Assembly (NCBI GenBank): GCA_902541245.1
Contig: CACBPT010000009.1
Coordinates: 1 to 34,667 of the forward strand
Origin: an uncultured SAR86 cluster bacterium
GTDB lineage: Bacteria > Pseudomonadota > Gammaproteobacteria > Magnimaribacterales > D2472
DNA length: 34,667 bases
Direction of reading: 5' to 3'
Of the stretch, positions 1 to 34,667 are shown piece by piece; the stretch's first letter is position 1, and each line of letters begins with the position of its first letter. The notes under the pieces were generated by a model. That model worked only from the letters and a program-made list of their open reading frames with translations, did not search any database and was not told where the DNA came from. The translations under genes and the position numbers were made by a program.

Positions 1-1
1 C

Positions 2-463
2 CTTCTAATCACTCAAAATATTGATGGCTTGCATCAAAGGTCTGGGATACAAGAGCATAGGATTATTGAAATTCATGGTAATGCTATTGAAGCCAAATGT
101 TTAAATTGTGAAAAAAAAGCAAAGATTATAGATTTTCATGCAGCAATCAAGGCAAACAATCCCCTCCCAAAGTGCATAAATTGCAACGGGATTGTAAAAG
201 TGGCAACAATCTCTTTCGGACAGCCAATGAATGAAAGCGATATGCTCAAAGCCTCTAAGATATCCTCAGAATGTCAGCTGATGATAGTTATGGGTTCATC
301 GTTAAGCGTAATGCCAGCTGGACAGATTCCTAATTTAGCAATTCAATCAGGAGCTAAGTTGGTAATTTTAAATCGAGAAGAAACAATTTATGATGCAATG
401 GCAGATATTGTGATTAACGACGAATTAAAAAATATATGTGGCAAGTTACTTGATAAAATTTAA
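2..463 (+). CDS. Sirtuin, NAD-dependent protein deacylase (5' end outside window)
   Basis: The frame is open from the first complete codon of the window, so this is the C-terminal part of a longer gene (153 codons plus stop visible). It begins inside the sirtuin signature TQNIDGLHQRSG and continues to IEIHGNA, where the His is the catalytic base of the family. Two Cys pairs, KCLNCEK and KCINCNG, form the structural zinc site. GSSLSVMPAG matches the NAD-binding segment of the Rossmann half. Sirtuins remove acyl groups from lysines in the cytoplasm with NAD as cosubstrate; bacterial CobB is the model. The TTG at 29 is internal to the conserved motif and is not the real start. The stop overlaps the stop of the convergent alcohol dehydrogenase. 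Substrate class (acetyl or succinyl) cannot be read because the N-terminal half is missing. Confidence 0.93.
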   Translation, partial: LLITQNIDGLHQRSGIQEHRIIEIHGNAIEAKCLNCEKKAKIIDFHAAIKANNPLPKCINCNGIVKVATISFGQPMNESDMLKASKISSECQLMIVMGSSLSVMPAGQIPNLAIQSGAKLVILNREETIYDAMADIVINDELKNICGKLLDKI

Positions 464-1503
464 CTATGTACTAATGAGGCTCTGCCTAAAATTTTGCCGT
501 TCTTTAAATCCATCAATGTTTTAGATGCTTCTGATGCGGCTCTTGCTTGCACAGGAATAGGATCAATTTTATTCTCTCGAACTAACGCCATCAGCTCAGA
601 CATATCACCAGGACTTCCAACATATGAACCCTGAATATCTCTTTCCATAATTGGAATAAGAGGCAGAGGAAACTTAAATTCACCTCCATGCAAACCAACA
701 ATTACATACTTGCCACCTTTTACTAAAAGATTTATTCCAAAGTTTACTGATAGCTCAGAACCAACAAAATCAATAGCATTAAGCGCGCCACCTCCTGTAT
801 GTTGAATAATCTCTTGCATGACATTCTCATTTTTAGAATTAAATGTTGCTGACGCACCATTTTCTAGGGCGACATTAAGCTTCTCATCATCAATATCAAT
901 GACTATAGGATTACAATTAAAAGCAGCTTTTGCGATTTGAAGTGCCATCATGCCAACTCCACCGGCTCCTATAATAATTACTTTGTTATTAGCCGGATAT
1001 GGCGCTCCCTTTTTTAAGGCGCTGTAAGCGGTTAATCCAGAACAAGCGAAAGCACCTGCAAGATATGGATCAGTATCTCCAGCATCATGTAAATATTTTT
1101 CATGAGGAACTAAAACATGATCACCAAAACCACCTGAGACTTGAAGTCCAATTATTTGAGGAGAATTACATAAGTGCTCATCCCCACGAGCACACATCTC
1201 GCACCCACCACATCCAATCCATGGATAAATAACAAATTTTTTGCCAACTTTGACATCTGCAAGTTCGCCTGTTCCAACTACTTCTCCATATATTTCATGG
1301 CCAAGTGTATAAGGAACTGGTAATGGTAATTCAAGCATTTTTCCTGCTCCTAAATCAAAACCACCATCATAAAAATGAACATCAGAATGACAAACGCAGC
1401 AACTAATTGTCTTTATAAGTACTTCATTGCCTTTGGGTTTAGGTGTCTGTATTTTATTACACACCAATGGTTTACCGCTCTCAATAACTTGATAAGCTAT
1501 CAT
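460..1503 (-). CDS. Zinc-dependent alcohol dehydrogenase (MDR superfamily)
   Basis: The 347-residue protein has the normal length and order for a class-III-type medium-chain dehydrogenase. A GroES-like catalytic domain carries the zinc ligands CHSD (about residue 38) and GHE (about 68). The structural zinc loop GCGGCEMCARGDEHLC supplies four Cys. A Rossmann fold contains GAGGVGMMALQ (about 179-189). It should oxidise an alcohol or reduce an aldehyde with NAD(P) in the cytoplasm; the substrate is not evident. It is transcribed divergently from the acyl-CoA dehydrogenase pair starting at 1578, sharing an intergenic space of about 75 bases, so it may feed an acid or aldehyde into that pathway, but this is inference. 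Its stop overlaps that of the sirtuin gene. Confidence 0.9.
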   Translation of the reverse strand: MIAYQVIESGKPLVCNKIQTPKPKGNEVLIKTISCCVCHSDVHFYDGGFDLGAGKMLELPLPVPYTLGHEIYGEVVGTGELADVKVGKKFVIYPWIGCGGCEMCARGDEHLCNSPQIIGLQVSGGFGDHVLVPHEKYLHDAGDTDPYLAGAFACSGLTAYSALKKGAPYPANNKVIIIGAGGVGMMALQIAKAAFNCNPIVIDIDDEKLNVALENGASATFNSKNENVMQEIIQHTGGGALNAIDFVGSELSVNFGINLLVKGGKYVIVGLHGGEFKFPLPLIPIMERDIQGSYVGSPGDMSELMALVRENKIDPIPVQARAASEASKTLMDLKNGKILGRASLVHS

Positions 1504-1532
1504 AAATATTCCTCAAATATACTCTATTGAAT

Positions 1533-1538
1533 TATAAT
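1533..1538 (+). promoter_or_regulatory. Putative -10 box for the acyl-CoA dehydrogenase/mazG operon
   Basis: A perfect TATAAT lies 39 bases upstream of the ATG at 1578, in the short divergent space after the alcohol dehydrogenase start. No good -35 hexamer is seen 16-18 bases upstream. A start of transcription near 1545 would leave a leader of about 33 bases, and this favours the ATG at 1578 over the TTG at 1527. Perfect -10 matches are common by chance in DNA this AT-rich. Confidence 0.35.
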
Positions 1539-1577
1539 ATTGTTTTAATTGTCAAAAAACAGAACCTTGAAAAAATT

Positions 1578-2762
1578 ATGAATGATTTAACAGCATTTAG
1601 AGAAGAAGTAAGAGATTGGCTGGAAGAAAATTGTCCGCCCTCAATGAGGACTCCCATGGTGCCTGAGGAAGAAGTTTGGGGAGGCAGAAATGCTGAATAT
1701 GTTAATCCTGAATCTAAATTATGGCTTGATAGAATGGGCGAAAAAGGATGGACAGCACCAAACATACCAAAAGAGTATGGCGGAGGTGGATTAGATAGAG
1801 AGCAAACAAAAGTGCTTCATCAAGAGCTTTTTAGAATAAATGCAAGGCAACCATTAAATAGTTTCGGGATTTGGATGCTTGCTCCCTGCATAATAGAATT
1901 TGGATCAGAAGAACAAAAACTAGAACATATACCCAAAATAATTAAAGGTGAGATTAGGTGGTGTCAAGGTTATTCTGAGCCAGGCTCAGGCTCTGATTTA
2001 GCAAGCCTCTCAACCAAAGCTGAGGACATAGGAGACCATTATTTAGTAAATGGTCAAAAAGTTTGGACATCCTATGCAGACAAAGCTGATTGGATTTTTG
2101 CACTTGTAAGAACTGGACCCAAAGAGCCAAAACATAATGGAATTAGTTTCTTATTGATAGATATGGCAACTGAAGGAGTTAGCACCAAGCCTATTACTCT
2201 AATCAGTGGAAAATCTCCATTTTGTGAAACATTTTTTGATAATGTAAAAGCTCCCAAAGAAAATCTTGTTGGTGTTGAAAATTCTGGTTGGACGATAGCA
2301 AAAAAGCTTTTACAGCATGAAAGAAACTTCATTTCAAATTTTGGGCTTGCTGGAGGTGGTACAGGATCCGGTGCAGACATAGTAAACATTGCAAAAAAAT
2401 ATTTAGGTGAAGTTAATGGTCAAATTGCCAATCTTACTCACAGAGAAAATATTACTTTACACAAAATGAAAGAACATGCATTTGGCCTAACCCTTCAAAG
2501 ATCTGGTGATGAAGGCGCAAAAGCATCAGCTGCCTCTTCAATGTTTAAATACTATGGTACAGAACACAACAAAGATCGTTATGAACTTATGATTGCAGCA
2601 ATGGGTAATAAGGGTTTAGGTTGGACAAATGAAGGTTTTTCAGATGACGAACAAGCTATAACTAAAGCATGGCTTAGAACTAAGGCTAATTCGATTGAGG
2701 GAGGAACTTCAGAGGTTCAACTCAATGTAATCTCTAGAAGAGTTCTAGATTTACCCAACTAA
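1578..2762 (+). CDS. Acyl-CoA dehydrogenase, alpha-type subunit (catalytic Glu bearing)
   Basis: This is a 394-residue flavin-dependent acyl-CoA dehydrogenase-family protein. The ATG at 1578 is preferred because the upstream in-frame TTG (1527) lies before the likely promoter. The acyl-CoA/FAD segment QGYSEPGSGSDLASL and the following QKVWTS are typical of the family. HERN (Glu248) matches the catalytic glutamate position of isovaleryl-CoA and long-chain ACADs. The FAD-binding RxQFG and QxxGG motifs of homotetrameric ACADs are not found; the C-terminus has EGGTSEVQ. The next gene, five bases downstream, has exactly those missing motifs, so the two probably form an alpha2beta2 enzyme that makes an alpha,beta-unsaturated acyl-CoA. 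The substrate is unknown. The family call is firm, the heteromer is inference. Confidence 0.9.
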   Translation: MNDLTAFREEVRDWLEENCPPSMRTPMVPEEEVWGGRNAEYVNPESKLWLDRMGEKGWTAPNIPKEYGGGGLDREQTKVLHQELFRINARQPLNSFGIWMLAPCIIEFGSEEQKLEHIPKIIKGEIRWCQGYSEPGSGSDLASLSTKAEDIGDHYLVNGQKVWTSYADKADWIFALVRTGPKEPKHNGISFLLIDMATEGVSTKPITLISGKSPFCETFFDNVKAPKENLVGVENSGWTIAKKLLQHERNFISNFGLAGGGTGSGADIVNIAKKYLGEVNGQIANLTHRENITLHKMKEHAFGLTLQRSGDEGAKASAASSMFKYYGTEHNKDRYELMIAAMGNKGLGWTNEGFSDDEQAITKAWLRTKANSIEGGTSEVQLNVISRRVLDLPN

Positions 2763-2767
2763 AAAAT

Positions 2768-3907
2768 ATGAAATTAATACTCTCAGAGGAGCAACAGTTT
2801 CTAAAGGATACTGCTCAAAGTTTCGCTAGAGATAAAACTCCGGTAACCCATTTTCGAAAGCTCCGAGACAGTGAAAATGCCCAATGCTGGGATGGGACAA
2901 TTTGGAAAGAAATGGTTGAGCTAGGATGGTCTGGAATTCTAGTTCCTGAAAAATTTGGCGGCTCAGATTTTGGGATGGCTGGTATCAGTGTCATAATGCA
3001 GGAACTTGGTAAAACTCTTACACCCTCTCCAATATTATCAACATCCGTTCTTGGCGTTTCATCAATCAATATGCTCGGCTCAGATAAGCAAAAGGATGAT
3101 TATCTTCCTAAAATAGTAGCTGGTGAATTAACTACAGCTTTGGCAATTGATGAAGGCAATCATCATGATCCTTTTGCTATAGAAACAAACGCAATTATTG
3201 ATGGAGATCATTGGATTTTGAATGGAAAAAAAGTCTTTGTTGTGGATGGTGCAAGCGCTGATATTATTTTATTAGTTGCACGTACTTCTGGTAAATCTGG
3301 AGAATCTAATGGAATTTCTGTCTTTGCTGCAAGTAAAGATACTACTGGGCTTAATATCACAAAGATTTCTACAGCTGATTCAAGAAATTATGCAAACATT
3401 GAGATCTCAGATCTTAAATTAGAGCAAAGCGCTTTATTGGGCGAGCAAGATTTAGCAGGTGAAACCCTTGAGAAAATCCTTGATTTAGGTCGCATTGCCA
3501 TTTCAGCCGAGATGTTAGGAAATACAGAGGAAGCTTTTGAGGTTACAGTTAATTATTTAAAAGAAAGAAAGCAATTTGGTGTGCAAATTGGATCCTTTCA
3601 AGCTCTTCAACACAGAGCTGCAAAAATGTTCTGTGAAATTGAATTAACCAAATCCGCAGTAATAGCTGCAATGCATGCTGCAGATGAAAATTCAAATGAA
3701 CTGGAGCGACTTTCAAGTCTTGCAAAATTTCAAGCTGGTGAAACGCTCCACCTAGTAAGTAACGAGGCGATTCAGATGCATGGCGGAATAGGTGTAACCG
3801 ATGAATATGACATTGGTTTTTATCTAAAAAGAGCAAGGGTTGCTGAACAAATTTTTGGAACCTCAGAATTTCATCAAGCTAGGTATGCAGATATAAGCGG
3901 CTTCTAA
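2768..3907 (+). CDS. Acyl-CoA dehydrogenase, beta-type subunit (no catalytic Glu)
   Basis: The 379-residue ACAD-family protein is encoded five bases after its partner and probably co-translated with it. It has the FAD-binding ERKQFG motif followed by IGSFQALQHR, and IQMHGGIGVT near the C-terminus. At the glutamate position used by isovaleryl-CoA/long-chain ACADs the sequence reads LDLGR (Gly241). At the alternative C-terminal position of medium-chain ACADs it reads IFGTSE, with Phe. It therefore lacks a catalytic base of its own and probably supplies FAD-binding surfaces to the upstream subunit. Its stop codon shares one base with the mazG start (TAATG). Function as an independent dehydrogenase is unlikely. 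Confidence 0.88.
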   Translation: MKLILSEEQQFLKDTAQSFARDKTPVTHFRKLRDSENAQCWDGTIWKEMVELGWSGILVPEKFGGSDFGMAGISVIMQELGKTLTPSPILSTSVLGVSSINMLGSDKQKDDYLPKIVAGELTTALAIDEGNHHDPFAIETNAIIDGDHWILNGKKVFVVDGASADIILLVARTSGKSGESNGISVFAASKDTTGLNITKISTADSRNYANIEISDLKLEQSALLGEQDLAGETLEKILDLGRIAISAEMLGNTEEAFEVTVNYLKERKQFGVQIGSFQALQHRAAKMFCEIELTKSAVIAAMHAADENSNELERLSSLAKFQAGETLHLVSNEAIQMHGGIGVTDEYDIGFYLKRARVAEQIFGTSEFHQARYADISGF

Positions 3908-4686
3908 TGTCTTCGATTAATACCTTACTCGAGACAATGCGAATGCTTCGAGATAAGGATAATGGATGTCCATGGGATATCGAACAAACTTTTGAATCAC
4001 TATCTCCTTGTGTCGTTGAAGAAGCTTATGAGGTTTCAGACGCTATTGCCAGAAATGATTATGAAAATCTAAAAGAAGAGCTTGGCGATGTTCTGCTTCA
4101 AGTTATATTTCAAGCAGAAATAGCTGACGAATTAAAGTTATTTAACTTTGATGAGATAGTCGATACTTTAAATAACAAACTGATCAGAAGACATCCTCAT
4201 GTCTTTGATGAAGCCTCAAAGCCTCTTTCAGCTGAAGAACAAACCCAAATGTGGGATCAAATAAAAGCACAAGAAAAAAGCAATATGGATGCAAGCTGGA
4301 CCTTTGCTGACATACCTACATCGTTGCCTCCACTTTTAAAAGCAAAAAAAATACAAAAAAAAGCCGCTAAAAAAGGTTTTGATTGGAAAGAAAGCATTGA
4401 GGTTATTGAAAAAGTTGAAGAAGAGCTTAAAGAGCTTAAATATGAGATTCAACAAAATAATAAACAAAACACTCAAGAAGAATTAGGAGATTTACTGTTT
4501 TCTATAGTCAATTTGTCTAGACACTTAGAAATAGATGCAAGCGAGGCTATCAATCAAGCAAACCATAAATTTATAAAGCGCTTTAGACTAATGGAAGTAG
4601 AGATTGCTAAAGAAAAAAAGAAATTAGAAAATCTTTCGGCTGAGGAGCTAGAACAGTTCTGGGTTAAAATAAAGTCGTATGGATGA
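3907..4686 (+). CDS. mazG: Nucleoside triphosphate pyrophosphohydrolase MazG
   Basis: The 259 residues match the usual length of the two-domain MazG (E. coli about 263). The first MazG domain begins with NGCPWDIEQTFESL and carries the metal-binding EEAYE and EELGD motifs. The second starts near KGFDW and carries EELKEL and EELGDLLFSIVNLSRH. MazG hydrolyses (d)NTPs to monophosphate and pyrophosphate in the cytoplasm, cleaning the nucleotide pool and affecting ppGpp levels. The ATG overlaps the stop of the preceding ACAD subunit by one base, and the 3' end overlaps the acyltransferase start by eight bases, so it is translationally linked to both. Nothing suggests a functional link to acyl-CoA metabolism. 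Confidence 0.95.
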   Translation: MSSINTLLETMRMLRDKDNGCPWDIEQTFESLSPCVVEEAYEVSDAIARNDYENLKEELGDVLLQVIFQAEIADELKLFNFDEIVDTLNNKLIRRHPHVFDEASKPLSAEEQTQMWDQIKAQEKSNMDASWTFADIPTSLPPLLKAKKIQKKAAKKGFDWKESIEVIEKVEEELKELKYEIQQNNKQNTQEELGDLLFSIVNLSRHLEIDASEAINQANHKFIKRFRLMEVEIAKEKKKLENLSAEELEQFWVKIKSYG

Positions 4687-5560
4687 AGTAAGAAGATTTT
4701 TTGTAGGCATTCTTACCTTTTTTGCAATTTTAATTATTCTCAGTTTTTGGTTAATACCCCTATCAATTGCAAATACTCCTAGAATTATTCCTAATCAGAA
4801 TTTGAAGATTTATTTAGGCTCAGTTTCAAATAAGATGGGTAATGCAGCTGTCGCTAATATAAGAACAGCATTAAAAATACTGCATAAGCTTAAATGGGAC
4901 ATACAAATACCTGAGGATGTAAATACTGAAACTTGGTATATTGCTATGAGCAACCATCAGTCCTGGGCTGACATATTTGTTTTATTGATTGCTGGTCATA
5001 AGAAAATTCCCCTCGTAAAGTTTTTTATGAAAAAAGAATTACAGTGGATACCAATTATTTATTTAGTGCATAAGACAATAGATATGCCATTTTTGAATAG
5101 GCATTCTAGAGCTCAAATTCAAGCTAATCCAGAATTAAAAAAAGTTGATTATGAGAACGCAAAAAAAGCTGCAAAAAGATTCTCTAGAAATCCTGCTACA
5201 GCATTTAGCTTTGCTGAGGGTACTAGATTTTCTTTTAAAAAACATGCTGCGCAAAAGTCCCCTTACTCTAATTTATTAAAGCCAAAAATAGGAGCTCTTG
5301 CTATTGCATTATCCGGAATGCCTCAAGTAAATACTTTAATTGATTTTACGGTGGTCTATTCATCTAAAAAAAGATCGACATGGGACTTCCTCTGCGGCGA
5401 CTTAAGTGAAGCAAAAGTAGTTGCAAAAACTTATGCTTTGCCAAAAAATCTTAAAAATAGATCTTTCGAGGATGAAGATGATTACAGAAAAAGCTTCCAA
5501 AAATTCGTAGATGCAATCTGGTTTGAAAAGCAACAAACGATTAAAGATTTAAAGTTCTAG
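4679..5560 (+). CDS. 1-acyl-sn-glycerol-3-phosphate acyltransferase family protein (YihG/PlsC-like)
   Basis: This 293-residue protein has one N-terminal hydrophobic segment (about residues 9-31, FFAILIILSFWLIPL in its core). It also has the acyltransferase motifs of the PlsC family: NHQSWAD (block I, His and Asp catalytic) and FAEGTR (block III). It probably transfers a fatty acyl chain to a lysophospholipid at the inner face of the cytoplasmic membrane. The wording NHQSWAD and the length resemble YihG more than PlsC. The start overlaps mazG by eight bases, and the 3' end overlaps the convergent rraA gene by 12 bases. Confidence 0.88.
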   Translation: MDEVRRFFVGILTFFAILIILSFWLIPLSIANTPRIIPNQNLKIYLGSVSNKMGNAAVANIRTALKILHKLKWDIQIPEDVNTETWYIAMSNHQSWADIFVLLIAGHKKIPLVKFFMKKELQWIPIIYLVHKTIDMPFLNRHSRAQIQANPELKKVDYENAKKAAKRFSRNPATAFSFAEGTRFSFKKHAAQKSPYSNLLKPKIGALAIALSGMPQVNTLIDFTVVYSSKKRSTWDFLCGDLSEAKVVAKTYALPKNLKNRSFEDEDDYRKSFQKFVDAIWFEKQQTIKDLKF

Positions 5561-6028
5561 ATTATTATCAGCGATCAACCATCCGTTTTGATCAATGTAA
5601 ATCCATTTCCCAGAAGTCATAACAACACTTCCAAATGAAATTAATACATCTTCAAAACCATGGTTTTTTTTATTTGTTTTTTGGGCAACCACTCCTTTAG
5701 CAAAGATACCTATAGGAAGATTAATCAGCTCCTCAACGTCTCTAACGTACCCATTAACAACAATGCCAGCCCAATTATTTTTTACTGCAGATTCTGCAAT
5801 TTGGCCTCCAATCATTGAGGCATGACTTACACCAGAAGCATCTATAACCAAAACTTTATTTTTTCCTTTCCGAGATAGAATTTCTTTCACAACAGAGTTA
5901 TCATCTGAGCAAGAAACTGTATATATCTCTCCTGAAATTGAATGCCTACTCCCAAAGGATTGCAATGGAAGTTTGCCAATTTGAATCTGCTTGGAATGTT
6001 GATCAGACAGATCTGGCAAAGAGGTCAT
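5549..6028 (-). CDS. rraA: Regulator of RNase E activity RraA
   Basis: At 159 residues this matches the usual RraA length of about 160. Family hallmarks are SISGEIYTVSCSDDN near residue 33, the glycine-rich loop IGGQIAESAVKNNWAGIVV, and NGYVRDVEEL with LPIGIFAKG, as in E. coli RraA. The family relates to class II aldolase-like folds, but true RraA is a trimeric inhibitor that binds RNase E and lowers its activity. Its ATG overlaps the TGA of nagZ (ATGA), so it is the last gene of a three-gene minus-strand operon. Some homologues are 4-hydroxy-4-methyl-2-oxoglutarate aldolases. The C-terminal sequence is closer to RraA as I recall it. Confidence 0.87.
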   Translation of the reverse strand: MTSLPDLSDQHSKQIQIGKLPLQSFGSRHSISGEIYTVSCSDDNSVVKEILSRKGKNKVLVIDASGVSHASMIGGQIAESAVKNNWAGIVVNGYVRDVEELINLPIGIFAKGVVAQKTNKKNHGFEDVLISFGSVVMTSGKWIYIDQNGWLIADNNLEL

Positions 6029-7056
6029 AGCTTTAATTTTTCTATTGTGTTTAATTTATCTATTATATCTATTCTTCTTGCATCATTTTCCAAGTCTGCC
6101 CAAGCAATCGATCCTGAGGCTTTTAATTTAGTTACTTTTTCTGACTGAGAAATTTTTTCTTTCTCTAAAAAATTGATTGCTTTTAAAGCTGCAGGTCTGT
6201 CATTGCAAACCAAAACCATGTTACAACCACTCTCTAATGCTTTACTCACTTTGGCTTCAATGCCTCCCACATAATCTGAACCCTTCATTGAGAGGTCATC
6301 ACTAAAGATTGCTCCAGTAAATTCAATTTTATTTCTTAAAACATCTTGCAGCCAAAATTTTGAAAAAGTTGCTATCTCTTTATCAATACTTGAAAAAGAT
6401 ATGTGAGCCGTCATTATCCCACCAAGTTTAAGCTTTAAAGCATCAAAGGGACGCAAGTCATGGTTCTCTAGTTCTAATAAAGATCTAGTATCTTGAGAAA
6501 AAGTTAGATGACTATCAGCAAAGATACCGCCATGTCCCGGGAAATGCTTTCCAGTAGCCTGCATTCCCGCTTGATTCATCCCTTTAATAAAGGCGCTTGC
6601 AATAGCAATAACCTTCTCTGGATTATCGCCTATTGATCTATCGCCAATAACAGAACTTCTTGAATCATCTAGATCTAACACAGGTGCAAAACTTATGTCT
6701 AATCCTGATGCAATCACCTCGGAAGCCATTAGCCAACCTAAATCGGTTGCAAAGGAAAAGTTTTTATCACTTTCTGATTTTAAAAATGCAGCTAGTTTTT
6801 GCATAGTAGGCAAAATTGTATAGCCTTCTTTTAAACGCTGAACTCTTCCCCCCTCTTGATCAACTGCAATAAGAAGCTTGGGATTTATATTTCTTATTGC
6901 TCCACATAACTCTTGAACTTGATCTCTTGAAGAGATATTTCTTGCAAATAAAATCACGCCCCCTACATGAGGATTAAGCAATATTTTATTTTCTTCTTGA
7001 GTAATGGAGTTTCCATCCAGATCTAACATTAGCCTCCCAAGAAAAGATTTGCTCAT
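6025..7056 (-). CDS. nagZ: Beta-N-acetylhexosaminidase NagZ
   Basis: This is a glycoside hydrolase family 3 enzyme of 343 residues, the normal size of cytoplasmic NagZ. Visible signatures are LMLDLDG at the N-terminus, AVDQEGGRVQRL, the catalytic-loop motif KHFPGHG followed by DSH, and IFSDDLSM with the nucleophile Asp. NagZ releases N-acetylglucosamine from 1,6-anhydro-MurNAc peptides during peptidoglycan recycling. No signal peptide is seen, consistent with a cytosolic location. It overlaps by four bases both the upstream LLM oxidoreductase gene and the downstream rraA. Confidence 0.95.
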   Translation of the reverse strand: MSKSFLGRLMLDLDGNSITQEENKILLNPHVGGVILFARNISSRDQVQELCGAIRNINPKLLIAVDQEGGRVQRLKEGYTILPTMQKLAAFLKSESDKNFSFATDLGWLMASEVIASGLDISFAPVLDLDDSRSSVIGDRSIGDNPEKVIAIASAFIKGMNQAGMQATGKHFPGHGGIFADSHLTFSQDTRSLLELENHDLRPFDALKLKLGGIMTAHISFSSIDKEIATFSKFWLQDVLRNKIEFTGAIFSDDLSMKGSDYVGGIEAKVSKALESGCNMVLVCNDRPAALKAINFLEKEKISQSEKVTKLKASGSIAWADLENDARRIDIIDKLNTIEKLKL

Positions 7057-8069
7057 AATTTTTCTTTTAGTGAGGTAATTAATGCTTTGGTTACCTCGGG
7101 ATCTCCTGAGAATATTGAAGGAGCTATTCTTGAAGCAATAGAACCATATCTATCAAAAATTATGTTCGAAACTTCATCTGGCGTTCCAGTTACAGCTATA
7201 CTTTCTAAAACTTCATCTGAAATAAGATTTGGAATATCTTGCCATAATCCTTTCTTTGTCAGGCTGTTAAGCTCTGGCTGAATACTTTCCCAACCATGTT
7301 GCTCTAAAACTACTTTATAGGCTGGAGTAGAACCATAAAACCCAATTTGTGCCTTACAAGCATCTCTTGCTTTAGCAATTTCTTCGTCGTTTATCCCAGT
7401 TGCAACCATAACACCCACTGAAAAATCAAATTCTTGAGTTTTAGATAATTCAAGACCTTTTTTAACGGATGGCAAGGTTATATTTTCTAAAAACTTAGTT
7501 GTATGAAAAGGATGTACGATAAACCCATCGCCGGACTCAGCTGCGGCTTGAGTCATCAATGGACCCACGCCTGCAACATATATTTTTGGAATGCCAAAAG
7601 GGTTCTCCCCTGGATTAAAAAAAGGGGTCATTAATGTATGCTTATAAAATTCACCTCTGAAATCTAGATCTCTCCCCTCGTGCCAGCATCCCCATATAGC
7701 CTTGATGGCACCAACCATCTCTTTCATGCGTTTAGCAGGTGCAGACCAAGACATGGAGTATCTCTTCTCAATGTGGGGTTTTATTTGAGAGCCCAAACCA
7801 AGAGTGAACCTCCCTTTAGACATCAATTGCAAATCGTACCCTATATTAGCCAAAGTCATGGGATTTCTAGAAAATGCTACAGCAATTGAAGTTGAAAGTT
7901 CTAATTTTTCTGTTGCTAGAGCGGCTGCTGCAAGAGGAAGGAATGGCTCATGCGGTCCCTCAAATGTGTATGCTCCATCATAACCAAGATTCTCAAGATT
8001 TTTACTGGCCTCTGAAGCCTCGGCAGGGTCTCGAGTAATCATAGAACAGTCGACCTTAATTTTTTTCAT
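7053..8069 (-). CDS. LLM-class flavin-dependent oxidoreductase (TIGR03617-like)
   Basis: The 338-residue luciferase-like TIM-barrel protein resembles the TIGR03617 subgroup. It has NLGYDGAYTFEGPHEPFLPL near residue 28, SRNPMTLANIGYDLQLMSKGR, and LGLGSQIKPHIE. The subgroup is often annotated as F420-dependent, but no F420 biosynthesis genes are in this window, so FMN is equally possible. The substrate is unknown. It is the first gene of a minus-strand operon with nagZ and rraA (ATGA overlaps), and is divergent from the nitronate monooxygenase-like gene, with 107 bases between the starts. Confidence 0.86.
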   Translation of the reverse strand: MKKIKVDCSMITRDPAEASEASKNLENLGYDGAYTFEGPHEPFLPLAAAALATEKLELSTSIAVAFSRNPMTLANIGYDLQLMSKGRFTLGLGSQIKPHIEKRYSMSWSAPAKRMKEMVGAIKAIWGCWHEGRDLDFRGEFYKHTLMTPFFNPGENPFGIPKIYVAGVGPLMTQAAAESGDGFIVHPFHTTKFLENITLPSVKKGLELSKTQEFDFSVGVMVATGINDEEIAKARDACKAQIGFYGSTPAYKVVLEQHGWESIQPELNSLTKKGLWQDIPNLISDEVLESIAVTGTPDEVSNIIFDRYGSIASRIAPSIFSGDPEVTKALITSLKEKL

Positions 8070-8134
8070 ATTTAATTATGTTTACTTGATAATTCATGAT
8101 TATGATGGATGTATTCCATTTTGTGTATCCCAAG

Positions 8135-8143
8135 TGGTAATAT
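8135..8143 (+). promoter_or_regulatory. Half-site matching one arm of the atu-operon palindrome
   Basis: TGGTAATAT here is identical to the reverse complement of the right arm plus two bases of the palindrome at 9991-10018. It sits 34 bases before the start at 8177. No convincing second arm is nearby. A nine-base AT-rich match can occur by chance in a window of this size, so a shared regulator is only a possibility. Confidence 0.15.
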
Positions 8144-8176
8144 AAAAATTAGCCTTTTGGCCTATAAGGAAAAATA

Positions 8177-9316
8177 ATGAACTCAAAAATTTGCGAACTT
8201 CTTAATATTGAATTCCCCCTTGTTGCATTTACACATTGTAGAGATGTGGTCGTAGCAGTATCAAAAGCAGGAGGATGTGGTGTTTTAGGGGCAGTTGGAA
8301 TGACTCCTGAGCAACTAGAGGAAGAGCTGAAGTGGATTGATGATCATATCGATGGGCTTCCATACGGTGTGGATGTATTAATACCCAATAAAATGGCAGA
8401 TCAAGATCAAAAATTTGACGCTGAGAAATTAACCGCAATGATACCTCAAGAGTATGCAGATTTCAGGGCAGATATTTTAGAGCAGCATGACATTGAAGCT
8501 GATGAATTAAGAACGATTAAGCCAACTGCAACCTACATGGCTGAAAATACTAAGGCAGATGGTGCAAAAGCTTTACTTGATGTTGCATTCGGTCATCCAA
8601 TTAAAATAATTGCAAATGCATTAGGTGTCCCGCCTGACTGGATGGTGCAGATGGGAAAAGAAAATGATGTAAAGGTTGCTGCTCTTCTAGGTACAGCACA
8701 ACACGCGATCAATCAGGTAAAAGCAGGTGTAGATATTTTAGTTGTTTCAGGCACAGAAGCTGGTGGCCATTGTGGCAGCGTTTCAACTATGGTCTTGATC
8801 CCTGAAGTTCATAAAGCTATTCAGCCCTTCGGAGATGTTCCGATTCTTGCCGCAGGAGGAATCGCGACAGGAAGACAAATGGCAGCTGCAATGAGCATGG
8901 GAGCATCAGGCGCTTGGTGCGGCTCTGTCTGGCTTACAACTGCTGAATCTGAAGTCCCCCCAGTAATTAAAGAAAAGATGGTAGCTGCAACCTCAAGTCA
9001 AACAACTAGATCAAGAAGCAGAACAGGCAAACACTCAAGACAACTTGTATCTGAATGGACAAAGGCATGGGAAGCAGACGGAGCTCCTAAGCCACTTCCA
9101 TTGCCTCTCCAACCCATGGTAGCTGAGCCAGCTTTAACAAAAGTCAATAAATTAGCAGAAGGTGGTCATGAGGGTGCCAAAGAGCTTTCTACTTATTGGG
9201 TGGGTCAAGGTGTAGGATTGATGAATCAAACAATTTCAGCAAGCGATGTTGTGCAGGAATTTAAAGAGGACTTTATTGAAGCCTATGAAAGATTAGCTAA
9301 TTTTGTGGGTAATTAA
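8177..9316 (+). CDS. Nitronate monooxygenase family flavoprotein
   Basis: This is a 379-residue TIM-barrel flavoprotein of the nitronate monooxygenase/2-nitropropane dioxygenase family. Visible motifs are FPLVAFTHCRDVVVAVSKAG at the N-terminus, VSGTEAGGHCGSVST (phosphate-binding and active-site segment), VPILAAGGIATGRQMAAAM, and GASGAWCGSVWL. Enzymes of this family use FMN to oxidise alkyl nitronates or act as NAD(P)H:quinone reductases; which applies here cannot be told. The AAGGA ribosome-binding site at 8166-8170 fixes the ATG. Its stop codon abuts the stop of the convergent GST-like gene. Confidence 0.87.
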   Translation: MNSKICELLNIEFPLVAFTHCRDVVVAVSKAGGCGVLGAVGMTPEQLEEELKWIDDHIDGLPYGVDVLIPNKMADQDQKFDAEKLTAMIPQEYADFRADILEQHDIEADELRTIKPTATYMAENTKADGAKALLDVAFGHPIKIIANALGVPPDWMVQMGKENDVKVAALLGTAQHAINQVKAGVDILVVSGTEAGGHCGSVSTMVLIPEVHKAIQPFGDVPILAAGGIATGRQMAAAMSMGASGAWCGSVWLTTAESEVPPVIKEKMVAATSSQTTRSRSRTGKHSRQLVSEWTKAWEADGAPKPLPLPLQPMVAEPALTKVNKLAEGGHEGAKELSTYWVGQGVGLMNQTISASDVVQEFKEDFIEAYERLANFVGN

Positions 9317-9940
9317 TTATTCAGGTTCCTTATAACGAATAGATACAGCTCTATTAAATCCGTCTCTATCAAAAAGCATATCAGTCCAACGTTTAATATT
9401 AGGCTTAAATGCTTCCTCTATTTGAAGTGACTTAGCTAAATGTAATGCATAACTCACACATATATCTGCAATAGTAAATCTGTTTGAACACAAGTACTCT
9501 CTTGATTCCAATGTTTGCTCAAGCAACTTTAATCTAGCAACAAACCATCTTCGATAACCTTCTGCTGCCTTATCAGCAATACCTATCTCTTGAAGGGTAT
9601 ATCTAAGAACTACAGTTTGAGGAAACGTCAAAGTTGCATCAGAGTGAGCAAGCCAATTTATATAATGATGATAGTCTGCTTCATCGCTGTTTACATACAA
9701 ATCTGTGGGGCCATATTTTTCTACTAAATATTGGCACATGGCAACTGATTCAGTCATTTCTACATCACCATCAATAAGGTATGGGATAGTACCAAGAATA
9801 TTTACATCCATGTATTCCTTATGCAAAAACCTTGGGGGGAAAGGCATCATTTCAGTCTCATAACTTAATCCCATTTCCTCTGCGGTCCACATCGGCCTCA
9901 AGCCTCTAGAATCATTACAACTGTAAATCTTTATACCCAT
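9317..9940 (-). CDS. Glutathione S-transferase family protein
   Basis: The 207-residue two-domain GST has a thioredoxin-like N-terminal half, including SRGLRPMWTAEEMGL, the cis-Pro segment LGTIPYLID and the glutathione-binding TESVAMCQYL. The helical C-terminal half carries the N-capping/hydrophobic staple motif NRFTIADICVSYAL. It could conjugate or isomerise electrophilic substrates in the cytoplasm. It starts 97 bases upstream of, and divergent from, the atu-type operon, so it may share control through the palindrome there. The precise class is not resolved. Confidence 0.9.
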   Translation of the reverse strand: MGIKIYSCNDSRGLRPMWTAEEMGLSYETEMMPFPPRFLHKEYMDVNILGTIPYLIDGDVEMTESVAMCQYLVEKYGPTDLYVNSDEADYHHYINWLAHSDATLTFPQTVVLRYTLQEIGIADKAAEGYRRWFVARLKLLEQTLESREYLCSNRFTIADICVSYALHLAKSLQIEEAFKPNIKRWTDMLFDRDGFNRAVSIRYKEPE

Positions 9941-9990
9941 TATTTTGCCCTCAGAAAAAAAATTACAATTTTAAAAAATTAATTTAAAAA

Positions 9991-10018
9991 TGGTAATTAT
10001 TTGTATATTATATTACCA
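9991..10018. promoter_or_regulatory. Interrupted palindrome, candidate operator of the TetR-type regulator
   Basis: TGGTAAT (9991-9997) and ATTACCA (10012-10018) form a perfect 7-base inverted repeat with a 14-base AT-rich spacer. It ends 19 bases before the ATG of the carboxylase beta gene at 10038. The spacer contains TATATT and TATTAT, either of which could be the -10 box, so a bound repressor would block the promoter. P. aeruginosa AtuR is known to bind inverted repeats before atuA, and the operon here contains a TetR-type gene at 13614. Direct binding is inferred. Confidence 0.45.
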
Positions 10019-10037
10019 CTCAATTTATTAAATAGAA

Positions 10038-11696
10038 ATGCTTAGAAAAAACATAGCCTCCGAAATTAAAACAAATATTGACAACAATTCTGATGAATTT
10101 ATTCATAACAAAAATGTGATGTTAAAGAAAATAAATTTTCTAGATGAGCTTTTAGATAAGGCTGAATTGGGAGGCGGTGCCTATCACCATGAAAGGTTAG
10201 CAAAGCGAGGCAAAATGCCTGTAAGGGAAAGAGTCTTTAATTTACTTGATCCCGATACACCCTTCCTCGAAATTGCTCCATTTGCGGCCTATGGAACAGA
10301 CTTTACTGTGGGAGGCGGATGTGTAGCTGGAATTGGAATTGTTGCTGGTACTGAATGTGTAATATTTGCTAATGATCCCTCAGTTTTAGCTGGTGCTATG
10401 ACGGTTTATGTTGGAGAAAAATGGAACAGGGCAATGGAAATCGCTAGAGACAACCGTCTTCCGTATATTAATTTTGTTGAATCTGCAGGAGGAGATCTTC
10501 GAATGGGGACCGGCAAGAAAGGAGATCAACCCCCAATCGCACCCACCATAGGCCATACGCATTTTGCAGCATCTGGAAGATATTTTTATGATCTAACAGA
10601 ACTTTCTAAAATGCGAATCCCAGTAATATCAATTGTTTTCGGCTCATCAACTGCAGGTGGCGCTTATCAACCAGGCATGTCTGATTACAATATCTTTGTT
10701 AAAGATCAAGCCAAAGTATTCCTTGCAGGGCCACCTTTAGTCAAAATGGCGACTGGTGAAGTATCAGATGACGAAACCTTAGGGGGCGCAAAAATGCATT
10801 CCGAAGTTTCAGGCCTTTCAGATTATTTGGCTGAAGATGAAATGGATGCCTTGAGACTATGCAGGAGTGTTGTCTCACACTTACATTGGGGGAAAGAAGG
10901 TCCCTCTCCTCTCCCTAATTCTGATAGTCCAAGTTTATCTCAAGAAGAATTGTTAGGACTGGTAGATGAAGAACTTAAAAGCCCGTTAGATATCAGGGAA
11001 GTGATTGGTCGAATTGTTGATGGATCAAGATTTGAGGAATATAAGCCGCGATATGGCAAGACCATGATTTGTGGGTGGTCAATGCTTCATGGTTATCCAA
11101 TAGGCATATTAGGAAATAATGGTCCCATCTACCCAGAAAGTGCTGAAAAAGCGGCCACCTTTATCCAGCTATGTAATAAACGAAACATACCATTAATTTT
11201 TCTTCAAAATGTCACAGGATTTTTGGTTGGCAAGGATTTCGAAAGGCAAGCCATTATAAAAAAAGGGTCTCAACTTATTAATGCAGTCTCTAACTCTAAT
11301 GTTCCTCATATAACAATTATTATTGGGGCATCATTTGGGGCAGGTACATACGCTATGTCAGGAAGAGCATATAACAACAGATTCACATTCCTGTGGCCCA
11401 CAGCAAAAATTGCTGTTATGGGTTCTAAACAGATTGCTGGAGTAATGTCTATTGTTCGAAGAGGTCAAGCTGCAAGAAAAGGAGAAAAATTTGATGAAAA
11501 ACAAGATGCTGAAATCGTAAAGATGGTTGAACAAATGTCAGACCAGATGTCTGAGGCGCTGGTTGCAAGCAGCATGGTTACTGATGATGGCATCATTGAT
11601 CCTAGAGATACAAGAAGTGTTATTGGATTTTGCCTATCTATAGTTTCTAATTCTTCAATTGATGGAGCTGAAGAATATGGAGTGTTTAGATTATGA
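10038..11696 (+). CDS. Biotin-dependent acyl-CoA carboxylase, carboxyltransferase beta subunit (AtuC/LiuB type)
   Basis: The 552-residue carboxyltransferase has two crotonase-fold halves. The N-half holds HHERLAKRGKMPVRERV, NFVESAGGDLRMG and FGSSTAGGAYQPGMSD. The C-half holds FLQNVTGFLVGKDFE, GASFGAGTYAMSGRAY and VMGSKQIAGVM. It transfers CO2 from carboxybiotin to an acyl-CoA. The family includes 3-methylcrotonyl-CoA (LiuB/MccB) and geranyl-CoA (AtuC) carboxylases, which carboxylate the same kind of beta-methyl enoyl-CoA. The AtuA homologue and the absence of HMG-CoA lyase favour a geranyl-CoA-like substrate, but sequence alone does not settle it. It is first in the operon, and its stop overlaps the alpha subunit ATG by four bases. 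Confidence 0.88.
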   Translation: MLRKNIASEIKTNIDNNSDEFIHNKNVMLKKINFLDELLDKAELGGGAYHHERLAKRGKMPVRERVFNLLDPDTPFLEIAPFAAYGTDFTVGGGCVAGIGIVAGTECVIFANDPSVLAGAMTVYVGEKWNRAMEIARDNRLPYINFVESAGGDLRMGTGKKGDQPPIAPTIGHTHFAASGRYFYDLTELSKMRIPVISIVFGSSTAGGAYQPGMSDYNIFVKDQAKVFLAGPPLVKMATGEVSDDETLGGAKMHSEVSGLSDYLAEDEMDALRLCRSVVSHLHWGKEGPSPLPNSDSPSLSQEELLGLVDEELKSPLDIREVIGRIVDGSRFEEYKPRYGKTMICGWSMLHGYPIGILGNNGPIYPESAEKAATFIQLCNKRNIPLIFLQNVTGFLVGKDFERQAIIKKGSQLINAVSNSNVPHITIIIGASFGAGTYAMSGRAYNNRFTFLWPTAKIAVMGSKQIAGVMSIVRRGQAARKGEKFDEKQDAEIVKMVEQMSDQMSEALVASSMVTDDGIIDPRDTRSVIGFCLSIVSNSSIDGAEEYGVFRL

Positions 11697-13612
11697 GATT
11701 TAATTCAATTCTTGTTGCGAATCGTGGAGAGATTGCCTGTCGAATAATGCAAACCGCTCAATTTATGGGTATTAAATGTGTAGCTGTTTTTGTTGATGCT
11801 GATAAGGATGCTCCATTTGTAAAGATGGCTGATGAAGCTATAAAGTTATCTTCTGGCTATATGGATGGATCTGCTATTATTGATGCAGCTAAACAATCTG
11901 GAGCAGAAGCGATCCATCCAGGATATGGTTTTTTATCAGAAAATGCAGCCTTTGCTAGAAAGGTTAAAAGCAATAAATTAATTTGGATTGGTCCATCGCC
12001 CCATGTAATAAAAGTCATGGGTGATAAATTAAAAGCTAAAGAAATAGCAGAAAAATCTGGGGTTCCCACTTTGCCAATGACCTCAAATACTAAAGATGTT
12101 AAAAGTATTGGCTATCCGATCTTGATCAAGGCTGCCGCAGGAGGTGGTGGTAAAGGAATGCGAATTGTTGAAAAAGAAAGTGAATTAAAAGATTCAATCA
12201 CAAGCGCTAAAAGAGAAGCTCTTTTGGGTTTTGATGACGATAGAATTTTTATAGAAAGATATGTAGAAAAATCACGTCATATTGAAATACAAATCTTAGG
12301 AGACGAACACGGTAATGTAGTTCATTTAGGGGAACGTGAATGCTCTATACAAAGAAGGCATCAAAAAATTATTGAAGAATCGCCTTCTCCAAGAATTGAT
12401 CCCTTTTTACGGGAGGAAATGGGTCAAGCAGCTATTAAGTTAGCTAAAAAAATTAAATACTGCTCTGCAGGAACTGTTGAATTTTTGTTTGATGATAAGA
12501 CAGATGAATACTGGTTTTTAGAGGTAAACACTAGACTGCAAGTTGAGCACCCAGTTACAGAAGAAGTTACAGGAATAGATCTGGTTGCTGAGCAAATCAA
12601 GATAGCTAGAGGAGATGAGCTTGAATTTGCTCAAGATGATATTGATTGGCATGGACATGCAATTGAAGCAAGATTGTATGCTGAGGATCCTGGAAATAAC
12701 TTTTTACCTGAAATAGGAACCCTGCACGCATATGACACTAGCCTAGCTTCAGAGGTTAGATGGGATTCAGGTGTAGAAGAAGGTAGTGTTATTGGAACAG
12801 ATTTTGATCCAATGTTATCTAAGGTTATTTCTTGGGCCCCTGATAGAATTGATGCTGCAAATAAACTGGCACGCGGACTTGAAAAGGCTCACATGGGAGG
12901 TGTGATAACAAATCGTCAATTTTTAATTTCTTGCTTAAGAAATGAAAATTTCTTAAACGGAAATACAACAACAGACTTTATTGAACGTGAAACTTTAGAA
13001 ACTAAAAAGCATCTTTCTGTAAATGAGCTTCATCAAACATCGACAGCAATTGCTTTATGGATAGCGCAACAAAATAGAGTCTCTGACCCCGTTACAGGTT
13101 TTATGCCCGCAAACTGGACCAATGGAAGAATGCCACTTCAAAGGGTTAAATTACTTTTTATGCAAGATGAGATCGAAGTAAAGTATAAATTAAACAAAGA
13201 AAATTTATATGAAGTTATGGGCTCCATTTGTGAAATTTACCATTGCGATAGTTTTGGCATTGATATAGAGATAGACTCTCACAGATTTTATGCTCATTTA
13301 ACTAAGGTAGGCAGTGAAATCGTAATAAATATGCCATTTGGAGACGTTAATGTATCTGTTCTGCCTAGGTTTATTGAACCAGGTAATGAGATCCCTGAAG
13401 GAGGTTTGATAGCTCCAATGCCTGGAAAAGTTATTGATGTGAAAGTTAAAAAAGGCAGTAAAGTAAAAGCTGGTGATACTTTGGTAATTATTGAGGCAAT
13501 GAAAATGGAACATTCAATTAAAGCAACTGAGACAGGCAAGATAGCCAAAGTAATGATCCAACTGAATGATCAAGTTGATAACGGTGCTACCCTTCTCGTT
13601 CTTGAAAAATAA
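11693..13612 (+). CDS. Acyl-CoA carboxylase alpha subunit: biotin carboxylase plus biotin carrier domain (AtuF/LiuD type)
   Basis: The 639-residue protein starts with the biotin carboxylase N-domain (LVANRGEIACRIM). The ATP-grasp domain follows, with the glycine-rich KAAAGGGGKGMRIV, HIEIQILGDEHGN, RECSIQRRHQK and EVNTRLQVEHPVTE. The C-terminal biotinyl domain has IAPMPGKVIDV and EAMKMEH, with biotinyl Lys604. It carboxylates biotin with ATP and bicarbonate for the beta subunit. Length and order match the alpha subunits of MCC and GCC. It overlaps the beta gene by four bases (ATGA), and one base separates its stop from the regulator's ATG. Confidence 0.93.
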   Translation: MRFNSILVANRGEIACRIMQTAQFMGIKCVAVFVDADKDAPFVKMADEAIKLSSGYMDGSAIIDAAKQSGAEAIHPGYGFLSENAAFARKVKSNKLIWIGPSPHVIKVMGDKLKAKEIAEKSGVPTLPMTSNTKDVKSIGYPILIKAAAGGGGKGMRIVEKESELKDSITSAKREALLGFDDDRIFIERYVEKSRHIEIQILGDEHGNVVHLGERECSIQRRHQKIIEESPSPRIDPFLREEMGQAAIKLAKKIKYCSAGTVEFLFDDKTDEYWFLEVNTRLQVEHPVTEEVTGIDLVAEQIKIARGDELEFAQDDIDWHGHAIEARLYAEDPGNNFLPEIGTLHAYDTSLASEVRWDSGVEEGSVIGTDFDPMLSKVISWAPDRIDAANKLARGLEKAHMGGVITNRQFLISCLRNENFLNGNTTTDFIERETLETKKHLSVNELHQTSTAIALWIAQQNRVSDPVTGFMPANWTNGRMPLQRVKLLFMQDEIEVKYKLNKENLYEVMGSICEIYHCDSFGIDIEIDSHRFYAHLTKVGSEIVINMPFGDVNVSVLPRFIEPGNEIPEGGLIAPMPGKVIDVKVKKGSKVKAGDTLVIIEAMKMEHSIKATETGKIAKVMIQLNDQVDNGATLLVLEK

Positions 13613-13613
13613 T

Positions 13614-14216
13614 ATGAAATTTCAAGCTGTCCTTTCAAAACAGTCGCCTCAACTTAGAAAGCGTCATCTTGAGGTTATGGACGAACTAGAAAGCATGCTT
13701 GATAAAGGCAAGTCATTTTCAACAATGTCTGACCTAGCAAAACAATTGAAAATTTCACTAAGAACCCTATATGAAATTGCACCAAGCAAAGAAGAATTAA
13801 TAGTGACAACCGTTGATAGGGTTCTAAAAAAACACGGCAAGATGGCAATAGATGCAATGAATGCTCATTCATCTCCTATAAAAAAATTAGAAAGTTTTCT
13901 GACTGTCGCTAATCAAGCAGTTGGGCCAAGATTTGAAAGATTCACGCTATCTCTTAGTAGTTTAAATTCATCTAAGCCAATGGTGGACTACCATGAACAA
14001 TACATAACTGACCTTATAAAAAATCTTTTAGATGAAGCAAGAATTAAAAATGAAATCAAAGAGATTGATACTCAGGCAACTGCATTACTACTTGGAGGCC
14101 TTGGTAGATATTTTCAATCTAAGAAACTCTTAAAAGATTTATACCAAACCCCTGAAAAAACTAGTAACTTTTTAACAAAAGTTATTATTGATGGCATCAA
14201 AATGGAGAAATCTTGA
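13614..14216 (+). CDS. TetR-family transcriptional regulator inside the atu-type operon
   Basis: This is a 200-residue protein when started at the ATG at 13614, directly after the carboxylase stop; a longer in-frame reading from 13566 would lie inside the carboxylase gene. The N-terminal helix-turn-helix, about residues 37-58, reads TMSDLAKQLKISLRTLYEIA followed by SKEEL, the TetR arrangement with Leu-Tyr at the recognition helix. The C-terminal half is helical and unlike any specific subfamily I recognise, as usual for ligand domains. It probably represses the operon in which it lies, binding the palindrome at 9991-10018 and releasing on an acyl-CoA or terpenoid ligand. AtuR in Pseudomonas has an analogous role but is encoded beside the operon. 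Confidence 0.85.
   Translation: MKFQAVLSKQSPQLRKRHLEVMDELESMLDKGKSFSTMSDLAKQLKISLRTLYEIAPSKEELIVTTVDRVLKKHGKMAIDAMNAHSSPIKKLESFLTVANQAVGPRFERFTLSLSSLNSSKPMVDYHEQYITDLIKNLLDEARIKNEIKEIDTQATALLLGGLGRYFQSKKLLKDLYQTPEKTSNFLTKVIIDGIKMEKS
14204..14207 (+). promoter_or_regulatory. Ribosome-binding site supporting the TTG start of atuA
   Basis: GGAG stands five bases before the TTG at 14213. The TTG overlaps the TGA stop of the regulator gene (TTGA), typical of translational coupling. No in-frame ATG is near, and the N-terminal sequence after this TTG begins as expected for AtuA proteins. Confidence 0.6.
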
Positions 14217-15988
14217 GCGAAGAAATTATAAAGATTGCAAATTGTAGCGGTTACTACGGAGATAAATTATCTGCTGCTAAAGAGATGGTGGATGGAGGAC
14301 CTATAGATGTTCTGACTGGAGACTATTTAGCAGAACTCACCATGACAATTCTTTTTAATCAAAAGATGCAGCGCGGAGACGATAAGGGATACGTGGGCAC
14401 CTTCTTAAAACAAGTGAAAGCAGTAGCCAAATCATGTAAAGAACAAAATATTAAAATCGTTACGAATGCCGGTGGCTTAAATCCCTCTTCTATGGCCAAT
14501 GAAATAGAAAAAATCTTAGAAGAACTCAATATTTCTCTCAATGTGGCTTATATAACTGGAGATGATTTGATGGCAAGAATGGACTCTCTAAGAGAGGAAG
14601 GAGAATCATTTTTAAACATTGATAAAGATATCCCAATTGATAAATCAGGATGTCAAACACTCACTGCAAACGCATATCTTGGTGCATGGGGAATTAAAGA
14701 GGCGTTAGATAAAGGCGCTGATATTGTCGTATGCCCAAGGGTGACAGATGCTGCAGTAGTAATTGGTCCAGCAGCATGGAAATTTAATTGGAAGAGAGAT
14801 GATTATGATGCATTGGCTGGCGCATTAGCAGCAGGTCATATTATTGAATGTGGTTGCCAAGCAACCGGTGGTAACTATGCTTTTTTTAAAGAGGTGCCAA
14901 GCTTTGATAACGTTGGCTATCCTATAGCTGAAATAAAAAATGATGGAAGTTTTTATATTACAAAGCATCCAGGCACTGGTGGCTTGGTATCCACTGGAAC
15001 CGTAACAGCACAGTTATTGTATGAAATTAGCTCACCTGCATACCTAAATCCTGACGTCATAGCTCATTTTGATACCTTGAATATCGAGGAAATTTCTAAA
15101 GATAGAGTATATGTATCAGGATGCAGAGGAAGCTCACCAACAAATACTCATAAAGTTTGCATTAATCTTGCTGGTGGATATAGAAATGGTATGGAGTTTA
15201 TTCTTACTGGTATAGATATTGAAGAAAAAGCTAAAATAATTACTGACGCCTTATTTAATAATGTTGGAGGCAAAGACCAATTTGATGATGTTTCAATCCT
15301 GTTAGATAGAACCGACAAAAAAGATCCAAATTCTAATGAAGAGGCAATGGCCTCACTGAGAATTTCAGTTAAATCAAAAGATCCTGATTTAGTTGGCAGA
15401 ATGTTTACTCAAAAGATGATAGAGCTTGCTTTAGCAAATTATCCAGGTTTTTTTACAGGAAGTGGAGTTCGATCTGGAGGACCTGTATTGGTCTATTGGC
15501 CAGCTTTAATAGATAGTAAACATATAAAAGAGACTGTTCATATAGACGGCAAAAAAATTGATGTAATGCCAACTAATCAAATGGATTTAGAAGATACATA
15601 TTATCAAAAAAAGCCAATTGAAGTTCCCCCTCCTCCCTCAGGTGAAACTCTCAATAGGCCATTAGGAGAAATTTTTGGAGCTAGGTCTGGCGATAAGGGC
15701 GGTTGTGCAAATATTGGTGTATGGGCAAAAAGTGAAAATGCATTCTCTTTTTTAAATAATTATTTAACTGTTAAGAAAATCAAAGAATTAATGCCTGACA
15801 TAAGTGAATTTGAAATAGACAGATATGAGCTTCCAAACATACTGTCGCTAAATTTTTACATCCATGACATATTAGAAGATGGAGTTTCTTCCAATAACAG
15901 AAAAGATGGTCAAGCTAAATCTCTAGGGGAATACTTGAGAGCAAAGTATGCAGATATCCCTAAATCTTTATTTGAGGAAAACTTATGA
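14213..15988 (+). CDS. atuA: Acyclic terpene utilisation protein AtuA homologue (DUF1446 family)
   Basis: The 591-residue protein is close to the length of P. aeruginosa AtuA (about 600). The long N-terminal DUF1446 domain includes IANCSGYYGDKLSAA, a DVLTGDYLAE segment, TNAGGLNPSSMA, CPRVTDAAVVIGPAAW and GHIIECGCQATGG. A second, smaller C-terminal domain starts near residue 490 with GARSGDKGGCANIGVWA, the AtuA-like domain signature. AtuA is required for growth on citronellol/geraniol in Pseudomonas, but its reaction is not established. It starts with TTG, supported by GGAG. Its stop overlaps the crotonase ATG by four bases. This gene is the main reason for reading the operon as terpenoid catabolism. 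Confidence 0.88.
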   Translation: MSEEIIKIANCSGYYGDKLSAAKEMVDGGPIDVLTGDYLAELTMTILFNQKMQRGDDKGYVGTFLKQVKAVAKSCKEQNIKIVTNAGGLNPSSMANEIEKILEELNISLNVAYITGDDLMARMDSLREEGESFLNIDKDIPIDKSGCQTLTANAYLGAWGIKEALDKGADIVVCPRVTDAAVVIGPAAWKFNWKRDDYDALAGALAAGHIIECGCQATGGNYAFFKEVPSFDNVGYPIAEIKNDGSFYITKHPGTGGLVSTGTVTAQLLYEISSPAYLNPDVIAHFDTLNIEEISKDRVYVSGCRGSSPTNTHKVCINLAGGYRNGMEFILTGIDIEEKAKIITDALFNNVGGKDQFDDVSILLDRTDKKDPNSNEEAMASLRISVKSKDPDLVGRMFTQKMIELALANYPGFFTGSGVRSGGPVLVYWPALIDSKHIKETVHIDGKKIDVMPTNQMDLEDTYYQKKPIEVPPPPSGETLNRPLGEIFGARSGDKGGCANIGVWAKSENAFSFLNNYLTVKKIKELMPDISEFEIDRYELPNILSLNFYIHDILEDGVSSNNRKDGQAKSLGEYLRAKYADIPKSLFEENL

Positions 15989-16776
15989 GCATAAATAAAT
16001 TATCTTTGGAGGGTTTGAATTTTCAAGCAACAAAAATAAATATTAAAAATAATATTTTAACAATTACATTGAATCGACCTGAGAAAAAAAATGCATTAAA
16101 TAATGTGATGATGAATGAGCTAAATTTTGCTTTAGCTTATGCGAAACAAGAAAAAGAAATTAGGGTTGTTGTTATTGATGCAGAAGGAGATATTTTTTGC
16201 GCCGGAGCTGATCTGAGGCTTGCTAAAGAGGATTCCAATGTTCCAAAAATAGAGGGTGCAGATGACATCAGTTTCTCCCTTCGAAGACTGCACAAACCCG
16301 TTATATGCAAAATTCAAGGATCAGTCCTAGCAGGAGCATTGTTACTAGTAACAAATGCAACTCATGCTATAGCTGTTGACTCAGCTAATTTTTCAGCACC
16401 TGAGATACACAGGGGATTGTGGCCTTTTATGGTCATGGCTGGATTATTCAGAGTCATGCCAAAAAGAGCTGGGCTTGATTTCATTATGCGAGGTCAACCC
16501 ATTGATGCTAATAAAGCTGAGAATTGGGGGTTAATCAATGAGTCTGTTGCAGCTAATGAGCTAGATAAAAGAGTTAGCGAACTATCTAAAGAACTAGCCA
16601 GTCTAGCTCCAGGAACCATGCAATTTGGTCTAGAAGCATATGAAAAACAAGATACGTTAGACTTTGATGAGGCTCTTCCTTATTTACAAAAACAAATTGC
16701 TAAATGTTTTGAAGGTGAAGATGCCAAAGAAGGTATTGCTGCGTTTTTAGAAAAAAGAAAACCAAATTGGAAATAA
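15985..16776 (+). CDS. Enoyl-CoA hydratase/isomerase family protein (AtuE-like)
   Basis: This is a 263-residue crotonase-fold protein. The CoA-binding oxyanion hole comes from FCAGADLRL and the GSVLAGA segment, and LNRPEKKNALNN is the usual N-terminal motif. Of the two catalytic glutamates of enoyl-CoA hydratase, the second is kept (SAPEIHRG, Glu140). The first, twenty residues earlier by alignment, is a leucine (Leu120). In the atu pathway AtuE hydrates isohexenylglutaconyl-CoA, the product of the carboxylase, so position after carboxylase and AtuA fits that role. The missing first Glu could mean a different reaction. GAGG at 15974-15977 precedes the ATG. Confidence 0.85.
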   Translation: MSINKLSLEGLNFQATKINIKNNILTITLNRPEKKNALNNVMMNELNFALAYAKQEKEIRVVVIDAEGDIFCAGADLRLAKEDSNVPKIEGADDISFSLRRLHKPVICKIQGSVLAGALLLVTNATHAIAVDSANFSAPEIHRGLWPFMVMAGLFRVMPKRAGLDFIMRGQPIDANKAENWGLINESVAANELDKRVSELSKELASLAPGTMQFGLEAYEKQDTLDFDEALPYLQKQIAKCFEGEDAKEGIAAFLEKRKPNWK

Positions 16777-16789
16777 ATAAGAAAGATTC

Positions 16790-18013
16790 ATGGATTTAGA
16801 ATACGGGCCAGAATATCAAGACTTCACAAAAGAGGTTCAAAGCTTTTGTAAAAAATATGAAGGGCTATCTTTCATAGATAGTTCAAATAATCCTCTGGGA
16901 AGTTCAGGTGGATCTGGTGGGCCGAAAATGTCTAGGTCTGAATGGCAAAAAATCTTAATTAAGAATGGCTATTTTGCACGTTCAGTTCCTAAAGAATACG
17001 GAGGATATGGTGGCGAAGCAGATATTCTCAGAAGCAGGATTATTGCTGCAGAGTTTTCAAAATCAAAAACTCCAGGAGCAATGGGTGGTCAAGGTATTGA
17101 TATGTTGGTTCCTACATTATTAGAGATGGGTACCGAGGAACAAAAACAAGCCTATATAAAGCCCACACTGCATGGAGAAATGATTTGGTGCCAAGGTTAC
17201 TCTGAACCAAATGCGGGGAGTGATTTGGCAAGTTTACAAACTAAGGGAGAGTTAGTTGGTGATGAATGGGTGATTAATGGTCAAAAAATATGGACCAGTA
17301 CTGCTCAATACTCCCAAATGTGTTTTTGTCTTGTTAGAACTGAACCAGATGCTCCAAAGCACGCTGGAATAAGCTACTTATTGATCCCAATGGATACCCC
17401 TGGCATTGAAATTAGGCCTCTGGTAGATATGACTTTAAATGCTGGATTTAATGAGGTCTTTTTTACAGACGTAAAAATTCCTGCTGGCAATATTGTAGGT
17501 AAAAGAGGTGAAGGCTGGGCCGTTGCAAATGCAACTTTAGGGCATGAAAGAGGCTCCCTGGCTCCACCAGATGCAACCATGAATAGAGTGAATATGTTGA
17601 TGCATCTAATGAAAAAAGAAACACTTGATGGCAAACCGCTAATTGAGCATCCAATTTATCGAGATCGGTTGATGCAAATTCAAGGCAAAGTTTTAGCCCA
17701 ACAATCTCATGCCTTAAGACTGTTATCAGCTAAGCTAAACCCTGGAACTGATGTCAAGATAGGTAAAATGATTCAAAAGCTTACTGGAACAGAGCTTAGA
17801 CATGAATTAGAGGGCCTTGCCATTGATGTGATGGGTGAGATTGGAACCTTATATGAAGATAGTCCTCATCTTAAAAATGATGGTACGTGGCAATTTATAT
17901 ACATGTATTTTCTGGGCCTCATTATCGGCGGAGGTACCAGTCAAATTCAAAAGAATATAATTGCTGAGCGAGGTCTAGGTATGCCCAAAGAACCAAAAGT
18001 AGAGGGAGCATAA
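16790..18013 (+). CDS. Acyl-CoA dehydrogenase, alpha-type subunit (atu-type operon)
   Basis: This is a 407-residue ACAD-family protein. The CQGYSEPNAGSDLASLQTKG segment and QKIWTS match the acyl-CoA/flavin region. The putative catalytic glutamate is Glu253 in GHERGS. No RxQFG or QxxGG motif for FAD adenosine binding is present; the C-terminus reads IIGGGTSQIQ. It begins 13 bases after the crotonase gene, with its partner ACAD one base after its stop. In Pseudomonas AtuD oxidises citronellyl-CoA to geranyl-CoA; this pair is placed to do the equivalent step. Family call is firm, substrate and pairing are inferred. Confidence 0.9.
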   Translation: MDLEYGPEYQDFTKEVQSFCKKYEGLSFIDSSNNPLGSSGGSGGPKMSRSEWQKILIKNGYFARSVPKEYGGYGGEADILRSRIIAAEFSKSKTPGAMGGQGIDMLVPTLLEMGTEEQKQAYIKPTLHGEMIWCQGYSEPNAGSDLASLQTKGELVGDEWVINGQKIWTSTAQYSQMCFCLVRTEPDAPKHAGISYLLIPMDTPGIEIRPLVDMTLNAGFNEVFFTDVKIPAGNIVGKRGEGWAVANATLGHERGSLAPPDATMNRVNMLMHLMKKETLDGKPLIEHPIYRDRLMQIQGKVLAQQSHALRLLSAKLNPGTDVKIGKMIQKLTGTELRHELEGLAIDVMGEIGTLYEDSPHLKNDGTWQFIYMYFLGLIIGGGTSQIQKNIIAERGLGMPKEPKVEGA

Positions 18014-18014
18014 A

Positions 18015-19100
18015 ATGTATTTTGGCTTATCAGATGAACAATCCTTTTTTCAGGATAATGTTAGAAGGTATTTAAAAGAACATGCCACCATAGATAACAT
18101 TAAGCACATTACTAGCGGGGATGAAAAAAATCTTTCTGCAGAGATTCATAAAGGTCTTCTAAATCTTGGAATAAATGGGCTCTTAATTCCAGAAAAATTT
18201 GGTGGTCTAGGTCTGGATTTGCTCTTTGCAGCAGTGGTTTCAGAAGCTTTAGGGGGCGGTGTCGGCCCTACTCCATTTATTGCATCCTATGTCATGGCGC
18301 CTACAGCTATTAAGCATGCGGGTAGTAAATCCCAGCAAGAAAACTATCTTTCAAAAATCGCTACTAATGAATACCGTTTTGGAGTTGGTTTTAGTGAATT
18401 TATAGGCAAAAGAAATGATGCTGGAATTTCTTTTTCGGACAATACATTAAACGGAAGAGCCATGTTTGTACTTGATGCAGATGATGCAACGCATGTATTG
18501 CTAACAGATGAACAAGGTCAAATATTCGTTGTAGATGCAAAATCTGCAAACATAGAAATAGTTAAACTTACAACCGTTGATAAAACTAGACAATATTCAG
18601 AAGTGGTTTGCAACAACTTAGAGGCAGAACTATTAAAAAATTCTTCAGATTCAACAGATCCACTTATCCATGCAATTGATGCCGGCAGGATTATGCTTGC
18701 TGCAGATTCTCTTGGTGCTTCACAAACCATGATTAATAAGGCAGTTGATTATGCTAAGGAACGAAAGCAGTTTGGCAGAGTCATAGGATCATTTCAGGCT
18801 GTAAAGCATATGTGTGCAGAGATGGCTGCTGACCTAGAGCCTTGCTATGCAATGGTTTGGCACGCTGCGCATTGTCATGATAATTCTCCTAATGAGGCGA
18901 GATTAATGGCCTGTCATGCTAAAGCACATGTCTCTGAAATGAGTAAAGGCATATCGAAGAAAGCTACGGAGGTTCATGGCGGCATGGGTTTCACAGACTT
19001 ACTTGGTCTGCATTACTGGTTCAAACGAATTGGATTAAATCGTCAAATTCTTGGGAGCCCAGAACTTGTTCGAGAAGAAGCATACAAAGCACAGATTTAA
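18015..19100 (+). CDS. Acyl-CoA dehydrogenase, beta-type subunit (atu-type operon)
   Basis: The 361-residue ACAD-family protein ends the operon. It keeps ERKQFGRVIGSFQAVKH and EVHGGMGFTD, the FAD-binding motifs absent from the preceding subunit. The catalytic-base position reads IDAGR (Gly224), and the alternative C-terminal position reads ILGSPE, so no base is present at either. It likely forms a heteromer with the gene before it. GAGGGAG shortly before the ATG at 18015 is a strong ribosome-binding site. The stop overlaps that of the convergent DsbA-like gene by four bases. Confidence 0.88.
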   Translation: MYFGLSDEQSFFQDNVRRYLKEHATIDNIKHITSGDEKNLSAEIHKGLLNLGINGLLIPEKFGGLGLDLLFAAVVSEALGGGVGPTPFIASYVMAPTAIKHAGSKSQQENYLSKIATNEYRFGVGFSEFIGKRNDAGISFSDNTLNGRAMFVLDADDATHVLLTDEQGQIFVVDAKSANIEIVKLTTVDKTRQYSEVVCNNLEAELLKNSSDSTDPLIHAIDAGRIMLAADSLGASQTMINKAVDYAKERKQFGRVIGSFQAVKHMCAEMAADLEPCYAMVWHAAHCHDNSPNEARLMACHAKAHVSEMSKGISKKATEVHGGMGFTDLLGLHYWFKRIGLNRQILGSPELVREEAYKAQI

Positions 19101-19711
19101 AGTAAATTTTTTACAATCACTTCTTCTAAAAGATGTAACCTATCATTACCAAAAAACATTCTTTCTTTATAGAAAAATGTAGGTGAGCCAAATCCTCCTC
19201 GCCTAATTAACTCATCAGTATTTTTTATCAATAGATTTTTGGCTTCTTGTGATCTAATAAATTTTTTAAATTCCTCAGTATCTAAATCTGAGTTTTCGGC
19301 AAAGCTTAATAATAAATTTTCTTGACTGATGTCTTTACCCTCACTCCAATATGCTTGAAATACATTATTAGCAAACTCAACCAGTTTGCCTTCTTGATTG
19401 GCAAACAAGCAGCCTCGCATTGCCTTAACGGAATTAATTGGGAATATTTTAGGGAAGCTAATGCTAATTCCTCTAACTTTTGCCCATAAATATAAGTCAT
19501 CATTTGAATAGTTGAGCTTTTGAGGATTGGGATGTTTTCTAAATTTATATACATCTTGATTAACAGAATTAAAAACTCCTCCAACTAAGATTGGCTTCCA
19601 CTCTATTCCTAGCTCATGTTTTTGTGATAATGATACAATTTCAGCGAATGCTAAATATGTCCAGGGGCTTGAACAGTCGAAGTAAAATTCTATATAGTTA
19701 GCTTTCACCAT
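19097..19711 (-). CDS. DsbA-family protein, 2-hydroxychromene-2-carboxylate isomerase-like
   Basis: The ATG at 19711 gives 204 residues, the usual size for this family; the longer reading from 19789 overlaps the start of prc and adds a non-conserved tail. FYFDCSSPWTYLAF at the N-terminus is the kappa-GST/HCCA isomerase signature, with Ser in place of the redox CxxC of DsbA. GGFGSPTFFYKERMFFGNDRL near the C-terminus carries the cis-Pro and FGNDR motif. Family members isomerise aromatic-ring cleavage products with glutathione, but many are of unknown role in organisms without naphthalene catabolism. It is divergent from prc, with 25 bases between the starts. Confidence 0.88.
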   Translation of the reverse strand: MVKANYIEFYFDCSSPWTYLAFAEIVSLSQKHELGIEWKPILVGGVFNSVNQDVYKFRKHPNPQKLNYSNDDLYLWAKVRGISISFPKIFPINSVKAMRGCLFANQEGKLVEFANNVFQAYWSEGKDISQENLLLSFAENSDLDTEEFKKFIRSQEAKNLLIKNTDELIRRGGFGSPTFFYKERMFFGNDRLHLLEEVIVKNLL

Positions 19712-19736
19712 TAATAAATATTGTAAATTAATTATC

Positions 19737-21854
19737 TTGTATAAACAGAAGAAAGCTTTGAGTTTAATAGTAATACTGTTGCTAAGCATTAATATTGAAG
19801 CAAAAATCCAAATACCTGTATCAGCTGAAAAGCAAGAGCTATGTAAGGAAATTTATAAAAAGATGACCGATGAACATTTTTTTAATGAAAAAGACTTGAG
19901 CTCCATTAATTCTGAAATATTTGATGCAATAGTTGATCAGCTAGATTCTCAAAAAATATATTTCACAAAAAATGAAATTAGTTTCTATAAAAAAAAATTT
20001 TTTAAATTTGATAATCCCACAAGTTATCAAAATCAAAACATAAAAGCCTCACTTTGCCCAATAGACTTAAAATCTAAATTTGAATTTATTAACCTATATT
20101 TTAACCGGTTAATCGAGGCAACAAACTATCAACTTAAAGAGATTGCTAAAAAGAATTTTGATTTTACAAAAGAAGAATTCATATTAATTGATTATGATCA
20201 AAAAAAACGAATGAAGACCAAATTTGAGCTTAAGAAAGCTTGGAGGAGTAGGGCAAAAAATGATGTATTAACATCCATGCTTGCTGATAAAGAATTAGAA
20301 AAAGCAATGGAGACTATTGAGAAAAGATATAAAAATAGACTTCGAAGGATCTCTCAAAGAAATGAAGAGGATGTCTTTTCAATTTCTATGAATAATTTAA
20401 CATCTTTTTTTGATCCGCATTCTTCATATTTCTCTCCTAAGTCAGCTGAAGACTTTGAAATGAGAATGAGTTTAAAGCTAGAAGGAATTGGAGCATTGCT
20501 TACAACAGAGGATGATTATCCAACCATTGTAAGTGTTGTGCCCGGTGGTCCAGCTGAAAAAACTGGAAAAATTAATCCAGATGACAAAATAGTAAAGATA
20601 TCTCAAGTTGAGGAATTGAATTCAACTCCAACAGACGTAGTTGGCTGGAGAATAGATGAAGTAGTTCAGTTAATTCGAGGCAAAGCTGGCACCAAAGTTG
20701 AATTAGAAATCATTCCAGGCAAAACCGAGGATTTTAGTGAAAGGAAGTTTGTAACAATCATACGAGAAGAAGTTAAATTAGAAGAACAAGCAGCAAAATC
20801 TAGAGTAATTGAAATTAAAAGAAATTTACAAACAATAAAAGTTGGGATAATAGATTTACCCGCCTTTTATATAGATTTCAATGCTTGGCGAAATAGAGAT
20901 CCAAATTTTAGAAGTAGCTCAAAAGATGTTGAAATGATACTGAGAAAATTTGATGATCAAAGTGTTGATGCTGTCTTGATAGATCTCCGAGGTAATTCTG
21001 GTGGCTCACTTTATGAGGCAAATAAATTAATAGGATTGTTTGTATCTTCTGGGGCAACACTACAAGTAAAAGAAAGTAATGGTAGCGTAAGATCCTGGGG
21101 GGACTACACAGCTAAGCAAGTTTGGAAAAAGCCAATGGCTGTTATGGTTGACAGATATTCCGCTTCAGCTTCTGAAATTTTTGCAGGAGCTATTCAAGAT
21201 TATCAAAGAGGGATAATAATTGGACAAAAGACATTTGGAAAAGGTACGGTCCAAAAATTAGATGATCTCAGCTCAGGACAAATAAAAATTACTGAATCAA
21301 AGTTTTATAGAATCACTGGATCAGGGATGCAAAGTAAAGGCATTAAACCGGATATTACTTTACCAAGTACCTGGGATGTTGAAGAAATTGGTGAAAGTTC
21401 ATTAGATGCAGCCCTTCCGTGGGATGAAATTAAACCAGTGCGTTTCAAAAAATTTTATATGGGGTCATCTTTGATTTCTCAATTAAATGATAGGCATTTA
21501 AAAAGAGTCAATCAAAGCCCAAACTTACAATACATTCTTGATATAAGAAAAAGATATGAAATCCAAAAAAATAAGGAGATGATTTCTTTAAACTTAACAA
21601 ATAGAAAAATTGAAAATAAAGAAAGGGAATTATGGGCTCTAAATGTAGAGAATAAGAGACGAGCCTCTCTTAATTTAGAAACATTTAATTCGTTCAAAGA
21701 AATGGAAAATTATAATGACAATAAAGAAATCAAAGACGATAGAGAAGATTATGAGATAGATATTGATAATGACTATCTTTTAAATGAAAGCCTTCAAATA
21801 CTTTCAGACTATACAGTGCTTGATCAAAACATTTATCTATCTAAAGCAGCGTAA
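19737..21854 (+). CDS. prc: Carboxy-terminal (tail-specific) processing protease Prc
   Basis: This 705-residue S41 protease compares with 682 in E. coli Prc. A signal peptide is visible from the TTG at 19737 (KQKKALSLIVILLLSINIEA), pointing to the periplasm. NLTSFFDPHSSYFSP precedes a PDZ domain (about residues 230-330, with VSVVPGGPAEKTGKI). The catalytic core has YSASASEIFAG with Ser477 and FGKGTVQ with Lys502, spaced as Ser452/Lys477 of E. coli. A basic then acidic C-terminal region of about 130 residues corresponds to the DUF3340 tail. It degrades periplasmic proteins with nonpolar C-termini and adjusts peptidoglycan hydrolases. The TTG start lacks a clear ribosome-binding site, so the first residues are uncertain. 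Confidence 0.92.
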   Translation: MYKQKKALSLIVILLLSINIEAKIQIPVSAEKQELCKEIYKKMTDEHFFNEKDLSSINSEIFDAIVDQLDSQKIYFTKNEISFYKKKFFKFDNPTSYQNQNIKASLCPIDLKSKFEFINLYFNRLIEATNYQLKEIAKKNFDFTKEEFILIDYDQKKRMKTKFELKKAWRSRAKNDVLTSMLADKELEKAMETIEKRYKNRLRRISQRNEEDVFSISMNNLTSFFDPHSSYFSPKSAEDFEMRMSLKLEGIGALLTTEDDYPTIVSVVPGGPAEKTGKINPDDKIVKISQVEELNSTPTDVVGWRIDEVVQLIRGKAGTKVELEIIPGKTEDFSERKFVTIIREEVKLEEQAAKSRVIEIKRNLQTIKVGIIDLPAFYIDFNAWRNRDPNFRSSSKDVEMILRKFDDQSVDAVLIDLRGNSGGSLYEANKLIGLFVSSGATLQVKESNGSVRSWGDYTAKQVWKKPMAVMVDRYSASASEIFAGAIQDYQRGIIIGQKTFGKGTVQKLDDLSSGQIKITESKFYRITGSGMQSKGIKPDITLPSTWDVEEIGESSLDAALPWDEIKPVRFKKFYMGSSLISQLNDRHLKRVNQSPNLQYILDIRKRYEIQKNKEMISLNLTNRKIENKERELWALNVENKRRASLNLETFNSFKEMENYNDNKEIKDDREDYEIDIDNDYLLNESLQILSDYTVLDQNIYLSKAA

Positions 21855-21857
21855 ATT

Positions 21858-22667
21858 ATGAAAATTGTATCTTTTAATATAAATAGCATCAGGGCTCGTC
21901 CTCATCAACTAATTCATCTAAGAGATACCATTGACCCTGATGTAATTGGAATTCAAGAGACCAAAGTAGATGATCCTTTGTTTCCAATTGAAGAAATTCA
22001 AGAAATTGGATATCACCCTGAGTTTTGGGGTCAAAAGGGCCACTATGGCGTAGCTATTCTTAGTAAACAGAAACCTGAAAATGTACAAAAAGGTTTTGAA
22101 GGAGATTCAATGGATGAGCAAAAGAGATTTATTCAGGCTACATTCAAGTGGAAAAGAAAAAAAATTACTATCATGAATGGATACTTTCCTCAGGGAGAAA
22201 ATAGGTCTCATAAAACGAAGTTTCCAAAAAAAATAAAGTTTTATGATGATTTAGAAAATCACATCAAGAAAATTAAAAAGGTTGAAGAAAATATGATTGT
22301 AATGGGTGACTTTAATGTTGCTCCAACAGAATTAGATATTGGAATTGGTGAGCAAAATGCAAAAAGGTGGTTACGCGATGGAAAAACAGCATTTCTTCCA
22401 GAAGAAATAGAAATGTGGAATAAAATTAAGGACTTAGGTTTTATAGATTCATGGAGAAAACAGAATCCCAAAGAAGGATCAATTTTTTCTTGGTTTGATT
22501 ATCGATCAAGGATGTTTGATGATGATCCAAAAAGAGGATTAAGAATTGATCATATTCTATTATCTGAAAATTTAGAGAATGAAATGCTTAAAACAGGGAT
22601 AGACTACTCTGCCAGAGCAATGGAAAAACCATCAGATCATTGTCCAGTTTGGCTGGAATTAAAATAG
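21858..22667 (+). CDS. xthA: Exodeoxyribonuclease III
   Basis: The 269-residue endonuclease/exonuclease/phosphatase-fold enzyme has the usual length of XthA (268). The active-site motifs are all present: SFNINSIRAR (metal-site Asn), GIQETKVDD (catalytic Glu), GDFNVAP, RIDHILL, and SDHCPVWLEL (catalytic His). It cleaves DNA at abasic sites and removes 3' blocking groups in base-excision repair. It starts three bases after the prc stop, so it is probably co-transcribed. It converges on tadA with six bases between stops. Confidence 0.96.
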   Translation: MKIVSFNINSIRARPHQLIHLRDTIDPDVIGIQETKVDDPLFPIEEIQEIGYHPEFWGQKGHYGVAILSKQKPENVQKGFEGDSMDEQKRFIQATFKWKRKKITIMNGYFPQGENRSHKTKFPKKIKFYDDLENHIKKIKKVEENMIVMGDFNVAPTELDIGIGEQNAKRWLRDGKTAFLPEEIEMWNKIKDLGFIDSWRKQNPKEGSIFSWFDYRSRMFDDDPKRGLRIDHILLSENLENEMLKTGIDYSARAMEKPSDHCPVWLELK

Positions 22668-22673
22668 TATTTA

Positions 22674-23141
22674 TTAAGACTGCTTTTTTCTCTTGAATTG
22701 AAAGAATTTTCTAAGAAGATAGGATGATTGCTCATGCATATGTCCTCCACTAAAAAAAACTTTGTGATTAAGTTCACTTTTATCCAGAAATCGGTCAATT
22801 GATTCAATTGCGCCTGTTTTTGGCTCATATGCACCAAAATACAAATTATCTATTCTGGCATCTACTATTGCTTTTGCACACATATGACAGGGCTCTAGGG
22901 TCACGTAGATATCACATCCATTTAATCTATAATTCTTTGTAAATTTACCCGCTTCATTAATCGCAATGATTTCTGCATGAGAGGAAACTGAGTTTTTTGC
23001 TACTACTTGATTAAAGCCTCTGCCGATAATTTTTCCGTCATTTACAACAACTGCGCCTACTGGCACTTCATCATTTCTGAATGCTAACTTTGCCATATTC
23101 ATGGCTTCAGTCATAAAGAGATTTATATTTTTATCAATCAA
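22674..23141 (-). CDS. tadA: tRNA-specific adenosine deaminase TadA
   Basis: The 155-residue cytidine/deoxycytidylate deaminase-fold enzyme has the zinc motifs SHAEIIAI (His ligand and catalytic Glu) and LEPCHMCAKAI (two Cys ligands), plus the N-terminal EVPVGAVVV. It deaminates A34 to inosine in tRNA-Arg(ACG), an essential step for reading CGN codons. Length and the characteristic FGAYEPKTGAIES segment match TadA better than general cytosine deaminases. It follows the nitroreductase gene by 16 bases on the same strand. Confidence 0.94.
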   Translation of the reverse strand: MIDKNINLFMTEAMNMAKLAFRNDEVPVGAVVVNDGKIIGRGFNQVVAKNSVSSHAEIIAINEAGKFTKNYRLNGCDIYVTLEPCHMCAKAIVDARIDNLYFGAYEPKTGAIESIDRFLDKSELNHKVFFSGGHMHEQSSYLLRKFFQFKRKKQS

Positions 23142-23157
23142 TAAACTAAGATATTTC

Positions 23158-23811
23158 TTATAAAAATTTAGCCCAATCTTGCAGCGGCCTTCTTTCTGAC
23201 TTTAATGAGTTAACTGCTGCGGTTTCATCTCTATACCCTATCGCCATACCACAAAATAATATGTCACAATCTTCAGCTTTTACGTACTCAGAAACACTAT
23301 CATGCTTAATTGACCAAGCCTCTTGAGCACAAGTATCTAATCCAGCTTCCTTAGCCAATAACATAAAAGTTTGTAAAAACATTCCTAAATCAGACCATTG
23401 TGGGGGACCCATTTGTCGATCAACAAAGCAGAAAAAGGCACAGGGCGCTCCAAAGAACCTAAAATTTCTCATAACTTGAGCAATTCTAGCGTCCTTATCT
23501 TCTCTCCCAATACCTAAAAGCTCATACATTTGCTCGCCTAATTCATATCTAGACGTTCTATATGGTTCCTTTAATTTCGGAGGGTAAATGTCGTATGCCG
23601 GAACTTCTGGCTGAGTCCAGTTCTCTTGAAACTTGAGAAAATCTTTCATAGAGCTATTATTAATAACAAATATTTTCCAGGGCTGAAGATTGCCTCCGGA
23701 TGCAGCTCTTGAAGACTTTTCCAATAAAACCCTCACAAGATCGTCAGAAACAGGGTTATTTAGAAATGATCTAATTGAAGATCTTGAAAGGACTGCCTCG
23801 GTTACATTCAT
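23158..23811 (-). CDS. Nitroreductase family protein
   Basis: The 217-residue FMN-dependent nitroreductase-fold protein has the N-terminal RSSIRSF, SRAASGGNLQPWKIFVI (flavin phosphate-binding Arg/Ser/Asn), DLGMFLQTFMLLAKEAGLDT (dimer helix), and a C-terminal GMAIGY segment with basic residues. It reduces nitro compounds, quinones or flavins using NAD(P)H. The physiological substrate is not evident. It lies between tadA and the nonulosonate cluster, 77 bases downstream of the latter on the same strand. Confidence 0.9.
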   Translation of the reverse strand: MNVTEAVLSRSSIRSFLNNPVSDDLVRVLLEKSSRAASGGNLQPWKIFVINNSSMKDFLKFQENWTQPEVPAYDIYPPKLKEPYRTSRYELGEQMYELLGIGREDKDARIAQVMRNFRFFGAPCAFFCFVDRQMGPPQWSDLGMFLQTFMLLAKEAGLDTCAQEAWSIKHDSVSEYVKAEDCDILFCGMAIGYRDETAAVNSLKSERRPLQDWAKFL

Positions 23812-23888
23812 GTATTTATTTTATATAAAAGATAAAGTTATTCCCAATTATTGGTAGCTGAAATTTTTACTACTAGATTATTTAATTA

Positions 23889-24581
23889 TTATCTATGTTT
23901 GAGGATAGTCTCGATTTTAGATATATCTTCTTTAGAATCAATATCAATGCTTTTTTCATCATCCATTAAATAAAGTATTGTTTGATTTTGAAGAAATATA
24001 GGGTTGTTTAAAAAAGCTTCTTTGTTAATAACATATATTGCCCCGTTAGGTTTATATGCTTCGGGTAATTCTTGACGATTCATCGATATAAATTGCTTTC
24101 CAAAAGGAGCTTTAAGATACCCATCTTGATTTAAAATAAAAGATTTCAAGATATTATTTTGTGTCTTTTGAACAGAAATTAAGGCATTACAATCTTCAGC
24201 AAGAAATTGCTTGCAAGCCAAATCAATGTCCTTATGATCCCTTAAAGGAGAGGTTGGTTGAAGTAAAACTATATTTTCAAAGTCAAAACCTAAATCATTA
24301 ATTTTTTTAATTGCATCAAGAACAACAAGCTCCATTTTTGCATTATCGGTTGCAAGCATGTCGTCTCTTTTTATTTGAATTACCTCCTGATCAGACGCAA
24401 TTTGTAAAATTTTATTAGAATCTGAACTCACAAAAGTGCTTTCAATGATAGAAGATAATTTGCTGGCATCAATAGTCCATGAAATCAATGGTTTTCCATT
24501 TAAGGGGTGCAGATTTTTGTTTCTAAGCCCTTTTGAATTTTTTCTAGCAGGAATTAAAGAGACAAATTGTTTACTTTTCAT
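23889..24581 (-). CDS. Acylneuraminate cytidylyltransferase-like CMP-sugar synthetase (NeuA/LegF type)
   Basis: The 230-residue nucleotidyltransferase contains LIPARKNSKGLRNKN (CTP-binding loop), RDDMLATDNA, and LLQPTSPLR, hallmarks of CMP-nonulosonate synthetases. Length suits the single-domain LegF/PseF/NeuA type. It activates a nine-carbon alpha-keto acid sugar with CTP, giving the CMP-sugar used by cytoplasmic or membrane glycosyltransferases. It overlaps the upstream PtmE-like gene by 11 bases and is last in the cluster. The sequence does not tell whether the substrate is sialic, legionaminic or another nonulosonic acid. Confidence 0.9.
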   Translation of the reverse strand: MKSKQFVSLIPARKNSKGLRNKNLHPLNGKPLISWTIDASKLSSIIESTFVSSDSNKILQIASDQEVIQIKRDDMLATDNAKMELVVLDAIKKINDLGFDFENIVLLQPTSPLRDHKDIDLACKQFLAEDCNALISVQKTQNNILKSFILNQDGYLKAPFGKQFISMNRQELPEAYKPNGAIYVINKEAFLNNPIFLQNQTILYLMDDEKSIDIDSKEDISKIETILKHR

Positions 24582-25635
24582 TTAAAAAATTAGAAATGAA
24601 GTCTATTTGAGCTCTTTTGTAATCTCCGATCTGTCCAATATCAAGCCAATATTCATATATTGGAAAAGCAGCAACCAAGGATTTTTCTTTTGATATAGTT
24701 TCGTTAATCAGCGAAGGCATATCCATATATAAATCTTTTGGAAAATTTTTTAAAATGTCGCTGTTTAAAACATATATTCCAGCATTTACTTTTGAAGAAA
24801 TTTTTGGCTTTTCGTCAATTGAATCTACATAACTATTTTCAGAAGAAACAACTCCATAAGGAATATCATAATAAAAATTTCTTACGCACATTGTAATTCT
24901 AGCTTTTGAGCTTTGATGGAATTCAATCAGTTGTTTGAAGTTTACCCTAGTCAAGATATCAGCATTCATTACAAAAAAAGGTTCATTGATTTCAGTAGAA
25001 TTTATTAAGCTTAAACATCCCGCAGTGCCAAGAGGATTTGTTTCCTCAATATAATTAATTTTGCAGTCATACCTGCTCCCATCTCCCAAATAATCTTTTA
25101 TCATTTCTGATTTATAGTGAGTTGAAATTATAAATTTCTTATATCCATAAGATAGAAAATTTTGAAGAATAGTCTCAATGATAGGTTTTTCACCAACTTT
25201 TAGGAGTGGCTTTGGGCATTCATCAGTTAATGGCTTCAACCTTGATCCAAAACCGCCTGCCATAAGTACAACAGTATTTTTTTTATCAGTAATAGCTTTG
25301 AAACCATTAGCGTGGATTTCTTTAATTGTGTCATCCTCAAATAGAACTGGAATTGCTTGAAGGTCCTTTTCCAATATTTTGTTTTCTAAGTTAGCTCTAT
25401 CCTCAGAATCATAATACTTTACAAAATTCTTGTGCATTGCGCCTTGGATAGGTTCATCAAGCTCTACACCTTTAAGAATAGCCCTTCTTATGTCCCCATC
25501 CGTAACAGTTCCAATGAGCTTGTTTTGTTCATCTATTACAAAGAGAATCTTAAGCTCTAAATCATTGAGCGCTTTGATAGACGATCTTATGGATAAATTA
25601 TCTAAGATAAGATGTGGATCTGGATTAATTATCAT
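24571..25635 (-). CDS. CBS-domain sugar-1-phosphate nucleotidyltransferase (PtmE-like)
   Basis: Of 354 residues, about 1-115 form a CBS pair (KILFVIDEQNKLIGTVTDGD, and a second repeat). About 120-350 form a nucleotidyltransferase domain with LMAGGFGSRLKPLTDECPKP and FVMNADILTRV. This CBS-nucleotidyltransferase arrangement accompanies legionaminic-type clusters. In Campylobacter jejuni PtmE makes GDP-GlcNAc from glucosamine derivatives for legionaminate synthesis. Here it sits between the NeuC-type and NeuA-type genes, so GDP-linked precursors are plausible. The nucleotide preference (GTP, UTP or other) is not readable from sequence. Confidence 0.85.
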   Translation of the reverse strand: MIINPDPHLILDNLSIRSSIKALNDLELKILFVIDEQNKLIGTVTDGDIRRAILKGVELDEPIQGAMHKNFVKYYDSEDRANLENKILEKDLQAIPVLFEDDTIKEIHANGFKAITDKKNTVVLMAGGFGSRLKPLTDECPKPLLKVGEKPIIETILQNFLSYGYKKFIISTHYKSEMIKDYLGDGSRYDCKINYIEETNPLGTAGCLSLINSTEINEPFFVMNADILTRVNFKQLIEFHQSSKARITMCVRNFYYDIPYGVVSSENSYVDSIDEKPKISSKVNAGIYVLNSDILKNFPKDLYMDMPSLINETISKEKSLVAAFPIYEYWLDIGQIGDYKRAQIDFISNFLNEK

Positions 25636-25641
25636 ATGAAA

Positions 25642-26871
25642 TTACTGATACCACTCATTTTTTTTAATGCCTTTAATAGTCATTTCTTTTCTTAGTAATC
25701 TTATATAATCTAATTCTAAATTAGAAAGCACATCTGCTATTTTTATACCTGCATCGCCCACACCATAAGGATTTATACATTTTCTTACCTCTAATCTAAA
25801 TTGACTATCATCAAAGCACTTAATAATGGCATCATATATTTCTTTTGGATCATAGTTTGCATCAATAACATTTTCAGCTCTTAGCCTTCCATCTTGCCGA
25901 GAGCCAATATTTACAGTGGGACAAAGAAAAGCTGGCGTTTCTTTGATACCAGATGAGGAATTGCCAGCGCAACAAACTCTTATGTCGGGATCTAGTGATA
26001 ATGCAAGTATGCCGTGATAATCGTATCTTCCTAAGGAAGAGAAAATTTGAACATTTTCATAGCCTAAAAACTTTTTTTTAGCAAAATTTTGGATTGTATC
26101 AATGATCTTTCTCCCACCGGCATCGTTATTAGGAAAAGTTATAATAATTTGTACACCTTGATCGGCTATGTTTTTTAATGCCTCCAAAGATCTCTCAATT
26201 TGATCTGATGCCAGTCCATACTCTGTAGTAACCGAATGCTGGGTAAATAAAACTATGGGCTTATTCAGATCTAAATTATATTTAGCTTTTAACTCCTTTG
26301 GTGTTGCGAAGTTATCCTCTTGAATTAAATCAATCGCTGGAAAACCAACCGTATGAACTCTCCATTCAGCCTCACCCATTGCTAAAAGTCGATTTGTAGC
26401 TTGTTCATTTGTTGTGAAATGAATATGAGATAATTTGGTCATAGCATGTCTCACCGAATCATCTAGCGCCCCTCCTTCTGTAATATCTCCACCTTCTATG
26501 TGTGCGGTAGGAATATTCATTTGGGTTGAGGCGATGACTGCCGCGAATCCCTCAAACCTATCTGCATAAACAACAAAAATATCTGGCTTTATTTGTGCCA
26601 AAGCTTTTGAAATTGACAATATACCTGATCCAATAGCTTTTGAAGTCGAAAATTCAGAATCCTCATCTAACTCAATTGAGACCTCAAAATGAACCTCAAA
26701 TCCGTCCTTATTAATTTCCTTGATTGTACTACCAAAGTTTTTATCAAGATGAGCACCAGAAACAATTAACCGATAATCAAGCTCAGGATGGCTGTCTATT
26801 GCTTTAAGCACAGGATATTGAAGACCATATTCTGCTCTATTTCCTGTAAAAACTGCTATTATTTTTTTCAT
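25642..26871 (-). CDS. Hydrolysing NDP-N-acetylhexosamine 2-epimerase (NeuC/LegG type)
   Basis: The 409-residue protein belongs to the GT-B-fold epimerase family. FTGNRAEYGLQYPVLKA at the N-terminus is the NeuC signature, followed by IVSGAHLD, DRFEGFAA, HIEGGDITEGGALDDSVRHA and, near the C-terminus, GNSSSGIKETPAF. NeuC and LegG hydrolyse an NDP-HexNAc and invert C2, giving a free ManNAc-type sugar for NeuB. The ATG overlaps the TGA of the upstream SDR gene (ATGA). The donor could be UDP- or GDP-linked; the PtmE-like neighbour favours GDP. Confidence 0.92.
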   Translation of the reverse strand: MKKIIAVFTGNRAEYGLQYPVLKAIDSHPELDYRLIVSGAHLDKNFGSTIKEINKDGFEVHFEVSIELDEDSEFSTSKAIGSGILSISKALAQIKPDIFVVYADRFEGFAAVIASTQMNIPTAHIEGGDITEGGALDDSVRHAMTKLSHIHFTTNEQATNRLLAMGEAEWRVHTVGFPAIDLIQEDNFATPKELKAKYNLDLNKPIVLFTQHSVTTEYGLASDQIERSLEALKNIADQGVQIIITFPNNDAGGRKIIDTIQNFAKKKFLGYENVQIFSSLGRYDYHGILALSLDPDIRVCCAGNSSSGIKETPAFLCPTVNIGSRQDGRLRAENVIDANYDPKEIYDAIIKCFDDSQFRLEVRKCINPYGVGDAGIKIADVLSNLELDYIRLLRKEMTIKGIKKNEWYQ

Positions 26872-27722
26872 CTAAGAATCTCCGAAGTGTATTGTATAAG
26901 GTTTTTTAACCCTTCTGAAAAATAAATCTTAGATTCCCAGTTATAGTTTTTTTTTGTAAGTGAAGTATCTAATAAAATTGATGAATGAGCCGAACTTTTA
27001 TCAGTTTCTATAATTTTAATATTTGATAATTGTGCAATCTCTAAAATTTTTTCTGTTAGTTGTTTAATAGATATAGATTCACCTGATGCAACATTAAAGA
27101 TGCCTGTTTGATTTGATTTCGCCATATATACTAGACAGGTTGCTACATCTTTAACATGAACAAAATCACGAATAGGACCTCCATCTTTAATTTGAATAGA
27201 CTTGATATTTGAACAAACAACCTGATTCAATATATCTGATATTACATTTTTTGAACTCATTCCAATCCCATAGACATTAGCAAGTCTTGCTACAACTCCA
27301 CCATTTGAAATTACAGTACTTTCACACTCTAGTTTTGATTTTGAATAAATATTAAATCCTTTTATGTTTTCACTTGGTTTATGCTGATAAGAAGATTGAT
27401 CTCCATAAACTCCAGCTGATGAAGCGTATATAATTCTTGCAGAAGTATTGTCAGTGATGGCCTTAAGTCTTGTTAAATTATCAGAAATATAATTTTCACC
27501 CATATCTTCAGCAAAGCTTAGGTCATTATTCTCAGATAAATAAATAATTGAAGCTTTAAAATATTTCTTTGACATATCATTAAAGCTATTTAGAGATGAG
27601 CTTATTTCATCGAGGGTTCCTCTATTTCGAATTGAGAAATAATGAAGTCCTTTCCGCTTTAAGTATTTCTCAATGTATTGACCAATGAATCCAGATACTC
27701 CATATATTCCATATAAGGTCAT
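26868..27722 (-). CDS. Extended SDR NAD-dependent epimerase/dehydratase/reductase in nonulosonate cluster
   Basis: The 284-residue extended short-chain dehydrogenase has the N-terminal GVSGFIG nucleotide-binding loop, a SSAGVYGD segment with the catalytic Ser/Thr region, and YSKSK providing the Tyr and Lys of YxxxK. RDFVHVKDVA and a later NVASGESIS are typical of GalE-like sugar-nucleotide enzymes. It probably acts on the keto-sugar made by the 4,6-dehydratase of this cluster, either as C4 reductase (as WbpV-type enzymes do) or epimerase. Canonical legionaminate sets have no such SDR but have an aminotransferase, absent here. The exact reaction is not assignable. Confidence 0.8.
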   Translation of the reverse strand: MTLYGIYGVSGFIGQYIEKYLKRKGLHYFSIRNRGTLDEISSSLNSFNDMSKKYFKASIIYLSENNDLSFAEDMGENYISDNLTRLKAITDNTSARIIYASSAGVYGDQSSYQHKPSENIKGFNIYSKSKLECESTVISNGGVVARLANVYGIGMSSKNVISDILNQVVCSNIKSIQIKDGGPIRDFVHVKDVATCLVYMAKSNQTGIFNVASGESISIKQLTEKILEIAQLSNIKIIETDKSSAHSSILLDTSLTKKNYNWESKIYFSEGLKNLIQYTSEILR

Positions 27723-27734
27723 AGAAAAATTTAT

Positions 27735-28775
27735 TTAATTCTGAATATCTTCTGAAGTTAATTGAGCATCCATATTAATATTTTTAGAGGCAATTTTACC
27801 TATAATTGATTCGAATTTTTCAGCAAGTATTTGTCCAGTGCCAGGTCTTTTTACCCATATATTTTCTAGACTAAAAATCTCTCCTTTTTTAATATCTTTA
27901 ATGGCAACTACACTAGCGAATGCAAATTTTATAGTGGGCAGTTCTTCATCAACTGGGCCTTTAGTGCCTCCCCTTTCTTCAAAAAGAATATTAGCACCTT
28001 TAATTAAATCTTTAGCGGCTTCAGGATCCATAGAGTTTACAATATCTGGGCCCTCTCTAGACATAGAGTCAGTGAAATGCCTCTCTAAAATTGATGCGCC
28101 CATCGCCACTGCCCCAAAACAAGCATGATTTGATACAGTATGATCAGATAAGCCAATTACTGCATCTTGAAAATTCTCCTGTAATTCTGACATAGCTCCG
28201 AGACGCACTAAATGGTTTGGAGTAGGGTATATATTTGTAGTATGAAGCAAAGCATAAGGAACATTTTTATTTCTCAAAATTTCTACTGCAGGTCTAATGC
28301 TGTTTATATCATTCATTCCGGTGCTCAATATTACTGGTTTACCAAAATTTGCAATATGATTAATTAAAGGATAATTATTGCATTCTCCTGAACCAATTTT
28401 ATATCCACATACATTCATAGACTCTAGTCTATCTGCCGCAGCTCTAGAAAAAGGTGTGCTAATAAAAATTTTTCCTTTTGATTCTATGTAATTCTTTAAA
28501 GCAATTTCATCATCTTCATTTAAAGCACACTCCTGCATAATTTGATATATTGATTTTTTAGAATTTCCAGGAATAACTGATTTAGCCTCTGCTGTCATTT
28601 CATCATCAACCACATGAGTCTGATGTTTAATAACCTCAATCCCTGCTTCAATAGCTTTGTCAACTATAGATATTGCGTTTTCAAGTGACCCATTATGATT
28701 AATCCCAATCTCAGCTATCACTAGCGGAGGATACGCAGAACCTATTTTTCTGCCACCTAAACTTAATTCATTCAT
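27735..28775 (-). CDS. N-acetylneuraminate synthase-family enzyme (NeuB/LegI type)
   Basis: The 346-residue protein combines a TIM-barrel NeuB domain with a C-terminal antifreeze-like SAF domain from about residue 285 (KDIKKGEIFSLENIWVKRPG). Barrel motifs are AEIGINHNGSLENA, HQTHVVDDEM, KIGSGECNNYPLI, ILSTGM and GLSDHTVSNHA. It condenses phosphoenolpyruvate with a six-carbon N-acyl-mannosamine-like sugar to give a nine-carbon nonulosonic acid. Three subgroups (NeuB, LegI, PseI) exist; the EIGINHNG wording favours NeuB or LegI over PseI. It lies between the SDR and dehydratase genes on the same strand. Confidence 0.93.
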   Translation of the reverse strand: MNELSLGGRKIGSAYPPLVIAEIGINHNGSLENAISIVDKAIEAGIEVIKHQTHVVDDEMTAEAKSVIPGNSKKSIYQIMQECALNEDDEIALKNYIESKGKIFISTPFSRAAADRLESMNVCGYKIGSGECNNYPLINHIANFGKPVILSTGMNDINSIRPAVEILRNKNVPYALLHTTNIYPTPNHLVRLGAMSELQENFQDAVIGLSDHTVSNHACFGAVAMGASILERHFTDSMSREGPDIVNSMDPEAAKDLIKGANILFEERGGTKGPVDEELPTIKFAFASVVAIKDIKKGEIFSLENIWVKRPGTGQILAEKFESIIGKIASKNINMDAQLTSEDIQN

Positions 28776-28792
28776 TTAATACCTCTCTTATA

Positions 28793-29983
28793 TTACATTT
28801 TACTATCAAGATAAATGCCTTTTTCATTATGTTCAAATGATGGAAGCATCTTTTGAAAAATTTGTAAAATTGAAGCTTTGGAATAATTTCTACTTTTAGA
28901 AATTTCAGATACTGAATCTTTAAACATATCCAGATTTTTTTTACTTATCTCAAGATTACTTTTTATTATTCCTATGCCTGAGAATGACTCCATGTCCAGA
29001 ATATCATCTTCTTCAACAAATTCTTCAAAATCTTTTTCTCCAGTCGTATTGCTAGCTGAAAAATAGCATGGCCATTTTTTTAATTTAACTAGCTGATAAA
29101 TCTCAGATCTTGCTTCCTCCTCACTTGAGCATATGTAGGGAGTATATCCATAATAATTCAAAAATTTATTTGCAATTTCTGAAAAAGTAACAAGATGCAA
29201 GCTATCATCTAATTTTGGAAAAAAAATATCATTGGTTTCTCCTAACAAAGATGACAATAAGCATAATTCACCAGACTCTTGAGAGGTAAGAAAATATCTT
29301 CTTACATCATTAGGTGCAGAAATTGGTTGTATTTTTTTAATTCTGTCTTCAAAACCAGCCAAAAGAGAGCCGTCAGAAAAAGCAACGTTTGCAAAACGAG
29401 CTGTAGATATATTTATTTTTTGAGAATAATAAGATAAAAATAACTCCATTACTCTTTTTGATGCGCCCATCATATTTACTGGATTTGCGGCTTTATCAGT
29501 AGAGACACAAAAATATTTTTTAGAATTCATTGCAATAGCAGATTTGATATTTTTTTCGGTGTTTAGGATATTGACTTTAATCATTCTCATTAATGTAAAT
29601 TGATCCTCTTCACTTCTAACATGCTTAAGAGCGGAAAGATTTAACACGTAATCATAGGGGCCATTTCTATTAACCATGTCTTCAAACTCATCACTACCAG
29701 CATCCAATGCAAAGGTTTTAAAATCTCCATCTATATATCCCAAGGAGCTTCTTATATCTCGAACCAATTCAACTAAATTATTTTCACTAAGATCGACGCA
29801 ATGAATTTTTTTTGGAGACCTTTTAAAAATCTCTTTTGAAACAGATTGACCAATTGAGCCAGCTGCACCAATGACTAGAAATGATGAATGAGATACCTTT
29901 TCAGACAAAACTTCAGAAAAGTACTTTACATCTTTTTCGAAAAGTAAATTTTCTCGTCCAATAATTTTTAAAACTTTGTCCAT
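28793..29983 (-). CDS. CapD/WbpM-type NDP-HexNAc 4,6-dehydratase-like protein
   Basis: Of 396 residues, the first ~300 are an extended SDR: IGAAGSIGQSVSKEIF (nucleotide-binding), LNLSALKHVRSEED and STDKAANPVNMMGASKR, with Met where YxxxK has Tyr. These are the hallmarks of the CapD/WbpM/PglF dehydratases. There is no N-terminal membrane domain, so it is a short soluble form. About 95 C-terminal residues extend beyond the catalytic core and I do not recognise them. It likely converts UDP- or GDP-GlcNAc to the 4-keto-6-deoxy sugar, the first step to 6-deoxy nonulosonate precursors. It differs from LegB, which is RmlB/Gmd-like. It is first in the minus-strand cluster. Confidence 0.85.
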   Translation of the reverse strand: MDKVLKIIGRENLLFEKDVKYFSEVLSEKVSHSSFLVIGAAGSIGQSVSKEIFKRSPKKIHCVDLSENNLVELVRDIRSSLGYIDGDFKTFALDAGSDEFEDMVNRNGPYDYVLNLSALKHVRSEEDQFTLMRMIKVNILNTEKNIKSAIAMNSKKYFCVSTDKAANPVNMMGASKRVMELFLSYYSQKINISTARFANVAFSDGSLLAGFEDRIKKIQPISAPNDVRRYFLTSQESGELCLLSSLLGETNDIFFPKLDDSLHLVTFSEIANKFLNYYGYTPYICSSEEEARSEIYQLVKLKKWPCYFSASNTTGEKDFEEFVEEDDILDMESFSGIGIIKSNLEISKKNLDMFKDSVSEISKSRNYSKASILQIFQKMLPSFEHNEKGIYLDSKM

Positions 29984-29992
29984 ACAAACAGC

Positions 29993-29998
29993 ATTATA
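29993..29998 (-). promoter_or_regulatory. Putative -10 box for the nonulosonate cluster
   Basis: On the minus strand TATAAT ends ten bases before the ATG of the dehydratase at 29983. Transcription would begin two to four bases from the ATG, giving an almost leaderless message. The -35 region at the normal spacing (TAGTTT) is poor. The perfect -10 may be chance in this AT-rich stretch. Confidence 0.3.
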
Positions 29999-30079
29999 TC
30001 AATGACTTTTATATAAAACTATTTGAAAAGAATAAGCTTTATGATGGTTAGCCATAGGAGAATTCGTTGAAGTTAAATC

Positions 30080-30226
30080 TTAATAAATGCTGCATATACA
30101 ATAATTATTGGGTTTTTCATCACCTTCACAGTAACTTGTTAATACCGATATTTGCTTTTCACTTGCTAATTTTTTACGAAAGTACTCATGTCTAATTTCA
30201 CTACCGGTAAGTATCACAATTTTCAT
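30080..30226 (-). pseudogene. Truncated formyltransferase-like gene (N-terminal stub)
   Basis: A minus-strand frame of 48 codons runs from the ATG at 30226 to the TAA at 30080. It is preceded by AAGGTG, a fair ribosome-binding site nine bases away. Its first ~38 residues contain KIVILTGSEIRHEYFRKKL and YCEGDEK, which read like the start of methionyl-tRNA/sugar formyltransferase-like proteins of surface polysaccharide clusters. Such proteins have about 250 residues. After CEGDEK the sequence becomes unlike the family and stops. The remainder is not found downstream in the other frames. It is therefore probably a deletion remnant. The identification rests on my recall of the family start, not on a search. 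Confidence 0.5.
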
Positions 30227-30302
30227 TCAGAGGCACCTTTTTTACTTTATGCTTTTTATCTTAAAACTTATGCTAACTTAATTAAAAGAGAAAAATTAGA
30301 AG

Positions 30303-31295
30303 TTATTCTTCCCCGAAAATTTTGTTATGTGTATTATTGACCCTTACAAAAGTCGTACATTTAGAAAGTGTTTTAAGTTTATTGGCTCCAACATAAGTAC
30401 ATGCAGATCGAATTCCGCTCAATATATCTTTTACTGTATCATCTGCCTTTCCTCGATATTTAACCACAACTGTTTTACCTTCCGTGCCTCTATATGAATT
30501 ATGATTACCATGCTTATTCATAGCAGATTCCGAAGCCATACCATAGAATTTCATAAACCCATCTTCAATCTTTCCTTTGCATTCATCATGACCAGCAAGC
30601 ATTCCACCTATCATCACAAAATCAGCGCCTCCTGCAAATGCCTTTACAATATCTCCAGAACTGGTGCAACCTCCATCGGCAATAATATGTGCATCAAGAC
30701 CATGCGCTGCATCAGCACATTCAATTACAGCGCTTAATTGAGGATAGCCGATTCCAGTTTTGATTCTAGTAGTACAGACAGAGCCAGGACCAATACCAAC
30801 TTTGACTATGTCAGCACCAGCAAGGATTAACTCCTGCGTCATATCAGCAGTAACTACATTTCCGGCAACAATAGTAGCATTTGGACATTTTTGCCTTAAC
30901 TTTTTAACAGCATCAACAAATTTAATAGTATATCCATTTGCAACATCAAGTCCTATGAAACCACCCGAGGTTTTTGACAATTTAGAAATATCATCAATTC
31001 CACCGAGCCAGCAAGTATTTGACTGCTTTTTTTTAAATTTTTCAAAATTTTTTTTAAGATAATGTCTTGCAGGGCATGTAACTAAATTATATTTAGATAA
31101 AACTTTATGCATTGCAGGAGTTCCTACTGTATCCATATTGGCTGACATGATAGGAATTCCAGTCCATTTTTTTTTACTCCAAAGAAAAGTATGTGTTCTC
31201 TCAAGATTAACCTCTCCTCTTGAACTCATTGTAGATCTCTTTGGCCTAATTAAGACATCGGAATAATCTAACTTTATATCCTCATTAACTAGCAA
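30303..31295 (-). CDS. guaC: GMP reductase
   Basis: The 330-residue IMPDH/GMPR-fold protein follows E. coli GuaC (347 residues) closely. Shared segments are [33 protein letters not shown]-like strand 3 (seen as [10 protein letters not shown]), [17 protein letters not shown] with the catalytic Cys, and YRGTEGKTV with [10 protein letters not shown]. No CBS insert is present, which separates it from IMP dehydrogenase. It reduces GMP to IMP with NADPH. The start is a TTG at 31295, aligned with the E. coli N-terminus; no nearby ATG fits. It lies between the nonulosonate cluster and the guaA region. Confidence 0.93.
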
Positions 31296-31357
31296 AATAT
31301 ATAACCTTAAATCCTTTTACTTTATATTACCAAACATTGCTTTTAGCAGTTAACTTT

Positions 31358-32005
31358 TTATGTAAAATCTTTGAAGTCGAAGTAATTTACTCCAGCTTTT
31401 CTATCTGATGAATTATTCACAACTGACTTTGCAAGTTTTGTTGCTGAAATACTTCTAAGTTTTTTTATCGGTCCATGCAAAAATGGATCAATAATTATTG
31501 ATACTATGTCGGCAAAAACTATATCGAATCTTAACTTATTTCCCCTAAGATGACCGGGTTGAAATATATTTGTGCTATCAAATCCCAGTTTAATTATTTC
31601 CATTTCAAGCATTCCTTTGACTTTTAAATAATAATTCCAAGAATTTGGATTAGCCCCTGCTGCTGAAATAAGTGAAATATTTTTTGTACCTGCTTCTTTA
31701 AACTTTTTAGCTATCTCAAGTTGATAGGTAAAATCGACTTGGAAAAAATTTTTTTTTAATTTAGAGCCCATATAACCAATGACATTATGAAAGTACAAGG
31801 GATATCCTAATGAAAGGTAAACGTGGTCCATGTGAGAAATTTTTATTTCTGAAAGATTATTAAAATCTATAATTAATTCATGAGTATTTTCTGGTCGGTT
31901 AGGTATGACTCTTCTTGCCAGAGCTGTGGTGGGACTTTTATTAATACTAAGTTCTTTGAGAATATGATTACCTAAAAATCCTGTTGAGCCTACTAATAAA
32001 TTCAC
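31358..32005 (-). CDS. Small NAD(P)-binding SDR-like protein
   Basis: A GTG at 32005 with GGGAG (32010-32014) is the likely start, giving 215 residues; it lies one base after the guaA stop. The longer frame to 32056 would overlap guaA. The N-terminus has the Rossmann loop LVGSTGFLGNHIL. The centre reads SLISAAGANPNS followed by YYLKVKGMLE, where Tyr and Lys are spaced as in YxxxK. It belongs to the atypical SDR/NAD(P)H-binding group that includes HTATIP2-like and YbjT-like proteins. The function is unknown; co-transcription with guaA is likely. Confidence 0.75.
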   Translation of the reverse strand: MNLLVGSTGFLGNHILKELSINKSPTTALARRVIPNRPENTHELIIDFNNLSEIKISHMDHVYLSLGYPLYFHNVIGYMGSKLKKNFFQVDFTYQLEIAKKFKEAGTKNISLISAAGANPNSWNYYLKVKGMLEMEIIKLGFDSTNIFQPGHLRGNKLRFDIVFADIVSIIIDPFLHGPIKKLRSISATKLAKSVVNNSSDRKAGVNYFDFKDFT

Positions 32006-32006
32006 T

Positions 32007-33326
32007 TTACTCCCACTCAATAGTAGCTGGAGGTTTACTAGAGATATCATAAACAACTCTGCTAATATTATCTAACTCATTGACGATACGATTTGAAACA
32101 TGTGCTAAAAAATCATGTGGCAGTTTAGCCCAATCAGCAGTCATAAAATCTACTGTTTCAACCGCCCTTATAGCTATTACGTCTGCATATCTTCTTTCGT
32201 CACCAACTACTCCAACAGATTTTATAGGAAGATAAGCACAAAATGCCTGGCTAACGTGATCGTATAAATTAGCCTTAATTAGCTCTTCGATAAAAATTGC
32301 ATCTGCATTTTGCAAAGTAGCAACTTTATCTTTACAAATCTCACCTAAAATTCTTACGCCTAGCCCAGGTCCAGGAAAAGGATGGCGATTAAGCATTTGT
32401 AAGGGAAGTCCTAGTTTGGCTCCCATCCTCCTTACTTCATCTTTAAATAGATCCCTTAATGGCTCAACAAGCTCCATTTTCATATCTTCTGGCAGTCCAC
32501 CAACATTATGATGAGATTTAATAACCCGTGCCTCTTTTGACTCAGATTCTGAAGATTCAATTACATCTGGATAAATTGTTCCCTGAGCTAAATAGTTAAT
32601 TTCATCTTTAAGTTTCGCTGCTTCATTATCAAATATATCTATAAACGTTCTTCCTATAACTTTTCTTTTTTGCTCAGGCTCAGTAATGCCTTTAAGATGC
32701 CTGAAGAAAACCTTCTTTGCGTCAACAACAAGTAGATTCAAATCCATTGTCTCCTTGAATAAACTCTCAACATCCCTTGCTTCATTTTTACGAAGCAAAC
32801 CATTATCAACAAATACACATATCAGATTTTTTCCAATAGCCTTATCCAGCAACATTGCAGTGACTGATGAATCAACACCACCAGACAAGCCCAATAAAAC
32901 TTTTTGATCGCCAACTCTGTCTCTGATTTCTTGAATTCTATGCTCAATAAGATCTTCTATTCTCCATTGAGGGGTAGATTCACATATCTTAAATATAAAA
33001 TTTTCTAATATAGCTGTTCCTTGCTCAGCAAGGGTCTGCATTCCATAACAAATTCCTAAAATTGGGACATTAAGCTTAAAGATATGTTCTGGAATTCTTG
33101 GTGTATTTGCTTTCGTTACAGACTCTGGGCCACCGGAAAGAATAATGCCTTTTGGATTATTTACTTTGACATTTTCTAGAGATATATCCCAAGGAAAAAT
33201 TTCAGAATACACACCCAATTCCCTAACTCTTCTAGCAATTAATTGAGTATATTGAGAACCAAAATCAACTACTAAAATTGAATCTAATTTTTTTTCTTTT
33301 AAGCTAAATTTATTATCTTTATTCAC
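32007..33326 (-). CDS. guaA: GMP synthetase with in-frame deletion in the glutaminase domain
   Basis: The protein has 439 residues against 525 in E. coli. The N-terminal glutamine amidotransferase domain is normal up to [12 protein letters not shown] (Cys93 nucleophile), then jumps after Gln102 to [10 protein letters not shown], which aligns just after the FHPEV motif. About 90 residues with the His and Glu of the triad are missing. The synthetase part is complete: PP-loop GLSGGVDSS (146-154), [46 protein letters not shown], and the C-terminal KPPATIEWE. It should still amidate XMP with ammonia but not with glutamine, unless another glutaminase helps. It lies five bases after the MBL-fold gene and is followed by the SDR-like gene. 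A sequencing or assembly deletion is also possible. Confidence 0.9.
32010..32014 (-). promoter_or_regulatory. Ribosome-binding site deciding the GTG start of the SDR-like gene
   Basis: On the minus strand GGGAG is followed by TAAA and the GTG at 32005. The TAA is the stop of guaA, so the site lies inside the last codons of guaA and couples the two genes. This decides against the longer frame starting at 32056. Confidence 0.55.
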
Positions 33327-33331
33327 TTAAT

Positions 33332-34667
33332 TTATTTAATTTTATAATAAAGATACTTCATCAATCTTCTAGCTCTCGATTCTCTATTAACTAAAAATCT
33401 ATTTAATATACTCATTGATTTATCTAAAAAGGAGTCGAAAATGAATTGTCTACCTACTCTTTTTTTATATTCATTAATATATTTTAGAACCTCTTCTTCT
33501 GTTTTAGCTTTTCCATTATCAGCATATTTTGTCAATAGTGGATTAAAGTCATGATCATAAAGCGATGAAATGCCAAAAAAAGTTGTTCGCATAAAATTAC
33601 CAATTAACAAATCATCAAAAATTTCATAATTTACTGCCTTCATTAAGCTAGATCTTGGAACCTCAAATTGAATACCTCTATTTTTAAGGTCTTTATTCAA
33701 TTGAATAGAATGATTTTTTTTACCAACTACAAAATTAATAAAACCAAATCTTTTACAAATAACTTCCTTTTCTAAAAAATATTTTTTTACGGCATGAAAA
33801 TCTTGAATTGATAGCTCATCCGACCAATTATCATCAAATTGCTCGGGATGATAAATTTTAGGATTAATTTCTGCTGGGTTTATTTCCTTAAAATTACCTG
33901 AATCACAATCAATTTCTACAAAAGGAGGTATGAAGTTAATATCCTCGTGAAGACCAATACTGTAAGCATGCAAAGGAGTAACATATTCTTGCGCCCAAAC
34001 TGAATCAGATCTTTGATATTGATGATGAGAGCTAAATGGAATTACGTGATTAGCACTTACAGATTTCGCGGTAAGACTTAGTTGTTCTCCAACAAGTGTA
34101 TTATTTTTAGCAGGAGGTATGATAAATTCACCATATTCATTATAACAATTAATCATATCAGCATCGCCATACCCTGATAGGCTTAGTAAATAAACATCTA
34201 AAAAATTTTTAGCTTCTTTTCTTATAAATCTTGTACAACCTCTTGTTCCTGCATCATTTAAGTTAATAAATAGCTTCTGGCCGATACTCATTAGCAGTAT
34301 CGAGTCTTGCATAATTGTTGTAATGCACATTAACTTAATATTTTTTGTTAAATTTACCCACTTTCTATCCGGCAAAATCTTTATGTTAAAGTCTTTTTTT
34401 TCTAAATCAGTATATATTCGAGAGCCAAAATGATCGGGCAGTAAAAAATTTTTGCCCTTAAATCTTTTTAGAGAATCAGGGTTTAAGTGATCTGGATGAC
34501 CATGAGAAAACCAAAGGTACAGTGAGTCTAAAATATCTTTTTTATATTTACCAGGTATTTCATGGCTTAAGGTCCAGCTGCCAAAATATGCATCATCTTC
34601 ATCACCAAACCAAGGATCAGTACTTAAGATCGGTACAAAATCGTCATATGCAATTAAAGTTGCGTTG
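33332..34667 (-). CDS. MBL-fold hydrolase resembling the CMP-Neu5Ac hydroxylase metallo-beta-lactamase domain (5' end outside window)
   Basis: The frame is open to the window edge, giving about 444 visible residues; the TTG at 34375 is internal. TDPWFGDE, then GSWTLSH, and the zinc motif SHGHPDHL (34487-34504, HxHxDH) are visible. The order TDPW, G-S/W-W-LSH, SHxHxDHL, SLK matches the MBL-fold part of animal CMP-N-acetylneuraminate hydroxylase (CMAH), from my memory of that protein. LSGYGDADM lies where CMAH has its metal-loop region. CMAH also carries an N-terminal Rieske domain, which would be outside the window. It precedes guaA by five bases and lies near a CMP-nonulosonate cluster. It could instead be a UlaG-like or other MBL hydrolase. 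Confidence 0.7.
   Translation of the reverse strand, partial: NATLIAYDDFVPILSTDPWFGDEDDAYFGSWTLSHEIPGKYKKDILDSLYLWFSHGHPDHLNPDSLKRFKGKNFLLPDHFGSRIYTDLEKKDFNIKILPDRKWVNLTKNIKLMCITTIMQDSILLMSIGQKLFINLNDAGTRGCTRFIRKEAKNFLDVYLLSLSGYGDADMINCYNEYGEFIIPPAKNNTLVGEQLSLTAKSVSANHVIPFSSHHQYQRSDSVWAQEYVTPLHAYSIGLHEDINFIPPFVEIDCDSGNFKEINPAEINPKIYHPEQFDDNWSDELSIQDFHAVKKYFLEKEVICKRFGFINFVVGKKNHSIQLNKDLKNRGIQFEVPRSSLMKAVNYEIFDDLLIGNFMRTTFFGISSLYDHDFNPLLTKYADNGKAKTEEEVLKYINEYKKRVGRQFIFDSFLDKSMSILNRFLVNRESRARRLMKYLYYKIK

Follow-up and report, generated by a model that had tools for sequence, protein, structure and literature searches.

A hybrid nonulosonate operon of a SAR86 cluster bacterium with a predicted route to a CMP-activated 9-deoxy nonulosonic acid

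The CMP-legionaminic acid pathway of Campylobacter jejuni employs PtmE, LegB, LegC, LegH, LegG, LegI and LegF. The locus analysed here, in a stretch of 34,667 nucleotides from an uncultured SAR86 cluster bacterium (the window), raises the question of which sugar may arise when much of such a gene set is combined with an SDR and a sialic acid-type synthase. An earlier note had described six nonulosonate genes without an aminotransferase or acetyltransferase, and suggested a 9-deoxy product. All six ORFs and their families were recovered at 23889-29983 on the minus strand as a single tight operon, with intergenic spacings of -11, +6, -4, +12 and +17 bp. Profile scans returned CTP_transf_3, CBS with NTP_transferase, Epimerase_2, an Epimerase-family SDR, NeuB with SAF, and Polysacc_synt_2, and the described absences hold as well: no DegT lies in the window and no aminotransferase or LegH/NeuD-type gene is present among the six operon genes, which are as follows.

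28793..29983, minus strand: Deh, GlcNAc-nucleotide 4,6-dehydratase, 396 aa, operon gene 1 (Polysacc_synt_2)
27735..28775, minus strand: NeuB, SiaC-type nonulosonic acid synthase, 346 aa (1xuu match and SiaC clade)
26868..27722, minus strand: short extended SDR, 284 aa, putative NDP-4-keto-6-deoxy-GlcNAc 4-reductase (Epimerase/RmlD-type families)
25642..26871, minus strand: NeuC, hydrolysing 2-epimerase, 409 aa, PtmE-associated clade (NeuC_NnaA over cut-off)
24571..25635, minus strand: PtmE-like nucleotidyltransferase with N-terminal CBS part, 354 aa (CBS and NTP_transferase)
23889..24581, minus strand: NeuA/PseF-type CMP-nonulosonate synthetase, 230 aa, final operon gene (CTP_transf_3)

Based on gene content, phylogeny and recurrence in related genomes, we propose, with a probability of about 0.6, that this hybrid operon leads to a CMP-activated 9-deoxy (3,5,9-trideoxy) nonulosonic acid that carries a single amino group. 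Both the reduction and the end product are predictions within the following scheme. PtmE would activate GlcN(Ac)-1-phosphate, probably to a GDP sugar, and cellular UDP-GlcNAc may serve too; both sugar and nucleotide are presumed for this PtmE-like protein, which matches the PtmE-like proteins of four related clusters at 34-47%. Deh would then, as judged by its family, form the 4-keto-6-deoxy sugar, and the SDR, in the absence of LegC and LegH, would convert the 4-keto group into a hydroxyl by reduction, so that NDP-QuiNAc or the 4-epimer is formed. Next, NeuC would take off the nucleotide and invert C2 to yield 6-deoxy-ManNAc or an epimer, and the SiaC-type NeuB would use phosphoenolpyruvate to form a 5-acetamido-3,5,9-trideoxy nonulosonic acid, i.e. 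9-deoxy-Neu5Ac or an epimer; for both enzymes the reaction follows from the family and the substrate is presumed. Conversion to the CMP donor would fall to NeuA, the last operon gene, which scores 122.9 bits against the PseF profile, below the 205.7 cut-off. By description, the second and third steps resemble UDP-QuiNAc synthesis of Bacillus cereus, in which the Pdeg dehydratase followed by the NADPH 4-reductase Preq is a proven pair (PMC4514872). There, however, the product is a hexose donor, whereas here NeuC and NeuB would extend the sugar to a nine-carbon acid.

The synthase sets the operon apart from legionaminate clusters. NeuB aligns to Neisseria meningitidis SiaC (1xuu) over residues 2-345 with 466.6 bits, against 129.7 for a PseI. 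In a tree of 94 NeuB rows (85 once identical rows were removed), prepared without the window copies L001, L002 and L118 and without NeuB ORFs of <=300 aa or >=420 aa, it does not group with the PseI row and falls in a SiaC clade of 13 rows that includes the N. meningitidis enzyme (support 100/100). NeuB sequences from LegC-bearing loci are absent from this clade (0 rows); hence the LegI-clade synthase of the legionaminic acid pathway is lacking and the SiaC/NeuB-type synthase of the Neu5Ac pathway is present. Within 1xuu positions 70-85, which PMC7371886 ties to C4-C6 specificity, the window NeuB has the SiaC letter at 10 of 16 sites. The 62 rows taken as LegI for comparison, i.e. all NeuB rows from LegC-bearing loci with a few non-LegI among them, mostly differ from the SiaC letters at 70, 71, 72, 79, 82 and 83 and, just beyond this segment, at 86 and 87. 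Judged from its sequence, the window NeuB is of SiaC type with much of the sugar pocket kept, and is not a legionaminate synthase. The NeuB clade and much of the pocket are thereby shared with the N. meningitidis Neu5Ac pathway (NeuC, NeuB/SiaC, NeuA), from which the operon differs in a NeuC outside the plain-type clade (in a tree lacking the N. meningitidis NeuC) and in the additional PtmE, SDR and dehydratase. SiaC-type NeuB is compatible with ManNAc no less than with 6-deoxy-ManNAc.

The first part of the operon is, in contrast, close to the C. jejuni pathway, with which it shares PtmE-type activation, 4,6-dehydration of a GlcNAc nucleotide, a hydrolysing 2-epimerase, NeuB-family condensation and CMP activation; it deviates through an SDR without LegC/LegH, and through a NeuB of SiaC rather than LegI type. 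Deh matches 3pvz, a named UDP-GlcNAc 4,6-dehydratase, over its full length (522 bits) and so supplies the GlcNAc-nucleotide 4,6-dehydratase needed for legionaminic acid. Its triad TDKAANPVNMMGASK at residue 162 displays the T-x9-M-x3-K pattern, in agreement with the T-(x)9-M/Y-(x)3-K triad given for the family in PMC7439481, and differs from LegB, while a related cluster (G409) uses a LegB-like protein. In the best 80 of 566 Deh loci, LegC adjoins Deh in 69, and 59 of the 60 loci with NeuB within 8 kb of Deh also have LegC. Seven of these 80 are without LegC, not counting L074, whose contig stops within LegC, and L111, where LegC lies ~9 kb off. The LegC absence against 59 of 60 loci, together with the NeuB clade and the NeuC-PtmE clade described below, suggests that the SDR replaces LegC/LegH and the SiaC-type synthase LegI. 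An SDR near Deh is in itself not proof of such replacement: within the same best 80 of 566 it is found within 1 kb in three of the seven LegC-less loci (L033, L059, L066), but SDR-profile matches within 1.5 kb occur also in 8 of the 73 LegC-bearing ones.

The main rival is that the operon makes ordinary Neu5Ac, with NeuC, NeuB and NeuA acting on UDP-GlcNAc, and that Deh, SDR and PtmE serve a separate sugar such as a QuiNAc- or FucNAc-type donor. The SiaC-type NeuB would suit such an arrangement, as would a genome of the same genus (G036, locus L182) that has a plain NeuA-NeuB-NeuC accompanied by an amidotransferase set, with Deh, an SDR of this kind and PtmE all missing alongside; in other family genomes Deh is found without adjoining NeuB/NeuC, near proteins that by eye were named sugar-transferase-like. 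We nevertheless consider this explanation unlikely in view of the NeuC clade and the SDR position. NeuC exceeds the NeuC_NnaA cut-off (390.9 against 235.9 bits) and, in a tree of 30 chosen rows, belongs to a clade of five genomes (100/100), all with PtmE. The plain-type NeuC (seven rows, 100/100) and the LegG-type NeuC (14 rows) form clades of their own. A Neu5Ac pathway would call for a plain-type NeuC without dehydratase, SDR and PtmE, which is not what the window operon contains (gene surroundings were inspected for six of the seven plain-type rows, all but L140). Moreover, in four of the five clusters (window, G050, G052 and G409) the SDR is positioned between NeuB and NeuC in the order NeuB-SDR-NeuC-PtmE, with Deh adjacent in two, Deh ~13 kb off in one and LegB adjacent in one. 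The fifth member, G184, has neither SDR nor dehydratase on its 5.5 kb contig. The placement of the SDR in the LegC/LegH position, as put forward in the earlier note, thus gains backing from the SiaC-type NeuB, the NeuC-PtmE clade and the recurrence in three other genomes. NeuC type tracks LegC imperfectly, as G070 (L113) combines Deh, PtmE, NeuA and a LegG-type-clade NeuC, followed by a fragment resembling an SDR where the contig ends, and no LegC was seen across 12 kb.

Alternatively, the operon may belong to a legionaminate-like diamino pathway with the aminotransferase and acetyltransferase encoded in the 42% of the genome that is missing, which we regard as improbable. The whole-genome search that the earlier note called for returned no LegC (TIGR04181) match and no DegT aminotransferase in the 0.95 Mb of the window's genome, window included, and solely sub-cut-off matches for NeuD TIGR03570 (best 60 bits against 160.8). 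Since this genome comprises 39 contigs with a completeness of 58.4%, absence from it alone is weak, and its incompleteness favours a diamino product, as does the combination of Deh and PtmE, typical of LegC-bearing clusters. LegC is, however, below cut-off also in G050, G052 and G409, i.e. over cut-off in none of the four module genomes, two of which are 95 and 97% complete, while the control G040 reaches 529.5 bits. None of the five genomes exceeds the LegH/NeuD-type TIGR03570 cut-off, a profile for which the LegC-positive G040 likewise stays below (149.9 against 160.8 bits). Acetyltransferase types other than LegH/NeuD exist. Amination is possible in three module genomes: G052 has a CBS-DegT protein in the same gene run (333 bits to LegC, cut-off 420), which speaks for a diamino route, G409 a DegT on a separate contig (335.6 bits), and in G050 a Pse-like cluster nearby includes a PseC that exceeds its cut-off. 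Locus L058 points the same way, with Deh and a LegI-type NeuB and no LegC beside Deh (the best candidate has 27% identity and is ~6 kb upstream); LegC can therefore drop from a cluster without an evident switch of NeuB type. Opposed to a diamino product are the position of the window NeuB outside all LegC-locus rows and the association of Deh with LegC noted above, including the contig that ends inside LegC.

The SDR itself allows for a further alternative, namely an epimerase or epimerase-reductase acting on the 4-keto or nucleotide sugar, so that the trideoxy sugar would have another configuration or would not be reduced by the SDR. The motifs GVSGFIG, SSA and YSKSK are present and the dehydratase-type Glu is absent (SSAGVYG as compared to STSEVYG in LegB). 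The protein hence resembles the Preq, WbpV and RMD type in its SDR fold, its Tyr-x3-Lys and the lack of a dehydratase Glu, features that epimerases share; a role as second dehydratase was rejected for want of the Glu. Using the predicted model (pLDDT 88.6), the top structural matches are 4-epimerases and one 4-keto reductase, tied within Z 1 (GalE Z 31.4, RMD Z 30.7), and the function is consequently not assignable from the fold. None of the SDRs scanned, those of the window, of the three other module clusters and of L033, L036, L059 and L066, exceeded the cut-off of an equivalog profile. The SDRs of related clusters share merely 30-32% identity with that of the window, and the cofactor letters after strand 2 are Arg-rich in the window and L128 and Asp-containing in L112 and L143. 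While family and fold suit an epimerase too, we infer a 4-keto reductase: a 4-keto sugar should need reduction or amination before use by a SiaC-type NeuB, and the operon offers no other reductase candidate. An SDR that only epimerizes or also does so is accordingly given little weight, even though the trideoxy sugar of Fusobacterium nucleatum is tentatively of L-glycero-L-gluco and not Neu configuration. A pseudaminate pathway was rejected, as there is no DegT in the window's genome (58% complete), NeuC in place of PseG, and no PseI-type NeuB.

Returning to the proposed 9-deoxy sugar, the earlier note knew of no defined pathway for such a product, and none for a 9-deoxy mono-amino nonulosonic acid was found in the literature searched, a scope outside which most subscription papers fall. 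The sugar class, on the other hand, is already on record: a 5-amino-3,5,9-trideoxy nonulosonic acid is chemically known from the O-chain of F. nucleatum ATCC 25586, and any novelty is therefore limited to the pathway. The fusaminic acid gene cluster had not been investigated as of 2020, according to PMC7371886. The predicted product agrees with the F. nucleatum sugar in being 9-deoxy with a single amino group at C5, and differs where the tentative gluco configuration is concerned. In addition, its amidine group fits the WbuX/HisF/HisH-like set of three related clusters, which would convert the N-acetyl to an acetamidino group; WbuX over its cut-off was not found in the window's genome (58.4% complete). 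If correct, the combination would lead to the 5-acetimidoylamino-3,5,9-trideoxy sugar type, so far known from F. nucleatum, and suggest a possible route by which this human oral bacterium makes its trideoxy sugar. Nonulosonic acids are classed by genes as Neu, Leg and Pse, and a conserved hybrid set would constitute a fourth route. Somewhat more tentatively, at a little under even odds, the operon may be the first set of genes for nonulosonic acids of the trideoxy (9-deoxy), mono-amino type and represent a fourth branch, in which a legionaminate front end is joined to a sialic acid synthase and an SDR takes the place of LegC/LegH. SiaC-type NeuB with dehydratase, SDR and PtmE and without LegC could then serve as a signature for predicting 9-deoxy sialic acids, while a NeuB or NeuC name alone would mislabel such clusters as Neu5Ac or legionaminate.

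NeuC of the window's clade is present in 3 of 369 genomes of the class sample (the window's own, G184 and G409), and no further one was detected in the phylum sample (398 genomes, E up to 1e-100) or in the family of G409 (20 genomes, 1e-80). Within the window's family, 3 of 106 genomes searched have it, all three with Deh of the 54-100% type, which is present in 11 of 107 (one partial). The chance figure for this co-occurrence is 8e-4 with the window's genome, the starting point of the search, included, and ~0.008 without it (2/2 against 10/106), uncorrected for kinship or incomplete genomes. Plasmid scans gave no second module copy among the matches listed (20, 25 and 25 rows). In viral_contigs, NeuC had no match, NeuB matched one contig and the SDR gave three weak matches.

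Based on NeuB and NeuC phylogenies and comparisons to related genomes, we consider the best explanation, with a probability of roughly 0.6, to be that the SDR takes the place of the legionaminate aminotransferase LegC and acetyltransferase LegH, and that the operon would yield a 9-deoxy nonulosonic acid with one amino group, predicted to be a 5-acetamido-3,5,9-trideoxy nonulosonic acid. This route, proposed in the earlier note, now stands on stronger grounds. The cluster consists of six minus-strand ORFs, in the following order from 29983 to 23889.

First ORF, minus strand: GlcNAc-nucleotide 4,6-dehydratase
Second ORF, minus strand: NeuB synthase
Third ORF, minus strand: SDR
Fourth ORF, minus strand: NeuC epimerase
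Fifth ORF, minus strand: PtmE-like nucleotidyltransferase
Sixth ORF, minus strand: NeuA

The gaps between them, dehydratase to NeuA, are 17, 12, -4, 6 and -11 bases, so that the six look like one operon; the nearest flanking ORFs encode a nitroreductase-like protein (named by eye) on one side and GMP reductase on the other. As the earlier note described, neither an aminotransferase nor a LegH/NeuD-type gene is among the six. The genome (951,164 bases, 39 contigs, 58.4% complete) contains one NeuB and no match to LegC, and its NeuD matches are all far under the cut-off. DegT-family proteins, matched in 14 of 14 control genomes, give no match there, and no WbuX amidotransferase exceeds the cut-off, a single 22.9-bit match falling within a GMP synthase ORF. 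Since absences in a genome of this completeness are weak evidence, relatives were compared.

The NeuB synthase points to the nature of the acceptor. It matches SiaC of N. meningitidis over nearly its full length with 466.6 bits, as compared to 146 bits for SpsE and 130 bits for a PseI. A phylogeny of 85 NeuB rows places it with SiaC in a 13-row clade (support 100/100), no member of which derives from a LegC-bearing locus. Positions 70-85 of the SiaC structure 1xuu, a loop and helix, have been connected with C4-C6 specificity in PMC7371886; here the window NeuB carries the SiaC residue at 10 of 16 positions, and at 70, 71, 72, 79, 82 and 83 different residues prevail in the NeuB proteins of LegC loci. 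Clade and pocket residues together make an acceptor with a 4-hydroxyl rather than a 4-acetamido group most likely, and would be compatible with either state of its C6, hydroxyl or none.

The SDR carries the glycine motif of its family together with SSA and YSKSK. A dehydratase role is not expected, since it has Ala-Gly in place of the Ser-Glu of the LegB-like protein in genome G409. In a fold comparison, 4-epimerases (best Z 31.4) and the GDP-4-keto-6-deoxymannose reductase RMD (Z 30.7) match its predicted model (pLDDT 88.6) to the same degree. We infer a 4-keto reductase from pathway logic, because the sugar leaving the dehydratase bears a 4-keto group, a NeuB of this type calls for a 4-hydroxyl, and no gene of the operon other than the SDR is a candidate for the conversion. 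A dehydratase paired with an NADPH-dependent 4-reductase is chemically proven for UDP-QuiNAc in B. cereus, as described in PMC4514872.

The order NeuB-SDR-NeuC-PtmE occurs in four genomes, that of the window, with the dehydratase next door, and the three below.

Loci of other genomes with the order NeuB-SDR-NeuC-PtmE
L112 (G050, 71% complete): dehydratase next door
L143 (G052, single contig, 95% complete): dehydratase about 13 kb from PtmE
L128 (G409, another family, 97% complete): LegB-like protein (448.7 bits, cut-off 475) adjoining PtmE

The three SDRs are 30-32% identical to that of the window. No LegC match over the cut-off occurs in any of the four, as compared to 529.5 bits in a LegC-bearing control of the window's family (G040). 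WbuX exceeds its cut-off in all but the window's genome, and HisF- and HisH-like genes adjoin the module in these three (by family scan in L112, by eye in L128 and L143). There are exceptions to the lack of aminotransferases: G409 has a DegT protein with 335.6 bits to LegC on a different contig, and G050 has PseC (501.7 bits) about 5 kb downstream of the module, beside PseG/PseH-like ORFs (named by eye) and a second NeuB. Within the gene run of the G052 module lies a CBS-DegT fusion (L143, 13435-14847; 333 bits to LegC), adjoining a formyltransferase and a second NeuB, with a TIM-barrel protein also there; this group is possibly another unusual nonulosonate pathway. Separately, a 3.6 kb contig (L126, G114:C107, 935-3168) has LegB (497 bits, over the cut-off) directly before a SiaC-type NeuB (65%), another candidate hybrid.

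The chief rival, a Neu5Ac operon with passenger genes, gains from G036 of the window's genus, which has a plain NeuABC cluster, but appears unlikely in view of NeuC. A tree of 30 NeuC rows puts that of the window in a clade (100/100) with those of G050, G052, G409 and G184, the last from a contig of only 5.5 kb with the order NeuA-NeuC-NeuB-PtmE and no SDR on it, apart from the plain-type clade (7 rows, 100/100) and a 14-row LegG-type clade. A PtmE-like gene accompanies all five members (in G050 as two ORFs, L112 12356-13424, by frameshift or sequencing fault), and PtmE was not found around the six of the seven plain-type rows whose surroundings were examined (L127, L129, L131, L176, L178, L182). 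NeuB does not divide along these lines, as the SiaC-type NeuB of G409 groups with that of the plain G036 cluster. Thus, the NeuC type shifts when a dehydratase or LegB, the SDR and PtmE enter, while NeuB remains sialic-acid-like. A loose end for this link is G070 (L113, 2-4521), with dehydratase, PtmE, NeuA, LegG-type NeuC and, where the contig stops, an SDR-like fragment. LegC is not seen there, and the cluster may represent a second type that lacks an aminotransferase.

Among 80 loci from named genomes with a close relative of the dehydratase (best 80 of 566), LegC lies next to it in 69 and no more than 8 kb away in 71, with two further cases, one severed by a contig end and one about 9 kb off; NeuB lies within 8 kb in 60, 59 of which have LegC. 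In three of the seven LegC-less loci (L033, L059, L066) an SDR lies less than 1 kb from the dehydratase and a PtmE-like gene is present in the locus, and the L033 SDR is the best match to a profile of the four SDRs among these loci (135.7 bits). SDR-profile matches, mostly longer proteins, occur at most 1.5 kb from the dehydratase in 8 of the other 73, which speaks against a strict link. L058 is an exception, its NeuB being of LegI type although its dehydratase has no adjacent LegC. In the absence of LegC, an adjoining SDR is thus a frequent but not constant partner of this dehydratase. In L114, L116 and L117 of the window's family, the dehydratase precedes a protein resembling a sugar phosphotransferase (by eye); the gene ahead of the dehydratase is LegC in L114 and an SDR in L116. 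In this family the dehydratase seems to serve other surface sugars.

The sugar class is not new: one trideoxy compound, from the O-chain of F. nucleatum 25586, is cited in PMC7371886, which also states that the fusaminic acid gene cluster had not been investigated. The amidine group of the F. nucleatum sugar is in keeping with the WbuX/HisF/HisH-like genes seen in the related clusters. Our literature search turned up no published route leading to a 9-deoxy nonulosonic acid with a single amino group.

Further observations concern sialic acid genes elsewhere. L182 (G036, 3-9768) combines its NeuA-NeuB-NeuC set with WbuX-, HisF- and HisH-like genes, suggesting a putative acetamidino neuraminic acid, and adjoins a PseC/PseG/PseH-like set (named by eye). 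An Alistipes indistinctus plasmid has an N-acetyl sugar amidotransferase after a NeuABC set. Viral contig IMGVR_UViG_3300028384_000549 (L178) has NeuB (62% to the window NeuB), NeuC and NeuA in a row (7995-10779), an apparent virus-borne sialic acid synthesis.

In the window itself, the GMP reductase adjoining the operon (30303-31295) has 330 aa from a TTG start, compared to 347 in its family. The GMP synthase ORF (32007-33326, 439 aa) is short of about 70-85 residues in its glutamine amidotransferase part (family positions ~86 to 173), by real deletion or assembly fault. Genes for carboxyltransferase, biotin carboxylase, AtuA and acyl-CoA dehydrogenase lie in a row at 10038-19100 and resemble an operon for acyclic terpene utilisation.
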